Assembly: GCF_000761155.1 (NCBI RefSeq)
Contig: NZ_CP009533.1
Location: forward strand, 2,914,001-2,978,000
DNA length: 64,000 bases
Source: Pseudomonas rhizosphaerae
GTDB lineage: Bacteria; Pseudomonadota; Gammaproteobacteria; Pseudomonadales; Pseudomonadaceae
Reading direction: 5' to 3'
Within the stretch, counting starts at the first letter, position 1. The number at the start of each line of letters is the position of its first letter. A model generated the notes under the pieces. That model was not told the origin of the DNA. It did not search any database and was given only the letters and a program-made list of their open reading frames with translations. A program made the translations under genes and the position numbers. Of this stretch, positions 1 through 64,000 are shown piece by piece.

Positions 1-946
1 CCGCAAAACCGTGGTTCTGGCTGGTGATCATCACCACACCGCTGTCAACGTCCTGCACCGGGTGGTTGGCACCGTGGTGGCCGTGACCCATCTTGACGGT
101 CTTGGCACCGGCGGCCAGGGCCAGCAGCTGGTGACCCAGGCAGATGCCGAACACCGGAATCTCGGTCTGCAGCACTTCCTTGATCGCCTGGATAGCGTAG
201 TCGCAGGGCTCTGGATCGCCAGGGCCGTTGGACAGGAACACGCCATCGGGATTGAGTGCGAGCACGTCGGCGGCCGGGGTTTGCGCCGGCACCACGGTCA
301 GGTGGCAGCCGCGCTCGACGAGCATGCGCAGGATGTTGACCTTGACGCCGTAGTCGTAGGCGACCACGTGGTACGGCAACTCGCTGTTGGGCACGTCGGG
401 GTGGCTGTCGGATGCAAGGTTCCAGACGCTGGAGCGCCACTGGTAGGTGTCCTTGGTGCTGACCTCCTTGGCCAGGTCCATGCCCTTCAGGCCTGGGAAA
501 GCGCGGGCGGCGGCGATGGCGGCTTCTTCGCTGATGTCGTCACCGGCCATGATGCAGCCGTTCTGCGCGCCTTTCTCACGCAGGATGCGGGTCAGGCGGC
601 GGGTATCGATGCCGGCAATGGCGACGACGTTGTTGGCTTTCAGGTACTCGTCCAGCGACAGCGTGTTGCGCCAGTTGCTGGCCACCAGGGGCAGATCGCG
701 GATCACCAGGCCTGCGGACCAGACGCGATCGGACTCGGCGTCCTCAGGCGTGGTGCCGGTGTTGCCGATGTGGGGGTAGGTCAGGGTAACGATTTGCTGG
801 GCATAGGAAGGATCGGTAAGGATTTCCTGATAGCCGGTCATGGCGGTGTTGAACACCACCTCACCAACGGTTTGCCCGTCGGCTCCAATGGCTTCGCCGC
901 GAAAGATGCTGCCATCGGCAAGGGCGAGTATGGCTGGCTTAGTCAA
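1..946 (-). CDS. carA: Carbamoyl-phosphate synthase small subunit (3'-truncated by window)
   Basis: Glutaminase subunit that hydrolyses glutamine and channels ammonia to CarB for carbamoyl phosphate, feeding arginine and pyrimidine synthesis. I chose a TTG start at 944-946 because GGGAGG lies six bases upstream and the protein then begins [12 protein letters not shown] like the family. The first 315 residues are present. They include the GNTGTT region near residue 61, the nucleophile Cys269 in GICLGHQ, the HGANHPV segment near 301 and SQNHGFA near 309. The usual length is about 378 residues, so only the C-terminal end is missing past base 1. It is transcribed away from dapB, from a 296-base gap that probably holds its own promoter. 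Family assignment is very secure. Confidence 0.97.
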
Positions 947-1242
947 GAAGACCTCCCGTAAATAAAGCCTGAAAGGGCGATCGCAGGTTGTAAAAAAGCG
1001 GAATGCCGTATGGATACGTCACCCCGCTTCTTTTCATCGAATAATCTGCGCGCTTTTAGTGGACACACTAAAGCTGTAGCTTACAGAAAAGAGGGGTTTT
1101 GGTCTACCGCGAATGCGGTGGGAAGTTCGCGTGATGCGACAGGGGGCAGGGATTTGTAGAGATGGGGCTGACGTCTTCGCGGGCAGAGCCCGCTCCCACA
1201 GGGGTAGCGTTTACCTTTGGGAGCGTGACTAGGGCGATGAAG
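947..1242. other. carA-dapB intergenic region with hairpin
   Basis: This 296-base gap separates dapB from carA and contains no convincing gene. It holds a REP palindrome (1174-1202). A 7-bp stem (1055-1061 with 1066-1072, loop GACA) would lie in or near the carA leader on the minus strand. The stem is not followed by a U tract in either direction, so I do not call it a terminator. The carA promoter is probably here, but I could not choose a -35/-10 pair with confidence. Confidence 0.5.
1174..1202. repeat. REP palindrome (GCTCCCACA family)
   Basis: A single copy of the Pseudomonas repetitive extragenic palindrome with core CGCGGGCAGAGCCCGCTCCC. The same core recurs as an inverted pair at 7899-7986, and a relative occurs at 46531-46615. 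It lies in the gap 3' of dapB. Confidence 0.8.
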
Positions 1243-3191
<1,949 letters not shown>

Positions 3192-3301
3192 AAGTCTTTT
3201 TACTCTTTTGGGAGCCAGCACGCAGGGGCGCCGCTGACCGCGCCGCCAACATCCGATCGCTGTCGCATGTTGTTAAAATTCGTGTATTCCAGACACGCCA
3301 A

Positions 3302-3321
3302 CGCGGGAGCAAGCCCCCGCG
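3302..3321. repeat. GC-rich hairpin in dnaK-dnaJ gap
   Basis: An imperfect palindrome CGCGGGAGCAAGCCCCCGCG: a six-bp outer stem, one A/C mismatch, then a GC/GC inner stem. It sits between dnaK and dnaJ. It resembles a REP core and has no U tract in either direction, so it may modulate dnaJ expression relative to dnaK rather than terminate transcription. Confidence 0.5.
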
Positions 3322-3377
3322 CGGCGACATCCTACCAGTCACCGTGCAAGCACAGTCAACCGGCCGACCAACAAGAA

Positions 3378-5300
3378 TTACTTGTTGTCTTTGACTTCTT
3401 CGAACTCGGCATCGACGACGTCGTCGTGCTTGCCGGCTTCTTCTGCTGGCTGAGCAGCAGCGCCTTCAGGCTTCTCGGCCTGGTCGGCGTACATCTTCTG
3501 CGCCACTGGAGCGGAGACCTTGGACAGCTCTTCGACCTTGGCATCGATCGCTGCCTTGTCGTCGCCCTTGACCGCAGCTTCCAGCGCCACGACGGCCGCT
3601 TCGATGGCAGTTTTCTCGTCGGCAGTGACCTTGTCACCTGCGTCGGCGACCATCTTGCGAGTCGAGTGCACCAGTGCATCACCCTGGTTGCGGGCAGCGG
3701 CCAGCTCTTCGAACTTGCGGTCTTCCTCGGCGTTGACTTCAGCGTCACGAACCATCTGCTGAATTTCGTCCTCGGACAGACCAGAGTTGGCCTTGATCAC
3801 GATCGACTGGGTCTTGCCAGTGGCCTTGTCTTTCGCGCCGACGTGCAGGATGCCGTTGGCATCGATGTCGAAGGTCACTTCGATCTGCGGCACGCCACGT
3901 GGAGCTGGTGGAATCTCGGCCAGGTCGAACTTGCCCAGCGACTTGTTCTGCGCGGCTTGCTTGCGCTCGCCCTGCAGGACGTGGATGGTCACGGCGCCCT
4001 GGTTGTCGTCGGCAGTCGAGAATACCTGCGATTTCTTGGTAGGAATCGTGGTGTTCTTCTCGATCAGCGCGGTCATCACGCCACCCATGGTTTCGATACC
4101 CAGGGTCAGCGGGCTGACGTCGAGCAGCAGCACGTCCTTCACGTCACCGGCCAGTACGGCACCCTGGATGGCAGCACCCATGGCAACGGCTTCGTCAGGG
4201 TTGACGTCTTTACGTGCTTCTTTACCGAAGAAGTCGGTAACCAGCTTCTGTACCAGCGGCATGCGGGTCTGACCGCCGACCAGGATCACGTCGTTGATCG
4301 CGCCAACGTCGATACCGGCGTCTTTCATGGCGATGCGGCAAGGCTCGATGGTGCGTTGAACCAGGTCTTCGACCAGCGATTCCAGCTTGGCGCGGGAGAT
4401 CTTCACGTTCAAGTGCTTGGGACCGGTGGCGTCTGCAGTGATGTACGGCAGGTTGACGTCGGTCGACTGGCTCGAGGACAGTTCGATCTTGGCCTTTTCC
4501 GCAGCTTCTTTCAGGCGCTGCATGGCCAGCGGGTCACCCTTGAGGTTCATGCCGCTTTCTTTCTTGAACTCGTCGACGAGGTAGTCGATCAAGCGGATGT
4601 CGAAGTCTTCACCGCCCAGGAACGTGTCGCCGTTGGTGGCCAACACTTCGAACTGGTGCTCGCCATCGACTTCGGCGATTTCGATCACGGACACGTCGAA
4701 GGTACCGCCACCCAGGTCATAAACGATGACGGTGTGGTCGCCCTTGGCCTTGTCCATGCCGTATGCCAGTGCAGCGGCAGTCGGCTCGTTGATGATGCGC
4801 TTGACGTCCAGACCGGCGATACGGCCGGCGTCTTTGGTGGCTTGACGCTGGCTGTCGTTGAAGTAGGCCGGTACGGTGATGACCGCTTCAGTGACGGCTT
4901 CGCCGAGGTAGTCTTCGGCGGTTTTCTTCATCTTTTTCAAGATTTCAGCCGAGATGCCTGGCGGGGCGATTTTCTTGCCGTTGACTTCAACCCAGGCGTC
5001 GCCGTTGTTGTCGCCCTTGACGATCTTGTAAGGGACCATCTGGATGTCTTTCTGTACGACTTCTTCGTCGAAACGACGACCGATCAGACGCTTGACCGCA
5101 TACAGAGTGTTGTAGGGGTTGGTGACCGCCTGACGCTTGGCGGACTGGCCGACCAGCACTTCGCCGTCGTTGGCATAAGCAACGATCGATGGAGTGGTAC
5201 GAGCGCCTTCGGCGTTCTCGATGACCTTGGCCTTGCCGTTTTCAAGAATGGAGACGCAGGAGTTGGTGGTCCCCAGGTCGATACCGATAATCTTGCCCAT
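3378..5300 (-). CDS. dnaK: Molecular chaperone DnaK (Hsp70)
   Basis: ATP-dependent Hsp70 chaperone working with DnaJ and GrpE. The 640-residue protein begins [19 protein letters not shown], the phosphate-1 loop of the actin-like ATPase domain. It contains the phosphate-2 signature [15 protein letters not shown] near residue 195, the substrate-binding domain starting near 390 ([14 protein letters not shown]) and a C-terminal end EEVKDNK close to the EEVD-type tail of enterobacterial DnaK. The GAGAAG ribosome site lies just upstream of the ATG at 5300. It is 116 bases downstream of grpE and has its own heat-shock promoter at 5394-5421. Standard length, no oddities. Confidence 0.99.
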
Positions 5301-5393
5301 GTTTCTTCTCCTGGCACTAACGCCCGAAAATTTTGGATTTGGTTGCCGCAGCAGTGGTGGCTGTCTGCGGTAGCACTTAAACGCTTGACACTA

Positions 5394-5421
5394 AGATGGG
5401 GGCCACTTGGCCGATTTCAAG
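5394..5421 (-). promoter_or_regulatory. Sigma-32 promoter of dnaK
   Basis: On the minus strand, CTTGAAA (5415-5421), a 13-base spacer and CCCCATCT (5394-5401) match the RpoH consensus CTTGAAA-N11-16-CCCCATNT almost perfectly. The -35 box overlaps the grpE stop codon (TGA at 5417-5419). dnaK can therefore be heat-induced independently of the upstream grpE transcript. Confidence 0.88.
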
Positions 5422-5983
5422 CCTGCTCGTCGATCGAAGGCGAAACCGGTGCAGCGGCCTTGCTGACCACGACCATGGCCGGGCGCAGCAGGCGTCCATT
5501 TAGCTGATAGCCCTTCTGGAAAACTTTCAACACACTGTTGGGCTCGACGTCCGCGCTTTCCTGCATCGCCATTGCCTGGTGATGCTCGGCATTGAACGGC
5601 TGGCCATGCGGATCGATGGCTTCCAGGTTGTAACGCTTGAGCGTGTCCTGAAACATCTTCAAGGTCAGCTGCATGCCTTCGCGCATCGGACGAATGCTTT
5701 CGTCTTCGGGGCTGGACAGCTCGATACCGCGCTCAAGGCTGTCGAGCACGGGCAGCAGGTCGCCGGAGAACTTCTCGAGAGCAAACTTGTGCGCCTTTTC
5801 CACGTCCTGGTCGGCGCGGCGGCGAACGTTCTGCAGGTCGGCGGCAACGCGCAGGGACTGATCCTGGGCGGCGGCGAGCTGCTCTTCAAGCACCTGCACG
5901 CGCGCGGCAAGGTCGTCGGCACCGGCGTCGGCGGCCTGATTAGCGTCTAGATTCTGATCGTCCAGGTTCTGTTCGTCAGCCAT
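5417..5983 (-). CDS. grpE: Nucleotide exchange factor GrpE
   Basis: Exchange factor that releases ADP from DnaK. The 188-residue protein has an acidic, Gln/Asp-rich N-terminus and a long coiled coil (about residues 27-90, [15 protein letters not shown]...). The C-terminal beta domain carries the usual [13 protein letters not shown] and [18 protein letters not shown] segments. The start MADEQNL at 5983 has GGAGAG upstream (5990-5995). It is the first gene of the grpE-dnaK-dnaJ cluster, transcribed from the sigma-32 promoter at 6037-6064 and divergent from recN. Its stop codon is embedded in the dnaK promoter. Confidence 0.97.
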
Positions 5984-6036
5984 TGGTTCTCTCCTCTCGA
6001 TTACGTCCGCGAGGTCGACTCGCGCTTCTGACCGGT

Positions 6037-6064
6037 ATATGGGGTCGCAAATCTGCGCTTCAAG
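6037..6064 (-). promoter_or_regulatory. Sigma-32 promoter of grpE
   Basis: On the minus strand, CTTGAAG (6058-6064), a 13-base spacer and CCCCATAT (6037-6044) closely match the RpoH consensus. The spacer length equals that of the dnaK promoter. The predicted start site is about 45 bases upstream of the grpE ATG. Confidence 0.87.
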
Positions 6065-6150
6065 GGCTGGCGATCAGCGGCTGCACAGGAGTTTCCCAAG
6101 GAGGCAATAAAAAATGCAGGTTTCAGGCGAAAACGACCTAAAGGCGAATA

Positions 6151-6187
6151 TTGTCAGGCCTGCATAAAACACTGTATAAATAACCAG
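6151..6187 (+). promoter_or_regulatory. recN promoter with LexA (SOS) box
   Basis: CTGTATAAATAACCAG at 6172-6187 fits the LexA operator CTG-N10-CAG with the AT-rich centre expected. A plausible sigma-70 promoter overlaps it: TTGTCA (6151-6156), 18 bases, TATAAA (6175-6180). LexA binding would cover the -10 box, as expected for recN, a classical SOS gene. Confidence 0.78.
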
Positions 6188-6211
6188 ACATTCATGCCTG
6201 GGGGCGGTCTT

Positions 6212-7885
6212 ATGCTGGTGCACCTGTCCGTACACAACTATGCCATCGTCGAACATCTCGACCTCGAACTCGAGCGCGGGATGAGCGTGATCACGGGTGA
6301 AACCGGCGCCGGCAAATCGATCATGCTCGATGCGCTAGGCCTGGCCCTGGGCGATCGTGCCGACAGTGGTGTGGTCCGGCCGGGCGCCGACAAGGCCGAC
6401 ATCCTTGCCACCTTCGACCTGGTCGATATCCCTGAGGCCAGCACCTGGCTCGCCGAACGCGATTTGGAAACCGACGGCCCCTGCATTCTGCGTCGCGTGA
6501 TCACGGCCAAGGGCGGTTCGCGCGGCTACATCAACGGCACGCCCTGCCCGCTCGGCGACCTCAAGTCCCTGGGCGAGCTGTTGATCGACATCCACAGCCA
6601 GCATGAGCACCAGTCGCTGCTGAAGACCGACACCCATCGCCGCCTGCTCGACGAATACGCCGGCGCCAGCGACCTGGCCCGACAGGTGCAATTGGCCGCG
6701 CAGAAATGGCGGCAGACACGCCAGGAGCTCGAACGTCTGTCGGACTCCGGCGACGAGCAACGCGCGCGGCATCAGTTGCTCAGCTATCAGCTGGAAGAAT
6801 TGGAAAACCTCGGCCTGGGCGAAAACGAGCTGGAGCAGCTGGAGCAGGAACACAAGAACCTGACCAACGCCGAAGCATTGTTCGGCATCTGCCGTCAGGT
6901 CATCGACCACTGCAGCGAAAACGATTCGGGCAATGTGCTCAGCGCACTGACCGCCAGCCTGAATCGCCTGGGCGGCGTCAGCAATGCACCCAGCGCGCTG
7001 GGCGAGGCCGCCTCGATGCTGGCCACGGCGCAGATCCAGGTCGAAGAAGCGGTCGGCGAACTCAATCGCTTTCTCGACCACTTCGAGGCCGACCCGGCGC
7101 GCTTGCAGCACATCGAGGAACGGCTCGATACCATCTATACGCTGGCACGCAAACACCGCGTTCACCCGACCGAAGTGGTGGCGCTGCAACACCGGCTGCT
7201 CGAAGAACTGGAAGGCTTGAACGCCAGCGATGAATCCATCGAGCAGTTGGGTGAAGAGCTGGCCGCCTATGCCCGTCACTACCAGGAAAAAGCCCGCGAG
7301 CTGACCGGCCTGCGTACGCATGCGGCGGCACAACTGGCCGCGGCGGTCGAAGTGGAAATCCAGCGCCTGGGCATGCCAGGCGGGCGTTTCACCATCGAAC
7401 TGCGCGCCAATGCCCATGAGGACTTGCATCCCAATGGCCTGGAGCAGGTCGAACTGCTGGTCAGTGCCAACCCAGGGCAGCCAATGAAACCCCTCGCCAA
7501 AGTGGCTTCGGGTGGCGAGCTGTCGCGGATCAGCCTGGCGATCCAGGTGATCACCGCGCAGACCTCACGGGTTCCGACGCTGGTGTTCGACGAAGTCGAC
7601 GTGGGCATCGGCGGGCCGACAGCCGAGATCGTCGGGCAGTTGCTGCGACGTCTGGGCGAGCGCGGGCAGGTGTTGACCGTGACGCACCTGCCGCAGGTGG
7701 CGGCTCAAGGTCATCATCATCTGTTCGTGCATAAAGTACGCGGCAGCGACGAGACGCGCACTGCGGTGTCGAACCTGGGCAAGGGCGAGCGCGTAGAAGA
7801 AGTAGCGCGGATGCTGGGCGGGATCGATTTGACCAAGGAATCGTTGGCGCATGCCAAGAAGATGGTGGTGACGGCGAAGGGTTGA
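6212..7885 (+). CDS. recN: DNA repair protein RecN
   Basis: SMC-like ATPase that holds broken DNA ends during recombinational repair. The 557-residue protein starts MLVHLSVHNYAIVEHLDLEL and has Walker A GETGAGKS at residues 29-36. A long coiled-coil middle follows (about 160-370). The C-terminal half carries the ABC signature VASGGELSRI and Walker B TLVFDEVDVGIGG. I use the ATG at 6212; an ATG six codons upstream (6194) is possible but is less like other RecN proteins, and neither has a strong ribosome site. The LexA box lies about 25 bases upstream. It is divergent from grpE and convergent with fur. Confidence 0.96.
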   Translation: MLVHLSVHNYAIVEHLDLELERGMSVITGETGAGKSIMLDALGLALGDRADSGVVRPGADKADILATFDLVDIPEASTWLAERDLETDGPCILRRVITAKGGSRGYINGTPCPLGDLKSLGELLIDIHSQHEHQSLLKTDTHRRLLDEYAGASDLARQVQLAAQKWRQTRQELERLSDSGDEQRARHQLLSYQLEELENLGLGENELEQLEQEHKNLTNAEALFGICRQVIDHCSENDSGNVLSALTASLNRLGGVSNAPSALGEAASMLATAQIQVEEAVGELNRFLDHFEADPARLQHIEERLDTIYTLARKHRVHPTEVVALQHRLLEELEGLNASDESIEQLGEELAAYARHYQEKARELTGLRTHAAAQLAAAVEVEIQRLGMPGGRFTIELRANAHEDLHPNGLEQVELLVSANPGQPMKPLAKVASGGELSRISLAIQVITAQTSRVPTLVFDEVDVGIGGPTAEIVGQLLRRLGERGQVLTVTHLPQVAAQGHHHLFVHKVRGSDETRTAVSNLGKGERVEEVARMLGGIDLTKESLAHAKKMVVTAKG

Positions 7886-7898
7886 TTGCTGCAGGTCT

Positions 7899-7986
7899 GG
7901 CCTCTTCGCGGGCAGAGACCCGCTCCCACAACACGGCAGCGCAACCCTGCTCCATGTGGGAGCGGGTCTCTGCCCGCGAAGAGGCC
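7899..7986. repeat. Inverted pair of REP elements (recN-fur)
   Basis: Two 32-base arms, 7899-7930 and 7955-7986, are exact reverse complements separated by a 24-base loop. Each arm contains the REP core CGCGGGCAGAGACCCGCTCC. The pair lies between the convergent recN and fur genes and could fold into a very stable cruciform or RNA hairpin that blocks read-through or 3' exonucleases. Confidence 0.88.
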
Positions 7987-8004
7987 CTCACTGACTTCAC
8001 ACAT

Positions 8005-8031
8005 AAAAAAGGCGACCCTAGGGTCGCCTTT
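8005..8031. terminator. Bidirectional terminator between recN and fur
   Basis: GGCGACCC-TA-GGGTCGCC (8011-8028) forms an eight-bp stem. Six A residues lie on its left (a U6 tract for the minus-strand fur transcript) and TTT on its right. It is strongest for fur. Confidence 0.85.
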
Positions 8032-8048
8032 CTGCATCCAGCCTGGTC

Positions 8049-8453
8049 TTACTTCGGCTTGCGCACGTACAACACCAGGTTGTGATCCACCAGTTCGTAA
8101 CCGTGCTCGGTGACGATTTCTTTCTGGCGGCGTTCGATCTCGTGATCGGTAAACTCGATCACTTCACCGGAGTCGACGTCGACCATGTGGTCGTGGTGCT
8201 CGCCATCCGCCAATTCGAACACGGCATGGCCGCCGTCGAAATTGTGACGGGCTACCAGACCGGCCGCTTCGAATTGGGTCAGGACACGGTAAACCGTGGC
8301 CAGGCCCACATCCTCACCAGCTTCCATCAGCGCCTTGTAGACCTCTTCGGCGCTCATGTGACGTTGCTGTGCCGATTCCAGCATTTGCAAGATCTTGACC
8401 CGTGGAAGGGTCACCTTGAGGCCGGCTTTACGCAGTTCGCTATTATCAACCAT
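8049..8453 (-). CDS. fur: Ferric uptake regulator Fur
   Basis: Fe(II)-responsive repressor of iron acquisition genes. The 134-residue protein starts MVDNSELRKAGLKVTLPRVK and has the winged-helix DNA-binding domain in residues 1-80. The metal-binding block GEHHDHMVDVD (His86, His87, His89) and the C-terminal dimerisation domain follow. A longer in-frame reading to 8549 adds residues not found in Fur, so 8453 is chosen. The protein contains no cysteine: positions of the E. coli structural Cys pair after HDH are Asp and Ser, so it cannot form the Cys4 zinc site. It is divergent from bamE, sharing a 98-base control region, as is usual in Pseudomonas. Confidence 0.97.
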   Translation of the reverse strand: MVDNSELRKAGLKVTLPRVKILQMLESAQQRHMSAEEVYKALMEAGEDVGLATVYRVLTQFEAAGLVARHNFDGGHAVFELADGEHHDHMVDVDSGEVIEFTDHEIERRQKEIVTEHGYELVDHNLVLYVRKPK

Positions 8454-8551
8454 GGTCAGCTTTCTCAACGATGCGGCTTCGCAGCATCTATTAATGCGGG
8501 TATGATCGGGGTTTACGTTGTCCCAGCCAAGATAGTGGAAGTCGCCCACCG

Positions 8552-9073
8552 ATGCAAAACACCAAGCACTTGCTAACCAGCCTCACCTTCGTGGGACTGC
8601 TCGCACTCGCCGGTTGTTCATTCCCCGGGGTTTACAAAATCGACATCCAGCAGGGCAATGTCGTCACGCAGGACATGATAGACCAGTTAAGGCCCGGAAT
8701 GACCCGTCGGCAAGTAAGGTTTATCATGGGCAACCCACTGCTGGTCGACACGTTTCACGCCAATCGCTGGGATTACCTGTACAGCTTGCAGCCAGGTGGC
8801 GGCGAACGTCAGCAGGAACGCATGAGTGTCCTGTTCAACGGCAACGACCAACTGGTTGGCCTGTCCGGTGATTTCATGCCCGGCGTCAGCAAGGACCAGG
8901 CTATCCTGGGCAGCGACACCGATACCAACGTGGCACCCCAGCAGGGCGAGCCGCAAAAGGCCGAAGAGCCGCCCAAGCCGGGCTCGATGCTCGAAGACAT
9001 CCAGCGCGATGTCGACGGCGTGAAGACTGTTCCCGTCCCGGCGCCGCAGCCGCTGGACGTCTCGCCGCAATAA
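8552..9073 (+). CDS. bamE: Outer membrane assembly lipoprotein BamE/OmlA
   Basis: Small lipoprotein of the BAM complex that stabilises BamA-BamD during insertion of outer-membrane proteins. The 173-residue precursor has a signal peptide ending in the lipobox LALAGC with the lipidated Cys22. The SmpA/OmlA fold follows at about residues 40-110 ([19 protein letters not shown]...DYLYSL). The C-terminal tail (about 125-173) is Pro/Glu-rich and longer than in E. coli BamE, as in other pseudomonads. It is divergent from fur and followed by a strong terminator. The ribosome site is weak (GGAAG, about 12 bases upstream). Confidence 0.94.
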
Positions 9074-9084
9074 GCGAGCGATAC

Positions 9085-9114
9085 GAAAAAAGCCCGGTCA
9101 TGCCGGGCTTTTTC
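9085..9114. terminator. Bidirectional terminator between bamE and rnfH
   Basis: AGCCCGG (9091-9097) pairs with CCGGGCT (9103-9109). A tracts on the left and T tracts on the right extend the stem and serve both convergent genes. Confidence 0.9.
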
Positions 9115-9132
9115 ATGAGCGCAAAAAAGTGT

Positions 9133-9444
9133 TTAGCGAACCTTGCGTGCCTGCGCCGCTTTGGCCGCGCGCAATCGTCGCACTTCTTTTGGATCCGCCA
9201 GCAACGGTCGGTAAAGCTCGATGCGCTCACCCGCTCGCAGTACATGCTCGGCGGGAGACGCCAACAGGCTTGAGAAGATACCCACAGGGCATTGGGAAAA
9301 ATCCACTTCCGGGAAGCGCTCGGCGATGCCGGACAGTTCGATGGCCTGCGCAACGCAGGTCCCGACGGGCACTTGAAGAGCGATCAATGCCTGGTCATCG
9401 ACCGCGGCATAGGCCACTTCGATATCAATCAACGGATCAGCCAT
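9133..9444 (-). CDS. rnfH: RnfH family protein (UPF0125)
   Basis: A 103-residue protein of the RnfH/UPF0125 family, with a ubiquitin-like beta-grasp fold related to ThiS/MoaD. It has no C-terminal Gly-Gly and no established biochemical activity. Recognisable segments are DIEVAYAAVDDQALIALQVP near the start, CPVGIFSSLLASPAEHVLRAGERIELYRPLLADPKEVRR in the middle and a basic C-terminus. The ATG at 9444 overlaps the end of ratA by eight bases, so the pair is translationally coupled. The ratA-rnfH pairing is common in gammaproteobacteria. Confidence 0.92.
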   Translation of the reverse strand: MADPLIDIEVAYAAVDDQALIALQVPVGTCVAQAIELSGIAERFPEVDFSQCPVGIFSSLLASPAEHVLRAGERIELYRPLLADPKEVRRLRAAKAAQARKVR

Positions 9445-9871
9445 GCAACTGCTTGGCGCGCTGGCAGAAAGCATCGACCAGAGTATTGGCAGCCTGATTG
9501 AACAGCGGACCCAAGGTCGCGCGAACGATCGGGCCAGCGTAGTCGAAGGACAGATCGAGGCTGATCTTGCAGGCCTTCTCACCCAGGGGCTTGAACACCC
9601 ACATGCCGTGCAACTGATTGAACGGCCCTTCTTCCAGATTCATCTCGATGGAGCGGCCGGGCTCCAGGGTATTGCGGGTCACGAAGTGCTGACTCAACCC
9701 ACCCTTGGCGATGTCCAGGTTGGCACGCATCAAGGTATCGGTTTCTTCGAGGATGGTGGTGGCCGAACACCAGGGCAGGAACTCAGGATAGCGGGACACA
9801 TCGTTGACCAGGTCATACAGGGCCTGAGCGGGATAGGGCAGCAGAGCCGAGCGTTGAATATGGGTAGTCAT
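9437..9871 (-). CDS. ratA: RatA/PasT-type START-domain protein
   Basis: A 144-residue single-domain protein of the polyketide cyclase/START superfamily, homologous to E. coli RatA (PasT). That protein was described as inhibiting 70S assembly and is related to the yeast coenzyme Q carrier Coq10. Family segments are SALLPYPAQALYDLVNDVSRYPEFLPWC at the N-terminus, EGPFNQLHGMWVFKPLG in the middle and the helix NQAANTLVDAFCQRAKQLHG at the end. It overlaps rnfH by eight bases and is divergent from smpB. Whether it acts as a toxin or a quinone-binding protein cannot be read from sequence. Confidence 0.93.
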   Translation of the reverse strand: MTTHIQRSALLPYPAQALYDLVNDVSRYPEFLPWCSATTILEETDTLMRANLDIAKGGLSQHFVTRNTLEPGRSIEMNLEEGPFNQLHGMWVFKPLGEKACKISLDLSFDYAGPIVRATLGPLFNQAANTLVDAFCQRAKQLHG

Positions 9872-10114
9872 GCGAGCGTCACTTCCAAAACTGGGCGGCG
9901 GACGCGAGCTTCACGCGCCGGCCGGACGACGCCAACGGCGCCTTGAAAATAAGGTAGGCATGCCAGCAGACAAGGGGCACGCCAACGAAATCACGGGGCT
10001 TCTTTGTCGACAGCGGCGAAGCGCAGGCTATCCAAAAAGATCAGGTATTGTCCGGTATTCATTGCAACCGCTCAAGCGCACCGCAATACCGTAGCCGAGA
10101 GCGCAACGACTGCC

Positions 10115-10129
10115 TATAATGCGCGCCCT
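10115..10129 (+). promoter_or_regulatory. Candidate smpB promoter -10 box and GC-rich discriminator
   Basis: A perfect TATAAT (10115-10120) followed by the discriminator GCGCGCCC ends directly before the smpB ATG at 10130. No good -35 box is visible 17 bases upstream. If used, the transcript would start within about three bases of the ATG, giving a leaderless or nearly leaderless mRNA. GC-rich discriminators are typical of stringently controlled promoters. Confidence 0.5.
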
Positions 10130-10612
10130 ATGGCCAAATTAAAGAAACACCCTACAGGGACCATCGCGCAGAACAAGAAAGCGCGACACGATTACTTCAT
10201 CGAACACCGTTTCGAGGCTGGCTTGGTCCTGGCCGGTTGGGAAGTAAAAAGCCTGCGTGCCGGCAAGGCGCAACTGGTGGACAGCTACGTGCTGCTCAAG
10301 GATGGCGAAGCTTGGCTGATGGGTAGCCACTTCACTCCCCTGACCACGGCCAGCACCCACGTGATCGCCGACCCGACGCGTACCCGCAAACTGTTGCTCA
10401 ACCGCCGCGAGCTGGAAAAGCTGTTCGCTCAGGTTCAGCAAAAGGGCTATGCCTGCGTGGCCTTGTCGATCTACTGGAGCAAGCACTTGATCAAGTGCGA
10501 AATCGCTCTGGGCAAGGGCAAGAAGGAATACGACAAGCGCGACACCGAGCGCGAACGCGATTCCAATCGCGAGCTGCAGCGTGCCGTGCGCAACAAGGGC
10601 AAGGAAGACTGA
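10130..10612 (+). CDS. smpB: SsrA-binding protein SmpB
   Basis: tmRNA partner that places alanyl-tmRNA in stalled ribosomes. The 160-residue protein starts [21 protein letters not shown]. It has the OB-fold core ([28 protein letters not shown], about residues 21-50) and the [17 protein letters not shown] tail near 130-146, which mimics the codon-anticodon helix. The ATG at 10130 gives the family N-terminus; an in-frame reading from 10004 adds unrelated residues. No Shine-Dalgarno sequence precedes it, and a TATAAT box ends ten bases upstream. The tmRNA gene ssrA lies 3.3 kb downstream on the same strand. Confidence 0.97.
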
Positions 10613-10661
10613 CTTCCCGCCCCTTGCAGCGCCGGCTTCGCCGCGATTTCCGGCTTGACCT

Positions 10662-11429
10662 TTACAAGCCGTTGCGTCGCTGCGCGCGAGCGGTTCGCTG
10701 CACGGTCTGCCGCGCCTCGTCGAGCACGCCCTGCACGTAGGTGATGTGCAGACTGGCCAACTCCCGCGCCTGCTCTGCCTGCCCCTTCACGATGGCCTGA
10801 AACAGCTGCCGATGCTGCGCGATCAGCTTGTCGCGAGTTTCGACGCTGTGCCGGTGCATGCCGCCGATGTTCACCACCATGTTGCGCTTGAGCATGTCGA
10901 ACAGCCCGCGCACGGTGTGCAGCAACACCGCGTTGTGGCTGGCTTCGGCGATGGCCAGGTGAAAGTTGGCATCGGCCACGCCCTCCTCCTCCCGCGTCAC
11001 GCTGTCGACCCGCCGGTAACAGTCTTCCAGAACATCCATGGCCAGCTTCAGTTGTTCACGATCGATCTCAGTGGCGCGCTGCGCCGCATAGAACGCACAT
11101 GACGCTTCCAGCGTGTGACGAAATTCCAGCAGATCGCGCTGACTCTCCGGATTGCTTTCCAGCAATGCCAGCAGCGGATCGCTGAACGTCGAGCCCAGCT
11201 TGTGGCAAACATAATTACCGCCACCTTGACGACTGACCAGCATGCCCTTGGCCACCAATTTCTGGATGGCCTCACGCAGCGAGGGCCGCGACACGCCGAA
11301 TTGCTCGGCGAGCGCACGCTCGGCCGGCAAGCGTTCGCCAGCCTTCAGCGTACCCTCGAGAATCATGGCTTCCAGACGCTCGATGATGCCATCGGACAAA
11401 CGCCGCTGACGGACTTGATCAATACCCAT
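10662..11429 (-). CDS. lldR: FadR-type GntR regulator of lactate use (LldR-like)
   Basis: A 255-residue repressor of the GntR superfamily, FadR subfamily. The N-terminal winged helix-turn-helix spans about residues 10-75 (GERLPAERALAEQFGVSRPSLREAIQKL). The C-terminal all-helical FCD ligand domain has the metal-site pattern of this group (FRHTLE..., DANFHLAIAEASHN, AQHRQLFQAI). The ATG at 11429 has GGAG six bases upstream; ATGs further upstream lack one. It is divergent from lldP, with an ideal FadR-type palindrome in the shared region, so control of L-lactate uptake is the likely job. Ligand identity is inferred from context. Confidence 0.88.
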   Translation of the reverse strand: MGIDQVRQRRLSDGIIERLEAMILEGTLKAGERLPAERALAEQFGVSRPSLREAIQKLVAKGMLVSRQGGGNYVCHKLGSTFSDPLLALLESNPESQRDLLEFRHTLEASCAFYAAQRATEIDREQLKLAMDVLEDCYRRVDSVTREEEGVADANFHLAIAEASHNAVLLHTVRGLFDMLKRNMVVNIGGMHRHSVETRDKLIAQHRQLFQAIVKGQAEQARELASLHITYVQGVLDEARQTVQRTARAQRRNGL

Positions 11430-11488
11430 GGGTGGCTCCATCACACGATTGCTTCGGCCGCACTCGACCAAAGTCATAGACAAGGAAA

Positions 11489-11517
11489 TTGACAGCCCCA
11501 CGGCTGCGCCCTAACCT
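11489..11517 (+). promoter_or_regulatory. Candidate lldP promoter
   Basis: TTGACA (11489-11494), 17 bases, TAACCT (11512-11517). The -35 box is perfect and the -10 box is weak. The predicted start is about ten bases upstream of the LldR-type operator, so the repressor would act as a roadblock. Confidence 0.45.
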
Positions 11518-11533
11518 GACTTGGATTTATTGT

Positions 11534-11552
11534 AAATTGGTATTACCAATTT
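11534..11552. promoter_or_regulatory. LldR-type operator
   Basis: A perfect 19-bp palindrome AAATTGGTATTACCAATTT with nine-bp arms around a central T. It contains TGGTATTACCA, which fits the FadR-subfamily consensus TnGTnnnACnA. It lies between the divergent lldR and lldP genes. Confidence 0.8.
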
Positions 11553-11614
11553 CTGCAATCAAACAGCCGCACGACAGCGCCAAGCCTTCCAAAAAAAACA
11601 AGGGGCCTCAGCTT

Positions 11615-13315
11615 ATGCAAACCTGGCAGCAGATCTACAACCCGCTCGGCAGCCTCGGGCTGTCCGCCCTGGTTGCCGTCATTCCCATCGTGTTCTTCTT
11701 CCTGGCGCTGGCCGTATTTCGCATGAAGGGGTACATCGCCGGCAGCATCACGCTGGCGCTGTCCATCATCCTGGCCATCTTCGCCTACGGCATGCCCGCC
11801 GACATGGCGCTGGCCGCCGCGGGTTACGGATTCATGTACGGCCTGTGGCCGATCGCCTGGATCATCGTGGCCGCCGTGTTCCTCTACAAGCTGACGGTGA
11901 AGAGCGGCCAGTTCGAAATCATCCGCAGCTCGGTGCTGTCCATCACCGACGACCAACGCCTGCAGGTGTTGCTGATCGGCTTCTGCTTCGGCGCGTTTCT
12001 GGAAGGGGCGGCAGGCTTCGGCGCGCCGGTGGCGATTACCGCAGCCCTGTTGGTGGGTCTGGGCTTCAACCCGCTCTACGCCGCAGGCCTGTGCCTGATC
12101 GCCAACACCGCGCCGGTGGCCTTCGGCGCCCTGGGCATCCCGATCATCGTCGCGGGTCAGGTGACCGGCATCGACCCGTTCAAGATCGGCGCCATGACCG
12201 GCCGCCAACTGCCGTTGCTGTCGCTAATCGTACCGTTCTGGCTGGTGTTCATCATGGACGGCCTGCGCGGCGTTCGGGAAACCTGGCCAGCGGCGCTGGT
12301 CGCAGGCCTGAGCTTTGCCATCGTGCAGTACCTGACCTCCAACTTCATCGGTCCGGAACTGCCCGACATCACCTCGGCCCTGGCCAGCATCGTCTGCCTG
12401 ACCCTGTTCCTCAAAGTCTGGCAACCCAAGCGCGCCGCCAGCAGCGAAACGGTCGCCGTCAGCGGTGGCGCAGCCGTAATGGGCGGCGGGCCCACAGGCA
12501 AAGCCAGCACCGTCGGTGGCTCGACGCCAACGCCCTACAGCCTGGGGCAGATTCTCAAGGCTTGGTCGCCGTTCCTGATCCTGACCGTACTCGTCACCAT
12601 CTGGACCCTGAAGCCGTTCAAGGCGATGTTCGCCCCGGGCGGCGCCATGTACAACTTCGTCTTCAACTTCGCCATCCCGCACCTGGACCAACTGGTGCTG
12701 AAGACCGCGCCCATCGTCGCCACCGCCACACCGATGCCCGCCGTGTTCAAGTTCGACCCGATCTCGGCTACCGGCACGGCGATTCTGTTTGCCGCGATCA
12801 TCTCGATGATGGTGCTGCGCATCGACATCAAGACTGCGTTCAAGACGTTCGGTGAAACCTTGTTCGAACTGCGCTGGCCGATCCTGTCCATCGGCATGGT
12901 GCTGGCCTTCGCCTTCGTCACCAACTTCTCGGGCATGTCCTCCACCATGGCGCTGGTCCTGGCCGGTACCGGCTCCGCGTTCCCGTTCTTCTCGCCGTTC
13001 CTGGGCTGGCTCGGTGTGTTCCTCACCGGCTCGGACACCTCGTCCAACGCCCTGTTCGGCTCGCTGCAAGCCACCACCGCACACCAGCTGGGCGTGAGTG
13101 ACGTGCTGATGGTGGCCGCCAACTCCAGCGGCGGCGTGACCGGCAAGATGATCTCGCCGCAGTCCATCGCCGTCGCCTGTGCTGCCACCGGGCTGGTGGG
13201 CCGCGAGTCCGACCTGCTGCGCTTCACGCTCAAGCACAGCCTGTTGTTCGCCACCATCATCGGCTTGATCACCTTGGCCCAAGCGTACTGGTTCACCGGC
13301 ATGCTGGTGCACTGA
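11615..13315 (+). CDS. lldP: L-lactate permease
   Basis: Inner-membrane lactate:H+ symporter of the LctP family; glycolate is also a known substrate of such permeases. The 566-residue protein has a dozen or more hydrophobic segments, beginning [20 protein letters not shown] near residue 17. It carries family motifs such as [21 protein letters not shown] (about 130-150) and the C-terminal [14 protein letters not shown]...[20 protein letters not shown] region. The ATG at 11615 has an AGGGG-type site upstream; an in-frame reading from 11489 would run through the operator. A terminator follows at once, so no lactate dehydrogenase gene is co-transcribed here. Confidence 0.95.
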
Positions 13316-13340
13316 TCGGCAGCCGATCTACGTCTATCAC

Positions 13341-13373
13341 ACCAAACCTGGGGGCTAACATGCCCCCTTTTGG
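13341..13373 (+). terminator. Rho-independent terminator of lldP
   Basis: GGGGGC (13350-13355) pairs with GCCCCC (13362-13367), followed by TTTT. ACCAAA on the left and TTTGGT on the right extend the stem. Confidence 0.85.
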
Positions 13374-13531
13374 TGCCTCATGAATTTTTTTACATCCGCA
13401 CACGTTTTGCGTAGAACCCCTGCATTGGCGCGAAGTCCATTTAACAGGCCCGCAAGCAATCGGGCTATTTCTGACTGCGGACGCCGATCCTACCGAGGAG
13501 CGCCGAGTCCACCTTGAGTAAGGAGATTCTT

Positions 13532-13804
13532 ATGAAGCGTACCTATCTGTCCGGCCTGATCGTAGCCTCCGCCCTGGTAGCATCCCCTGTGTTCGCAGCT
13601 GAAGACCTGTGCGCCGTCAACATGCAGAAGCTGAACGACGCCAAGACCACTTCCATGCAACTGGGCGACCCTGCCAAGAGCCAATACGACGACGCGTACA
13701 AAGCAGCCATGGCCGCCCACGCTGCCAAAGACGAAAAAGCCTGCATCTCGCACTCCACCGATGCCATGAACATCCTGATGGATGCTCAGAAAAGCAAAGG
13801 CTGA
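13532..13804 (+). CDS. Small exported protein of unknown function
   Basis: A 90-residue protein with a clear Sec signal peptide (MKRTYLSGLIVASALVASPV, cleavage likely after FA-A near residue 22). The mature part is helical and Lys/Ala/Asp-rich with two cysteines (in DLCAVN and KACISH), which could form a disulfide in the periplasm. The start at 13532 has a strong AAGGAG site ten bases upstream; an earlier in-frame start six codons up is less likely. It lies between lldP and ssrA on the same strand. I do not recognise a named family. Codon use looks native and heavily biased to C-ending codons, suggesting good expression. Confidence 0.85.
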   Translation: MKRTYLSGLIVASALVASPVFAAEDLCAVNMQKLNDAKTTSMQLGDPAKSQYDDAYKAAMAAHAAKDEKACISHSTDAMNILMDAQKSKG

Positions 13805-13848
13805 CCGCCAAGCCAACCATAGGGTTGGCCTGACGCCGCAAAATGACG

Positions 13849-13880
13849 TAGACTACGTCTCCCCTGCCTAACCGCAGGGG
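13849..13880 (+). promoter_or_regulatory. ssrA promoter region and 5' leader hairpin
   Basis: A weak sigma-70 pair TTGGCC (13825-13830), 18 bases, TAGACT (13849-13854) lies before ssrA. Transcription from it would start near 13861 and give a 22-base 5' leader. This leader folds as a seven-bp hairpin (CCCCTGC 13861-13867 with GCAGGGG 13874-13880) and would be removed by RNase P. Confidence 0.4.
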
Positions 13881-13882
13881 CT

Positions 13883-14275
13883 GGGGCCGATTAGGATTCG
13901 ACGCCGGTTGCGAAACTTTAGGTGCATGCCGACTTGGTAACAGAAGTCGTAAATCCACTGTTGCAACTTTCTATAGTTGCCAATGACGAAACCTACGAGG
14001 GCCAAGCTCTCGCTGCCTAACGGTAGCTGAGCCGCTCTTCTGGCTACTTCGGTGCCAGCGATCATCAGGGGATGCCTGTAAACCCAAAGTGATCGTCACG
14101 CAGAACAGGATCGTCGTGTAGCACGCTGTGGGCAAAGCGACTAAAACTTACACAGCTCGTCCAATGCACCCTGCCAGTCGGGCGGCTGCGGATTAACTCA
14201 GTAGACACGGCTAAGCATGTAGTACCGACAGCGGAGTACTGGCGGACGGGGGTTCAAATCCCCCCGGCTCCACCA
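13883..14275 (+). ncRNA. ssrA: Transfer-messenger RNA (tmRNA)
   Basis: tmRNA rescues stalled ribosomes by acting as an alanine tRNA and then as a short message. The 393-nt mature RNA begins GGGGCCGATTAGGATTCGACG and ends with a T-arm (GGTTCAAATCC) and the encoded CCA at 14273-14275. The acceptor stem pairs GGGGCCG (13883-13889) with CGGCTCC (14265-14271), with one G-U pair. The tag reading frame starts at the Ala resume codon GCC (13979) and encodes ANDETYEGQALAA, ending at TAA (14018-14020). The LAA-type end is the ClpXP/ClpAP degron. Its partner smpB is 3.3 kb upstream. Its 3' end is a frequent integration site for mobile DNA, and an accessory segment starts just downstream. Confidence 0.97.
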
Positions 14276-14289
14276 AATCTGCAGAAGAA

Positions 14290-14312
14290 GGCGCCCTCGG
14301 GCGCCTTTTTTT
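14290..14312 (+). terminator. Rho-independent terminator of ssrA
   Basis: GGCGCC (14290-14295) and GGCGCC (14300-14305) form the stem around a CTCG loop, followed by seven T residues (14306-14312). Confidence 0.93.
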
Positions 14313-14483
14313 ATGGGTGCGATTTGGTGAGGCGCTGAAGCTCCGTCGGCTTATGGCCATGGCTGTCTATGACCGATGTTGGCATGTGGTGCTGAGCCTG
14401 CCTCACAGAAAAAAGGCCGAGAGGAGGCGAAAAAAAACCGCTCCGAAAAGCGAAAACTCTTACAATCAGAGCCTACGCTTTCC

Positions 14484-14537
14484 GATCGTATGTAGTCTGC
14501 TGCCGTCAAATCTGACGGCAGCAGCAAAGCTACGATC
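14484..14537. repeat. Large nested palindrome upstream of the nuclease-helicase gene
   Basis: A perfect 12-bp stem (14497-14508 with 14513-14524, loop AATC) is nested inside an outer seven-bp stem (GATCGTA 14484-14490 with TACGATC 14531-14537). The two stems are separated by six-base internal loops. There is no U tract, so it is not a simple terminator. It ends 30 bases before the GTG start of the nuclease-helicase gene. It could be an attenuator, a protein-binding site or the remnant of a mobile palindromic element. Confidence 0.7.
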
Positions 14538-14567
14538 ATTCTGAGCTTGGAGCTCTAAGGACCACGA

Positions 14568-16439
14568 GTGATCGTTTACGCTGCAACCAAACAGCAGTTT
14601 CTCAAAGACAGCGATAACGACGATATCGAAGAAGTGATTCTCAGGCATTTCAAAGAAGCCACCGGAAAGAAGGTTGGCGCTTCGGAGATCAAGTCCTGGC
14701 AAGGATCGCTGACTTACATGGCCAAGGTGCTTCGAGACGACGGTCTACCCTGCGACGCAGGCTTGGCCATCGAGCTGCATATCCCCCAGTCATCGAAACG
14801 CATCGACTTTTTGCTGACGGGCCGTGATGAGTTTCAAGCCAAAAACGCGGTTTTGATTGAGCTAAAGCAGTGGAGCAAAGCCACTGCCACCACAAAGGAT
14901 GCCGTCGTAAAAACGGCACTGGGCGGCAGCCAAGTCGAGACTGTTCATCCCTCTTATCAGGTTTGGTCGTACGCCGCCCTACTGCAGGGCTTCAACGAGG
15001 CTGTCTACGACAAAAGCATCAAGGTACGGCCCTGTGCGTATCTGCATAACTACGTAAGTGATGGTGTCATCAATTCTTCTCACTACGAACCCTATACCAA
15101 CAAAGCACCTTTGTTCCTGAAAGGCCCGGCTGAGCTCGAAAAGCTCCGAAGCTTTCTGAAGAAACACATCGTTCACGGTGACAACAAAGAGGTGCTTTAC
15201 GAGCTTTCGAACGGGAAAATTCGCCCATCCAAAGCGTTGTCTGAAGCCCTGAATGGGCTAATGAAAGGCAAGCCTGAGTTCATATTGATCGATGATCAAA
15301 AAGCAATTTTCGAGTCCGCTCTCGCGGCAGCGAGCCAAGCCACTATTGAAGGTCCAAAGGTATTGATAATTGAGGGTGGTCCCGGTACCGGAAAAACGGT
15401 CCTGGCGATTAACCTGCTGGTAAGGCTCACTGCCTTGAGCCTGTTGAGCAAATATGTGTCCAAAAATGCTGCCCCACGCAAGGTGTACGAAAGCAAGTTG
15501 ATCGGCACTGTAAAGCGAACACACTTCTCTAATTTTTTTTCCGGTTCGGGCGCATTTATCGATACCGAACCTAACACCTATGATGCGCTCATCATCGATG
15601 AGGCTCATAGGCTCAACGAAAAAAGCGGCCTGTACGGAAACCTTGGCGAAAACCAAATCAAGGAGCTGATCGATTCATCGAAATGCTCAATCTTTTTTAT
15701 CGACGAAGATCAGCGCGTGACCCTGAGCGACATCGGTAGCAAGCAGGCGATTCGCTCCTTTGCCAAAGCCAAAGGCGCGACCGTTGAGGAGTACGTTCTG
15801 TCCTCTCAGTTCCGTTGCAGTGGCTCTGATGGCTACATTGCATGGTTGGACGACGTATTAGAGATTCGCCCCACAGCCCACCCCGCGCTCGACACCAGCG
15901 ACTATGAGTTCAAGGTATTCGATTCCCCCCAAGCCATGCACGCCGCTATCGAACAGAAAAATCACGGTAACAAGGCTCGCGTGGTCGCAGGTTACTGCTG
16001 GCCTTGGCTCAGCAAAAAAGACTCCAAGGCTTCGGATATTGTTATCGGCGACAACTACGCACGCCAATGGAATCTGGATCAGGATGGTAGCTTATGGATT
16101 ATCGCCGAAAACTCTATCGAACAGGTGGGGTGTATCCATACCTGTCAGGGTCTCGAGGTAGATTACATAGGAGTGATCATCGGGCCGGATCTGGTAGTGC
16201 GGAAAGGCCAGGTGGTGACATCGCCACATGACCGAGATAAGCATGACAAGTCGATTCGAGGTTGGAAAAAGTTGATGAAGGAGCAACCTGCCCTAGCACA
16301 ACAAGAAACAGACTTGATAATTAAAAACACTTATCGGACGCTGATGACCCGTGGGATGAAGGGCTGTTTTCTGTACTGCACAGATCCGGAGACTGCACGG
16401 TATTTTGCCAGCAGGGTTGTCGGATACGGTCACAGGTAA
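14568..16439 (+). CDS. Nuclease-helicase fusion, DUF2075/Schlafen-like P-loop protein
   Basis: A 623-residue protein with two modules. Residues 1-200 show a PD-(D/E)XK-like nuclease pattern: RIDF with Asp80, ELK (Glu98, Lys100) and QVWSY (Gln131, Tyr135), the D...ExK...QxxxY order of RecB-family nucleases. Residues 240-623 are an SF1-like DUF2075 helicase with Walker A GGPGTGKT (270-277), Walker B LIIDEAH (341-347), SSQFRC (412-417), CQGLEVDYIGVIIG (526-539) and RTLMTRGMKG with likely arginine fingers (590-599). The GTG start at 14568 has AAGGA six bases upstream. Base composition is visibly less GC-rich than the flanking core. It lies just behind ssrA and converges with a second nuclease gene. 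DNA-targeting defence is inferred, not shown. Confidence 0.85.
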   Translation: MIVYAATKQQFLKDSDNDDIEEVILRHFKEATGKKVGASEIKSWQGSLTYMAKVLRDDGLPCDAGLAIELHIPQSSKRIDFLLTGRDEFQAKNAVLIELKQWSKATATTKDAVVKTALGGSQVETVHPSYQVWSYAALLQGFNEAVYDKSIKVRPCAYLHNYVSDGVINSSHYEPYTNKAPLFLKGPAELEKLRSFLKKHIVHGDNKEVLYELSNGKIRPSKALSEALNGLMKGKPEFILIDDQKAIFESALAAASQATIEGPKVLIIEGGPGTGKTVLAINLLVRLTALSLLSKYVSKNAAPRKVYESKLIGTVKRTHFSNFFSGSGAFIDTEPNTYDALIIDEAHRLNEKSGLYGNLGENQIKELIDSSKCSIFFIDEDQRVTLSDIGSKQAIRSFAKAKGATVEEYVLSSQFRCSGSDGYIAWLDDVLEIRPTAHPALDTSDYEFKVFDSPQAMHAAIEQKNHGNKARVVAGYCWPWLSKKDSKASDIVIGDNYARQWNLDQDGSLWIIAENSIEQVGCIHTCQGLEVDYIGVIIGPDLVVRKGQVVTSPHDRDKHDKSIRGWKKLMKEQPALAQQETDLIIKNTYRTLMTRGMKGCFLYCTDPETARYFASRVVGYGHR

Positions 16440-16809
16440 CGACCCATTCGGCTAAGTTAAACAGATCTGATACGCTTGCTCATGTGAAGAGCGTCCTCAC
16501 TCGTCGTCCGACGCGACAGCCAGGAGTCTTCTTAAACACCGCAGCGAGGATATGGGGATGAATGACGCTGCTAGCTCCAAATTTGCCCCGGGGTTTGCTT
16601 CTATAGCTCTATGATTTGGAAGCTACGTATCGCCGATCATAAGGGCTTAGATCCAATAGCGGCGAATAGCCGTGCCACCATTGAGCATCAAACCTTGGAC
16701 AGCGCCGCAATTTTCTTCCCTGTGACGGCAGGCCACGAAATCGGCTAGCTGCTACCAATAAGCAGCTGCCATCCTAATTTATCTGATATTAATTTAGAGA
16801 GCGCACACA
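16440..16809. other. Gap between two convergent nuclease genes
   Basis: This stretch of 370 bases has mixed composition and no supported gene. It contains one seven-bp hairpin (AGCTGCT 16747-16753 with AGCAGCT 16761-16767) without a U tract. I found no terminator, promoter, duplicated ssrA end or insertion-sequence end in it. Confidence 0.5.
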
Positions 16810-18213
16810 TTACAGCTTACTAGCGCTAGGCTTTAGCTGCCCATCTATGTATACAATTGATATATTAGAACCACCAATTGCCTCGTGTATTGCATTCATA
16901 TTATCCACATGCCTTTGATTCATCCCGAGATCTAAAATTAAATAAATAGCTTTTCGAGACTTCTCAGACTTCATGTACTCAGGAAGCTGCTTAAGGATAC
17001 CACTTTTAAGACGCGAGTTATCCGACTTCTTTATTTCAACCAATACACTATTTTCGTTATTTGAGCCAAACTTGAAATCAACCGGCCCTCGACCTGAGTT
17101 TGATTCCCTAGCAATCATAATTTTATTTGCATCGCAGTAGGCTTCCGCGACCCCATAAAATGCAAGTTGAATTGCCGACTCGTTCTTAACTTTGCCCTTG
17201 CCATCATAAAACAATGTATTTAAACCATTATCCTCAACCAACTGCTTGAATTTTTCACATATCTTGACTATCAGATTAAACACCTCGTCCAATGAGGGAT
17301 GCGAACTCAATGCTAATTCAATAGGATTCTCAGACACTGCCTCAACAGTACGTTGATACCATGCATATTCTCCCTTTTTATCTTCAGAAAAATCATATGG
17401 CTTTACATCTTTAGATGCGTATTGATCAATCAGATCATCGATCAGGTCAGGATATTTCAATACTAGCTTTTTCAGCTCTGCCTTTTTCATATTAGCTAAA
17501 GCTCGCCAGCTAGAGCCAACCAAAGCATTAAGTGACTCTCTGATCTCAGCGCTGCTAATCCCAATCTCATCAGAACCGCTCCACTCAAAAGCCGACGGCA
17601 AACCTCTCATTAACTCTTTGGGAACGAGGAGAATTGGCTCCCTTGTGAAGGGATTCAGAGGCAGCTGAGTTTTATGCTCTAAAGCGCCGCCCCAACCTTT
17701 TGGCAAAATTTTACTATATATATTCAACGAATAAGTCAGGATATCATCCTGAATAATATTAGCTGTCATATCGCTAATGCGATCTGGACCAAAATCCTCT
17801 TCAAACAAACCAACCAACTCGAACAATTCAGGGTCAGTTTTTCCTGCATCGATAATTAGCTTCGCTGTAGTTAAAATTCTATCCCGCAGACCAGCACCAA
17901 TCCCACTTCCAGACGTACCACCACTAGAGTAACCGATACAAAGCCCACGAACCTCGTGCCAATTCATTTTCCTGGCAGCGGAATTCCAAAAAGGATCTCC
18001 TCGACGCTGGCTGTGCTGTAACAACTTTCCGATTGCCAAGAATCTGCTTTGTAACACAACATAACTTGAAGAAAATTCTGGTGTTTTACAATGCTTCAGC
18101 AAAAGTGGGTCGATGAATAACCGGGTGTCGTGGTCGAGAATAGGATTGAAAACACCAAGGGCGTCCAGTGTATCGTTTTGGATACCAAGAAATTTAGATA
18201 AGGACGTTGGCAT
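16810..18213 (-). CDS. Uncharacterised protein with C-terminal PD-(D/E)XK-like nuclease domain
   Basis: A 467-residue soluble protein I cannot assign to a named family. The last 100 residues fit a restriction-type nuclease: GRGPVDFKF (Asp379), LVEIKK (Glu393, Lys395) and KQLPEY (Gln409, Tyr413), again the D...ExK...QxxxY arrangement. The N-terminal 350 residues start LSKFLGIQNDTLDALGVFNPILDHDTRLFIDPLLL. They include a Gly/Ser-rich loop YSSGGTSGSGIGAGLRDR (95-112) and are otherwise helical, possibly a sensor or effector-control domain. The gene is AT-rich compared with the core and has an AGGGAA site before the ATG at 18213. It is convergent with the nuclease-helicase gene. An anti-phage role is inferred from fold and location. 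Confidence 0.8.
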   Translation of the reverse strand: MPTSLSKFLGIQNDTLDALGVFNPILDHDTRLFIDPLLLKHCKTPEFSSSYVVLQSRFLAIGKLLQHSQRRGDPFWNSAARKMNWHEVRGLCIGYSSGGTSGSGIGAGLRDRILTTAKLIIDAGKTDPELFELVGLFEEDFGPDRISDMTANIIQDDILTYSLNIYSKILPKGWGGALEHKTQLPLNPFTREPILLVPKELMRGLPSAFEWSGSDEIGISSAEIRESLNALVGSSWRALANMKKAELKKLVLKYPDLIDDLIDQYASKDVKPYDFSEDKKGEYAWYQRTVEAVSENPIELALSSHPSLDEVFNLIVKICEKFKQLVEDNGLNTLFYDGKGKVKNESAIQLAFYGVAEAYCDANKIMIARESNSGRGPVDFKFGSNNENSVLVEIKKSDNSRLKSGILKQLPEYMKSEKSRKAIYLILDLGMNQRHVDNMNAIHEAIGGSNISIVYIDGQLKPSASKL

Positions 18214-18611
18214 GACATTCCCTGTGCATAGGCTCTATCTGGCAAAGTGCCACGTTCGCTGCAACATTTCAATCACTTTGTTTCCTTAAATTGCGAGCCT
18301 ACTACGTCTTGCCACCTAAGCTATCGAAATCCCGACTGCTGATTTTTAGAGAACGCCGCTGAATGAGCTGCAATGGGTGTCAGTTCAACGAGGGCCTCGT
18401 ACCAGCAGTTGCCGGAGAAAAACTTAACTCTGTGTCCAGGATTAGTTGATCACTGCCAATACCCCTTTATCTAGGCTAGTGCAGCTTCATAGTTTGCACC
18501 CTTAGCGGACGGTATTGGCTCGATAGCGCGGTTTCACAGCAGCGCTTTAGACGGCAACCCTTGCAGAACCTCCCTCACAAGCCGAAACTGCACCAAACGA
18601 CGAGGTACACC
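18214..18611. other. Divergent promoter region, nuclease gene and GAF gene
   Basis: Nearly 400 bases without a supported gene, separating two divergent genes. The only structure I saw is a perfect nine-bp inverted repeat, GCCAATACC (18455-18463) and GGTATTGGC (18511-18519), 47 bases apart. It could be a spaced operator or chance. This is probably the right edge of the accessory segment; no direct repeat of the ssrA 3' end was found. Confidence 0.45.
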
Positions 18612-19133
18612 ATGGCACCCGACTACCCGCCCACCCTCCTGTCCCAAGAAGAACGCGCAGCCATTGCTGAAATCGAAGCCACCACCAACATCCTGCGGTT
18701 GGTAACCCGGCTAACCAACATGCGCTTCGCCGCGATCACCAAGTTCGGCGACGCCGAACTAGTGATCTGCTCCGTGCATGATTCTGCAGACTTAGGAATT
18801 GGCGCAGGAGAGGCCTTCCCACTGGAAGACACGATCTGCAGCGAGTTTCAGCGGGACCCCGCGCCGTTGCTGATCCCGAAAGTCAGCCATGACCACAGCT
18901 TCGCCTCACGACTCATCGTCAAGACCTACGATCTGGACAGTTACGTAGGCGTGCCCATTTTCCTGCCTGATGGCCGTTTGTACGGGGCGCTTTGCGCGAT
19001 CGATTCGCGGCCTGTGCTGTTTGAAGATCCGGATGTGTGCGAAACGCTGGAGATCTTTGCCCGGTTGATCGGGTGCATATTTTTTGCGAGCTTGGCGGTG
19101 AAGGTGGCAGGTGTCGGGATTGAGTTGGAGTGA
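18612..19133 (+). CDS. Single GAF-domain protein
   Basis: A 173-residue cytosolic protein that is almost entirely one GAF domain (about residues 20-165). Characteristic segments are TTNILRLVTRLTNMRFAAITKFGDAE, the FPLEDTICSEFQRDPAPLLIPKV middle and YVGVPIFLPDGRLYGALCAIDS near the end. GAF domains bind cyclic nucleotides, chromophores or other small ligands; no cofactor-binding cysteine motif is obvious here. I chose the ATG at 18612 because GAGG lies six bases upstream; a TTG 17 codons earlier has none. Its stop is 21 bases from the end of the convergent hybrid histidine kinase. A link to that kinase is possible but not shown. Confidence 0.85.
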   Translation: MAPDYPPTLLSQEERAAIAEIEATTNILRLVTRLTNMRFAAITKFGDAELVICSVHDSADLGIGAGEAFPLEDTICSEFQRDPAPLLIPKVSHDHSFASRLIVKTYDLDSYVGVPIFLPDGRLYGALCAIDSRPVLFEDPDVCETLEIFARLIGCIFFASLAVKVAGVGIELE

Positions 19134-19154
19134 TTGTGGGAAAGGGATGCAAGC

Positions 19155-21257
19155 TCAGGTCACCCTCGAAAAATGTGTACACATCGCCCCACACAACAAG
19201 CGCGACAACTGCTCCACCGAGTACGGCTTATGCAACAACTCGAATCCATCCGTGCCCTTCTCCGCCAGCACATGGCTGTATCCCGACGTCAGCACTACAG
19301 GTAACCCTGCGTATCGCCGACGAATCTCATGGGCCAGCTCGATGCCTGTCATCCCCGGCAGCACCACATCGGAAAACACCACTTTGAATCGGCTTGCGTC
19401 GCGGGCCAGCTCGGCCAGTGCTTCTTGTCCATTGATGGCAAGGACCGGCCGGTAGCCCAAATCCGTGAGTGAGTGCATCGCAAAGGCGCCCACTTGAGGG
19501 TTGTCTTCGACGATCAATACACCGGTGCCATGTCCGTGCACCAATTCATGGGGCGCCTCGACACTCCGTGGCTCGCGCGGCTCGGATGCCTGGGGCAGGT
19601 AGAGTGTGAACGTGGTGCCTTGATCGACTTCACTGTCCACGGTGATCTCGCCACCCGATTGCTTGGCGAACCCGAACACTTGCGACAGGCCGAGGCCCGT
19701 GCCCTGCCCCACGCCTTTGGTGGTGAAGAAGGGCTCGAATATCTTTCCCAGGTGCAACGGCGCGATGCCGCTGCCGGTATCGGTCATCGAAATCACCACT
19801 TGATCGCCTGGCATCATCGGCTGCTCGTTGGCCTCGGATCCACGGCGGGCTGGGCCCACTCGGATGATGAGGCGCCCCTGGCCGACCATGGCATCACGAG
19901 CGTTGACGGCCATGTTGACGATTGCCATGTCGAACTGAGAGGGGTCGGCGATCACGAAATGGCTATGTTCGGGGATATCCATCGCCAGTTCCACTTCGGC
20001 ACCTACCAGTGTCTTGATCATGCTGGCCAGGGCCCGCAGGTTCTCTGCAGGTGCGAACACCGTTGGTTGCAGTGTTTGACGCCGGGCGAAGGCAAGCAGT
20101 TGCGAGGTGACTTTGGCGGCTCGTTCGACGGTGTCGGCAATGGCTGAGACATAGCGTGCGCGTCGCTCGCTGGAGAGATCCGGCCGTTTGAGCAGGTCAG
20201 TCGACGACTTGATTACGGTCAGCAGGTTGTTGAAGTCGTGGGCGACGCCACCGGTGAGTTGGCCGATGGCTTCCAGCTTCTGCGATTGACGCAGGGCTTC
20301 CTCGGCGGCGGCCAGGGCGCTGGCGCTCTCCCGCTCGGCGGTGAAGTCGCGGCCCACGGCGTTGATCTGCTGCTCGTCTGGCTGGGTCGACCAGGATATC
20401 CAGCGGTAGCTGCCGTCCTTGTGGCGGTAGCGGTTGTCGAACCGGGCGTAGGCATGGCCGTCAGCGGACAGACTGGCGCCCTGCTGGGTGTGCGCCAGGT
20501 CGTCGGGGTGGATCAGTTCGAAAAGCGACAGGCCGATCAACTCGGATTCCTGCCATCCCAGCAGGTCGGTCCAGGCAGGGTTGACCGCAGTAATGACGCC
20601 GTCGAAAGTGCAGCGCAGCATGATGTCTGCCGACAACAGCCAAAGTCGATTACGGTCGGCGGTACGGCGGGAGATTTCTTCTTCGAGCCCGGCGTTGAGC
20701 TCGCTCAAGCGCAGGAGAGCCTGGGCCCGTTCATGCTCGGCGCGGTCCCGTTTGCGATCGGCGAGCACTTGCTGAGTCATTTCCGAGGCCAGCAACAGTA
20801 CACCTTCATAGCCGCCGCTCTCGCCCTGCACAGGCGAAAAGCTGTAGGTCCATACGGTCTCTTCCTCTTTGCCGTGACGCCGCATCATCATCGACAGGTT
20901 CTCGATGGAGAAACCATCGCCTGTGGCAAGCACCTGTGCCACTTGGGGGCTGAGCACCGGGGCGATGTCGGTGAGCACCTCCGGCATCGGGCGACCGAAC
21001 GCTGCAGGGTGCCGATCGCCCAGTGCCAGGCCGTAGGCATCGTTGTAGAGCAGCCACTGCTGCGGCCCCCAGTAAAGGGCCGCGATGCCTTTGGTGTTCA
21101 ACACCAGCGACAAAGCAGTGCGTAGGGATGCGGGCCATGAGCTGTAATCGCCCAAGGCGGTGCTGGACCAATCCGTGTCGCGCACCAAGTCTCCCATTTC
21201 TCCGCCGCCGATCATGGGCGGGACGGGAGCCAGGGGAATGGGGGAGGCAACTGGCAT
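19155..21257 (-). CDS. PAS-containing hybrid sensor histidine kinase
   Basis: A roughly 700-residue soluble hybrid kinase without membrane segments. From the N-terminus it has a PAS-like domain (GEMGDLVRDTDWSSTALGDYSSWP...), a short coiled coil and a PAS/PAC domain (FDGVITAVNPAWTDLLGW...YRHKDGSYRWISWS). A HisKA box with phospho-acceptor His (GQLTGGVAHDFNNLLTVI) and a HATPase domain (NAVNARDAM region, DTGSGIAP, GTGLGLSQVFGF) follow. A C-terminal receiver domain has its Asp in VFSDVVLPGMTG. The start is uncertain: ATGs at 21257, 21215 and 21197 and a GTG at 21347 are in frame and none has a good ribosome site. The receiver may relay phosphate to an unlinked HPt. Signal unknown. Confidence 0.88.
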   Translation of the reverse strand: MPVASPIPLAPVPPMIGGGEMGDLVRDTDWSSTALGDYSSWPASLRTALSLVLNTKGIAALYWGPQQWLLYNDAYGLALGDRHPAAFGRPMPEVLTDIAPVLSPQVAQVLATGDGFSIENLSMMMRRHGKEEETVWTYSFSPVQGESGGYEGVLLLASEMTQQVLADRKRDRAEHERAQALLRLSELNAGLEEEISRRTADRNRLWLLSADIMLRCTFDGVITAVNPAWTDLLGWQESELIGLSLFELIHPDDLAHTQQGASLSADGHAYARFDNRYRHKDGSYRWISWSTQPDEQQINAVGRDFTAERESASALAAAEEALRQSQKLEAIGQLTGGVAHDFNNLLTVIKSSTDLLKRPDLSSERRARYVSAIADTVERAAKVTSQLLAFARRQTLQPTVFAPAENLRALASMIKTLVGAEVELAMDIPEHSHFVIADPSQFDMAIVNMAVNARDAMVGQGRLIIRVGPARRGSEANEQPMMPGDQVVISMTDTGSGIAPLHLGKIFEPFFTTKGVGQGTGLGLSQVFGFAKQSGGEITVDSEVDQGTTFTLYLPQASEPREPRSVEAPHELVHGHGTGVLIVEDNPQVGAFAMHSLTDLGYRPVLAINGQEALAELARDASRFKVVFSDVVLPGMTGIELAHEIRRRYAGLPVVLTSGYSHVLAEKGTDGFELLHKPYSVEQLSRLLCGAMCTHFSRVT

Positions 21258-21489
21258 GGGGGACGTCCAAGGGGATAGGGCTGGAAGTGTGAGTGATTGT
21301 GGATAGGGCTGGCAATGCTTGGGAGAAGTCAGGCACGTATCCTCCACGACCCACGAGCCTTTTTGAATTTATGCTTGAGACACTGCTTGCAAACAATCAA
21401 CCGGGGTTGGTGCCCTGGCTAGACAGGCATCGCAGTTGACCTCCCTACCCAGCCTGCCTATCCTCCCCCTCGTCACGCCTCATGCGTGA

Positions 21490-21700
21490 CCAGGTTTGAC
21501 GGCCTGTCTTACATACGAACGCGCAGTCTCAAGACTCGGCTCGGGCGCCTCCGCACCCGGTTCGAACGCTATGGCGGCTGTGCGTGGGGCACCTTCGGGT
21601 GCGCCGGGTTCGTATGTGACCGGTCCGTCAACCCATGCACAGCTGCCACCCACTCGTTTGACGGCGAGTGCTGGCAAATCTCACTTCACATACGGAAGTC
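21490..21700 (+). promoter_or_regulatory. Structured ~210-bp element upstream of DUF3077 gene
   Basis: This gap is rich in secondary structure. A ten-bp inverted repeat ACATACGAAC (21511-21520) / GTTCGTATGT (21608-21617) encloses hairpins including AGTCT-CA-AGACT (21525-21536) and GCACC-TTC-GGGTGC. A further stem ACTTC/GAAGT (21683-21698) lies next to the start codon. The decamer GTTTGACGGC is repeated directly at 21494-21503 and 21656-21665. From memory, similar sequence precedes DUF3077 genes elsewhere in Pseudomonas and is sometimes annotated as spurious small proteins. A structured leader or a repeated element is likely. Confidence 0.5.
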
Positions 21701-21707
21701 GCCAATC

Positions 21708-21923
21708 ATGAAAGATCAAACGAATCTTGCTGCATATCAATCCCTTCAACGTGCTAGTCAGTTGCTAGATACCGCATCCGTGCTTGCTGCGGAAACGAGC
21801 GATGCCAATCAGCAGCTCTGTCGCGCGCTTAATCAAGCCGTTGCTTTGCTGACGGAGACAAGCAGGACGTTGGTGGAGGATTCTCTGTTGGAGATGAAGT
21901 TGCGGTTTCAAGTTAACGCCTGA
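21708..21923 (+). CDS. DUF3077 family protein
   Basis: A 71-residue helical protein (MKDQTNLAAYQSLQRASQLL...) of the DUF3077 group, small proteins nearly confined to Pseudomonas with no known function. The pattern of two amphipathic helices (about residues 8-32 and 38-68) suggests a small bundle or dimer. The ATG at 21708 is preceded by GGAAG ten bases upstream. An in-frame reading from 21486 would translate the structured leader and is rejected. Its gene is isolated between the hybrid kinase and a convergent hypothetical protein. Confidence 0.8.
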   Translation: MKDQTNLAAYQSLQRASQLLDTASVLAAETSDANQQLCRALNQAVALLTETSRTLVEDSLLEMKLRFQVNA

Positions 21924-22006
21924 TCGCTCCAGCGCGAGGATGTGCCGCCCATCCATGGTGATAGGTGTCGCTTGAAACATAAGCGGCACCTCATTTGCGG
22001 ACCCCA

Positions 22007-22699
22007 CTACCCCATCGGACTAAACCCCGAACCCGCCGAACAATACCGCTCCCGCAGTGCCGGATCTGGTTCTTCACGGCACTGCTCCTTGAACCACTGC
22101 TTCGCCCCCTTCCTGCACTCCCGATACTCAATCGAGCCACCTCGGTAACTAGTGCAAACAGTGCCGTAATCAACCCGGTTATTACCGACACTCCACGAAG
22201 CCGTGTACCACTGCTTCCTGTCCCAACCGAGTATCTGGTGCGACTCAGAGCCATTGCTGCCGCTAACCCGCCGAACCGGCCGCGCACTCTGCCCCGCCTT
22301 GTACTCCGCCAAATACTGCGCCGACACCATCCCCTGGACAGCCCGCTCTTCCCGCATCGGCTGAGGACGGTCGCCATACCGACACCGCAACACCTGGTCG
22401 TTGACCACATTGTCAGCGCCCATGCACTCCTGCAGGGTTTTAGGCACAACCGGCGCCACTGCTCGCACAACGGGTGCAGATACCGGCGCAGATTCAACAA
22501 CCGGCGATTCATATCGCTCAACCACCTCAGTAGGCGGTTCTACACGCGCAGGCTCAAAGTACGCGGCAATCCGCGCCCAGTTCATCCCCACCGCCACTGC
22601 GGGCACCAGTAGCCACAACAGCCACCCCGGGTGCATCCGTTGTTGAACACGCGAACGCGGTGCAATGGGTCCATCGTGCAGGTCGTCTTGCAGACTCAT
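22007..22699 (-). CDS. Hypothetical protein with single N-terminal membrane anchor
   Basis: A 230-residue protein of unknown family. A short basic cytosolic start is followed by one membrane segment (GWLLWLLVPAVAVGMNWARI, about residues 25-44). A Pro/Val/Glu-rich linker (about 50-85) comes next, then a C-terminal domain rich in Trp, Arg and cysteines (LQECMGAD, VLRCRYGD, TVCTSYRG, YRECRKG, QCREE, RYCSAG). The six cysteines in a predicted periplasmic domain suggest disulfides. It is convergent with the DUF3077 gene and divergent from the TonB-dependent receptor. No function can be proposed from sequence. Confidence 0.75.
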   Translation of the reverse strand: MSLQDDLHDGPIAPRSRVQQRMHPGWLLWLLVPAVAVGMNWARIAAYFEPARVEPPTEVVERYESPVVESAPVSAPVVRAVAPVVPKTLQECMGADNVVNDQVLRCRYGDRPQPMREERAVQGMVSAQYLAEYKAGQSARPVRRVSGSNGSESHQILGWDRKQWYTASWSVGNNRVDYGTVCTSYRGGSIEYRECRKGAKQWFKEQCREEPDPALRERYCSAGSGFSPMG

Positions 22700-22827
22700 T
22701 TGAATTCCATTTCCAATGCAGAGGCAAAAACGCCATCAGTGAATTACCTATCGGTAGCCCTTTGCCATTCTTTAGGTGTAACGCCTGTCCAGCCAGCCCA
22801 TCGGACTCCGTGAAAATCCCCTCAAAA

Positions 22828-22841
22828 AAGCGTTAACGCTT
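22828..22841. promoter_or_regulatory. 14-bp palindrome upstream of TonB receptor
   Basis: AAGCGTTAACGCTT is a perfect palindrome, 65 bases before the receptor start, in the divergent gap with the hypothetical gene. It could be an operator. It does not resemble a Fur box. Confidence 0.4.
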
Positions 22842-22905
22842 CGTGAAACTCTTGTTAGGATACGCGCCACTGAGACACATTCTCAGTTGCCAGGGAGGCG
22901 CTTCA

Positions 22906-25131
22906 TTGACCTCTTCTATTCCCGGAACTGCTCCCATGGCCCTTCGTTTTCCTTCTCGCCCTACCCTTCTGGCGGTGTGCTGCTCACTGAGCCTCGGCGC
23001 CCACGGGGCAGACGCTCTCGTGTTGGACGCTACCTCGATCGATGCGCAAACCACCAAGGCTGCCAAAGGCGCTTCGCCTGATGTGTTTGCCGGTGGGCAG
23101 GTGGCGCGCGGTGGGCAGATGGGTGTGCTGGGCAACCAGGACAACATGGATGTGCCGTTTACCCTGACCAGCTACACCTCGAAGCTGATCGAGGATCAGC
23201 AGGCGGAGGACGTCGGCGATGTGCTGCTGAATGATCCGTCGGTGCGGCAGTCGTTCGGGTTCGGTAACCAGGCGCAGGTGCTCGTGATTCGTGGTTTGCC
23301 GCTGTCCAGTGATGACATTTCCTACAACGGTTTGTATGGGGTGTTGCCGCGGCAGATCATTTCCACCGATGCGGTGGAGCGGGTCGAGGTGTTCAAGGGG
23401 CCGAACGCGTTTATCAATGGCGTGAGCCCGACGGGGACCGGGTTGGGCGGCAGTGTGAACCTGGTGCCCAAGCGGGCGGGCGATGAGCCCATTCGTCGCT
23501 ACACGCAGGACATCAGTACGGATGGCCGTGTGGGTGAGCATCTGGATATCGGTCAGCGCTTTGGTGAGGACAATCGTTTTGGTGCGCGGGTCAATCTGGC
23601 CCAGCGTGAGGGTGATACAGCGGTCGATGACGAGTCGCAGCGCACCAAGCTGTTCACGCTGGGGCTGGATTATCGGGGTGACAATTTCCGTCTGTCCGGC
23701 GACTTTGGTTATCAGAAGCAGCGCATCAACGGGCTGCGCAACTCGGTGCGCTTCGGCACGATCACACGCATTCCGCGGGCGCCGGATGCCAGCCACAACT
23801 ACGGTCAGGATTGGACGTACAGCCAGACCGAAGACACGTTCGGCATGTTGCGTGGCGAATGGGATCTCAACGAGGACTGGACGGCGTACGTGGCGGGTGG
23901 TGCGAAGCACACACGGGAGAACGGTGTGTACGGCACGCCGGTGCTGACGGATTCGAATACGGGCGCGGCGACTATCAGCGGGTCGAAGATTCCCCATGAC
24001 GAGGACAATGCCACGTTCATGACCGGCATCAACGGCAACCTGCAGACGGGGCCGGTGAGTCATCAGATCAGCGTGGGTGCGTCGAGCATCTGGACCGAGC
24101 AGCGCAACGCCTATGAGTTCTACCTGCCCACGGGCACTACCAACATTTACAACACCGGGCCTCTGGCCAAGCCTACCGCGGTGAACTTCGCAGCCGGTGA
24201 CATGAGCGACCCAGGCATCACCGGCAAGACGCGCAACCGCAGCCTGGCGGTGTCGGACACCTTGGGTTTCTTCGACGACACGCTGCTGGTGACGGCCGGG
24301 TTGCGCCGCCAGCAGTTGCTGGTGCAGAACTATGCCTATGAGTCGACCACCGGTGTCGGCGGCTCGCGCACTTCCATGTACGACGAGGCGATCACCACGC
24401 CGGTGTATGGCATCGTTTACAAGCCGGTGGAGTCGGTGTCGCTGTTTGCCAACCGTATCGAGGGGCTGGCGGCGGGGCCGACGGCGTCGGGCCAGGTCGT
24501 CAACGTGGGTGAGGCGTTCCCGCCGGGGCGCACCAAGCAGGTGGAAGCCGGGATCAAGCTGGACAAGCAATCGTGGGGCGCCACGCTGGCAGCATTCCGG
24601 ATCGAGCGGCCTACCGATGGTTACACCCAGAGCTTCGCGACGGCCGGCGGCGGCAGCGTTGATGTGTACGTGCGCGACGGCAAGCAGGTCAATCGCGGTG
24701 TCGAGTTGAGCGTGTTCGGCGAGCCGGTGGAAGGCTTGCGTTTGATGGCCGGCGGTACGCGTCTGCAGTCCGAGCTCGAAGACACGCGCGGCGGTTTGAA
24801 CGATGGCAATCACGCCGTTGGGGTGCCGACCTTTCAGCTCAATGCGACGGTGGATTGGGACGTGCCGGGGCTGAACGGTCTGGCGCTCAACGCTCGTGCG
24901 CTGCGCACCGGCGGCCAATATGCCGACCCGGCCAACACACTGAGCCTGCCCACCTGGAACCGCTTCGACGCGGGTGCGCGCTACACCTTCAAGGTCGAGC
25001 GCAAGGCCGTCACGCTGCGCATGAATGTGGAGAACATCACCGACAAGAACTACTGGGCTTCCGCCAACGGCGGCTATCTGACCCAGGGTGAGCCACGGCT
25101 GGTGAAGTTTTCCGGGACGGTGGATTTCTGA
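22906..25131 (+). CDS. TonB-dependent siderophore receptor
   Basis: Outer-membrane beta-barrel receptor for an iron chelate, powered by TonB. The TTG at 22906 is chosen because GGGAGG lies seven bases upstream; an ATG ten codons further in has no ribosome site. The signal peptide (ALRFPSRPTLLAVCCSLSLGAHG) is cleaved near ADA. The plug domain spans about residues 55-180 (VGDVLLNDPSVRQSFGFGN, VLVIRGLPLSSDDISYNGL, VERVEVFKGPNAFINGVSPT). The barrel ends with the aromatic terminus (VKFSGTVDF) needed for insertion. It lacks the N-terminal signalling domain of FpvA-type transducers, so no ECF sigma cascade is expected. No clear Fur box was seen. Substrate unknown. Confidence 0.9.
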   Translation: MTSSIPGTAPMALRFPSRPTLLAVCCSLSLGAHGADALVLDATSIDAQTTKAAKGASPDVFAGGQVARGGQMGVLGNQDNMDVPFTLTSYTSKLIEDQQAEDVGDVLLNDPSVRQSFGFGNQAQVLVIRGLPLSSDDISYNGLYGVLPRQIISTDAVERVEVFKGPNAFINGVSPTGTGLGGSVNLVPKRAGDEPIRRYTQDISTDGRVGEHLDIGQRFGEDNRFGARVNLAQREGDTAVDDESQRTKLFTLGLDYRGDNFRLSGDFGYQKQRINGLRNSVRFGTITRIPRAPDASHNYGQDWTYSQTEDTFGMLRGEWDLNEDWTAYVAGGAKHTRENGVYGTPVLTDSNTGAATISGSKIPHDEDNATFMTGINGNLQTGPVSHQISVGASSIWTEQRNAYEFYLPTGTTNIYNTGPLAKPTAVNFAAGDMSDPGITGKTRNRSLAVSDTLGFFDDTLLVTAGLRRQQLLVQNYAYESTTGVGGSRTSMYDEAITTPVYGIVYKPVESVSLFANRIEGLAAGPTASGQVVNVGEAFPPGRTKQVEAGIKLDKQSWGATLAAFRIERPTDGYTQSFATAGGGSVDVYVRDGKQVNRGVELSVFGEPVEGLRLMAGGTRLQSELEDTRGGLNDGNHAVGVPTFQLNATVDWDVPGLNGLALNARALRTGGQYADPANTLSLPTWNRFDAGARYTFKVERKAVTLRMNVENITDKNYWASANGGYLTQGEPRLVKFSGTVDF

Positions 25132-25237
25132 TCCATCAGCAGGAGGGCAGTGCCTGTTCGGCATGAGCAGCGCTGGGGTGGTTGACGTGGACTAGACTGA
25201 ACGTACCGTAAGCAAACATGCCGAGTGCGGAGTCGCC

Positions 25238-25681
25238 ATGAGCCAGCCCCTGTCCCCCGAAACGATTGCCATCATCAAGGCCACAGCGCCCGCGCTGCAG
25301 CAACATGGTGTGGCAATCACCACGCGTATGTACGAGCGCCTGTTCGTCGATCCGCAGATCAAGGCGCTGTTCGACCAGGCGGCGCAGACGTCCGGCGAGC
25401 AACCCAAGCGGTTGGCGGCGGCGATCCTGGCGTTTGCCAACAATGTCGATCGGCTTGAGGTGATCGACGCCGCGGTGAACAAGATCTGCAGCCGTCATGT
25501 GGCGACCCATATCAAGGCCGAGCACTACCCCGCCGTTGCCAATGCGCTGCTGCCGGCCATCAAGGACGTGCTGGGCGACGCGGCGACGGATGAGATTCTG
25601 GATGCGTGGGGACAAGCGTATTGGTTTCTGGCGGATTTGATGATCAGCCGGGAAAAGGCGCTGTACCAGCAAGCGTCATAA
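25238..25681 (+). CDS. Single-domain haemoglobin (Vitreoscilla type)
   Basis: A 147-residue globin without the FAD/NAD reductase domain of flavohaemoglobin. It aligns over its length with Vitreoscilla haemoglobin: the proximal F8 His is His87 (CSRHVATH), the distal B10 Tyr is Tyr32 (RMYERLF) and E7 is Gln55 (EQPKRLA). The C-terminal block AIKDVLGDAATDEILDAWGQAYW is nearly identical. Such proteins bind oxygen or nitric oxide and need a separate reductase. The ATG at 25238 has GGAG six bases upstream. It overlaps the end of the convergent ABC-F gene by six bases. A role in NO detoxification or oxygen delivery is inferred from family. Confidence 0.92.
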   Translation: MSQPLSPETIAIIKATAPALQQHGVAITTRMYERLFVDPQIKALFDQAAQTSGEQPKRLAAAILAFANNVDRLEVIDAAVNKICSRHVATHIKAEHYPAVANALLPAIKDVLGDAATDEILDAWGQAYWFLADLMISREKALYQQAS

Positions 25682-27277
25682 ACGGGGTCGCGCTGGAGCT
25701 TGCAGAGGCAGTTCCAGGTCGATGCCGATGCTGTCCACGAAGGCATCGTCGTGGGACACCATCAGCAAGGCGCCCTGGTACTGGCCGAGCATCTGCTCCA
25801 GTGCCAGTCTGCTCGGCAGATCCAGATGGTTGTCCGGCTCATCCAGCAGCAGGAGCTGGGGTGGGCGTTGCGCGTGGAGCAGTGCCGCGAGTGCAATTTT
25901 CAGGCGCTCTCCCCCGCTGAGCTGCGCGGTTTGTAGCTGGACGCGATCGGCGTCGATGCCCAACTGGGCCAGCCGAGTTCTGGCTTCGGCTTCGGGCAGT
26001 TCCGGGTTGCTTTCGTGCAGCCATTGCACGGCCGTGCGTTGCGGGTGTTCGAGCCCGGCGTGTTGATCGAGCCACCCTACTTGCACGGTGCAAATGACTT
26101 CGCCAGCCCGTGGCATCAGGCGACCGGCGATAGTCTGAAGCAAGGTCGATTTACCGCTGCCGTTGGCGCCCCTGACGGCCATGCGCTGGGGCCCGGTGAG
26201 GGTCAATCCGATCGGTTCGGCATGCCCGAAAGGCAATATCAGATCATTGAGCTGAAGCACCAGTTTGCCGTTGGGTACGACGGTTTCCGGGGGCAGCATT
26301 ATGCGTTGGATATCGGCGGCGCAGCGCGCGCGGGCATCGGCTATGCGCTGTTGTTGCTGGTCGCGGGCGAGCTGTTGATTCAGGCGCAGTTTGCCCTGGC
26401 TGTTTTCGCTGCGTTCTTTCTGGGCGTTGGTGATCAGCTTGGTCTGGCTGCCATCACGAGCGCTACGATCGCCGCGGGCATTGCGGCGTTGCTGGCGCTC
26501 CATCTGCACGGCCATTTCCCGTTGCTCGCGCTTGGCTTGGGTGCGTTCGCCTTGCAAGGTCGCCTGGAAGGCTTGTTGCTCTTGTTCGCGGGCGGCGACG
26601 TAATGGCTGTAGTTGCCGCCGTAAACGGCGAGGCCGGTGGGCGAGAGTTGGACGATTTCATCCATGAGCTCGAGCAGGGCGCGGTCGTGGCTGATCATCA
26701 CCAAGCCGTTCGGCCAGCGCTGGATCTGCTGTGTCAGTTTCTGCTGTTGTTCGCGATCGAGGTGGTTGCTGGGTTCGTCGAGAATCAGCCAGTCGGCGCC
26801 GGACAGCCAGGCACCAAGCAGGGCGATGCGTTGCCGCTCGCCACCGCTGAGGGCGTGCGTCGGTGTATCGGCGGCCAAGTGGCCCAAGCCGTTCAGGTCC
26901 AGTTCGGCGCGAAGACGTGCCGCGCAATCCCACTGGTCCATCGCAAGCGTGTGGTCATGATCATTGAGGCTGCCTTCGGCGATCCGCTGCAGGGCTTGCA
27001 GGATGTGCTCGACCCCCGCCAGTGCTGCAACAGTGGAAAAACGCTCGGGCTCAAGCTGTTGTGAGACGACATGGACATGCCCTTCGCGGCGGACATGGCC
27101 ACTGCTGGGCGCACGGGCGCCAGCCAGCAACTGGCCGAGCAGGGATTTACCGCTGCCATTGGCGCCGACGATGCCAGTGGCTTTGGTGTGGAAGCTGTGG
27201 TTGAGGTTGTCCAGCAGCAGGCGCCCATCAGGGAGTGTGAGGCAAAGGTGGTCGAGACGGAGTTGTCGTTGGGTCAT
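25676..27277 (-). CDS. ABC-F family ATPase
   Basis: A 533-residue cytosolic protein with two ABC ATPase domains and no membrane segments, as in the ABC-F translation factors and antibiotic-resistance proteins. Both Walker A motifs (GANGSGKSLL near residue 41, GANGSGKSTL near 350) and both signatures (LSGGERQRI, LSGGERLKI) are intact. The linker is highly charged (QATLQGERTQAKREQREMAV..., about 225-310). The ATG at 27277 follows GGGAGA; an earlier in-frame start is unsupported. It is convergent with the globin gene and divergent from a membrane protein. Whether it acts on the ribosome in general or in antibiotic tolerance cannot be decided from sequence. Confidence 0.88.
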   Translation of the reverse strand: MTQRQLRLDHLCLTLPDGRLLLDNLNHSFHTKATGIVGANGSGKSLLGQLLAGARAPSSGHVRREGHVHVVSQQLEPERFSTVAALAGVEHILQALQRIAEGSLNDHDHTLAMDQWDCAARLRAELDLNGLGHLAADTPTHALSGGERQRIALLGAWLSGADWLILDEPSNHLDREQQQKLTQQIQRWPNGLVMISHDRALLELMDEIVQLSPTGLAVYGGNYSHYVAAREQEQQAFQATLQGERTQAKREQREMAVQMERQQRRNARGDRSARDGSQTKLITNAQKERSENSQGKLRLNQQLARDQQQQRIADARARCAADIQRIMLPPETVVPNGKLVLQLNDLILPFGHAEPIGLTLTGPQRMAVRGANGSGKSTLLQTIAGRLMPRAGEVICTVQVGWLDQHAGLEHPQRTAVQWLHESNPELPEAEARTRLAQLGIDADRVQLQTAQLSGGERLKIALAALLHAQRPPQLLLLDEPDNHLDLPSRLALEQMLGQYQGALLMVSHDDAFVDSIGIDLELPLQAPARPRL

Positions 27278-27524
27278 GAGTCTCCCTGTGTGATGCCCTT
27301 GGAATGGAACCAGCATGAACGTGATCAGTTATTGCGTCATTTCATTTCGGTTTCGAGTTATTACCTCGGTCTTTTCTTGAAAAATAGTCCTGTTAGGATT
27401 GCATCCGCTTTTGCTGGCCTGGCAAAAAACAACTTCTGGCCACACTGGGAAAGGTGGCCAATAGCTGGCCATTTGTAGCCACTCATTTTTTATCATTCTT
27501 CCAAGTAAGGTTTCAAATACACCT

Positions 27525-28418
27525 ATGCAATGGTTAAAAGACAAGTACGCTGCTACGCCAGTGGCACATCGATTTTATATGGTTTCCGTCATTCTAGTCT
27601 TCTCTGGAGTGTGGCTGTCCAGGAGCTGGGGCACTGCGGCCCTCGACGTGACCAGCATGATTGCTGCTGGCTTCATGATTGCAGGTTTCATCATGTGGTG
27701 CCTGCCAATGGCACGGTGGATGCGTCTGAAGTGGCACAAATCGTTGTACAAGACACCTATAGTCCTATTGCATGTGCTGGCACTCTTGGTCGCTACCGGA
27801 TTGTCGCGCTTTGCAGTTTCCGAAGCATTGGGCTTGCCGCCGCAGTCTTTCGATCTGACGGTTGGCCTGCTGGCGTTGCTGTTTTATGTACCGGCATGGA
27901 TGGCAGTACTGGCACTTTTGCTGTCGTTCGGTGGCCTTTTGCTGCTTGTTCTCTTCGGTGTTGCCGTAGTTATCTTCGCGGCCATTCAAATGCTCGCTTC
28001 ATTCCTGAAGATTTTCGGCGTTAATTACACTCCCCAGCTTAACCTGGGTATGACGTTGTTCCACCCCGGAGGCGCTATTGCAGCTGCCATGGTGCTGGTT
28101 GCCTGCTATTCGTTCTTAACCGACAGCTATCAGCCTTGGGTACTGTCGGCGATCAGAACAACTGCGGTAATTGCCGACTTTCATCCTGCACCCAATTACC
28201 CCGGTGTACTGCCTGGCGAAAGGATTCACCCGCTGGATAACGGTTACACGGCCTATGCACAGGAGCAGCCTGACCACAGCATCGTGATCGGCGTCAGGAC
28301 GCAGGAAACTCAAGCACATGACCAGCCTTTGGCTAATCCCATCCCCTCTCCGGCGCAGGTGATGAAACCGTTGTTCGAGAGCCTGTCTGTTCCAGTTGAG
28401 TCGAGAAAAGCGTCGTGA
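27525..28418 (+). CDS. Hypothetical multi-pass membrane protein
   Basis: A 297-residue protein of unknown family. The first half has five or six hydrophobic segments (FYMVSVILVFSGVWL, VTSMIAAGFMIAGFIMWCLP, PIVLLHVLALLVATG, VPAWMAVLALLLSFGGLLLLVLFGVAVVIFAA, GGAIAAAMVLVACYSF). A soluble C-terminal tail of about 90 residues (DSYQPWVLSAIRTT... onwards) follows. The composition is less GC-rich than the core and the ribosome site (AAGG, about 14 bases upstream) is weak, both hinting at acquired DNA. It is divergent from the ABC-F gene and upstream of the isochorismatase-like gene on the same strand with a 196-base gap. No function is proposed. Confidence 0.75.
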   Translation: MQWLKDKYAATPVAHRFYMVSVILVFSGVWLSRSWGTAALDVTSMIAAGFMIAGFIMWCLPMARWMRLKWHKSLYKTPIVLLHVLALLVATGLSRFAVSEALGLPPQSFDLTVGLLALLFYVPAWMAVLALLLSFGGLLLLVLFGVAVVIFAAIQMLASFLKIFGVNYTPQLNLGMTLFHPGGAIAAAMVLVACYSFLTDSYQPWVLSAIRTTAVIADFHPAPNYPGVLPGERIHPLDNGYTAYAQEQPDHSIVIGVRTQETQAHDQPLANPIPSPAQVMKPLFESLSVPVESRKAS

Positions 28419-28614
28419 ACGACGCAGCAGGATGGCGTGCTTCTTGATAGATAGCCAGACGCGCTAACTGTCGAGCGAGAATTCAGTGGTTCAGACTCAA
28501 GCATGGCCCTTTTGAGTCTGTCCGCCGCGCTCCCACTCTGCGGCTACCCCCCATTGAAGCCACCTCCCCCTTACCGCACACTGACGCGATTCCTTTCCGA
28601 TAAAACGGCCGTCC

Positions 28615-29184
28615 ATGAGTAACCCACCCAGCCCCATCCCCTTGATCATCCTCAATGTGCAAGACGCCATCGACCAGCCGAATTGGAAGGGCAAGAGCAA
28701 CCCTGGCTACCTGGAAACCATCCAGCGGCTTCTGCAGCTGTGGCGTTCCAATGGCTGGCCGGTGCTGCATGTGAAGCACGATGAACCGACGCCTACGTCG
28801 ACGTACCACACCCATGGGCCGTGGAATGGGATCAAGCATGAAGTCGCGCCGGTGGAGGGCGAACGGGTGATCACCAAGCAGCAGAACTGTGCGTTCATCG
28901 GCACGGAGCTGGATGCGGTGCTCAAGGCCATGCAGGTGACACGCTTCGTGCTGACGGGCGTGGTCATTCATAACAGCATGGATGCCACTGTTCGCGCCGG
29001 AAAGGCGCTGGGCTACAGCATCACCCTGCCCTCGGATGCGACGACAGCGGTCCCTGTGACCGGCGCCGATGGAACGGTTTGGGATGCGGGCACCGTTCAT
29101 GATCTGACGTTGGCGATACTCGGTAGCGAATACGCTGAGGTGGTGCTGGCCAGCGATGTGGTCGAGGCGCTCGGGCTGGGGTGA
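28615..29184 (+). CDS. Isochorismatase-fold protein lacking catalytic Cys
   Basis: A 189-residue protein of the isochorismatase/nicotinamidase superfamily. The Asp of the triad is present (Asp17 in LNVQDA) and so is the Lys (Lys88 in VITKQQ). The position of the nucleophilic Cys holds Ser121 (TGVVIHNSMDATVR), so the usual Cys-hydrolase chemistry is doubtful. Some superfamily members with other catalytic modes exist. No ribosome site is obvious before the ATG at 28615. Its last 88 bases overlap the 3' end of the convergent ABC transporter ATPase gene. It may or may not belong functionally to that cassette. Confidence 0.85.
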   Translation: MSNPPSPIPLIILNVQDAIDQPNWKGKSNPGYLETIQRLLQLWRSNGWPVLHVKHDEPTPTSTYHTHGPWNGIKHEVAPVEGERVITKQQNCAFIGTELDAVLKAMQVTRFVLTGVVIHNSMDATVRAGKALGYSITLPSDATTAVPVTGADGTVWDAGTVHDLTLAILGSEYAEVVLASDVVEALGLG

Positions 29185-30194
29185 GCGGTGAGCGGCGACA
29201 CCAACTCCAGATCATCCCGTATGCACGCCACGCCATGACCCGCGCTGACTTCACGCAACAGCGGTCGATCCTGTGCGCAGGCGGGCAGCACGTAAGGGCA
29301 GCGGGTGCGAAAGGCGCAGCCTGAGGGGGGCGAGATCGGGCTGGGGATATCGCCTTGCAGCACGATTCGCTGGCGCCGCTGCCCGGGTTCGGGCATGGGG
29401 ATGGCCGACATCAGCGCTTCGGTGTAGGGATGGCGGGGATGGCTGAACAGCTCGCGGGTGGGCGCTATCTCGACGATGCGGCCCAGGTACATCACTGCGA
29501 CGCGGTCGGCGATGTGGCCGACCACGGCCAGGTCGTGGGTGACGAAGAGCATGGTCAGGTTCATCTGCCGACGGATGCGCGCGAACAGGTTGAGCACCTG
29601 CGCCTGCACCGAGACGTCCAGGGCCGACACTGGTTCGTCGGCCATGATGAATTCAGGTTCCAGGGTCAGGGCGCGGGCGATACCGATGCGCTGGCGTTGG
29701 CCGCCGGAGAACTCGTGGGGGTAACGGTCCAGGTACTGGGCGGCGAGGCCAACGGTTTCCAGGGCCTGCCCGGCCTTTTCGCGGCGCCCGGCGGCGTCGA
29801 GTTCGGGGTTGTGGAAGCGCAGCGGCATGGCGAGGATGTCGCCCACGCTCATGCGCGGGTTCAGCGAGCCGTAGGGGTCCTGGAAGATCATCTGCATGCG
29901 CTTGCGATAGGGCTTGAGCAGGCGGTCGTTGAAAGGTGTGATCTCGGTGTTGTCGAAGACGATGTGCCCTTCGGTGGGTGGGTCGAGCATCATCAGGCTG
30001 CGGCCCAGGGTGCTCTTGCCCGAGCCGCTTTCGCCCACCAGGCCGAGCACTTCGCCACGGGCGATGCTCAGGTCGACGCCATCCACGGCGCGGACCAGGT
30101 TGTCGTCGCGGTCGCGACGGTGAGCGAGGAAGGTCTTGCGCACGGGGAAGTATTTCTTCAAGCCGACGACGTCGATCAACGGACGCTCTTTCAT
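29097..30194 (-). CDS. Dipeptide/opine-type ABC transporter ATPase, DppF-like
   Basis: A 365-residue ATPase of the Opp/Dpp family, energising uptake with its DppD-like partner. It has Walker [10 protein letters not shown] near residue 55, the Q-loop MIFQDPYGSLNPRMSV, the signature FSGGQRQRIGIARAL near 163 and Walker B EFIMADEPVSALD. The C-terminal oligopeptide-transporter domain has clustered cysteines (SGCAFRTRCPYVLPACAQDRP) that bind a 4Fe-4S cluster in relatives. The ATG overlaps the stop of the upstream gene (ATGA). The last 36 or so residues (Ser/Thr-rich) form a tail reading into the convergent isochorismatase-like gene. It is the last gene of the transporter operon. Confidence 0.93.
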   Translation of the reverse strand: MKERPLIDVVGLKKYFPVRKTFLAHRRDRDDNLVRAVDGVDLSIARGEVLGLVGESGSGKSTLGRSLMMLDPPTEGHIVFDNTEITPFNDRLLKPYRKRMQMIFQDPYGSLNPRMSVGDILAMPLRFHNPELDAAGRREKAGQALETVGLAAQYLDRYPHEFSGGQRQRIGIARALTLEPEFIMADEPVSALDVSVQAQVLNLFARIRRQMNLTMLFVTHDLAVVGHIADRVAVMYLGRIVEIAPTRELFSHPRHPYTEALMSAIPMPEPGQRRQRIVLQGDIPSPISPPSGCAFRTRCPYVLPACAQDRPLLREVSAGHGVACIRDDLELVSPLTAHPSPSASTTSLASTTSAYSLPSIANVRS

Positions 30195-31219
30195 CGTGCA
30201 CCTTCCTGTTCGATCGCCAGTTCCCGCCAGCGCACGCAGCGCAGTTGGTGGCCCATTTCGATTTCTTCCAGCACGGGTGCCTGCTGATCGCAGCGGCCCG
30301 CGATGCTGTGGCCGCAGCGCGGGTGGAAGGCGCAGCCGCTGGGCGGTGTGCTGGGGTCGGGAACGAAGCCGGCGATGGTGCCCAGTTCACCTTGCACCAG
30401 ACCGGCGTGTTCGAAGCGCGGCACGGCGGCCAGCAGGCCGCGGGTGTAGGGCATGCGCGGCGAGGACAGCACCTGGCTGACGCTGCCCTGTTCGACGATG
30501 CGCCCGGCGTACATCACCATGACCCGGTCGGCGATTTCCGCGACCACGCCGAAGTTGTGGGTGATGAACAGGATCGCCATGCCGTTCTTCTTCTGCAGGT
30601 TGCGCAGCAGGTCGAGAATCTGCGCCTGCACGGTGACGTCCAGCGCGGTGGTGGGTTCGTCGGCAATCAGCACGTCCGGCTCCATGGCCAGGGCGATGGC
30701 GATCATCACCCGCTGGCGCATGCCGCCGGACAGCTCATGGGGATAACAGTCCAGGCGCTTCACCGGTTCCGGAATGCCGACCTGCTCCAGCAGGGCCAGT
30801 GCGCGGGCGCGGGCGTCGGCCTTGCTCAGGGATTGATGGAAACGGATCGCTTCGGCGATCTGATCACCCACGCGGTGCACCGGGTTCAGCGAGGTGAGCG
30901 GTTCCTGGAAAATCATCGCCACGCGGTTGCCGCGCACGTGGCGCATCTGCTGCTCGCCCATGGCTACCAGGTCGATGGGCGCGCCGTGGCGGTCGGCGAC
31001 GATGGCGCTGCCGTCGATGCGGGTTTTCGGCGCTTCGGCGAGCAGCTTCATGATGGCCAGGCTGGTGACGCTCTTGCCCGAACCGCTCTCGCCCACCAGG
31101 GCCAGGGTTTCACCGGCACCGATGGTGAAGTTGATGTCGTGGACCACGGGTACGTAGCCGGCGCCCTTGCGGAAGGCGACGTTGAGGTGCGCCACGGCGA
31201 TCTTCTTATCTGCGTTCAT
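30191..31219 (-). CDS. Dipeptide/opine-type ABC transporter ATPase, DppD-like
   Basis: A 342-residue Opp/Dpp ATPase. It shows Walker [10 protein letters not shown] near residue 43, the Q-loop [16 protein letters not shown], the signature [15 protein letters not shown] near 165 and Walker [17 protein letters not shown]. The C-terminal cysteine motif is [21 protein letters not shown]. The ATG at 31219 overlaps the preceding permease stop by four bases, with an AGGAG site upstream inside that gene. Its own stop overlaps the DppF-like ATG, so translation of the three cistrons is coupled. It forms the heterodimeric motor with the 29097-30194 product. Confidence 0.94.
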
Positions 31220-32103
31220 TTCAGGTCGCTCCTGCCGTCCAGCGCGTCGCGCAGGCCGTCGCCGATGAAGTTGAAGCTGGTCACCGCGAGGGTGATCGCC
31301 AGCCCGGGAATGATCGCCAGCCAGGGCGCCTTGCCCAGGTACTGCTGGGCGGCGTTGAGCATGTTGCCCCAGCTGGGCAAGGGCGGCTGGATGCCGTAGC
31401 CGAGGAAGCTGATGTAGGCCTCCAGCAGGATGGCGTTGGCGATGGTCAGGGTGGCCGCGACGATGATCGGGCCGATGGCGTTGGGCATCAGTTCGCGGAA
31501 CATGACCCAGCGGTTGCTGGCGCCGATCATGCGCGCGGCCAGGGTGAAGTCGCGTTCGCGCAGGGAGCGGATCTCGGCTTCGACGATGCGCGAGATTTCC
31601 ATCCAGCTGGTCACGGCGATGATCAGGGTGATCATCATCGGGCTGGGTTTGGTGAACGCCGCCAGCACCAGCACCAGGAACACGCTGGGAAAAGACAGGA
31701 AGGCGTCGACGAAGCGCATCAGCCCGGCGCCGATCCAGCCGCGGTAGTAACCGGCGATGACGCCGATCAGGGTGCCGATGACGATGCTGATGAGCATGGC
31801 GCAGAAGCCCACCATCAGGGAGATGCGCCCGGCGTTGAGCAAGCGGGCGGCGGTGTCGCGACCCAGCGCATCGGTGCCCAGGTAGTGATTGCCGGTGAAC
31901 GGCGGCGCGAAGCGGTTGCGGATGTCGATGCTCAGGTCGTTGTAGTGCAGCAGGTAGGGGCCGAACACGCAGGCCAGGATCAATACGGTGATCATCACCA
32001 CGCCGAGCACAGCCAGCTTGTGGCGCATGAAACGGCGCAGGGTGGGGTTGGCCAGCCAGGCCCAGCGGCGGCTGGCGGGCAGGTAGTGCGTGGCGGTGGT
32101 CAT
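31216..32103 (-). CDS. ABC transporter permease, DppC-like
   Basis: A 295-residue inner-membrane permease of the OppC/DppC group. It begins with a cytosolic segment and a first membrane helix (LAVLGVVMITVLILACVFGPYLL). A periplasmic loop containing NHYLGTDALGRDTAARLLNAGRISL precedes the transport domain. The EAA loop EIRSLRERDFTLAARMIGASNRWVMFRELMPNAI contacts the ATPases. The ATG at 32103 has GGAG eight bases upstream; a longer in-frame start is not supported. It follows the DppB-like gene by 13 bases. Confidence 0.93.
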   Translation of the reverse strand: MTTATHYLPASRRWAWLANPTLRRFMRHKLAVLGVVMITVLILACVFGPYLLHYNDLSIDIRNRFAPPFTGNHYLGTDALGRDTAARLLNAGRISLMVGFCAMLISIVIGTLIGVIAGYYRGWIGAGLMRFVDAFLSFPSVFLVLVLAAFTKPSPMMITLIIAVTSWMEISRIVEAEIRSLRERDFTLAARMIGASNRWVMFRELMPNAIGPIIVAATLTIANAILLEAYISFLGYGIQPPLPSWGNMLNAAQQYLGKAPWLAIIPGLAITLAVTSFNFIGDGLRDALDGRSDLK

Positions 32104-32116
32104 GGGCGGTACTCCT

Positions 32117-33067
32117 TCAGGCCAGCCGGACACGGGGGTCGGCGACACCTATCAACAGATCGGCGAGCAGGTTGCCCAGCAGCACCAGTACGGCCGAGAA
32201 CATCAGAATGCCCATGATCACCGGGTAGTCGCTGTAGCCCAGGCTGTCGAGGAACAGCCGGCCCATGCCGGGCCAGGTGAATACCGTTTCGGTGACCAGC
32301 GCGCCGCCGAGAATGGTGGGTATCTGCAGCCCGGCCAGGGTGATCATCGGCAGCAGGGCGTTGCGAATCACGTGGTGAGTCAGCACGCGGCGATAGGGCA
32401 CGCCCTTGGCGCGAGCGGTGCGGACGAAGTCCTGATCGATCACGTCCAGGGTGGCGGAGCGCATGTAGCGGCTCCAGATCGCCACGTTGACCAAGGCCAG
32501 CACCAGCACCGGCAGCACCAGGTGAATGGCGTAGTCGCCCAGGGACTGGTCACCGATGGTGTACATGTTGCCCGCCGGCAGCCAGCCCAGGTGCAGGGAG
32601 AAAAAGAAGATCGCCACCAGCCCGAACCAGAAGGTGGGAATCGACAGCGCCACCATCGCGCCGACCGTGGCCAAGGTGTCGAACACCGAATAGCGGCGCA
32701 CTGCGCCCAGCACGCCAACCCAGGTGCCAATGACGATGGACAGCAGTGTCGAGGTGCCCATCAGCAGCAACGTCGCCGGCAGGTGCCCGGCGATCACGCT
32801 GAGCACCGGGCGGCCGTCGCGAAACGAGTGGCCCCAGTCGCCGACGAACAGATGGCTGAACCAGTCGATGTACTGCACCAGCAGTGGCCGCTTCAAGCCC
32901 AGCTGCTCGGCGATGCGGTCCAGCTCGGCCTGGCTCATGCCGGGGTTCAGGGCGAACTGCGACATCGGTCCGCCGGGGGCCAGGTTGAGCACCATGAAGC
33001 CGATCAGCGAGACCAGCACCAGTACCACGGCGCTCTGCCCCAGGCGGTTGAGAATGTAGTTCGGCAT
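32117..33067 (-). CDS. ABC transporter permease, DppB-like
   Basis: A 316-residue inner-membrane permease of the OppB/DppB group. The N-terminal MPNYILNRLGQSAVVLVLVSLIGFMVLNLAPGGP is characteristic. Six membrane segments are visible, and the EAA loop is DFVRTARAKGVPYRRVLTHHVIRNALLP. AGAGGA lies seven bases before the ATG at 33067. It pairs with the DppC-like permease to form the translocation channel. The binding-protein gene ends 57 bases upstream, consistent with one operon. Confidence 0.94.
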   Translation of the reverse strand: MPNYILNRLGQSAVVLVLVSLIGFMVLNLAPGGPMSQFALNPGMSQAELDRIAEQLGLKRPLLVQYIDWFSHLFVGDWGHSFRDGRPVLSVIAGHLPATLLLMGTSTLLSIVIGTWVGVLGAVRRYSVFDTLATVGAMVALSIPTFWFGLVAIFFFSLHLGWLPAGNMYTIGDQSLGDYAIHLVLPVLVLALVNVAIWSRYMRSATLDVIDQDFVRTARAKGVPYRRVLTHHVIRNALLPMITLAGLQIPTILGGALVTETVFTWPGMGRLFLDSLGYSDYPVIMGILMFSAVLVLLGNLLADLLIGVADPRVRLA

Positions 33068-33124
33068 GCTTGAATCCTCTGCGGTGCGAACGACACCCGA
33101 CCCTGCGGCCAGGCATGGGCGTGC

Positions 33125-34801
33125 TCAGGTCCAGGACCAGGCGTTGACGTTCCAGGGTTCGATGCGCAGGTTGATGTTGCCGGTGAAGCCCTTGAGGCCC
33201 GATTTGTAGCCGCGCACGTAGGTGTACTGAAACAGCGGCAGGATGGGCAGGTCCTGGCGGATCAGGCCCTGCACCTGCACGTACACCGCCTTGCGCTGGG
33301 CGACGTCCTGGATCGCTGCGCCCTGGGCCAGCAGGTCGTCGACCTTGGCGTTGACGTACTGCGAGTTGTTCTGCCCGGCCCCGCCTTTGGCGTTGGTCGA
33401 TTGCGAACCGAAGTAGTCGCGGGTGTCGGGGTCGGCACCGGTGAGGAAGTTGTTGCCGACGATCACCGAGTCGAATTTGGACTGCACCCAGTACTCGCCC
33501 CACATCACCGCAGGCGGCAGGTTGGAGATTTTCATTTCCACACCGATGGCCAGCCAGGTCTGCTGGATGAACTGCTGCGCCTGTTCGCGGATCTGGTTGC
33601 CGGCGGTGGTGGAGTTGGTGAACGAGAGGCGCACCCCGCCCTTCTCGCGAATGCCGCCAGCGCCCGGTTTCCAGCCGGCGTCATCGAGCAGCTTGCTGGC
33701 CGCCTCGATGTTGAAGCTTTGCTTGGGCAGGTTCGGGTTGTAGTAGGCCGACTGTTGCGGCATGTAGGTTTCGGTGGGCAGCACCAGGCCGAAATACAAC
33801 TCGTCGATGATGGTCTTCTTGTCGATGGCCATGTACAGCGCCTGGCGCACGACGGGGTCCTTGAACTGCGGGCGCTCCATGTTCAGGGTCACCGACTCGA
33901 TGGTGGCCACCGGCAGGATCACCACGGTGCGCCCGGCCAGGTCCTTGGCTTCCTCGTAATGGTCGGGGGTGATGCCCTGCATGGCAGTGACGTCGATGTC
34001 GCCGGTCTTGAACTGGGTGTAGAGCACGGTCAGGTCGGGGATGTATTTGAAGATCACGCTTTCGATCTGCGGCTGGGTACCGTGATAGTCCGGGTTGGCC
34101 TTGAGCTGGATGTGATCGCCAGCCACCCGCGTGCCCCACTTGAACGGACCGGTGCCGATCGGTGCGTTGTTGAACGGTGCCGTGTTGACGTCGGCGGCGA
34201 CCGAGAGAATGTGCTTGGGCACCATGAAGGTGGACGACAGGATCGAGGCGTAGGGTGCGTAGGATTTCTCCATGCGCCAGTGGATTTCGGTGGGCGAAAC
34301 CACGGTGATGTCGCGCAGCAGGTCATGGCCGGCGCGGCGACCGCTGCGAAAATTCGGCGAGACGATCAGTTCCAGGGTGTACTTCACGTCTTCGGCGGTG
34401 AAGGGCCGGCCGTCGTGCCATTTGGCATCGCTGCGCAGTTTCACTTTCCACTGCAGGCCGTCGGCGGAGATGCCGCCATTGGCCACGGTGGGCACTTCGG
34501 TGGCCAGGGCCGGAACGAATTCACCGCTGGGCGAGATGCCGAACAGTGGGTCGAACACGTTCCAGTGGATGCCGTCGTCCACTTCGATGTGCGGCATGTG
34601 CGGATTGAAGACGGTAGGTTCCTGGGACAGGCCGATGATCACCTGTCCGGACGGCGGGGCGGCCATGGCCGCGAACGATTGGCTGGCCCGGCCCAGGGGC
34701 AGCAGGGTGCCTGCGGCGCCGATGATGGCCATGGCCAGCGCCTGGCGGCGGGTCGGGTTCAACAGGCTGTTGCCTTTATCCGAGTCATCGCGTTGCGACA
34801 T
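33125..34801 (-). CDS. Tat-exported periplasmic substrate-binding protein, DppA/OppA type
   Basis: A 558-residue solute-binding protein of family 5 (SBP_bac_5). The N-terminal 45 residues form a Tat-like signal: NPTRRQALAMAIIGAAGTLL with twin arginines at 18-19. The mature protein has the family segments DPLFGISPSGEFVPALATEVP, WKVKLRSDAKWHDGRPFTAEDVKYTLE near residues 135-160 and DVTAMQGITPDHYEE. GGGAG lies seven bases before the ATG at 34801. Binding proteins of this family take di- or oligopeptides, opines, nickel or glutathione; the pocket cannot be read here. The upstream FAD oxidase gene ends 122 bases away on the same strand. Confidence 0.92.
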   Translation of the reverse strand: MSQRDDSDKGNSLLNPTRRQALAMAIIGAAGTLLPLGRASQSFAAMAAPPSGQVIIGLSQEPTVFNPHMPHIEVDDGIHWNVFDPLFGISPSGEFVPALATEVPTVANGGISADGLQWKVKLRSDAKWHDGRPFTAEDVKYTLELIVSPNFRSGRRAGHDLLRDITVVSPTEIHWRMEKSYAPYASILSSTFMVPKHILSVAADVNTAPFNNAPIGTGPFKWGTRVAGDHIQLKANPDYHGTQPQIESVIFKYIPDLTVLYTQFKTGDIDVTAMQGITPDHYEEAKDLAGRTVVILPVATIESVTLNMERPQFKDPVVRQALYMAIDKKTIIDELYFGLVLPTETYMPQQSAYYNPNLPKQSFNIEAASKLLDDAGWKPGAGGIREKGGVRLSFTNSTTAGNQIREQAQQFIQQTWLAIGVEMKISNLPPAVMWGEYWVQSKFDSVIVGNNFLTGADPDTRDYFGSQSTNAKGGAGQNNSQYVNAKVDDLLAQGAAIQDVAQRKAVYVQVQGLIRQDLPILPLFQYTYVRGYKSGLKGFTGNINLRIEPWNVNAWSWT

Positions 34802-34923
34802 GCTGAAGCTCCCACAGTAAGGAAGAAAGGGCAGGTGGCAGGCGTTGGAAAGCGTTCTGGACGCTGGACCCGGGCTCGTTCGAACGAGCTTCTGCAGGGC
34901 TGTTGCCGAGTGATCGGGTGGCT

Positions 34924-36258
34924 CTAGAATCCGGAAATGGGCCGTGGGCTGGAACCATCGCTGAAGCGCGAGAGGCGAAACGCTTGGGGATCGACGATCG
35001 GGGTTTCACCGGTGACCAGATTGGCCATCAGCCTTCCTGCCGCCGGACCGATGCCGAAGCCATGACCCGAGAATCCGGTGGCGATGAAAAATCCGGGCAC
35101 ACCGTCCACCGCCGAGATCACCGGCACGGCATCGGGCGTGACATCGATCATGCCGCCCCAGCGCTGGGCGATCCGCACGTTGGCGAACACCGGGAAGGCG
35201 TTGGTCAGGCTGGCCAGGGCGCGGTTGGTTTGCCGGATCGATGGCACCGGATCGAGCACGCGGCGGTATTCGAACGGGCTGGCTTCGTCCAGTGCCCAGC
35301 GCTTGGGCAGCACGGCTTCCTGGAAAAAACGCTGGCCCAGGCGAAACGACAGTGATTTGTGCTCCTGCTGCAGCGCAGCCCAGAACTGCCGCGCGTAGCG
35401 AAAGGAGTCGGGGACGATGTCGGCGATGTTCTCGTGGCCGGAAGCGACGGTGTAGCCGCCGTCCTGGCGTCTGCGCACGGCGAAGTCCATTGCCCAGATG
35501 GCGGATTCCGGGCCGCCCTGCAGGGGCGAGGTACGGATCACCGAATTGAGCACCTTGAGCTGCGGCAAATGCACCTTCAACGGTGAGCAGAACAGGCTCG
35601 ACCACGCGCCACCGGCCAGCACCACGGACGTGCAGGCGATCGCGCCGCGCTCGGTGATGACGCCGCTGACCCGGCCTGCCGCACGCTCGATGCCACGCAC
35701 CGCGCACTCGGTGAAGATCATCGCGCCCTTGGCCCGCGCCGCTTCGGCAATCGCCGGTGCCGCCTGCTGCGGTTCGGCGCGACCGTCATCGGGGGTGTAC
35801 AGCGCACCCTTGATGCGCAAACGCTCGGCGCCGGGCAGCACCGCGGCCAAGTCGCTGCCCGAAAGCATCCGCGCACGCACCGGGTAATCGTCCAGATTGG
35901 CCTTCCAGCGCTCGTGCTCCGCGTAGCTTTGATCGTCCGCGCAGGTGAACAGAATGCCGGCGCGGGTGTAGCCGACGTCCTTGCCGATGCGCGCGGCCAG
36001 GTCGCCCCAGATGTTCAGGGCATGGGCCATCAGCGGCAGTTCACGGGGGTCGCGGCGCGAGATGCGCACCCAGCCCCAGTTGCGACTGGACTGCTCGTGA
36101 CCGATGCCACCTTTCTCGCACAGCGCCACTGTCAAGCCGCGTTCGGCAAGCTCCAGCGCCGTGGAGGCACCGACGATGCCACCACCGATCACTACCACAT
36201 CGACACGCTCCGGAAGATGTTCATCACCCTGTACGGGTACTACGCGAGGTCCTGGCAT
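34924..36258 (-). CDS. FAD-dependent amino acid/opine oxidase (DadA-like), copy 1
   Basis: A 444-residue flavoprotein of the DAO (glycine/D-amino acid oxidase) superfamily. The Rossmann FAD-binding motif VDVVVIGGGIVGASTALELAERG lies at about residues 19-41, followed by HEQSSRNWGWVR. The C-terminal FAD contact is PGFFIATGFSGHGFGIGPAAGRLMA. It should oxidise a C-N bond in an amino acid, opine or amine and pass electrons to oxygen or the chain. I use the ATG at 36258; an AGGAGA site lies about 11 bases upstream. It is first in the row with the ABC transporter genes, so its substrate is probably what the transporter brings in. The closely similar copy 2 lies at 37205-38506. Confidence 0.88.
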   Translation of the reverse strand: MPGPRVVPVQGDEHLPERVDVVVIGGGIVGASTALELAERGLTVALCEKGGIGHEQSSRNWGWVRISRRDPRELPLMAHALNIWGDLAARIGKDVGYTRAGILFTCADDQSYAEHERWKANLDDYPVRARMLSGSDLAAVLPGAERLRIKGALYTPDDGRAEPQQAAPAIAEAARAKGAMIFTECAVRGIERAAGRVSGVITERGAIACTSVVLAGGAWSSLFCSPLKVHLPQLKVLNSVIRTSPLQGGPESAIWAMDFAVRRRQDGGYTVASGHENIADIVPDSFRYARQFWAALQQEHKSLSFRLGQRFFQEAVLPKRWALDEASPFEYRRVLDPVPSIRQTNRALASLTNAFPVFANVRIAQRWGGMIDVTPDAVPVISAVDGVPGFFIATGFSGHGFGIGPAAGRLMANLVTGETPIVDPQAFRLSRFSDGSSPRPISGF

Positions 36259-36343
36259 CGCTGGCTGTTCTCCTGATGGGTCATCAATGAATGGGCGCTG
36301 CGAGGGCCCGGATATTGCAGCGCATTTGCAGTGCCAGTCGGCC

Positions 36344-36363
36344 TGCCGGGCCATGGCTCGGCA
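36344..36363. promoter_or_regulatory. Candidate IclR operator
   Basis: TGCCGGGCCATGGCTCGGCA is a 20-bp palindrome with a single mismatched pair. It sits in the 131-base gap between the divergent oxidase and IclR genes, 26 bases before the IclR start. Position and symmetry suit autoregulation and control of the oxidase-transporter row. Confidence 0.5.
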
Positions 36364-36389
36364 ACCGTCGTTTCACGGGAGAGGTCAGC

Positions 36390-37193
36390 ATGCCCCACAC
36401 CGACTCATCGACACGCCGCCTGCCACGCTGCAACACTCAAGGCACGCAGACGCTGGATCGCTCCTTCGACATTCTCCAGGCGATCGCGGCGCGCGGTGCG
36501 CAGGGCGCGACCATCGAAGCGCTCAGCGCCGACACCCAGCTCAGCCGCGCCACCCTGTACCGCCTGCTCAAGGCCATGAAATCCTACGGCTTCGTGCGCC
36601 TGCCGCGGCTGCGGGGTCCCTACTTTCTGGGTTACCAATTGCTCAGCCTCGGTGCCCAGGCCGGCAACACCGGCGGCGTGCGCGAATTGGCTCGTCCGGC
36701 CTTGCTGCGCCTGTGCGAGACCTTTCAGGACAGCTTCTTTCTGTTCGTTCAGGACGGCTACTACGCCCTGTGCCTGGAGCTGCACGAAGGCGCCAATCCC
36801 ACCCAGAGCTTTGCCCACTGCGTAGGTGCGCGCGTGCTGAGCGGCGTTGGCCAGGGCTCGCTGGCGCTGCTCAGCCACCTGCCCACTGCGGCCCGTGCGC
36901 AGATTCTGGAACACAACGCGCCACGGTTGCTGCGTGAATATGCCATCAGTGACAGCGCCCTGCGCTCCACCTTCAAGCAGGTGCGCCAGCAAGGTTACGC
37001 CTGCGGCCTGGCCGATCGCGTGCTGCCGCTGCACACCGGCGTGGCGGTGCCTATCCTCGATGCCAGCGCCGCCCCGGTTGGGGCGCTGAGCTGCGCCTTG
37101 CCCAGCGTGCGCATGACCCCGCTTTACCAGCACCGATTGGTGCAGGCCATGCGCAAGGAAGCCGCTAGCATCGCGCAACGGCTGGGCGCCTGA
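36390..37193 (+). CDS. IclR-family transcriptional regulator
   Basis: A 267-residue regulator. The N-terminal winged helix (TLDRSFDILQAIAARG...LSADTQLSRATLYRLLKAMKSYGFV, about residues 18-70) is followed by the IclR effector-binding GAF-like domain (FFLFVQDGYYALCLELHEG, LPLHTGVAVPILDASAAPVGALSCALPS). The ATG at 36390 follows a GGGAGAGGT site; an in-frame reading from 36291 runs through the operator and is rejected. It sits between two paralogous FAD oxidase genes, divergent from the first and 11 bases from the end of the second. It is the obvious candidate regulator of the whole 29-40 kb cassette. Confidence 0.92.
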   Translation: MPHTDSSTRRLPRCNTQGTQTLDRSFDILQAIAARGAQGATIEALSADTQLSRATLYRLLKAMKSYGFVRLPRLRGPYFLGYQLLSLGAQAGNTGGVRELARPALLRLCETFQDSFFLFVQDGYYALCLELHEGANPTQSFAHCVGARVLSGVGQGSLALLSHLPTAARAQILEHNAPRLLREYAISDSALRSTFKQVRQQGYACGLADRVLPLHTGVAVPILDASAAPVGALSCALPSVRMTPLYQHRLVQAMRKEAASIAQRLGA

Positions 37194-37204
37194 ATGAGCG
37201 AGCC

Positions 37205-38506
37205 TCATCGGGCGAACCGGGCGAAACGAAACGGCGCAGGATCGACCAGGGGTTGGTCGCCGGTGATCAGGTCGGCCATCAGGTGGCCGGCGCCTGGCCC
37301 GATGCCGAAACCATGCCCGGAGAAGCCGGTGGCCAGATAGAAGCCTGGCAGGCTCTGCACCTGATCCATCACCGGGACGATGTCGGGTGTGACATCGATC
37401 AACCCCGCCCAGCGCTGCTCGATCCGCGCCTGGGCAAAGATCGGGAATTGCTCGGCGAGCATGCTCAGGGCCTTGTCGAGGTAGGCATCCACCGGCTTGG
37501 GATCGTACAAACGCTGTGTCTCGAACGGTGAAGCCTGGGCATTGCTCCAGCGTTTGGGGGTGTTGAGTTCCTGCCAGCTCTGGCGGGTCACGCGCAGGCG
37601 GTATTCGTGGTGATGCGCCCTGACCATGGGCAGAAAATCAGGCAGGTAGCGAAAGCTGTCCGGCACCAGTGCCGCCACGTTGGCGTTGCGCAGGGCCACG
37701 GTGTAGCCGCCGTCGGCGCGCTTTCTGAACGAGACCTTCTCGGTGGCCACGGCGCACTCCGGCCCGCCCGGCAGCGGTCCGGTGCGCATCACCGAACCGA
37801 GCACGCGCAGCTGCGGCAGGCGGATGCCCAGGTTGCCGCAGAACAGGCTCGACCAGGCGCCCGCCGCCAGCACGACGCTGGTGCATTTGATTTCGCCCAG
37901 TTCGGTGACCACCGAGCTGACCTTTCCCCCAGTAGTTTCGACGCTGCGCGCGGCACAGCGCACGAACAGCTTGGCACCGCGTACGCGCGCCCCTTCGGCG
38001 ATGGCCGCCGTGGCGATGTCCGGTTCGGCGCGACCGTCGCTTTCAGTGAACAGCGCACCGGTCCAGGAGGCCGGAACCTTGGCTTGCAGGCGCGCCTGAA
38101 TCTGGACGGTGTCGAGCAGCCGCGCCTCGATGCCCAGCGGTTTCGCCTGATCCAGCCAACTGACCTTGGCCGCCAATTCGGCTGCGGATTCGCAGGCATA
38201 GAGAATGCCGGAGCGCGTGAAGCCAGTCTCGTGGTGCAGCTTGCTGGCCCAGCCGTCCCACAGTTTCAGGCTGGCAATGGCCAATGGCACTTCGGCGACG
38301 TCACGGCCCATGGTCCGTACCCAGCCCCAATTGCGCGACGACTGCTCGTGGGCGATGCCGCTCTTTTCCACCAGCACCACCGACACGCCCCGCTCGGCCA
38401 GGAAGAAGGCCGTGCACACGCCAATGATGCCGCCGCCGATGATCACCACATCGGCGCTGTCGGGCAGTGAAGTGTCGCTGTCGACGTGGGAAATGAGCGG
38501 GTACAT
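37205..38506 (-). CDS. FAD-dependent amino acid/opine oxidase (DadA-like), copy 2
   Basis: A 433-residue flavoprotein closely similar to copy 1 along its whole length. Shared features are ADVVIIGGGIIGVCTAFFLAERG near residue 19, HEQSSRNWGWVR and the C-terminal ATGFSGHGFGIGPGAGHLMADLITG. Both copies keep the block WAGLIDVTPDIVPV or its equivalent. The active-site surroundings differ between the copies, so they may act on related substrates or different stereoisomers. It is convergent with the IclR gene and divergent from the MFS carrier across a 469-base gap. The ribosome site is poor. Substrate unknown. Confidence 0.88.
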   Translation of the reverse strand: MYPLISHVDSDTSLPDSADVVIIGGGIIGVCTAFFLAERGVSVVLVEKSGIAHEQSSRNWGWVRTMGRDVAEVPLAIASLKLWDGWASKLHHETGFTRSGILYACESAAELAAKVSWLDQAKPLGIEARLLDTVQIQARLQAKVPASWTGALFTESDGRAEPDIATAAIAEGARVRGAKLFVRCAARSVETTGGKVSSVVTELGEIKCTSVVLAAGAWSSLFCGNLGIRLPQLRVLGSVMRTGPLPGGPECAVATEKVSFRKRADGGYTVALRNANVAALVPDSFRYLPDFLPMVRAHHHEYRLRVTRQSWQELNTPKRWSNAQASPFETQRLYDPKPVDAYLDKALSMLAEQFPIFAQARIEQRWAGLIDVTPDIVPVMDQVQSLPGFYLATGFSGHGFGIGPGAGHLMADLITGDQPLVDPAPFRFARFAR

Positions 38507-38975
38507 GGGAACGCCTGCCGATGTCGGTGTCCCTACATCTACGCCTTCAAACCGCGAGCGGCAAGTCTCGGGGACGCGGTGCGCTCATGCTCTCACATGC
38601 TGAGACAAAGGCCGGGGCAATGGAAAATAATCAGGATTTTTTTCAGTCATGTTTTGCAACACCTTAGCCACCATGAGACGTGGCCTGCGGCCATTACCAC
38701 CGGGCACGTTGTCGCAGGCAACGCCCGCTCGGGCGGTTGCGCTGAATCGTTTCAGATGCGATAACAAATAAGCAAACGGCGCGAAAATCTCAAACAAAGC
38801 AGATTACAGGGCCCATGCACGCCGTACGCCGGCGATCCTGCTGTGCCCCTCCTGACCCGCCGATTTGTGCCACCGCTGCGTGGCGATTTGCTTTTCACCG
38901 AGCCTGCCTTCCAACCTCATCGAGGCCATTCATTCGGCGCGCCCAAGCGCCGTGCTGCAAAAAAGGAACGGACCA
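38507..38975. other. Divergent control region, oxidase 2 and MFS carrier
   Basis: A long gap with no supported gene. It contains the palindrome TGGCC-TGC-GGCCA (38681-38693), a possible operator, and the small symmetric element CTGAA-TCGT-TTCAG nearby. AT-rich sequence around 38760-38805 could hold the MFS promoter, but I could not pick one. Short open frames here look like chance. Confidence 0.45.
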
Positions 38976-40319
38976 TTGAGCAATCAATCCACTCCGAACA
39001 CCCCCCTCTCTCGCCTGTGCGACAAGATCGGCATCCCCTACCCCATGTTCTGGGGCTTCGTCGGCCTGCTGATCTTCATGATCGGCGATGGCGTCGAACT
39101 CGGTTACCTCTCTCCGTTTCTCAGTGACCGCGGCATGCCCGAAGGCGAAATCGCCATGGTGTTCACGCTGTATGGCGTCACCGTCGGCATCTCCTCCTGG
39201 CTGGCCGGTGCACTGTCGAATATCTGGGGGCCAAAACGGGTGATGATGCTGGGCTTGTTGATCTGGAGCGTGTTCGAAGTTCTGTTCCTGATCTATGGCC
39301 TGGAAACCCTGAGCTACAAGATGATTCTGCTGACCTACGGTCTGCGCGGCTTCGGCTATCCGTTGTTCGCCTACGGGTTTCTGGTGTGGATCGCCGCCGC
39401 GACACCGTCGCGCAAGATGGGTCTGGCGGTGGGCTGGTTCTGGGTGGCTTATGCGGCGGGGCTGCCGACCCTGGGTTCGTTGGTGGCGAGCGTGAGCATT
39501 CCGCTGATCGGCGCGTTGCAGACTTTCTGGCTGTCGTTCGCGCTGGTGATCATCGGCGGCCTGATCGGCTTGATCGGCATGCGCGAAGCCCACGGCATGC
39601 GGCGCCTGGCACCCGAGGGCGAGAAGCCGTTGGTGTCGATGGCCAAGAACATCACCATCATGTGGTCGCACCCCAAGGTGACCCTGGCCGGTGTGGTGCG
39701 CATCATCAATACGTCGTCGATGTTCGGCTTTCTGGTGGTGCTCCCCGGGTTCTTCATGGACACGGTGGGGTTCACGCTGGAGCAATGGCTGCAACTGCTG
39801 ACCATCGTCTTCGTGTTCAACATCATCGGCAACATGGGTTCCAGCGTCATCAGCACGCGAATCGGTTACCGCAATACCATCCTCTGGCTGGGCGCAGTGG
39901 GCAGCACGATCACGACCCCGCTGTTCTTCTTCATGCCGCAGGCCTTTCCCGACAACTTCCTGCTGGCCTCGGTGTTCGGCGCGCTGTATGGCCTGACGCT
40001 GGCGTGCTTCGTGCCGTTGTCGGCATTGGCGCCGGCCCTGGCGCCGCACAACAAGGCCGCCGCGCTGTCGGTGCTGAGCCTGGGCGCGGGCGCGTCCACC
40101 TGGGTGGGACCTGCGGTGGTGGCGATCTTCAATGAAAGCTTCGGCCTGGAAGGCGTGGTCTGGGCCTTCACCGGCCTGTATGCACTGAGTGCGGTCTTGA
40201 CGGTGTTCCTGAAGGATCCCGAGCCGGTGCACGAGCCGTTGTTCAGCAAGACCAAACGCCGGATCAAAGTCCGTGCGCCGCGTCTGGACTATCGCTGGGC
40301 GCATGCCACCAGGGACTGA
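38976..40319 (+). CDS. MFS transporter, polyol permease (RbtT/DalT/CsbX) family
   Basis: A 447-residue, 12-helix carrier of the major facilitator superfamily. The N-terminal part (CDKIGIPYPMFWGFVGLLIFMIGDGVELGYLSPFLSDRG) and YGLRGFGYPLFAYGFLVWI are typical of the ribitol/D-arabinitol permease group. The first start with support is a TTG at 38976, with AAGGAA seven bases upstream giving MSNQSTPNTPLSRL; earlier in-frame starts lack a ribosome site. It is divergent from the second FAD oxidase gene, so it may carry a substrate or product of the cassette. True substrate specificity is open. Confidence 0.88.
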   Translation: MSNQSTPNTPLSRLCDKIGIPYPMFWGFVGLLIFMIGDGVELGYLSPFLSDRGMPEGEIAMVFTLYGVTVGISSWLAGALSNIWGPKRVMMLGLLIWSVFEVLFLIYGLETLSYKMILLTYGLRGFGYPLFAYGFLVWIAAATPSRKMGLAVGWFWVAYAAGLPTLGSLVASVSIPLIGALQTFWLSFALVIIGGLIGLIGMREAHGMRRLAPEGEKPLVSMAKNITIMWSHPKVTLAGVVRIINTSSMFGFLVVLPGFFMDTVGFTLEQWLQLLTIVFVFNIIGNMGSSVISTRIGYRNTILWLGAVGSTITTPLFFFMPQAFPDNFLLASVFGALYGLTLACFVPLSALAPALAPHNKAAALSVLSLGAGASTWVGPAVVAIFNESFGLEGVVWAFTGLYALSAVLTVFLKDPEPVHEPLFSKTKRRIKVRAPRLDYRWAHATRD

Positions 40320-40328
40320 TCGACCTGT

Positions 40329-41288
40329 TCAGGGCCGCTCGTAGACGGTGACGCGATTGCGGCCTGCTCGCTTGGACGCATACAGCGCCTGGTCGGCCCA
40401 CTCGATCAGTTGCTGGTACTCGTTGCTGGGGTAGCCGAGGTCGGCTACGCCCAGGCTGATGGTGAACCGTATGGGACCGCTTTCGTGCTCGACCACTTCG
40501 GCCTCGACGGCCAGGCGCAGGCGTTCGGCCAATATGCCGCCGCCGGCCTTGTCGGTGTCGGGCAGCAGCACGGCGAACTCCTCGCCGCCGTAGCGCCCGG
40601 CGATGTCGGCGTCGCGGACCAGCCCGCGCAGCACCTGCGCCACGCGCTGGATGACCTGGTCGCCCACCTGGTGCCCATAGGTGTCGTTGACGCGCTTGAA
40701 GTGGTCGATGTCGAACATGATCAACGAGGTCGCGTGACCATAGCGGCCATGCCGAACGTACTCGAGTTTAAGTGCCTCTTCCCAGTAGCCGCGGTTGTAC
40801 AGCCCGGTCAGGCGATCGGTGCTCGACAGCTTCTGCAGTTGCAGGTTGGACGCCTGCAACTGTCGACGGTTGGTGGCCACGTCGGTGACGTCGTAGATGA
40901 CCACGCAGATGTGGGTCACCTCGCTGTTGGTGGAGCGCAGCGGCAGGATGGTGGTGTTCTGGTACATGAACGCTTCCTGCCCGGTGATCGGCTGGTAGTT
41001 CTTGAAGCGCACCAGGTACGGGCGCTGTTCCCAGATGGTGAAGGCCGGCGTGCCGAGGGTGACCACGCTGCTGACCTTCTTGCGAAACCACTCGCGGTCG
41101 ATCTCCGGGAACAGGTTGAAGAAAGCCTGCCCCATGGCGTCCTTGGGTTGCACGCCGGAGCGGTTTTCCATGAAGGTGTTCCAGACCTGCACCTGGTAAT
41201 CGCTGTCCAGCACCACCACGCCCACGTCTATGCTCTGGGTGATCGCCAGCAGCCAGTGGAGTTCGTCCAGTTCGATGGGTCTGCTCAT
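40329..41288 (-). CDS. PAS-GGDEF diguanylate cyclase
   Basis: A 319-residue soluble enzyme making c-di-GMP from two GTP. The N-terminal PAS domain covers about residues 10-135 (IDVGVVVLDSDYQVQVWNTFMENRSG...). A short coiled coil (NRRQLQASNLQLQKL) links it to the GGDEF domain. The active site is intact as GGEEF (234-238). An allosteric inhibition site RxxD (RDAD, 225-228) lies five residues before it, so product feedback is expected. Its start is four bases from the stop of the REC-CheC gene on the same strand, so the two are co-expressed and likely work together. Confidence 0.94.
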   Translation of the reverse strand: MSRPIELDELHWLLAITQSIDVGVVVLDSDYQVQVWNTFMENRSGVQPKDAMGQAFFNLFPEIDREWFRKKVSSVVTLGTPAFTIWEQRPYLVRFKNYQPITGQEAFMYQNTTILPLRSTNSEVTHICVVIYDVTDVATNRRQLQASNLQLQKLSSTDRLTGLYNRGYWEEALKLEYVRHGRYGHATSLIMFDIDHFKRVNDTYGHQVGDQVIQRVAQVLRGLVRDADIAGRYGGEEFAVLLPDTDKAGGGILAERLRLAVEAEVVEHESGPIRFTISLGVADLGYPSNEYQQLIEWADQALYASKRAGRNRVTVYERP

Positions 41289-41291
41289 GGT

Positions 41292-42290
41292 TCAGTTCAT
41301 CAGGTAGTCGAGCTTGTCGCGCAGCAGTTGCACCGAATCCTCGGTGAACAGCAGCAACAGGTCGAAGTGAATGCAGTGGCCTTCCAGGGCGTAGCTGATT
41401 TCCACGGTGAGGGTCTTTTTCCAGCGGTGCTTGCCAACGGCGATCAGGTCGTCGATGGCTGCATGGTTACCGAGAATGTGCGGGTGGCTTTGCGAGAACA
41501 TCACGTCCAGCTGCTGGGCGAGGCCGCTGAGGCAGGCGCCGATGATGACTGAGGACAGGTCCAGGAGCATCTCCAGGTCCGAGTAGTCCAGGGCGCTGCG
41601 GTTCATCAATCGCGCCAGGTCGGCGATGTCGCAGTCGTGGAAGATCAGCATGGCTTCGCCGGCAATGCCGCCGCCGATGAAACCCTGGCAGATGGCCGTG
41701 CTCGGTTGTCCGCTCTGCACGTCGGTCAGCACCATGTGCAGTTCGCTGACTTCGAGCAGGTTGACGTTGGGCACGGGCAGCTGGATGAACACGCCGAGCA
41801 CCTTGGCCAGCATGGCGGCGGCCTGGCCCATGGCAACGTTGACGGCTTCGCGCAGGGCGTCGATGAAGCCGATGTGAAAGTTGCTTTCGGTGGCGGGCCG
41901 CAGTGCCGCGCTTGTGGTTTTTTCCAGCAAGCCGGCCTTGAGCAGTACGCGGCGCAGCTCTTCAGGCTCAGCCGGCTTCTTGATGAAGGCCAGCGCGCCC
42001 AGTTCACGTACCCGACGCAGGGCTTGATCCTGGACGTCGCCCGAGACGACGATGACCTTGCACGGCAGACCCTGCTCGCGCAACGCTGCCAGGACCTGGT
42101 AGCCGTCCATGTCGGGCATGGTCAGGTCCAGCAGCATGACGTTGCCCTTGCCTTCACGCACGGCCGCAAGGGCCTGCCGGCCATTCGCCGCCTGGGTGAT
42201 GGTGGTGTCCCAATCCGTCGGCAGGGCACGCAGCAGCTGCTTGCGGGCCAGGTTGGAGTCGTCGCAGATCAACAGGGGGATGGGCGGCAT
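41292..42290 (-). CDS. Response regulator with CheC-like phosphatase output domain
   Basis: A 332-residue two-domain protein. Residues 1-120 are a receiver (acidic pair Asp10/Asp11, phospho-acceptor Asp55, Lys104/105). Residues 135-332 are CheC-like, a family of CheY-P phosphatases. The first catalytic motif D-x3-E-x2-N is intact (Asp144, Glu148, Asn151, followed by LPVPNV). The second, in LDLSSVIIGACLSGLAQQLD, has lost the Glu and Asn. The single remaining site may act on the linked or another receiver. It is the first gene of the pair with the diguanylate cyclase, suggesting phosphorylation-controlled c-di-GMP output. The partner kinase is not in the window. Confidence 0.85.
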   Translation of the reverse strand: MPPIPLLICDDSNLARKQLLRALPTDWDTTITQAANGRQALAAVREGKGNVMLLDLTMPDMDGYQVLAALREQGLPCKVIVVSGDVQDQALRRVRELGALAFIKKPAEPEELRRVLLKAGLLEKTTSAALRPATESNFHIGFIDALREAVNVAMGQAAAMLAKVLGVFIQLPVPNVNLLEVSELHMVLTDVQSGQPSTAICQGFIGGGIAGEAMLIFHDCDIADLARLMNRSALDYSDLEMLLDLSSVIIGACLSGLAQQLDVMFSQSHPHILGNHAAIDDLIAVGKHRWKKTLTVEISYALEGHCIHFDLLLLFTEDSVQLLRDKLDYLMN

Positions 42291-42413
42291 GTCCTCTCGT
42301 TCTCTTCAGGGGGCGACGGGCGTGATCGCCACCGATGCACCATTGGGCACCATACCTCTAAGGACGTGTCCACCGCTACCTTCCGTGATGGCTATCTGCT
42401 TTCATTCAGCACG

Positions 42414-42652
42414 ACCGCCGACGCGGCTTGCGCCGCTGCTACAGGGGTCGCAACCGCTCGCGGCGGGCGTTATGCCTGATTGACCGCGTCAACCGCCGAC
42501 GCGGCTCGCGCCGCTGCTACAGGGGCCACAAGCGCTCACGGCGGGCGGTATGCCTGATTGACCGCGTCAACTGCCGATGCGGCTTGCGCCGCTGCTACAG
42601 GGGCCACAACCGCTCGCGACGGGCTTTTGTAGCAGCGGCGCAAGCCGCGTCC
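42414..42652. repeat. REP array: 78-bp tandem units plus inverted copy
   Basis: Two full 78-bp units start at 42414 and 42492 and a third partial unit starts at 42570. Each contains a GCGGCTTGCGCCGCTGCTAC core followed by a conserved spacer ending TGCCTGATTGACCGCGTCA. An inverted core (TGTAGCAGCGGCGCAAGCCG, from 42628) closes the array. Isolated relatives lie at 51193-51217 and 54710-54734. The rest of the 42291-42792 gap has no supported gene. Confidence 0.88.
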
Positions 42653-42744
42653 GGGTTCACTGCAGTCTGCCTGATTCGCCACATCTGCGACCGACGCAGC
42701 TACAGTGGGTGGTTCGGGGGGCAACTTGCCCGGTATATGCTCAA

Positions 42745-42767
42745 GTTGTATGATGTCTGTTAACAAC
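42745..42767. promoter_or_regulatory. Candidate operator upstream of semialdehyde dehydrogenase
   Basis: GTTGT (42745-42749) and ACAAC (42763-42767) form the ends of a partly symmetric 23-bp AT-rich site, 25 bases before the ATG. Such TTGT...ACAA sites are bound by GntR-type regulators of sugar-acid genes. The match is weak and no regulator gene is adjacent. Confidence 0.3.
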
Positions 42768-42792
42768 CCGCCCACAGGACACGGAGACAACA

Positions 42793-44379
42793 ATGCCTAA
42801 CATCCTCGGTCACAACTTCATCGGCGGCAACCGCAGCGCCAGTGGCGAGCCCAAACTCAAGAGTGTCGACGCCACCACCGGCGAGGCGCTTCCTTATGCC
42901 TTCTACCAAGCCACCGATGCCGAAGTCGACGCCGCCTGCCAGGCCGCCGACAACGCCTTCTTGGAATATCGCCAGCTGAGCCCCGCTCGCCGCGCTGAAT
43001 TCCTCGACGCCATCGCTGACGAACTCGATGCCCTGGGCGATGACTTCGTTGCCGTCGTCTGCCAGGAAACCGCCCTGCCCGCCGGCCGCATTCAAGGCGA
43101 ACGCGGTCGCACCAGCGGCCAGATGCGCCTGTTCGCAAAGGTCCTGCGCCGCGGCGACTTCCTCGGTGCCCGCATCGACCTCGCCCTGCCAGACCGCAAG
43201 CCGCTGCCGCGCGTCGATCTGCGCCAGTACCGCATCGGCGTCGGCCCGGTAGCCGTGTTCGGCGCCAGCAACTTCCCCCTGGCCTTCTCCACGGCCGGTG
43301 GCGACACTGCCGCAGCCCTGGCTTCGGGCTGCCCGGTGGTGTTCAAGGCCCACAGCGGCCACATGGCGACAGCCGACCTGGTGGGCACCGCCATCATCCG
43401 CGCAGCGGAAAAGACTGGCATGCCCAAGGGCGTGTTCAACATGATCTTCGGTGCCGGCGTCGGTGAGCCGCTGGTCAAGCACCCAGCGATTCAAGCGGTC
43501 GGCTTCACCGGCTCGCTGAACGGCGGCAACGCCCTGTGCAAAATGGCCGCCGAACGCGCTCAGCCGATCCCGGTGTTCGCTGAAATGTCCAGCATCAACC
43601 CGGTCGTGCTGCTGCCGGACGCCCTGGCCACCCGCGGCGAAACCGTGGCCAAGGAACTGGCGGCTTCGGTGGTGATGGGTGGCGGGCAGTTCTGCACCAA
43701 CCCGGGCCTGGTGATCGGCGTTCGCTCGCCGGCCTTCAGCGGCTTCCTCGAGCACCTGCAAACGCAGATGGCAGCCCAGGCGCCGCAGACCATGCTCAAC
43801 GCTGGCGGCCTGCGCAGCTACAGCAAAGGTGTCGAACACCTGCTGGCGCACGAAGGCATCACTCATCTGGCCGGCAATGCACAGGAAGGCCAACAGGCCC
43901 AGGCACAGCTGTTCAAGGCCGACGTAAGCCTGCTGCTCAATGGCGACGAACTGCTGCAGGAAGAAGTCTTCGGCCCGGCCACCGTGGTGATCGAAGTCGC
44001 CGACGATGCCGAGCTCAAGACCGCCCTGCAATCGCTGCGTGGACAGCTGACCGCCACTCTGATCGGCGAAACTGGTACGGACTTGGTCAAGTACCAGTGG
44101 CTGGTGCCGGTGCTGGAGCAGAAAGTTGGTCGCATCCTGGTCAACGGTTACCCGACCGGCGTAGAAGTCTCCGACGCCATGGTCCACGGTGGCCCTTACC
44201 CTGCCACCTCCGATGCCCGCGGCACGTCGGTCGGCACCCTGGCCATCGACCGCTTCCTGCGCCCGGTCTGCTACCAGAACTACCCGGACGCGCTGCTGCC
44301 CGAAGCACTGCGCAACGCCAACCCGCTAGGCCTGCAGCGCCTGGTGAACGGCGAGTGGAGCTCGCAGCCGATCGCATGA
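42793..44379 (+). CDS. 2,5-dioxovalerate (2-oxoglutarate semialdehyde) dehydrogenase
   Basis: A 528-residue NAD(P)+-dependent aldehyde dehydrogenase of the class that oxidises 2-oxoglutarate semialdehyde to 2-oxoglutarate. This is the last step in non-phosphorylating breakdown of pentoses, glucarate/galactarate and hydroxyproline. It has the catalytic Cys301 (GGGQFCTNPG), general-base Glu264 (FAEMSSINP) and oxyanion-hole Asn160 (FGASNFPLAFS). The ending HGGPYPATSDARGTSVGTLAIDRFLRPVCYQNYPDALLP is diagnostic of this subgroup. GGAG lies about seven bases before the ATG and a strong terminator follows, so it is a single-gene unit. Partner dehydratases and the regulator must be elsewhere. Confidence 0.92.
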   Translation: MPNILGHNFIGGNRSASGEPKLKSVDATTGEALPYAFYQATDAEVDAACQAADNAFLEYRQLSPARRAEFLDAIADELDALGDDFVAVVCQETALPAGRIQGERGRTSGQMRLFAKVLRRGDFLGARIDLALPDRKPLPRVDLRQYRIGVGPVAVFGASNFPLAFSTAGGDTAAALASGCPVVFKAHSGHMATADLVGTAIIRAAEKTGMPKGVFNMIFGAGVGEPLVKHPAIQAVGFTGSLNGGNALCKMAAERAQPIPVFAEMSSINPVVLLPDALATRGETVAKELAASVVMGGGQFCTNPGLVIGVRSPAFSGFLEHLQTQMAAQAPQTMLNAGGLRSYSKGVEHLLAHEGITHLAGNAQEGQQAQAQLFKADVSLLLNGDELLQEEVFGPATVVIEVADDAELKTALQSLRGQLTATLIGETGTDLVKYQWLVPVLEQKVGRILVNGYPTGVEVSDAMVHGGPYPATSDARGTSVGTLAIDRFLRPVCYQNYPDALLPEALRNANPLGLQRLVNGEWSSQPIA

Positions 44380-44400
44380 TGCAACGGCGGTAACAACGAA

Positions 44401-44430
44401 CGGCGCGATTTCGATCGCGCCGTTTTTTTT
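44401..44430 (+). terminator. Rho-independent terminator
   Basis: CGGCGCGAT (44401-44409) pairs with ATCGCGCCG (44414-44422) around a TTCG tetraloop, followed by eight T residues. Confidence 0.95.
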
Positions 44431-44569
44431 GCGTCACTGCCCCGACTTTTTGTTTCAGCTCTGCGACACGTTGCCGATATGGGGGAATCACCAAGACCTT
44501 TTCATGGCGGCCGCCATAACCATAACCATGGTCGTCCAGGTCTGACCCTTTACTGTCAGGAGCACATTT

Positions 44570-46486
44570 ATGAACGGCTGGTTCGGCAATATCAGCGTTA
44601 CCCGAAAACTTGCACTGGGCTTTGGCCTGGTGCTGATATTGACCGCGCTGTTGGCGCTGACCGGCTGGACCAGCTTGAGCAGTCTGATCCAGCGCAGCAA
44701 CTGGATGAGCGACATTTCCGAGCTCAACAACAGCCTGACCAAGCTGCGCATCGTGCGCCTGCAGTACATGCTGGCCAACGGTGACGACGCCTCGGCGCAG
44801 ACCGTGCAGAACCAGCTGGCCGCCTTCGAGGCACAGCAAAAGAAACTCATCGACGGTTTCAAGAGCCCGGAAAACCTGGAGCGCCTGAAGGCTCAGGCCG
44901 AACAGATCAGCGCCTACCAGAAATCGTTGAACCAGATGCGCGACGGCTACAAGGCCAGTAACACCGCGCGGCAGAACATGGCAGCCACGGCGACAGTGGC
45001 CTACGACCTGGTCGACCAGATCGACGCGGCCGTGCTTGCCCTGCCCGACAGCGAGCTGCGCTTCGACGAATACCAGGCCATCAACCGCGCTCGGCAGTTC
45101 ATCCAGCAGGTGCGCTACGACGTGCTGACCTATACCAGCAACGCCACCGACAAATCCGAGCAGGCCGCTTTTGTCCAGATGGACCGCGCCGTGACCGAGC
45201 TGCAACAGCTGGCTCCGCGCCTGCCTACCGAACAGGCTCGCCTGCAGCAACTCAACACGGCCCTGGCCAACTACCGCAACGCGGTTGCCAGCTTCAAGGC
45301 GTCGATCGCCCAGATCAATGGCGCGCGCGCCGAGATGACCGTGCAGGGTACGGAAATCGTGCGCCTGAGCGATGAGCTGTACAAGATCCAGATCGAACGC
45401 CGCGATGCGGAAAGCGCCGAGGCGCGCAGCTACCAGATCGGCGCGGCGTTGTTGGCATTGATCTTCGGCATCCTGGCCGCCTGGATCATCACCCGGCAGA
45501 TCACCCGTCCCCTGCAGCAGACCCTGGACGTGGTCGAGCGCATTGCCAGTGGCGACCTCAGCCACGACTTGCAGGTGACCCGCAAGGATGAGCTGGGCGT
45601 GCTGCAACAAGGTATCCAGCGCATGGGCACGACCCTGCGTGAGCTGATCGGTGGCATCCGCGACAGCGTCACCCAGATCGCCAGCGCCGCCGAGGAGCTG
45701 TCTGCCGTCACCGAGCAGACCAGTGCCGGGGTCAACAATCAAAAGGTCGAGACTGACCAGGTCGCGACCGCCATGCACGAGATGACCGCGACCGTTCAGG
45801 AAGTGGCGCGCAACGCCGAGCAGGCCTCGGTCGCCGCCACCACGGCCGACGAGGAAGCGCGCGAAGGCGACAAGGTCGTGGGCGAAGCGATTGCGCAGAT
45901 CGAGAAGCTGGCTGAAGAAGTTCGCCGCTCCACCGAAGCGATGAACGCGCTGCAGAAGGAAAGCGACAAGATCGGCAGCGTCATGGACGTGATCAAGGCC
46001 GTGGCCGAACAGACCAACCTGCTGGCGCTCAACGCGGCCATCGAGGCGGCCCGCGCAGGCGAAGCCGGACGTGGCTTTGCCGTGGTGGCCGATGAAGTTC
46101 GCGGACTGGCGCAGCGCACGCAGAAATCCACCGAGGAAATCGAAGGGCTGGTGGCCGGTTTGCAGATGGGCACGCAACAGGTCGCCAGCGTGATGCTCAG
46201 CAGCCGCGGCTTGACCGACAGCAGCGTCGAGCTGACGCGCCGCGCGGGCACGTCGCTGGAAAACATCACCCGTACGGTGTCCAGCATCCAGGCCATGAAC
46301 CAGCAGATCGCCGCAGCCGCCGAACAGCAGAGCTCGGTTGCCGAAGAAATCAGCCGCAGCATCATCAACGTGCGCGACGTGTCGGAACAGACCGCCTCGG
46401 CCAGCGAAGAAACCGCTGCCTCAAGCGTCGAACTAGCCCGCCTGGGCAATCAGTTGCAGATGATGGTCAGCCATTTCCGCGTTTGA
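44570..46486 (+). CDS. Methyl-accepting chemotaxis protein with HBM sensor domain (McpS-like)
   Basis: A 638-residue chemoreceptor. It has a first membrane helix ([20 protein letters not shown], about residues 14-33) and a long all-helical periplasmic domain of about 240 residues fitting the helical bimodular (HBM) type. A second membrane helix ([20 protein letters not shown]), a HAMP domain and a cytoplasmic signalling hairpin with tip [19 protein letters not shown] (480-498) follow. P. putida McpS, of almost the same length and a similar N-terminus, senses TCA-cycle acids by two bundles; similar ligands are likely but not proven. AGGAG lies eight bases upstream of the ATG. No C-terminal CheR-binding pentapeptide is seen. 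Confidence 0.92.
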
Positions 46487-46530
46487 GGCCCGAATCAGTT
46501 TGCGTGTGGTCTGATAGGCCGCAGGGGGCG

Positions 46531-46615
46531 TTCGCGGCCGATGACCGCTCCCACAGTGACATTCTCTATGGAGGGGTTCACTGCAATCCATGTGGGAGCG
46601 GTCATCGGCCGCGAA
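46531..46615. repeat. Inverted pair of REP elements
   Basis: Two exact 25-base reverse-complement arms (46531-46555 and 46591-46615) with a 35-base loop lie between the convergent chemoreceptor and lipoprotein genes. Each arm has the core GGCCGATGACCGCTCCCACA, a relative of the REPs at 1174 and 7899. Confidence 0.87.
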
Positions 46616-46662
46616 AAGCGCGCCGCGGTCTATCTGCGCCGCTACCCACGTCGGGTACTCGC

Positions 46663-48078
46663 TTACTCCACTTCCTTCAACACCCGCTCTTCATGGAAGA
46701 ACTCATTGGGGTCCACCCCGGCGCGAAAGAAATACCCGTAATCCTCCAGGTAATACAGCGTCTCGACTCGCTTGAGGCTGTCCTCCACGTGCGCGCACCG
46801 CAACTTCTTCGCCTGACCGCTCAGGCGGGCGTTGACCTGCGTGGCGGGCACTTGCTGTTCGACCCTGCAGTCGAACGCCTGGCGCGGCTTGCCGTACTCG
46901 CCCACCACGCTGTTGCTCATCTTGCCGTCGGTCACAAAGCCCAGCTGCGCGCCGACCGGCATGCTCTTCCAGTCGCCGCTGAAGGCAATGGCATTCAAGC
47001 CGATGTTATCCACCATCGGCGCCTCGCCGCTGTACACGGTTTGCTGGGCCAACGCGACCAGCCCACGAAAGCTCACCGCCTGCCCTTCGAAATTGCTGCC
47101 CTTTGTGCGCACCGCCAGCAGGCCCGACGCCTTGTCCTGGCTGAACGACTTTTCCTCGATGAACGGCGCACTCTGCCCCTTGAGATGAGCGGTGCCGGTT
47201 TCCACCGTTCGTTTCAGCACCTTTGCCGGTGCCGGCAGGTTCAACTGCTTGACCGCCGACAACGCCGGCGCCTGCACCCGGGGAAGGGCCAGCACCAACG
47301 GCGCCTTGGTCCGCGGTTTGAACGCCGGCAAGGCGGCCAGGCCCTCGGGCTTGCCGCAAGCCGCGTCGAACAACAGCCGGTAATCCGGATCGCTGCCCTT
47401 CACCGAATAAGTCTTGGGCTCGAAGAACACCCCGCCATCGGTCACGGTGTTGTGTTCGTCTAGGTCATACCCGGCCAGCAGGCTGAACGTCTGTTTGCCA
47501 CAGTCCAGGGCGTAGCGCTCACGCTTCTGTGCATAGGGCGCGTTGTGCGGCTGGTCGTGGCCGATGGTCGGCGAATCGTAGCCGGCCCAGAACTGCAACT
47601 GGCCGTCGATGGTGGACAGGCTGTTGCGGTCGATCATCACCCACTGTTCGTCGCCCTTGCCCTTGAGCACCCGCCAATCGGGCTGGGGTGTCGTGGCGCA
47701 GGCGCGCTGGAAGGCGGGGCTGGCATTGAGCACCTCCACCTGCGCGGCCGGAATCGGACGAGCCGGCGCGTACTTGCCATCGGGGCTGGCGAAATAGATG
47801 CGCTTCACCCCGTCCAGGTAGATCAGGCTGGCATTGGGGCTGGAACACGCCGCATCGACCTGCAGCAGAAAACCGAATGGCGACGTCTCGCTCTTGGGCT
47901 GCAACAGCATGAAGCTCAGGCGATCGCCGTTGCGCATCACGCTCTGCGGTACGAGCGGCTGCGACATCGCTTCCTTGAACATGTCTTTCGCCTGTTCGTT
48001 GCCCAGGCTGCCATCGGGCCCCTTGCTGGAACAACTGGCCAGCGTGACGGCGGCGGCAAGCAATGCGATGCGCTTCAT
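46663..48078 (-). CDS. Hypothetical lipoprotein
   Basis: A 471-residue exported protein with signal peptide MKRIALLAAAVTLASCSSKG. The lipobox is LASC with Cys16 as the lipid site; Ser at +2 suggests outer-membrane sorting. The rest is soluble, with several cysteines spread through the sequence (DAACSSP, RACATT, ALDCGK, DAACGKP, FDCRVE, LRCAHV) and no recognisable domain. GGAA lies seven bases before the ATG. It is convergent with the chemoreceptor and lies just downstream of a LysR gene on the same strand. I do not recognise the family and propose no function. Confidence 0.8.
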   Translation of the reverse strand: MKRIALLAAAVTLASCSSKGPDGSLGNEQAKDMFKEAMSQPLVPQSVMRNGDRLSFMLLQPKSETSPFGFLLQVDAACSSPNASLIYLDGVKRIYFASPDGKYAPARPIPAAQVEVLNASPAFQRACATTPQPDWRVLKGKGDEQWVMIDRNSLSTIDGQLQFWAGYDSPTIGHDQPHNAPYAQKRERYALDCGKQTFSLLAGYDLDEHNTVTDGGVFFEPKTYSVKGSDPDYRLLFDAACGKPEGLAALPAFKPRTKAPLVLALPRVQAPALSAVKQLNLPAPAKVLKRTVETGTAHLKGQSAPFIEEKSFSQDKASGLLAVRTKGSNFEGQAVSFRGLVALAQQTVYSGEAPMVDNIGLNAIAFSGDWKSMPVGAQLGFVTDGKMSNSVVGEYGKPRQAFDCRVEQQVPATQVNARLSGQAKKLRCAHVEDSLKRVETLYYLEDYGYFFRAGVDPNEFFHEERVLKEVE

Positions 48079-48154
48079 GATGAGTTCCGAGAGTGGCGAT
48101 CAGACGTCATGGTAAGCGGCGCATCGAAAGCGGTGCAATCCATCCGCGCTTGTC

Positions 48155-49063
48155 TCAGCAGGCGTAGGCCGCCAGCTTGTCCTGAATGAAGTCCAGAAAG
48201 CACTGAATCCGCAACGCCAACTGAGAGTTGCGGTAGTACACCGCATGGATCGGCTGTCGATAACCGCTGTTGGCCTCGGCCAGCACCACCTGCAAGCGGC
48301 CCTGGCGAATGTCTTCGTGGGTCATGAAATGCGACAGGCAGACGATCCCCTGTCCCTCCAGCGCCAGTTGCCGCAAGGTTTCGCCACTGGACGCCGCCAT
48401 GCGTGGCCGAATCTGCAATCGATCGCCCTCGGCATGGCGCAACGGCCAGTGGTTGAGGGTGTCGGTCTGGGTGAAGCCCAGCAGCACATGCTCGCTCAAG
48501 GCCTCGACGGTTTCGGGAACGCCGTAGCGTTCGAGATAGGCAGGGCTGGCCAGAATATTCAACGGGCTGCAACCCAGGGAGCGTGCGTGCAGGGTAGAGT
48601 CGGCCAATACACCGATGCGGATGGCGACATCGGTGCTGTGCTCGATCAGGTCGATGATCAGGTCGTCGCTGTTGAGCTCCAGCAGAATGTCCGGGTAGCG
48701 CTCGCGGAACTCCGCCACGTACGGCACGATCGCGTGCAGCATGAACGGTGACGCGGCATTGATGCGCAAACGCCCGGCCGGCGTCTGGTGACGCAGCGAC
48801 AAGCGCTCTTCCAGCTCGTCCATCCGCGCCAGGATGTCCTTGGCCTGCTCGAAGAAAAACCGCCCTTCCTCGGTCAGGTCCATGCGCCGCGTGGTGCGGT
48901 TGATCAGGGTGGTGTCCAGCTTGGCTTCAAGCTTGGACAGCGTGCGGCTGACCGCCGATGGCGTCTGGCCGAACTGCTCGGCGGCCGCGGAAATGGAGCC
49001 GCTCTGAATGACGGCGACGAAGACTTGCAGCTCATCGGATCGGGATTTCAACGCAGGCCTCAT
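48155..49063 (-). CDS. LysR-family transcriptional regulator
   Basis: A 302-residue LysR regulator. The N-terminal winged helix-turn-helix (SRSDELQVFVAVIQSGSISAAAEQFGQTPSAVSRTLSKLEAKL) is followed by the effector-binding domain (GRLRINAASPFMLHAIVPYVAEFRERYPDI...). The start is uncertain: ATG at 49063 gives the usual N-terminus, while a GTG at 49096 has an AGGGA site four bases upstream. It lies 57 bases downstream of mdaB on the same strand and probably shares a transcript with it. LysR genes next to mdaB-type reductases often control them, which is inferred here. Confidence 0.9.
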   Translation of the reverse strand: MRPALKSRSDELQVFVAVIQSGSISAAAEQFGQTPSAVSRTLSKLEAKLDTTLINRTTRRMDLTEEGRFFFEQAKDILARMDELEERLSLRHQTPAGRLRINAASPFMLHAIVPYVAEFRERYPDILLELNSDDLIIDLIEHSTDVAIRIGVLADSTLHARSLGCSPLNILASPAYLERYGVPETVEALSEHVLLGFTQTDTLNHWPLRHAEGDRLQIRPRMAASSGETLRQLALEGQGIVCLSHFMTHEDIRQGRLQVVLAEANSGYRQPIHAVYYRNSQLALRIQCFLDFIQDKLAAYAC

Positions 49064-49120
49064 CGGATGTACCCGGACGTGCGCAACATACACCAATCCC
49101 TGAGCCGAGCGAGCGTGCCG

Positions 49121-49702
49121 TCAGCCCAGCACCTTGGCCAGGTGCGCCTCATACCGCGCCACATCGTTGTCGATGTTGGGCATCTTCATCACATCGACGC
49201 TGAGAAAGGTCGGCAAGGCCGTCATGTCGAGGAACTCGTTGGCCTTGTGGAACGGGAAATACACCGCATCCACACCCTTGCCTTCGAAGAAGTCGGACGG
49301 GTCTTCGAAGGCCTGCTGCGGCGCATTCCAAGTGGCCGAGATCATGTACTGCTTGCCCTTGAGCAAGCCGCCGCTGCCGTACTTCTGCGACGCATCGGAA
49401 CGGGTCCGGCCGTCATTGGCATACAGGCTGCCATGGCCTTCGGTGAACACTTCGTCGATGTATTTTTTCACGGTCCACGGCGCGCCCATCCACCAGCCTG
49501 GCATCTGGTAGATGACCACGTCGGCCCACAGGTATTTCTGCACTTCTTCGGCGATGTCGTAGCCGCCGTCGATGAAGGTCTGCTTCACATCGAAGCCGGC
49601 GCGGTCCAGGTAGGCGACGGCTGCGTCGTGCAACGTCTGGTTGTAGCGACCGTCGGAATGGGCGAACTGCTTGCCGCCGTTGAGCAGGAGAATCTTTTTC
49701 AT
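49121..49702 (-). CDS. mdaB: NAD(P)H:quinone oxidoreductase MdaB-like
   Basis: A 193-residue flavodoxin-fold FAD enzyme that reduces quinones by two electrons, limiting redox cycling. It starts MKKILLLNGGKQFAHSDGRYNQTLH, the family phosphate-binding segment. It contains VVIYQMPGWWMGAPWTVKKYIDEVF (about 62-86) and the GSGGLLKGKQYMISATWNAP block near 112-128, all typical of MdaB. GAGG lies eight bases before the ATG at 49702. It is followed by a LysR gene on the same strand. Length and motifs are standard. Confidence 0.93.
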   Translation of the reverse strand: MKKILLLNGGKQFAHSDGRYNQTLHDAAVAYLDRAGFDVKQTFIDGGYDIAEEVQKYLWADVVIYQMPGWWMGAPWTVKKYIDEVFTEGHGSLYANDGRTRSDASQKYGSGGLLKGKQYMISATWNAPQQAFEDPSDFFEGKGVDAVYFPFHKANEFLDMTALPTFLSVDVMKMPNIDNDVARYEAHLAKVLG

Positions 49703-49886
49703 GAAAGTGGCCTCGTTGACTGTGCGAGTAATATCGATGGGCGCAGTCTAGAGGCCATGCTGGAACGGAGTAAGGTGGTAAGGCGCAAATGTCTCTTGCG
49801 CCAGAGTCACGAATCGCTGGTTATTGTTGCACTCGAGCTGGCACGGTTGAGACCGTGCGCTACAGGAAGCGCACGGTGGCAAAGCC

Positions 49887-51101
49887 TTACTCCTTGGTCA
49901 GGTCCACCAGGGGCGTCTGCCGCACCTCGGTCTGACGACCATCGCGAATCGTGTCGATGGTCTTCAGCGCCTTGTCCACGGCAGGTTTGTCCGCCAGCAA
50001 GCTGTAGCTGATGCTGAACTGCTTCTGCTGTTTGGGCTCGATGGTCGGCACCAGATTCAAGGGCCGCTGGTAACGGCGGTTATAGGAAAAACTGGTGCCC
50101 GGCTCCAGCCCCGTCACATACCCCTGACCTTGCGTATCGGTGTTCTTCCACAACGAAAACACCGGCAGCTGCTGGACATTGAACCCCACCGCCACGCCCA
50201 AGCTACCGGCCTTGTTGTGCAGCACGGTCAGGGTGTCGCCCTTGGCGTCGCCATAGGGCACCACGTTGTAGACGGTCTCGTCGTAGTCCTTGGTCGGCGC
50301 GCGATAGGCCTGCCAATCGCCCAGATCGCCCTTGGCCTTGTCGTTGAACGGTGAGACCTGTTTGACCGCTGCGGCGAACTGCGCGCCTTCCTCCAGGAAC
50401 GGCGTGCTGAAGTTGCTGTGATACAGCGCCTGGTATTCCTTGGGGTAGTCGCCGTTGTTGGTCAGGGTGTCGTTGAGCACGAAGCGCGCCGCGCCGGGTT
50501 CGGTCACCAGCTCGGTCTGTACGCTGAAGTCGACCTTCTTGAAGGCCTGCTCCTTCAGCTCGCCACGCACGTGAATCGCATAGGGCGGCGCCTCGTCGAT
50601 GTGCACCGTGACCTTGCTGGCCGGAATGTTCGCAGCACGACCATGCAAGGTCAGCAACTCGCCGTTGTCCATGCCGGGGTGACCGACCCATTCGTAGCCG
50701 CAGCGGGTGACCAGCTCGTTGAACCCCTCAAGCCAGCCGAGACCACCGCGGCCGTTGAGCTCGATGAAGGCCGGATTGACCACCTCTTTCACTGGCGAAT
50801 CCCAGCCCATGCGCGCATCGCCGACCTGGGCGTGCAGCACGTTCATGCCACGCGTAGGCACCAGCGTCAGCTTCATGGTGCCGTTATCAATATCGATCAG
50901 GCTCACACCTTCCTGACGGCCGCCATGCAGGGTTCGCATGGTGATGGAGAACGGCTTGTCGACCTTGACGCCCAACTGCTCGCTGGTAATGCGCTGGTTC
51001 TGCGCGGGCTTGTCGGTGTCCAGCAGCACGAAGTCCCACGCCAGGGCGTGGCTGCTGAGGGTGAAGGCGGAAACGGCACAGGCGAGGGGAAGCAGTTTCA
51101 T
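49887..51101 (-). CDS. Periplasmic DUF4432 protein, galactose-mutarotase-like
   Basis: A 404-residue protein with a signal peptide (MKLLPLACAVSAFTLSSHALA) and the DUF4432 fold, a beta-sandwich related to aldose 1-epimerases. Typical segments are NGTMKLTLVPTRGMNVLHAQVGDARMGWDSPVKEVV (about 70-106), GFNELVTRCGYEWVGHPG and LTLHGRAANIPAS. The His of LHGR and the Glu in GLEPGTSF are candidates for sugar binding or catalysis. Members are presumed to act on carbohydrates, but the reaction is not established. It is a single gene with no close partners: mdaB lies downstream, mmsB upstream. Confidence 0.86.
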   Translation of the reverse strand: MKLLPLACAVSAFTLSSHALAWDFVLLDTDKPAQNQRITSEQLGVKVDKPFSITMRTLHGGRQEGVSLIDIDNGTMKLTLVPTRGMNVLHAQVGDARMGWDSPVKEVVNPAFIELNGRGGLGWLEGFNELVTRCGYEWVGHPGMDNGELLTLHGRAANIPASKVTVHIDEAPPYAIHVRGELKEQAFKKVDFSVQTELVTEPGAARFVLNDTLTNNGDYPKEYQALYHSNFSTPFLEEGAQFAAAVKQVSPFNDKAKGDLGDWQAYRAPTKDYDETVYNVVPYGDAKGDTLTVLHNKAGSLGVAVGFNVQQLPVFSLWKNTDTQGQGYVTGLEPGTSFSYNRRYQRPLNLVPTIEPKQQKQFSISYSLLADKPAVDKALKTIDTIRDGRQTEVRQTPLVDLTKE

Positions 51102-51192
51102 GGGAGTGGCCCTTTCTTGGAGTTATGAGGCAGATCAGTGAAACGTTTCAGCTGTTGAGTCTAGTCTGCCTGCGTCCATTTGGAAATCCACC

Positions 51193-51217
51193 TGTAGCAG
51201 CGGCGCGAGCCGCGTCC
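51193..51217. repeat. REP palindrome (TGTAGCAGCGGCG family)
   Basis: Single copy with core TGTAGCAGCGGCGCGAGCCG, lying between the DUF4432 gene and mmsB. It belongs to the family of the 42414-42652 array. Confidence 0.8.
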
Positions 51218-51259
51218 GCTGCTTGAAACATCTTTCCCCTACTACCTCCAGGCAACTGG

Positions 51260-52150
51260 TTACTCCATGGGACGCTGGTACGCCTTGACGATCGCCGAGA
51301 AATCCAGCCCGCCCTCCCCGCGCAGACTCATCGCCTGATACAACTGCTGCGCCACCGCCCCCAGGATCACCGGCTGGCGGGCCTGCTTCGCCGCCTCGGT
51401 CGCCAGCCCCAGATCCTTGAGCATCAAGTCAGCGCCGAACCCGCCGCTGTAGCCCCGTGAAGCCGGTGCGGTTTCCACCACCCCCGGCCAGGGGTTGTAG
51501 GTGTCCGAACTCCAGCAGCGCCCGGTAGAACTGTTGATGATTCCGGCCAGCACTTGCGTATCGATGCCCAGCGCATTGCCCAGGGCCATCGCCTCCGACA
51601 CCCCGACCATGGAAATCCCCAGCAGCAGGTTGTTGCAGATCTTGGCGATCTGCCCGGTGCCGACCTCGCCACAGTGAACGATGTTGCGCCCCATCTGCGC
51701 CAGCACTGGCTGCAACTGGCCGAACAGTTCGGCCGATGCGCCGACCATGAACGTCAGGGTGCCCGCCTGGGCGCCGCCAGTGCCACCGGATACCGGCGCA
51801 TCGGCCAGGTCGACACCCTGCTTGGCCGCTGCCGCGGCGATGTCGCGCGCAGTTTGCGGATCGATGGTGCTGCAATCCACGGCCGGCGTACCTGAGCGAA
51901 TCCCCGCCAGCACGCCTTCCTCGCCTAGATAGACGCTGCGCACATGCGCCGCTGCCGGCAGCATGGTAATCACCAACTCGCCCTGCGCAGCGGCATCCTT
52001 GGGCGATGCGCTGATATGCCCGCCCAGCTGCGCCAGTTCGGCAAGCACAGCCTGGTTGAGATCGAACAGGTGCAACGTATGGCCGGCCTTGAGCAGGTTG
52101 CGCGCCATGGGTGCGCCCATGTTGCCCAGGCCAATGAAAGCAATGTTCAT
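51260..52150 (-). CDS. mmsB: 3-hydroxyisobutyrate dehydrogenase
   Basis: NAD+-dependent dehydrogenase of valine catabolism, oxidising 3-hydroxyisobutyrate to methylmalonate semialdehyde. The 296-residue protein starts MNIAFIGLGNMGAPMARNLL, the dinucleotide-binding GxGxxG. It has the substrate loop DAPVSGGTGGAQAGTLTFMVG near residue 117 and the catalytic Lys in GQIAKICNNLLLG near 168-180. The start lies ten bases after the mmsA stop, so the two genes form an operon and the product of MmsB is the substrate of MmsA. Confidence 0.96.
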   Translation of the reverse strand: MNIAFIGLGNMGAPMARNLLKAGHTLHLFDLNQAVLAELAQLGGHISASPKDAAAQGELVITMLPAAAHVRSVYLGEEGVLAGIRSGTPAVDCSTIDPQTARDIAAAAAKQGVDLADAPVSGGTGGAQAGTLTFMVGASAELFGQLQPVLAQMGRNIVHCGEVGTGQIAKICNNLLLGISMVGVSEAMALGNALGIDTQVLAGIINSSTGRCWSSDTYNPWPGVVETAPASRGYSGGFGADLMLKDLGLATEAAKQARQPVILGAVAQQLYQAMSLRGEGGLDFSAIVKAYQRPME

Positions 52151-52160
52151 GGCGGTGCTC

Positions 52161-53687
52161 CTACTTCAGGTTGATGGTGGTGTTGACGCCATCGTTCACG
52201 CTGTCGTCATCGAACCAGCGCGCCGTGACCGTCTTGGTCTGGGTATAGAACTGCACCACCTGCTTGCCGTAGGGCCCCAGGTCGCCGAGTTTGGAACCGC
52301 GCGATCCGGTGAAGCTGAACGAAGGCACCGGCACGGGAATCGGGATATTGATACCCACCTGGCCCACGTCGATCTCGCTCTGGAACTTGCGCGCCGCCGC
52401 ACCGCTCTGGGTGAAAAGCCCCACACCGTTACCGAACGGATTGGCGTTGACCAGGGCGATGGCGTCATCGAGGGTGTCGACTTCCAGCGTGATCAGCACC
52501 GGCCCGAAAATCTCCTGGGTGTAGATCTGCATGTCCGTGGTGACACCGCTGAACAAGGTCGGACCCACGAAGTTGCCTTGCTCGTAACCGGGCACCTGCA
52601 CGCCGCGGCCATCGAGTTCCAGCTTGGCGCCCTCTTGCACACCGCTGTCGATCAAGCCGGTGACACGCTCCAGCGCACGACGGGAAATCACCGGCCCCAC
52701 GTCAGTGCCCGGCTCACTGCCCGCGTTGACCTTGAGCTTCTGCGCCAACGCCTTCAAATCCGGAATCCACTCACGCGACTTGCCCACCAGTACGGCCACC
52801 GAAGTCGCCATGCAGCGCTGCCCGGCTGCACCGAACGCAGCACCGACCAAAGCGTTGAGGGTTTGCTCGCGATTGGCGTCCGGCAGTACCACCGCGTGGT
52901 TCTTGGCGCCCATCATCGACTGCACGCGTTTGCCGTGCTTGCCCGCCAGGTCATACACATGGGTACCGACCGCGGTCGAACCGACGAACGACACCGCCTT
53001 GATATCGGTGTGGGTGCACAATGCATCCACCACTTCCTTGCCGCCGTGCACCACGTTCAGCACCCCCGGCGGCACGCCGGCCTCCAGTGCCAGCTCTACC
53101 AGCTGGACCGTGGACAGCGGGTCCTGCTCGGACGGCTTGAGCACGAAGGTATTGCCGCAAACGATGGCCATGGGGAACATCCACAGCGGAATCATCGCCG
53201 GGAAGTTGAACGGGGTAATCCCGGCACAGACGCCGATGGGCTGACGCAAGGTGTAGGTGTCGACGCCGCCAGCGACGTTCTCGGCGAACTCGCCCATCTG
53301 CAGGCTGCCGATCGAGCAGGCGTGCTCGACCACTTCCAGACCGCGGAAGATATCGCCTTCGGCGTCGGCAATGGTCTTGCCTTGCTCGGCGCTCAAGGTC
53401 TGCGCGATACGCTTGGAATGTTCCCGAATCAATGCCTGCAACTTGAGCATGATGCGCATGCGTGCGCCCAGCGGCGTCAGTCGCCAGGTCTTGAATGCCC
53501 GCTGCGCGGCGGCTACCGCAGCATCGACTTCATCGGTCGTGGCGAAGGGCACACGCGCCAGCACTTGCTGGGTGGCCGGGTTTACGATATCGCGCCATTC
53601 CTGAGTGGTCGATGCGACCCATTGGCCATCGATCAGCAGTTTCACATCGTCGAGCTTGCTGGCATTCGGTTGAACGGACACGTTCAT
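52161..53687 (-). CDS. mmsA: Methylmalonate-semialdehyde dehydrogenase (CoA-acylating)
   Basis: Converts methylmalonate semialdehyde to propionyl-CoA in valine (and thymine) breakdown. The 508-residue protein has the catalytic Cys292 (AAGQRCMATSV). It lacks the general-base Glu of hydrolytic aldehyde dehydrogenases: the aligned block MMGAKNHAVV has Asn263, the hallmark of the CoA-dependent family. The start at 53687 follows GGAGGT; in-frame upstream sequence crosses into the divergent regulator and is rejected. First gene of mmsAB and divergent from a LysR gene that probably regulates it. Confidence 0.97.
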   Translation of the reverse strand: MNVSVQPNASKLDDVKLLIDGQWVASTTQEWRDIVNPATQQVLARVPFATTDEVDAAVAAAQRAFKTWRLTPLGARMRIMLKLQALIREHSKRIAQTLSAEQGKTIADAEGDIFRGLEVVEHACSIGSLQMGEFAENVAGGVDTYTLRQPIGVCAGITPFNFPAMIPLWMFPMAIVCGNTFVLKPSEQDPLSTVQLVELALEAGVPPGVLNVVHGGKEVVDALCTHTDIKAVSFVGSTAVGTHVYDLAGKHGKRVQSMMGAKNHAVVLPDANREQTLNALVGAAFGAAGQRCMATSVAVLVGKSREWIPDLKALAQKLKVNAGSEPGTDVGPVISRRALERVTGLIDSGVQEGAKLELDGRGVQVPGYEQGNFVGPTLFSGVTTDMQIYTQEIFGPVLITLEVDTLDDAIALVNANPFGNGVGLFTQSGAAARKFQSEIDVGQVGINIPIPVPVPSFSFTGSRGSKLGDLGPYGKQVVQFYTQTKTVTARWFDDDSVNDGVNTTINLK

Positions 53688-53735
53688 GGATGACCTCCGC
53701 GTATTTATTGTTGTGGCGAGATGGTTCTGCGGTGG

Positions 53736-53765
53736 AGTATAGAGGCTGCAAACATCTAACAAGAA
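53736..53765 (-). promoter_or_regulatory. Candidate mmsA promoter
   Basis: On the minus strand TTCTTG (53760-53765), an 18-base spacer and TATACT (53736-53741), about 45 bases before the mmsA start in the 100-base gap shared with the divergent LysR gene. Confidence 0.4.
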
Positions 53766-53787
53766 CCCACAATAAAGCCGGTCCAAC

Positions 53788-54714
53788 ATGCAAAAAGACC
53801 TTAGCAGCCTGAACTGGGACGACCTCAAGTTCTTCCTCGAAGTGGCCCGCACCCGCAAGGCCAGCATTGCAGCCAAGCGCCTGGGCGTGGACTACACCAC
53901 CGTCTCGCGACGCATCGGCTCGCTGGAAAACGCGCTGGGTACCCTGCTGTTCGAAAAATCACGGACCACCGGCTTCGTCCTCACCGCCGAAGGGCAGCGC
54001 CTGCTCGCGTCGGCCGAATCCATGGAAAGCACCCTGCACATGGCCTGCGAGCAGGTGTCCGGCTCCGGCGTGGCACTGTCCGGGCATATCCGCATGGGCT
54101 GCACCGAAGGCTTCGGCAGCTTCTTCATCACCCCGCAACTGAGCCACTTCGTCGACACCTACCCGGCGATCTCGGTCGACATCCTGCCGCTGCCACACTT
54201 CATCAGCCTCTCCAAGCGCGAAGCCGATATCGTCATCGCGCTCGAACGCCCCGAACACGGCCCCTACGTCTGCTGCAAGCTCTGCGATTACCGACTGAAA
54301 CTGTATGCCACACGCACCTACTTGGATCGCCACCCGCCCATCGACAGCAGCGCCCAACTCAGCGGCCACCGCTTCATCAGCTACGTCGACGACCTGGCAT
54401 TCAGCTCCGAGCTGCTCTACCTGAGCAAACTGCTGCCCAACGTCAACGCCGGCCTGCGCAGCACCAGCGTGATCGCCCAGTACACCGCGGCGCTCCAGGG
54501 GCATGGCCTGGTCATCCTGCCCTGCTTCCTGGCCGCCCAGGACGAACGCCTGGTCGAAGTTCTGCCCCAGGAGGTCGACATCACCCGGCAGTTCTGGATG
54601 TACTGCCGCGAGGACCTGCGCAAGCTAAAACGGATTACGCTGTTGTGGGATTACATCCGCAACGTCACCGACCGCAACGCACCGCTATTGATGGGCACCC
54701 CCGCCCCCCTGTAG
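53788..54714 (+). CDS. LysR-family regulator, probable activator of mmsAB
   Basis: A 308-residue LysR protein. The N-terminal helix-turn-helix is LNWDDLKFFLEVARTRKASIAAKRLGVDYTTVSRRIGSLENALG (about 8-51). The effector domain begins near residue 95 (LSGHIRMGCTEGFGSFFITPQLSHFVDTYPAISVDI). It is divergent from mmsA with 100 bases between, the classical arrangement of a LysR gene and its target. The mmsAB regulator MmsR of P. aeruginosa is of AraC type, so I give no symbol. Its TAG stop codon lies inside a REP element (54710-54734), which may have redefined the C-terminus. Confidence 0.91.
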   Translation: MQKDLSSLNWDDLKFFLEVARTRKASIAAKRLGVDYTTVSRRIGSLENALGTLLFEKSRTTGFVLTAEGQRLLASAESMESTLHMACEQVSGSGVALSGHIRMGCTEGFGSFFITPQLSHFVDTYPAISVDILPLPHFISLSKREADIVIALERPEHGPYVCCKLCDYRLKLYATRTYLDRHPPIDSSAQLSGHRFISYVDDLAFSSELLYLSKLLPNVNAGLRSTSVIAQYTAALQGHGLVILPCFLAAQDERLVEVLPQEVDITRQFWMYCREDLRKLKRITLLWDYIRNVTDRNAPLLMGTPAPL

Positions 54715-54758
54715 CAGCGGCGCCAGCCGCGTCCCGCTTCACCGCTTCACCGCTTCAG
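54710..54758. repeat. REP element overlapping a stop codon, plus octamer tandem repeat
   Basis: TGTAGCAGCGGCGCCAGCCG (from 54710) is a REP of the 42414 family; its TAG is the stop codon of the LysR gene. It is followed by three tandem octamers CGCTTCAC, CGCTTCAC, CGCTTCAG (54735-54758). Both lie in the short gap before the end of recD. Confidence 0.8.
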
Positions 54759-54765
54759 GTAGGTG

Positions 54766-56847
54766 TTAAGACCTCCACCCAAGCATCAACCCACTGAGCC
54801 TTTTCACCTTGCGCCGCACCGCTTCCTCGAACACACCCTTGCGGCTTTCGACCAGGGTGAACCAGTGTTTGGCACGCGTGATTCCGGTGTAGATCAACTC
54901 CTTGGTCAACACCGGATTCAACGCGTCTGGCAAGATCAGCGCCGTGTGCGCGAATTCGGAACCCTGGGATTTGTGCACCGTCATCGCGTACACCGTCTCC
55001 ACGTCATTCAACCGACTGGGCAGCACGAAGCGAATGCCGCCCTGCCCGTCATTGCGCGGGAAGGCCACGCGCAAGACCATCCGCTCGCGCTCGCCACCTT
55101 CGGGCAGCATAAGGGCGATGCCGATATCACCGTTCATCAAACCCAGGCCATAGTCGTTGCGGGTCATCAATACCGGACGGCCCTCGTACCAGGGTTGGCT
55201 TCCGTCGATCAACCGCGCCTGAGTCAAGGCCTGGGTGGCGCGGGCGTTCAGGCTTTCGACCCCCCAAGGCCCTTTGCGCACGGCGCACAGCAGCTGAAAC
55301 TCGTCGAAAGCATTCAGCAATCCACGGGCCCAAGTCGCCCAGGCTTCATCTTCCAAAGGCGTATCGGCCGGTGGTCGGCCCGCATCGATCTGTTCCAGAT
55401 AACGTCGGTAACCCTGCGGTCCGTCGCTGTTGCGACCGTGTCCGTCCAGTAGCAGACGCAACAGCGCCGCATCGTGTTCACCCTTGAGTGGCAGCCAATG
55501 CACATCAGCGTGCCGACCTTCCTGCAGCAAGGCACGCGCACCTTCGGCGTCCTGCAAGTTGACCCGGGTAGCCAGCTGGCCGATGCCACTGTCCTCGCCG
55601 AATCGACGCGAGTGGCGCAACATCACCACCTGTTGTGCCAAGGCGTGATCACGCTCGTTGCCTTCGAGCAGACCGCTGTGTGCAAGATCCTCACCGCTCA
55701 CCTGCTCCAGCCAGGCTCGTGTCGTCGGGCTGTAGTAGCCAGCCTCGGCCTGACTGCACAGGTCACCCAGCACCGCACCCGCCTCGACCGACGCCAACTG
55801 ATCCTTGTCCCCCAGCAGCACCAGCCGCGCATGGGGCGGCAGCGCATCGAGCAGGTTGGCCATCATTTCGAGGTCGATCATCGAGGCCTCGTCGACCACC
55901 AACACGTCCAAGGGCAGAGGGTTGGCCGCATCATGGCGAAAATGCCGCGTGCCCGGACGGCTGCCGAGCAGACGGTGCACCGTGGTCACCTCGGTCGGAA
56001 TGCGAACCTTGATCGCCGCGTCCACTTCCAGGCTCTGGACCTGCAGGCTGATCGATTCCGTCAGCCGAGCCGCCGCCTTGCCGGTGGGTGCCGCTAGACG
56101 AATACGCAATGGTTTGTCCTGCGCAACGGCAGGCCCCTGCAACAGCGCCAGCAAGCGCACCACCGTGGTGGTCTTGCCCGTTCCAGGGCCGCCCGTGACG
56201 ATACTGAAGGCACCGCGAGCCGCCAGGGCGCAGGCCAATTTCTGCCAATCGATCCGCGTGCCATCGGCGGTGCCGAACAATTGCGTCAAACGCTGGGCAA
56301 GATCGTCCGGTATCGGCTCATGCGCCTCCAGACGCTGGCGCAACGCATCACCGATACGCCGCTCGTACGCCCAGTAACGACGCAGGTATAGGCGTTGGCT
56401 CGAAAGCACCAAGGGCGAGCTGCCTGAAGTGTCGTCCCCGTCGCCCACCAATGGGCTGTTCGCCAGGCTGCTCAACCAGGCGTCAACACCCAAGCCCTCC
56501 AGCAACTGCGACGGCAGCAATGCAACACCGCCCTGAAGATCGCCTTCAGGCGGCAGCGACAAGGCAAAATCCGGCGCTTGCAAGGTCGCCGCCAGGTCCA
56601 GGCAGACGTGTCCGTGCCCCAACTGGTGACTGGCCAGAGCGGCAGCCAGCAGCACCAGGGGATCGCCCTGCGGGTCGAGGTCGGCCAAAAACACCACGAA
56701 GGCCTTGTCCAGCGCACGCAGCCAACCGCGCTCCACCCAGCGTTCGAGCAACGCCAGCAGGTCTGCGGTGTGAGTCCGGGGCTGCAACCGAGCAAGGCTC
56801 TGCGCATCCAGGGGAGTCGGCAACAGGTCGGCAAAAGAGCGGGTCAT
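54766..56847 (-). CDS. recD: Exodeoxyribonuclease V alpha subunit RecD
   Basis: 5'-3' helicase of RecBCD, which processes double-strand breaks for RecA loading. The 693-residue SF1 protein has Walker A GGPGTGKTTT at 219-228 and Walker B VLVVDEASMIDLEMM. Later motifs include GDKDQLASVEAGAVLGDL and the C-terminal AMTVHKSQGSEFAHTALILP with GITRAKHWFTLVE. Its ATG overlaps the recB stop by four bases (ATGA at 56844-56847). It is the last gene of the recCBD operon and convergent with the LysR gene. Length and motifs are standard. Confidence 0.96.
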   Translation of the reverse strand: MTRSFADLLPTPLDAQSLARLQPRTHTADLLALLERWVERGWLRALDKAFVVFLADLDPQGDPLVLLAAALASHQLGHGHVCLDLAATLQAPDFALSLPPEGDLQGGVALLPSQLLEGLGVDAWLSSLANSPLVGDGDDTSGSSPLVLSSQRLYLRRYWAYERRIGDALRQRLEAHEPIPDDLAQRLTQLFGTADGTRIDWQKLACALAARGAFSIVTGGPGTGKTTTVVRLLALLQGPAVAQDKPLRIRLAAPTGKAAARLTESISLQVQSLEVDAAIKVRIPTEVTTVHRLLGSRPGTRHFRHDAANPLPLDVLVVDEASMIDLEMMANLLDALPPHARLVLLGDKDQLASVEAGAVLGDLCSQAEAGYYSPTTRAWLEQVSGEDLAHSGLLEGNERDHALAQQVVMLRHSRRFGEDSGIGQLATRVNLQDAEGARALLQEGRHADVHWLPLKGEHDAALLRLLLDGHGRNSDGPQGYRRYLEQIDAGRPPADTPLEDEAWATWARGLLNAFDEFQLLCAVRKGPWGVESLNARATQALTQARLIDGSQPWYEGRPVLMTRNDYGLGLMNGDIGIALMLPEGGERERMVLRVAFPRNDGQGGIRFVLPSRLNDVETVYAMTVHKSQGSEFAHTALILPDALNPVLTKELIYTGITRAKHWFTLVESRKGVFEEAVRRKVKRLSGLMLGWRS

Positions 56848-59800
56848 GATGCATCTTCCTCGAACAGGTCAGCCTGTACATCGCGGCGTGTGCCTTTGAA
56901 CAACGCATCGAGTTCCTCGATGAGATCACGTGGCGGACGGGTGAAGTACACGCCCTGGCTCGGCGCCCCCAGGCCGCGCAGAAATACGAATACTGCACCT
57001 CCGACATGTTCGTCGTAGTCGTACCCCGGCAGCCGTGCCTTCAGCTGGCGGTGCAGGGCCAGCAGATACAACACGTATTGCAGGTCGTAGCGGTTGGCCA
57101 GAATGGACTGGGTCATCGCCTCCTGGGTATAGGCGGCATCATCCGGGCCGAGCCAGTTGGATTTGTAGTCGGCAACGTAATATTGCCCCTGATGCTCGAA
57201 GCACAGGTCGATGAAGCCCTTGAACATCCCGTTGAGCATGGCCCCCTCGGCCGGCAGCCGAAGGACGCCGGGATGGGTGTACTGGCGCACCAGGGCATCG
57301 AGACGGGTCACGTCGACCTTGTGGCTGGCGAACCAGAACTCCATTTCGATCTGGTATTGATCGAGCTCGGCCACGCGTACTGGCGCTCGTTCAGATCCAA
57401 GCCGCAAAGGCTCGTCGATGAAACGTCGCAGCCATTCGTCGAGGGTGGGGATCCAGCCGGTCCAGCCGCGCCGACTGCAACGGCGCGCGACGTTGTCAGT
57501 CAATCGTTCGGGAGCCGCCGCAACGCTGGCGAACCCTTCGCGCCCCGCCCACTCCAGCAAACCATGCAGAAAGGTCCCCGGACCCGCCCCGCGTGGGAAA
57601 CGGTGGATGTCACCGCTGGTGGCCGGCACCTCGCGGGGCATTTGGACGTCCAAGGGCTCATCGTCCATGAGTTTCTGCTCGAGGGCACTGTCGGGCGCCT
57701 GATCGTCATCGGTGCTCAAGGTGTCGCTGATGCGCAACGCACTGTAGGACGCAATCCACCAGTTCTCGCGCGCACTGCGCTTGGGCAAGCGCACCTTGAG
57801 CAGGGCGGCATCGCTGCGCAGCGGAATGTAGCGCGCGTCGTCTGCTTCCGGCACGGGTATCTGCACGATGTCCTGGCATCCCGCACTCGCAGCCTGCAAC
57901 CAGCCCGCGAGCTGACTTGCATCGACCAGTGGCTGCCCACCGCCCAGCAGGTAACCGATGGCCGAGCGATGGAACACCGATTCCTTGGTCGTGCCACGCT
58001 TGAGGTCCGCGATGCCGAGCCAACAGCTATGCTGGGCTCGGGTCAAGGCCACGTAGAGCAGACGCAAATCCTCGGCCAGACGCTCGTCGTCGGCCAGCGC
58101 CACCTGTTCGGCCGTAGGATTCAGTGTCACTTGCGCACGGTGGGCTGCATCGTGGTAGATCAATGGCAGCCGCTTGCCATCGACCGGTTTGCAACTGCAG
58201 ATGAAAGGCAGGAAGACCAACGCATACTCGAGCCCCTTGGACTTGTGGATGGTCACCACCTTGACCAGCTGCTCATCGCTTTCCAGGCGCAGGATGTGCT
58301 CCTCGGCGGCGCTGCCGGACAGCGCCAGCTGTTCGCTCAGATGACGGATGAGCGCCTGCTCGCCGTCCAGTTCGCTGGAGGCCTGCTGCAACAGCTCGCA
58401 CAGGTGCAGCAGGTTGGTCAGGATACGCTCGCCATCGTCGCGACCGATCAACGCCAACGGCAGGTCGAAATCGTGGAGCAACCTGCGCAGCATCGGCAAC
58501 ACCCCCTGGCTGCGCCAGATGGTTCGATAGCTGCGGAACTGCATGACCCGCGCTTCCCATTCCAGCTCGCTCAGGTTCAGTTGCTCCAGCTCGTGCAGCG
58601 AGCGGTTCAGCGTCACGCTCGCCAAGGCGGCGCGCAATTGCCGCTCCGAGTCAGGCTCCGCGCACGCCTTCAACCAGGCCAGCAGATCGTGGGCTTCCTG
58701 TGCGGCAAATACCGAATCCTTGTCCGACAGGTACACGCTGCGCACGCCTCGCTCGGTCAACTCGGCGCGCACCGCTTGGGCCTCCTTGCCATCACGCACC
58801 AGAATGGCTACATCGGCTGGCATAATGCTCCTTGCGCCTGCCCCTTCTGTCTGGAAGCCACCGTGCCCGGCCTGACCGGCGTTCAACAGGCGCACTACCT
58901 CAGCCGCGCAGGCGCCTGCCAGTGCCTTGCGATAGGCAACGCCGGAAACCGGCTGATCGCTGGGCAGATGCCAAAGTGTCAGTGCCGATACAGCCTGCCC
59001 CTCGACGACCAACGACTCCTTGCGGCCCTGGGCCTGTACATCGATGAACGGCACCGGGTTGTCATTGCCCTCTCGGAACAGGAACGCGCCTCGGCCCTGC
59101 GCGCGCTGCTCGGCCTGCATGAACAGGTGATTGACCGCGCCGACCATTGCCCGGGTCGAACGAAAATTGGTACCCAGCGTATGCAGCCGCCCCTCCGTCG
59201 CGCGACGGGCCTGCAGGTAGGTGTGTATATCGGCACCACGGAAGGCGTAGATCGCCTGCTTCGGGTCGCCGATCAGGAATAGACCGCTCTCCTGTTGGTT
59301 CTCTTCGATGTGATAGATGCGCTCGAAAATGCGGTACTGAACCGGATCGGTGTCCTGAAACTCATCGATCAGGGCTACCGGAAACTGCTCACGAATCAAC
59401 TGGGCCAACTGCTCGCCACCGGCGCCCTGCAGCGCCCGGTCGAGCCGGACCAGCATGTCGTCGAAGCCCATTTCCGCGCGTCGGCGCTTCTCTTCCTCGA
59501 AGCGTTCGCCGATCCACTGGGCAGCGTGCCTGAGCACCGCGCTTTCAGGTGTCGGCAGCGCTGCCAGCGCCGCGGGCAGGATGACCATCGCCTGCAATCC
59601 AGGGTGATCCGGCGCCTCTCCTTTCCAGGCCTCGGCCATGCCTTCGGGTGTCAGGCGGGTGAAGCCGGTGCCGATATCTAGCTCGTGCTGTTCCGGATCG
59701 GTCGCCCAGGCCGTGATTTTCTCGAACCAGGGTTCGAAATAGCGTGCCTGCATCTTGCGACCGTCCACCGCCTTCGCCGCAACGGCCTGCAGGCAGATTT

Positions 59801-60539
59801 CACGCAACTGCATTGCCCACTGCGGCCAGGGTTTCTTGAGTTCGATCAAGGCCTGCTCGCGCTCGGCCAGAGCACGCTCGATAAGCTCGCCGGGTTCACC
59901 GCTCGAAGCGCCCTCATGTGCATGGGCAAACAGCCCACGCACCCTGCCGAGCAATGCTGCCGGCCCGCCCAGATGCGTCCGCACCCAATCCAGGGAAGCG
60001 CCTTGCATGGGGTAATAGAAGCGCCGCCAATAGTCGCGCACGACTTCACCCAGCAGATCGCTGTGATCAGTCTCAAGGCTCTGGGTGAACAAACTGCCGC
60101 TGTCGAACGCATGCTCACGCAGCATGCGCTGGCACCAGCTGTGAATGGTGGAAACAGCTGCCTCGTCCATCCATTGCGCAGCAATATCCAGTCGGCCGGC
60201 GCAAGCAGCCCACTGGGTGGTGTCGAATTCATCGCGCAACTGGGCAATCAGCGCATCCGGTGCGGCGATCTCATCCCGGAAAAACCGTGCCGCTTCGGCC
60301 AGGCGTGTGCGAATCCGCTCGCGCAGCTCCTTGGTCGCCGCATCGGTGAACGTCACGACCAAGATCTGCGGCGGCAGCAGCTCGCGACCGAATCCATTGA
60401 TGTCCGCACCATGGCCCAGTATCAAGCGCAGATAGAGTGCGGAAATGGTGAATGTCTTGCCGGTGCCTGCGCTGGCTTCGATCAGTTGGCTGCCACGCAA
60501 GGGGAAGGCCAACGCCAGCGGACGTGCTGACGATGTCAT
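56844..60539 (-). CDS. recB: Exodeoxyribonuclease V beta subunit RecB
   Basis: 3'-5' helicase and sole nuclease of RecBCD. The 1231-residue protein starts with the helicase Walker A ASAGTGKTFTISALYLR near residue 22 and contains VALIDEFQDTDPVQYRIFE (motif II) and QAIYAFRGADIHTYL. The C-terminal RecB-family nuclease is complete: GFIDLCF (Asp1111), ADYK (Asp1124, Lys1126) and QYVLY (1154-1158). Its ATG overlaps the recC stop and its stop overlaps the recD start, so all three are translationally coupled. The domain order and length are standard. Confidence 0.97.
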   Translation of the reverse strand: MTSSARPLALAFPLRGSQLIEASAGTGKTFTISALYLRLILGHGADINGFGRELLPPQILVVTFTDAATKELRERIRTRLAEAARFFRDEIAAPDALIAQLRDEFDTTQWAACAGRLDIAAQWMDEAAVSTIHSWCQRMLREHAFDSGSLFTQSLETDHSDLLGEVVRDYWRRFYYPMQGASLDWVRTHLGGPAALLGRVRGLFAHAHEGASSGEPGELIERALAEREQALIELKKPWPQWAMQLREICLQAVAAKAVDGRKMQARYFEPWFEKITAWATDPEQHELDIGTGFTRLTPEGMAEAWKGEAPDHPGLQAMVILPAALAALPTPESAVLRHAAQWIGERFEEEKRRRAEMGFDDMLVRLDRALQGAGGEQLAQLIREQFPVALIDEFQDTDPVQYRIFERIYHIEENQQESGLFLIGDPKQAIYAFRGADIHTYLQARRATEGRLHTLGTNFRSTRAMVGAVNHLFMQAEQRAQGRGAFLFREGNDNPVPFIDVQAQGRKESLVVEGQAVSALTLWHLPSDQPVSGVAYRKALAGACAAEVVRLLNAGQAGHGGFQTEGAGARSIMPADVAILVRDGKEAQAVRAELTERGVRSVYLSDKDSVFAAQEAHDLLAWLKACAEPDSERQLRAALASVTLNRSLHELEQLNLSELEWEARVMQFRSYRTIWRSQGVLPMLRRLLHDFDLPLALIGRDDGERILTNLLHLCELLQQASSELDGEQALIRHLSEQLALSGSAAEEHILRLESDEQLVKVVTIHKSKGLEYALVFLPFICSCKPVDGKRLPLIYHDAAHRAQVTLNPTAEQVALADDERLAEDLRLLYVALTRAQHSCWLGIADLKRGTTKESVFHRSAIGYLLGGGQPLVDASQLAGWLQAASAGCQDIVQIPVPEADDARYIPLRSDAALLKVRLPKRSARENWWIASYSALRISDTLSTDDDQAPDSALEQKLMDDEPLDVQMPREVPATSGDIHRFPRGAGPGTFLHGLLEWAGREGFASVAAAPERLTDNVARRCSRRGWTGWIPTLDEWLRRFIDEPLRLGSERAPVRVAELDQYQIEMEFWFASHKVDVTRLDALVRQYTHPGVLRLPAEGAMLNGMFKGFIDLCFEHQGQYYVADYKSNWLGPDDAAYTQEAMTQSILANRYDLQYVLYLLALHRQLKARLPGYDYDEHVGGAVFVFLRGLGAPSQGVYFTRPPRDLIEELDALFKGTRRDVQADLFEEDAS

Positions 60540-63500
60540 GAGCGAGCCTCCCGTTCGTCAAGCGAGCGCCAAGGCGCCTCCAGCATGGGTTGGTACAGGG
60601 TCTGGGCCCAGCCTTCGAATTCTTCACTGTCCATCAGGGCATCGAAATCAGCGAACTGACGCATCAATGCCACCGCCTCCCGGCGCTCGCCATTGCTGGT
60701 CACGCCATCGCCCTCATAGGCTTTTCGTGCTGCCGCCAAGGCCTTTTCCTCATCAGTTTGCGAAAGCCAGGCCACGGCCGTTTTCACCGCCACCGGCAGA
60801 GGACGCGTCATACCTGCTTGCCAGGCCAGCAACAGATCGCTCAGCGCAGTTCGAGCCTGGTCCAACGGCAGTGGATCGAGCAACAGGGTATCGTCGCTGG
60901 CGACCACCGCCGTCGTCAGGGGCAGTCCCACTGCGCACGATGCGAGGTGCAAGACCCACGGACGTACCAGTCGATGCCACTTGCGCGAGCGCACCCCGCC
61001 GATGGCGTTGGCGATCGTCGAAACGCTGAGATAGCTGCCATCATCACGCTGGTAGACACCCGCAAGCCATCCCTCCAGCACGATGCCCCGCGCCTCGAAG
61101 GTGATCGGCAACGCACTGTCCAGCCGTGAAGGCCATAGAACGAGCAATTGACGGTAGCGCTCTAGCAGATCAGGCAATGGCTCGATCAATTCGTCACGCA
61201 GTCGTGCGCCGAATTCCGCCATGGGCAATAGGCCGCTGCCTTGCAACTTGCGCGCATGCTTTTCGAGCGTATCCGAGATTTCACCGGCATTGGCCATTCC
61301 GGCACTGAGTAGGCTGTCACTGAGCGTGTAACGCTCCAGCGCATCGAGCACGAAGGGCTCGACATCGGACACCGGCTTTTCTGCTGACTCGAAAAAAACC
61401 TTCAGCCGCTGGCTGAAGAAATGCCTGACAGGGTTACGCAGAAAATCCTGCAATTGAGCCACGCTTAGCGGCTCCTCCTGACGATGAGCAGGCAGCGGTA
61501 CCTGCGTATCCGCTGCCGCTACCCCTGCGTGCAAGTGCTGCCACTCGCTGGCGAAACTGAAGAGAGCAGGGTTTCCCTGGTGAAAATACCGCGCACTGAA
61601 AGGCTGAAGGGGATGTTCCAACGTCAGTGCATGCAATAGCTTCTGTCCGCTTGCCGCGCTGCCCAGAGCCTCATCGCCGGACAGCCTCCAGCCACTGGCC
61701 AAATGGTCGCGCAACTGGCCGATCAGTACCGAGGGTGGCCGTTCGCTGTTATCCCTGATGCTGCGCCCAACCCAACTTATATACAGTTGCTCTCGCGCCG
61801 AAAGCAGCGCCTCCAGCAACAGGTAGCGGTCATCCTCCCGACGGGAACGGTCTCCCGGGCGGTAATCGCTGCCCATCAAGTCGAAGTCCAGCGGCGGCTG
61901 CGCCCGTGGGTAGTCGCCATCGTTCATGCCCAAAAGGCACACGATCTTGAATGGAATAGCGCGCATCGGCATCAAGGTACAGAAGTTCACGGAGCCAGCT
62001 AGAAAGCGTTGACTCAACCGTCCCTGATCCAACCCCGCGAGCCAGGCTTCACGCACCACGGTCAACGGCAGTTCCTCGACCAGTCCCACCGATTCACAGG
62101 TTTGCAGCCAGCTCTCGCGCAGCTCTTCCAGTTGATTGAGCAGGTATTCGTCATGTTCCGTATCAGCAGTGAAAAACAGCTGCAGCAGCTGATGCAGTCG
62201 AATACCCCAGTCCGCAGGGGTGGCAGAACGATCAAGCTGCTGGCACGCCACTTCCAATGCATCCAGCAGCGCCGCAAGGGGGCCAATGAGCGCAGCGTCC
62301 AAGCCACCGATCTCGTCGTAGGGCTCGATGTCACTGCACCCTATTCCGGTTCCGACGGCATAGCCGAGCAACATTCGGCGCAGACCAAAGCGCCAAGTGT
62401 TCTGTTCCAGCTCGATCGGCAGTCCCATCTGAGTACGTTGGCGTGCATCGAGGCCCCAGCGAATACCCGCGCCCTCGATCCAGCGACGCAGCGTCGGCAG
62501 ATCCCGTTCCTGAATCGCGAATCGACGCCGCAAGGCAGGCACATCGAGCAGGTCGAGGATTTCGCTCACGGGGAAGCGACTGTCCGGCAGCTTGAGCAAA
62601 TGCTCGACTGCGATAAGCAGAGGATCACGCCCGCGCTGCCCCTGATCGGTCAAGGTGAAAGGAATGAATCTGCGGTCCTCTCGATCCAGCTGGCCAAACA
62701 CCGCGCGAATATGGGGTGCATAGCTATCGACGTCGGGCACCATGACGATCACGTCACGTGGACGCAACCCGGCATCGGCACTGAAGCGTGCCAACAGCTG
62801 ATCGTGGAGAATCTCCACCTCGCGCTGCGCACTGTGGGCAACGTGGAAGCGAATGCTCTTGTCAGTCTTGATATCGACGGTGGGCCAGATCGACTGTGTT
62901 TCGGCCAAGGGGCGCAGCTTGAGGATATCGTCCTGCAACTGACCCAACAGATGTCTCGGCTCACCTTCGCTGAACAGATCGATACGACCGTCGCCAAACG
63001 CAGCTTGATAGCTGGCAGGGTCGTCATAGCTGTCGAGCAGATTGATGTAGTCACGACCTTGCTTGCCCCAGGCGGCGAGCAAAGGATGGGCGTGTTGATG
63101 AAGGTTGTCTGAATCCAATACGACCGGCATGTCCTGCTTGCGAGCCTGGCGTTTGTATTGATGACGCAGCAGGTCCTTGTCCGCCACGATATCGGCCCAG
63201 TGGTGCCGGCAGGGGTTATGCACGCACAACAACACCTGACTGAAGCGACCCAGCGCCGCCAAGGCTTCCAGGCCTTGGGCTGGTAACGAAGAGATACCGA
63301 ACACGATCACACGCGATGGCAATGTCGAAGGCGCTTCATCCAGCGCCGCGGCAGCCTCCATGAAGCGTTGATGCACCCCCGCTCGGCTTTGTGCCATGCC
63401 TTCGGACCCTACATCCTTCAGCAACGCCCTCCACAATTCAGCCTGCCAGCAATTTCCTGTCGGCAGCGGTTTGCTCAAACCCCTGCCATTGCGTAGCTGA

Positions 63501-64000
63501 TGCTTACCTATCGCCCAGTCCTGCAGCCAGTCCGCACGATAAACCTGGTACTGATCGAACAGGTCTGCCAGACGCTCGGAGAGCTGGTAGCGCTTGCGCA
63601 GGTCGTTGTCGTCGAGCAGGAAGCGCTGAAGCGGTTCGAAATGTGGCTGGTCGATCAACTGTGGCAGCAGGCGCATCAAACGCCATGTGAGCGGTGCTTT
63701 ATCGAGCAGCGAGGAGGAAGGAATCTGGTCCTGCCCCAATACGCTTCGATACAGCTGCCACATGAAACTGCCAGGCAATTGCACGTCCACCGCCGCCGAA
63801 ATCCCTACACCCCCTTCGTCATCTGCGCTCTCGTCCGCAGCGAGTGCGAGCTTGAGCCACTGAGCGATGCCATTGCTCTGCACCAGGATGATTTCATTTT
63901 CCAGAGGACGCAGTGGATACATACGCATCCAGCCCACGACAAGGCTGCGCAGTTCGTCCAGGCGGTTGCCATGTACAACCATGAAACCGGGGGTAAGAGG
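60536..64000 (-). CDS. recC: Exodeoxyribonuclease V gamma subunit RecC (5'-truncated by window)
   Basis: Scaffold and Chi-recognition subunit of RecBCD, an inactivated helicase-nuclease. At least 1148 residues are present from MVVHGNRLDELRSLVVGWMRMYPLRPLENEIILVQSNGIAQWLKLAL, the family N-terminus. They include the segments NDGDYPRAQPPLDFDLMGSDYRPGDRSRREDDRYLLLEALLSA and RKWHRLVRPWVLHLA. The ATG at 63980-63982 is possible, but the frame stays open through base 64000 (PLTPGF before MVVHG) and Pseudomonas RecC usually starts a few residues earlier. I therefore treat it as partial. Its stop overlaps the recB start by four bases. Confidence 0.95.
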   Translation of the reverse strand, partial: PLTPGFMVVHGNRLDELRSLVVGWMRMYPLRPLENEIILVQSNGIAQWLKLALAADESADDEGGVGISAAVDVQLPGSFMWQLYRSVLGQDQIPSSSLLDKAPLTWRLMRLLPQLIDQPHFEPLQRFLLDDNDLRKRYQLSERLADLFDQYQVYRADWLQDWAIGKHQLRNGRGLSKPLPTGNCWQAELWRALLKDVGSEGMAQSRAGVHQRFMEAAAALDEAPSTLPSRVIVFGISSLPAQGLEALAALGRFSQVLLCVHNPCRHHWADIVADKDLLRHQYKRQARKQDMPVVLDSDNLHQHAHPLLAAWGKQGRDYINLLDSYDDPASYQAAFGDGRIDLFSEGEPRHLLGQLQDDILKLRPLAETQSIWPTVDIKTDKSIRFHVAHSAQREVEILHDQLLARFSADAGLRPRDVIVMVPDVDSYAPHIRAVFGQLDREDRRFIPFTLTDQGQRGRDPLLIAVEHLLKLPDSRFPVSEILDLLDVPALRRRFAIQERDLPTLRRWIEGAGIRWGLDARQRTQMGLPIELEQNTWRFGLRRMLLGYAVGTGIGCSDIEPYDEIGGLDAALIGPLAALLDALEVACQQLDRSATPADWGIRLHQLLQLFFTADTEHDEYLLNQLEELRESWLQTCESVGLVEELPLTVVREAWLAGLDQGRLSQRFLAGSVNFCTLMPMRAIPFKIVCLLGMNDGDYPRAQPPLDFDLMGSDYRPGDRSRREDDRYLLLEALLSAREQLYISWVGRSIRDNSERPPSVLIGQLRDHLASGWRLSGDEALGSAASGQKLLHALTLEHPLQPFSARYFHQGNPALFSFASEWQHLHAGVAAADTQVPLPAHRQEEPLSVAQLQDFLRNPVRHFFSQRLKVFFESAEKPVSDVEPFVLDALERYTLSDSLLSAGMANAGEISDTLEKHARKLQGSGLLPMAEFGARLRDELIEPLPDLLERYRQLLVLWPSRLDSALPITFEARGIVLEGWLAGVYQRDDGSYLSVSTIANAIGGVRSRKWHRLVRPWVLHLASCAVGLPLTTAVVASDDTLLLDPLPLDQARTALSDLLLAWQAGMTRPLPVAVKTAVAWLSQTDEEKALAAARKAYEGDGVTSNGERREAVALMRQFADFDALMDSEEFEGWAQTLYQPMLEAPWRSLDEREARS

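Follow-up and report, generated by a model that had tools for sequence, protein, structure and literature searches.

Two convergent putative nuclease genes behind ssrA in Pseudomonas rhizosphaerae: probably independent acquisitions, one of them half of a proposed mazG-linked defence module

Do the two large genes that stand directly behind the tmRNA gene of Pseudomonas rhizosphaerae make up one anti-phage system, or were they acquired independently of each other? In the stretch of 64,000 nucleotides analysed here (the window), ssrA (13883..14275, + strand, located by ARAGORN) is followed by what appears by eye to be a GC hairpin and T-run at about 14290-14312, then by hel (14568..16439, + strand; ORF and Pfam), which begins with GTG and encodes a predicted nuclease-helicase of 623 aa, and by nuc (16810..18213, - strand; ORF, PADLOC, and PHROG), which encodes a PHROG 30194 protein of 467 aa. 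The two genes converge across a gap of 370 bp. Their G+C content is 50.6% for hel and 41.2% for nuc as against 61.2% across the whole window, and their GC3 (59.6 and 39.3%, respectively) is likewise lower than the 87.2% of the 608-aa gene located 5' of ssrA. Coordinates and composition thus bear out an earlier note on this DNA, which described a convergent pair of lowered G+C directly after the ssrA terminator. A GAF-kinase block (gaf, 18561-21347), tried as a core flank, showed in the relatives compared just partial matches that resemble paralogs, and a search for intragenic repeats returned only short, chance-like pairs apart from the palindrome discussed below. Judged from their sequences, hel and nuc are unrelated to each other, both look foreign, and both are probably anti-phage nucleases.

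In excerpts of the published descriptions, islands land at the tmRNA 3' end in Pseudomonas (PMC12595487; PMC10250203) and cDHS2 of P. aeruginosa is a defence hotspot at this site (PMC10250203). The proposal of a defence hotspot behind ssrA is therefore already in print, and our comparison of the region agrees with it, as the content found there was variable, mobile and defence-bearing. Integrases made up 13 of the 118 ORFs behind ssrA and at most one of 114 in control stretches (Fisher P 0.0014 for one), and PADLOC families numbered 156 behind ssrA versus 36 in the controls, which likewise carry PADLOC matches, one whole Wadjet set among them. None of 40 sampled congeners had hel, nuc or gaf in the first 17.5 kb past ssrA (three of the 40 contigs end at 6.7–8.7 kb); the two genes are thus not conserved at this place in relatives, nor did either of them match a known non-defence family, and the proposal stands on both counts. 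cDHS2 and the IntY/AlpA islands share with the window the site downstream of ssrA and carry defence cargo (PMC10250203; PMC12595487, in excerpt), but the window has kept neither an integrase nor the 14-bp repeat. The tmRNA end is not repeated within the 64 kb, whether looked for with a 23-mer (allowing up to 3 mismatches) or with the 14-bp att core (allowing up to one), and of the three genomic copies of this 14-mer the other two are some 191 kb and 1.5 Mb distant. The reported lack of an integrase and att repeat is accordingly upheld, whereas the claim that no known defence family is present needs qualification, as PADLOC returned partial matches for both proteins (PDC-S41, AbiO and Nhi for hel; the candidate system PDC-M36A, at 5.6e-13, for nuc). 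The terms DUF2075 and MazG are absent from the main text of PMC10250203 and PMC12595487.

The hel protein belongs to the DUF2075/SLFN-g3 helicase family (PF09848), which its residues 264-606 (15357..16385, + strand; Pfam and alignment) match with an E value of 1.1e-103 and 347.7 bits (gathering cut-off 24) over profile positions 2-354 of 354. The helicase motifs GGPGTGK (Walker A), D344-E-A-H, QFR, and QGLE are present in it. Alignment of relatives also points to an N-terminal PD-(D/E)XK-like domain, in which E40, E69, R78, D80, E98-L-K100, Q131, Y135, and H160-N161 (residues 40-161, 14685..15050, + strand) are invariant over 16 relatives. In the window the reading frame and every invariant motif are intact. 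Purifying selection is indicated by dN/dS values of 0.031–0.060 in the nine of 12 pairs that were computable, including pairs with loci that lack the neighbouring gene described below, the dS of pairs involving the window being near saturation. The structural model of hel is poor (mean pLDDT 59.7, with residues 1-210 mostly above 70); in Foldseek it came nearest to RecD2, Dda, and SLFN14, and no PDB match was assigned to any of its N-terminal part. A sequence search of solved structures found no convincing relative of either hel or nuc.

The PADLOC matches of hel (PDC-S41, AbiO, and Nhi; E 1.2e-13 to 4.3e-12) are confined to its helicase part. Nhi and AbiO (PDLC02372, PDLC02350) combine a nuclease with an SF1-type helicase in one protein, as hel appears to do, and it is to the helicase portion of these two that hel aligns (E 4.3e-12 and 2.5e-13); of these, Nhi nicks and unwinds DNA and is tied to phage SSB (PMC12904381, in excerpt). 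However, the match links residues 236-417 of hel with model positions 175-329 only, i.e., about 150 of 470, the putative N-terminal nuclease of hel remains unmatched, and hel normally follows mazG. Searches of Pfam and PADLOC with both hel and nuc brought up no Shedu family and neither of the families that constitute Gabija (GajA, OLD-type; GajB, UvrD-type). The PF09848 family name carries no function, and the hel subset is set apart within this family by its N-terminal PD-(D/E)XK-like domain and a MazG neighbour.

This neighbour, a MazG-like gene (PF12643, 2.9e-15), adjoins hel at 14 of the 19 loci in Pseudomonas, eight of nine loci outside this genus and six of 12 plasmid, phage or viral loci, in most cases on the same strand and immediately upstream. 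The association reaches Bacteroidota, Bacillota and one haloarchaeon, and a nucleotide pyrophosphohydrolase is annotated directly 5' of the DUF2075 gene on Halalkalicoccus, Marivirga, and Priestia plasmids. The MazG-like gene is absent from five of the 19 Pseudomonas loci, including the window, and from half (6/12) of the plasmid/viral loci. Since it is missing from part of the loci, mazG is not obligatory for hel. All five of the Pseudomonas loci concerned retain an intact hel, and three of the four other than the window contain mazG remnants, the extent of which differs among them. In excerpts of the work on DefensePredictor, the MazG NTP pyrophosphohydrolase is among the uncharacterised domains predicted to act in defence; the excerpted text names no DUF2075 or helicase partner, and the same pair may be in that set (PMC13092281). 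In the open-licence PMC literature we found no account of a tested system made up of mazG and DUF2075, which is not proof of absence, and nothing on DUF2075 together with defence or on PDC-M36; in full-text search of the same literature the term DUF2075 occurred in no title or abstract.

In the window a mazG-like gene appears to have been deleted. A promoter-like block (14432..14467, + strand, with TACAAT at 14461-14466), recognized by alignment to relatives, lies 101–136 bp before hel, as against 460–507 bp in relatives, where the same block stands 5' of mazG; the alignment scores of 18–22 were reached by none of 300 shuffles for each of five relatives. Between this block and hel, a remnant of the last codons of a mazG-like gene (14500..14543, + strand) could be aligned to relatives, with homology continuing from it through the ribosome-binding region up to hel. 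The score of this remnant was reached by 0/300 shuffles against both L038 and L039, and the match was weaker against L043 (1/300), L044 (0/300), and L048 (3/300). The scar also carries an inverted repeat (14484..14537) with 25-nt arms that are 80% complementary and a 4-nt loop. Both flanking blocks align to the mazG-bearing relatives, and the net loss relative to them is about 365 bp. Since the loss has brought the promoter-like region of mazG next to hel, we predict expression of hel.

The distribution of hel is patchy, as it was found in 22 of 199 genomes of the genus and 11 of 398 of the phylum, and its relatives occur in both bacteria and archaea at 47–54% identity. Of the 19 hel genes that are nearly complete, at least eight are located on the strand of ssrA and no more than 10.3 kb downstream of it, for which the probability by chance is about 6e-18 (assuming a 6-Mb genome). 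In Hymenobacter and Priestia, restriction-modification genes adjoin hel. Alignment placed hel in three viral-contig loci; scans of viral contigs with hel alone and nuc alone gave no confirmed match.

The nuc protein matches PHROG 30194 from end to end (2.4e-94; residues 3-466, profile positions 8-476 of 478) and is a member of it, and it has no Pfam family above cut-off. Its residues 20-206 (17596..18156, - strand; PADLOC), which contain a conserved DRISDMTxNII motif, correspond to an N-terminal domain held in common with the PADLOC candidate PDC-M36 (PDC-M36A, PDLC04597/04598). The match is limited to this part, whereas a true PDC-M36A, from genome G099 (L035), matches end to end at 3.1e-245. 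Alignment further revealed C-terminal PD-(D/E)XK-like motifs (residues 345-413, 16975..17181, - strand) comprising E345, D379, E393xK395, Q409, and Y413; E345 and Q409 are invariant and D379, E393, and K395 are each conserved in ≥90% of 16 sequences, the motif being divergent in two longer relatives (L108, L110). The nearest Foldseek matches, to Ecl18kI, PspGI, and Mus81-type nucleases, are weak (4.9e-3 at best to 4.7e-2 for Ecl18kI/PspGI, none below 0.001), and none of 620 matches in a BFVD fold search reached E ≤0.001. A variable N-terminal sensor joined to a PD-(D/E)XK nuclease, as predicted for nuc, is the plan of Shedu (PMC12904381, in excerpt), which serves here as a working analogy only; neither Pfam nor PADLOC returned Shedu (DUF4263/SduA) for nuc, even with E values as high as 1 admitted. 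The nuc gene stands alone on prophages, plasmids and islands, where a PARIS AriA/AriB pair and an integrase (L034) or, for plasmid relatives, SIR2 or Eco57I-type genes occur nearby. It was aligned in 13 IMG/VR viral contigs, a scan of genome contigs with it yielded three loci, and a search of phage records yielded no match.

In regard to the question posed at the outset, the earlier note allowed for either a two-component module or two independent genes. That hel and nuc form a single two-component system is in our view highly improbable, even though they are adjacent in the window. Five of six genus genomes with any nuc match also carry hel, a co-occurrence above chance (5/199, P 6e-5; 4/198, P 4e-4 with the window's genome excluded) in a test that was post hoc and counted in three weak nuc matches, and at locus L048 of genome G152 the gene directly upstream of mazG-hel is distantly related to nuc (PDC-M36A, 1.1e-40, residues 2-225). 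Against this, the genes are convergent and unlike in base composition; in neither of the two further genomes that have close copies of both (G039, G193) do they share a contig, and in G099 about 0.8 Mb separates them; their co-occurrence in the phylum sample is not in excess (2/398, P 0.08); nuc occurs by itself on plasmids and prophages; and the recurrent partner of hel is mazG. The different contigs and the MazG neighbour indicate that the pairing of hel with nuc is probably not the natural one, and it is the option of two independent genes, with nuc standing alone and hel recurrently beside a MazG-like gene, that fits.

Three other explanations concern hel and its lost neighbour. Following the deletion, with its inverted repeat at the scar, hel could be a decaying, non-working remnant in this strain, and such decay is seen elsewhere, the gene being fragmented in G050 (L055) and reduced to fragments in G073 and G121. 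We consider this unlikely, as the frame, all invariant motifs and the promoter-like block have been kept and dN/dS is low where mazG is missing (e.g., 0.045 at dS 0.17 between L041 and L043), although the loss may be recent and the window's dS is near saturation. An unlikely reading to about the same degree is that mazG-hel is a mobile module for DNA repair or nucleotide stress without an immune role. RecD2- and Dda-like helicases, which hel resembles, have roles in repair and replication, our impression is that dN/dS at the level of hel is low for defence genes, and MazG enzymes are known for house-cleaning (PMC10014863, in excerpt). However, the patchy occurrence of hel in hotspots and on plasmids, its spread over bacteria and archaea and the adjacent restriction-modification genes argue against this view. 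Lastly, the position of mazG, mostly on the same strand and immediately 5' of hel, would suit a gene that keeps a toxic hel in check, as its antitoxin or obligatory regulator; the intact hel in all five mazG-less Pseudomonas loci, with differing remnants in three of the other four, makes such a role very improbable.

We thus favour, with a probability of roughly 0.6, the interpretation that hel and nuc are accessory nucleases that entered the ssrA defence hotspot independently of each other and that hel is half of a widespread mazG-hel defence module. The domains, motifs, mazG association, deletion scar and mobility of these genes are read from sequence; we infer their enzymatic activity and the role of MazG, and from their context a function in defence. 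MazG is best read as a dispensable, nucleotide-acting helper in a DNA-targeting defence module with a PD-(D/E)XK-SF1 helicase. The helicase of hel would load onto invading DNA and unwind it, and the N-terminal nuclease would cut it. MazG would convert (d)NTPs to (d)NMPs, and thereby either lower the level of a nucleotide that restrains the nuclease or remove altered phage nucleotides. In the window, hel would work by itself or together with a different MazG that the cell encodes. We predict that nuc is a one-gene nuclease in its own right, whose N-terminal domain would sense a signal and whose C-terminal PD-(D/E)XK domain would cut DNA. More tentatively, MazG and the PD-(D/E)XK-SF1 helicase may constitute an undescribed nucleotide-gated immunity common to bacteria and archaea, in which MazG would sense or lower nucleotides and so license the DNA-degrading helicase; lineages that dropped MazG, such as the present one, would then have evolved a nuclease-helicase that is self-sufficient, and nuc, with a novel sensor domain at its N-terminus, would be another one-gene nuclease not described before. 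Ppl, where nucleotide depletion licenses a nuclease (PMC12904381, in excerpt), is a working analogy only, and no Ppl family was found among the Pfam, PADLOC or PHROG matches of hel or nuc.

When adjacent genes in a hotspot are read as one system, the wrong genes can be paired. If the above interpretation is true, the nuclease-helicase now annotated merely as DUF2075 would be part of a widespread two-gene immune module in which nucleotide pools are linked to the destruction of DNA, and the repeated natural loss of mazG from loci that kept hel would offer ready comparison pairs for telling apart three roles that MazG might have, as trigger, booster or safety device.

The ssrA gene of this 4.69 Mb genome (13883–14275) is followed by a gene for a 623 aa nuclease-helicase (14568–16439, plus strand), which we will refer to as hel, and by a convergent gene for a 467 aa nuclease-domain protein (nuc; 16810–18213, minus strand). 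Their G+C contents (50.6% and 41.2%, respectively, as against 61.2% for the window) confirm the earlier observation of low-G+C nuclease-helicase and nuclease genes behind ssrA. To the right of nuc, what matches the GAF-domain and histidine kinase-like genes (18561–21347) in the examined relatives is partial and paralog-like, and the accessory zone may therefore extend farther to the right than the segment 14276–18560 first proposed.

The tmRNA end was located in all 199 genomes of the genus sample and the stretches downstream of ssrA were compared in 40 of them, chiefly those with the most similar ssrA and excluding genomes whose hel region had been retrieved. Homologs of hel, nuc, and the GAF gene were found in none of these 40 stretches, which extend for at most about 17.5 kb (three contigs stop at 6.7–8.7 kb). 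Phage_integrase was matched by 13 of 118 ORFs behind ssrA (at most three ORFs per locus), as compared to at most one of 114 ORFs in 20 arbitrary chromosomal control stretches (Fisher P = 0.0014, with the control counted as 1). The 118 ORFs matched 156 PADLOC families at E ≤ 1e-15, including type I and IIG restriction, DndB, reverse-transcriptase, and type IV restriction families, and the control matched 36, among them one whole Wadjet set; as PADLOC families overlap, 156 and 36 are counts of families rather than proteins. The final 33 bases of the tmRNA 3′-end query recur in the locus L068 (genome G145) at 7704–7736, some 10 kb past ssrA in the downstream direction; such a second copy would be expected of an att site or an integrated island. 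Based upon coordinates, ssrA is followed on its own strand by hel, at a distance of 0.2–10.3 kb, in at least 8 of the 19 Pseudomonas loci in which hel is near-complete (the window, G091, G141, G144, G170, G050, G158, and G173). The integrases and PADLOC families bear out the proposal of a defence hotspot at the tmRNA end, yet this is known, as two publications describe the site as such (PMC10250203; PMC12595487).

The hel protein is a member of the SLFN-g3 helicase family and the pattern R78xD80..E98LK100 in its N-terminal domain is invariant in 16 relatives. It has matches in 22 of the 199 genus genomes (19 near-complete, including the window; the gene is split over two frames in G050, a distant relative in G009, and present only as fragments in G073 and G121), in 11 of the 398 genomes of a phylum sample, and in 40 plasmid records, four phage records, and three viral contigs. 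The dN/dS of hel is 0.031–0.060 in the unsaturated pairs (9 of 12). Clustering of neighbors identified one recurrent gene directly upstream of hel, the translation of which is a MazG-like protein (PF12643, 2.9e-15; PF03819, 8.8e-7). A profile built from ten such proteins detected this gene (mazG) next to hel in 14 of the 19 Pseudomonas loci with a near-complete hel, but not in the window, L041, L042, L050, or L051. Because the ten sequences were drawn from the same loci, their own profile matches hold by construction; BLAST with the single L043 protein gave the same picture across the genome loci. Outside the genus, mazG is present in eight of nine loci with a hel-profile match (downstream in one and partial in another), a count that leaves out two weak loci lacking such a match. 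It is also present in 6 of 12 plasmid, phage, or viral-contig hel loci examined from among the above records, viz. Halomonas (downstream), Halalkalicoccus, Marivirga (hel in pieces), Priestia, a Microcystis phage, and one viral contig; the six lacking it comprise two loci from Hymenobacter, one each from Methanosphaera and Streptomyces, and two from viral contigs (one contig starts at the gene). The window's genome contains one other MazG-like gene, which is 37% identical.

A block that contains TACAAT and is common to the relatives lies upstream of mazG, 460–507 bp ahead of hel, and the matching block in the window (14432–14467) lies 101–136 bp ahead of hel, scoring 18–22 against each of five relatives (reached in 0 of 300 shuffles). 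The final 70 bp ahead of hel match those of L038 (score 28, as against 13 for the best shuffle) and L039 (21 as against 14) and, more weakly, those of L043, L044, and L048 (score reached by 1, 0, and 3 of 300 shuffles, respectively). As both regions match the relatives, a net loss of about 360–370 bp, the body of mazG, has occurred in the window. The join at this scar is spanned exactly by a 25 nt inverted repeat (14484–14537), the right arm of which is built on the mazG remnant; the left arm appears as if it were an inverted copy of the remnant that arose during the deletion. Of mazG, L042 retains the last 125 bp, L050 an upstream and 5′ portion, and L041 no more than the final 46 bp, a weak match (score 19–20, largest shuffle 16–17), while no remnant is detectable in L051. 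The window and L042 are sisters in the hel tree (support 0.85), and hence both may share the first step of this loss. The hel reading frame is open in all five mazG-less loci; that hel stays intact where mazG has been lost speaks against MazG being an obligatory antitoxin.

For nuc no Pfam family was found; it matches PHROG 30194 end-to-end and the candidate PDC-M36A partially, and its C-terminal end is a PD-(D/E)XK-like domain. Its AlphaFold model (mean pLDDT 77.2) shows weak matches to restriction and Mus81-type nucleases, and no PDB family was apparent for the N-terminal domain in a search with this model. In a Bradyrhizobium plasmid (L112, 4894–6456) the nuc-type C-terminal domain is joined to a different N-terminal half, and in L108 and L110 the N-terminal domain is kept and the C-terminus is divergent; judging from these sequences, the two halves look exchangeable. 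Matches to nuc occur in 6 of the 199 genus genomes, three close (the window; G039, 86%; G193, 81%) and three weak, in 18 of the 398 phylum genomes by profile, in 13 IMG/VR contigs, and in 11 plasmid records (nine across at least 80% of nuc). On plasmids nuc is a single gene, and in three of seven regions read its neighbors are SIR2/DUF3427, Eco57I-type restriction and AbiE-type, or integrase genes. The G193 copy adjoins AriA (3e-29) and AriB (3.5e-23), the PARIS pair, with an integrase on the contig (L034), and the copy in P. floridensis lies behind a tRNA-Ser gene. Two short IMG/VR viral contigs (L136 and L137) carry a nuc relative and an ORF that by eye resembles the filamentous-phage Zot/gene I protein.

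The earlier note allowed for either a two-component module or two independent genes. Against a single module, hel and nuc are on separate contigs in G039 and G193, and in G099 hel and a PDC-M36A gene are about 0.8 Mb apart. The sole locus beyond the window with a nuc-type protein beside hel is L048 of G152 (6777–12660), where an integrase-like gene, a PDC-M36A-like gene, and, directly downstream of the latter, mazG-hel lie in a row on one strand. In the genus sample hel and nuc-type genes share genomes above chance yet are rarely adjacent: they co-occur in 5 of 199 genomes (P = 6e-5) and, with the window's own genome left out, in 4 of 198 (P = 4e-4), in a post hoc comparison. In the phylum sample they co-occur in 2 of 398 genomes (P = 0.08). 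The genus co-occurrence is the main result against their full independence, and it could reflect a loose association via shared islands or defence-rich genomes. The sequences are best read as those of independent genes, and the single-module alternative is not upheld.

Nucleoside triphosphates are the substrates that MazG proteins cleave, translocation on DNA is characteristic of SF1B helicases (RecD2 and Dda, for example), and PD-(D/E)XK domains cut DNA. The domains and motifs, the mazG association and deletion, and the mobility of these genes are evident at the level of sequence; as to function, hel would degrade invading DNA, and MazG, acting on nucleotides, may license or help it, in analogy to Ppl, which one report describes as licensed by nucleotide depletion (PMC12904381). 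In mazG-less lineages such as that of the window hel alone would suffice, and nuc would be a separate one-gene nuclease. The unit of interest is mazG-hel, which is present in the window in a shortened form.
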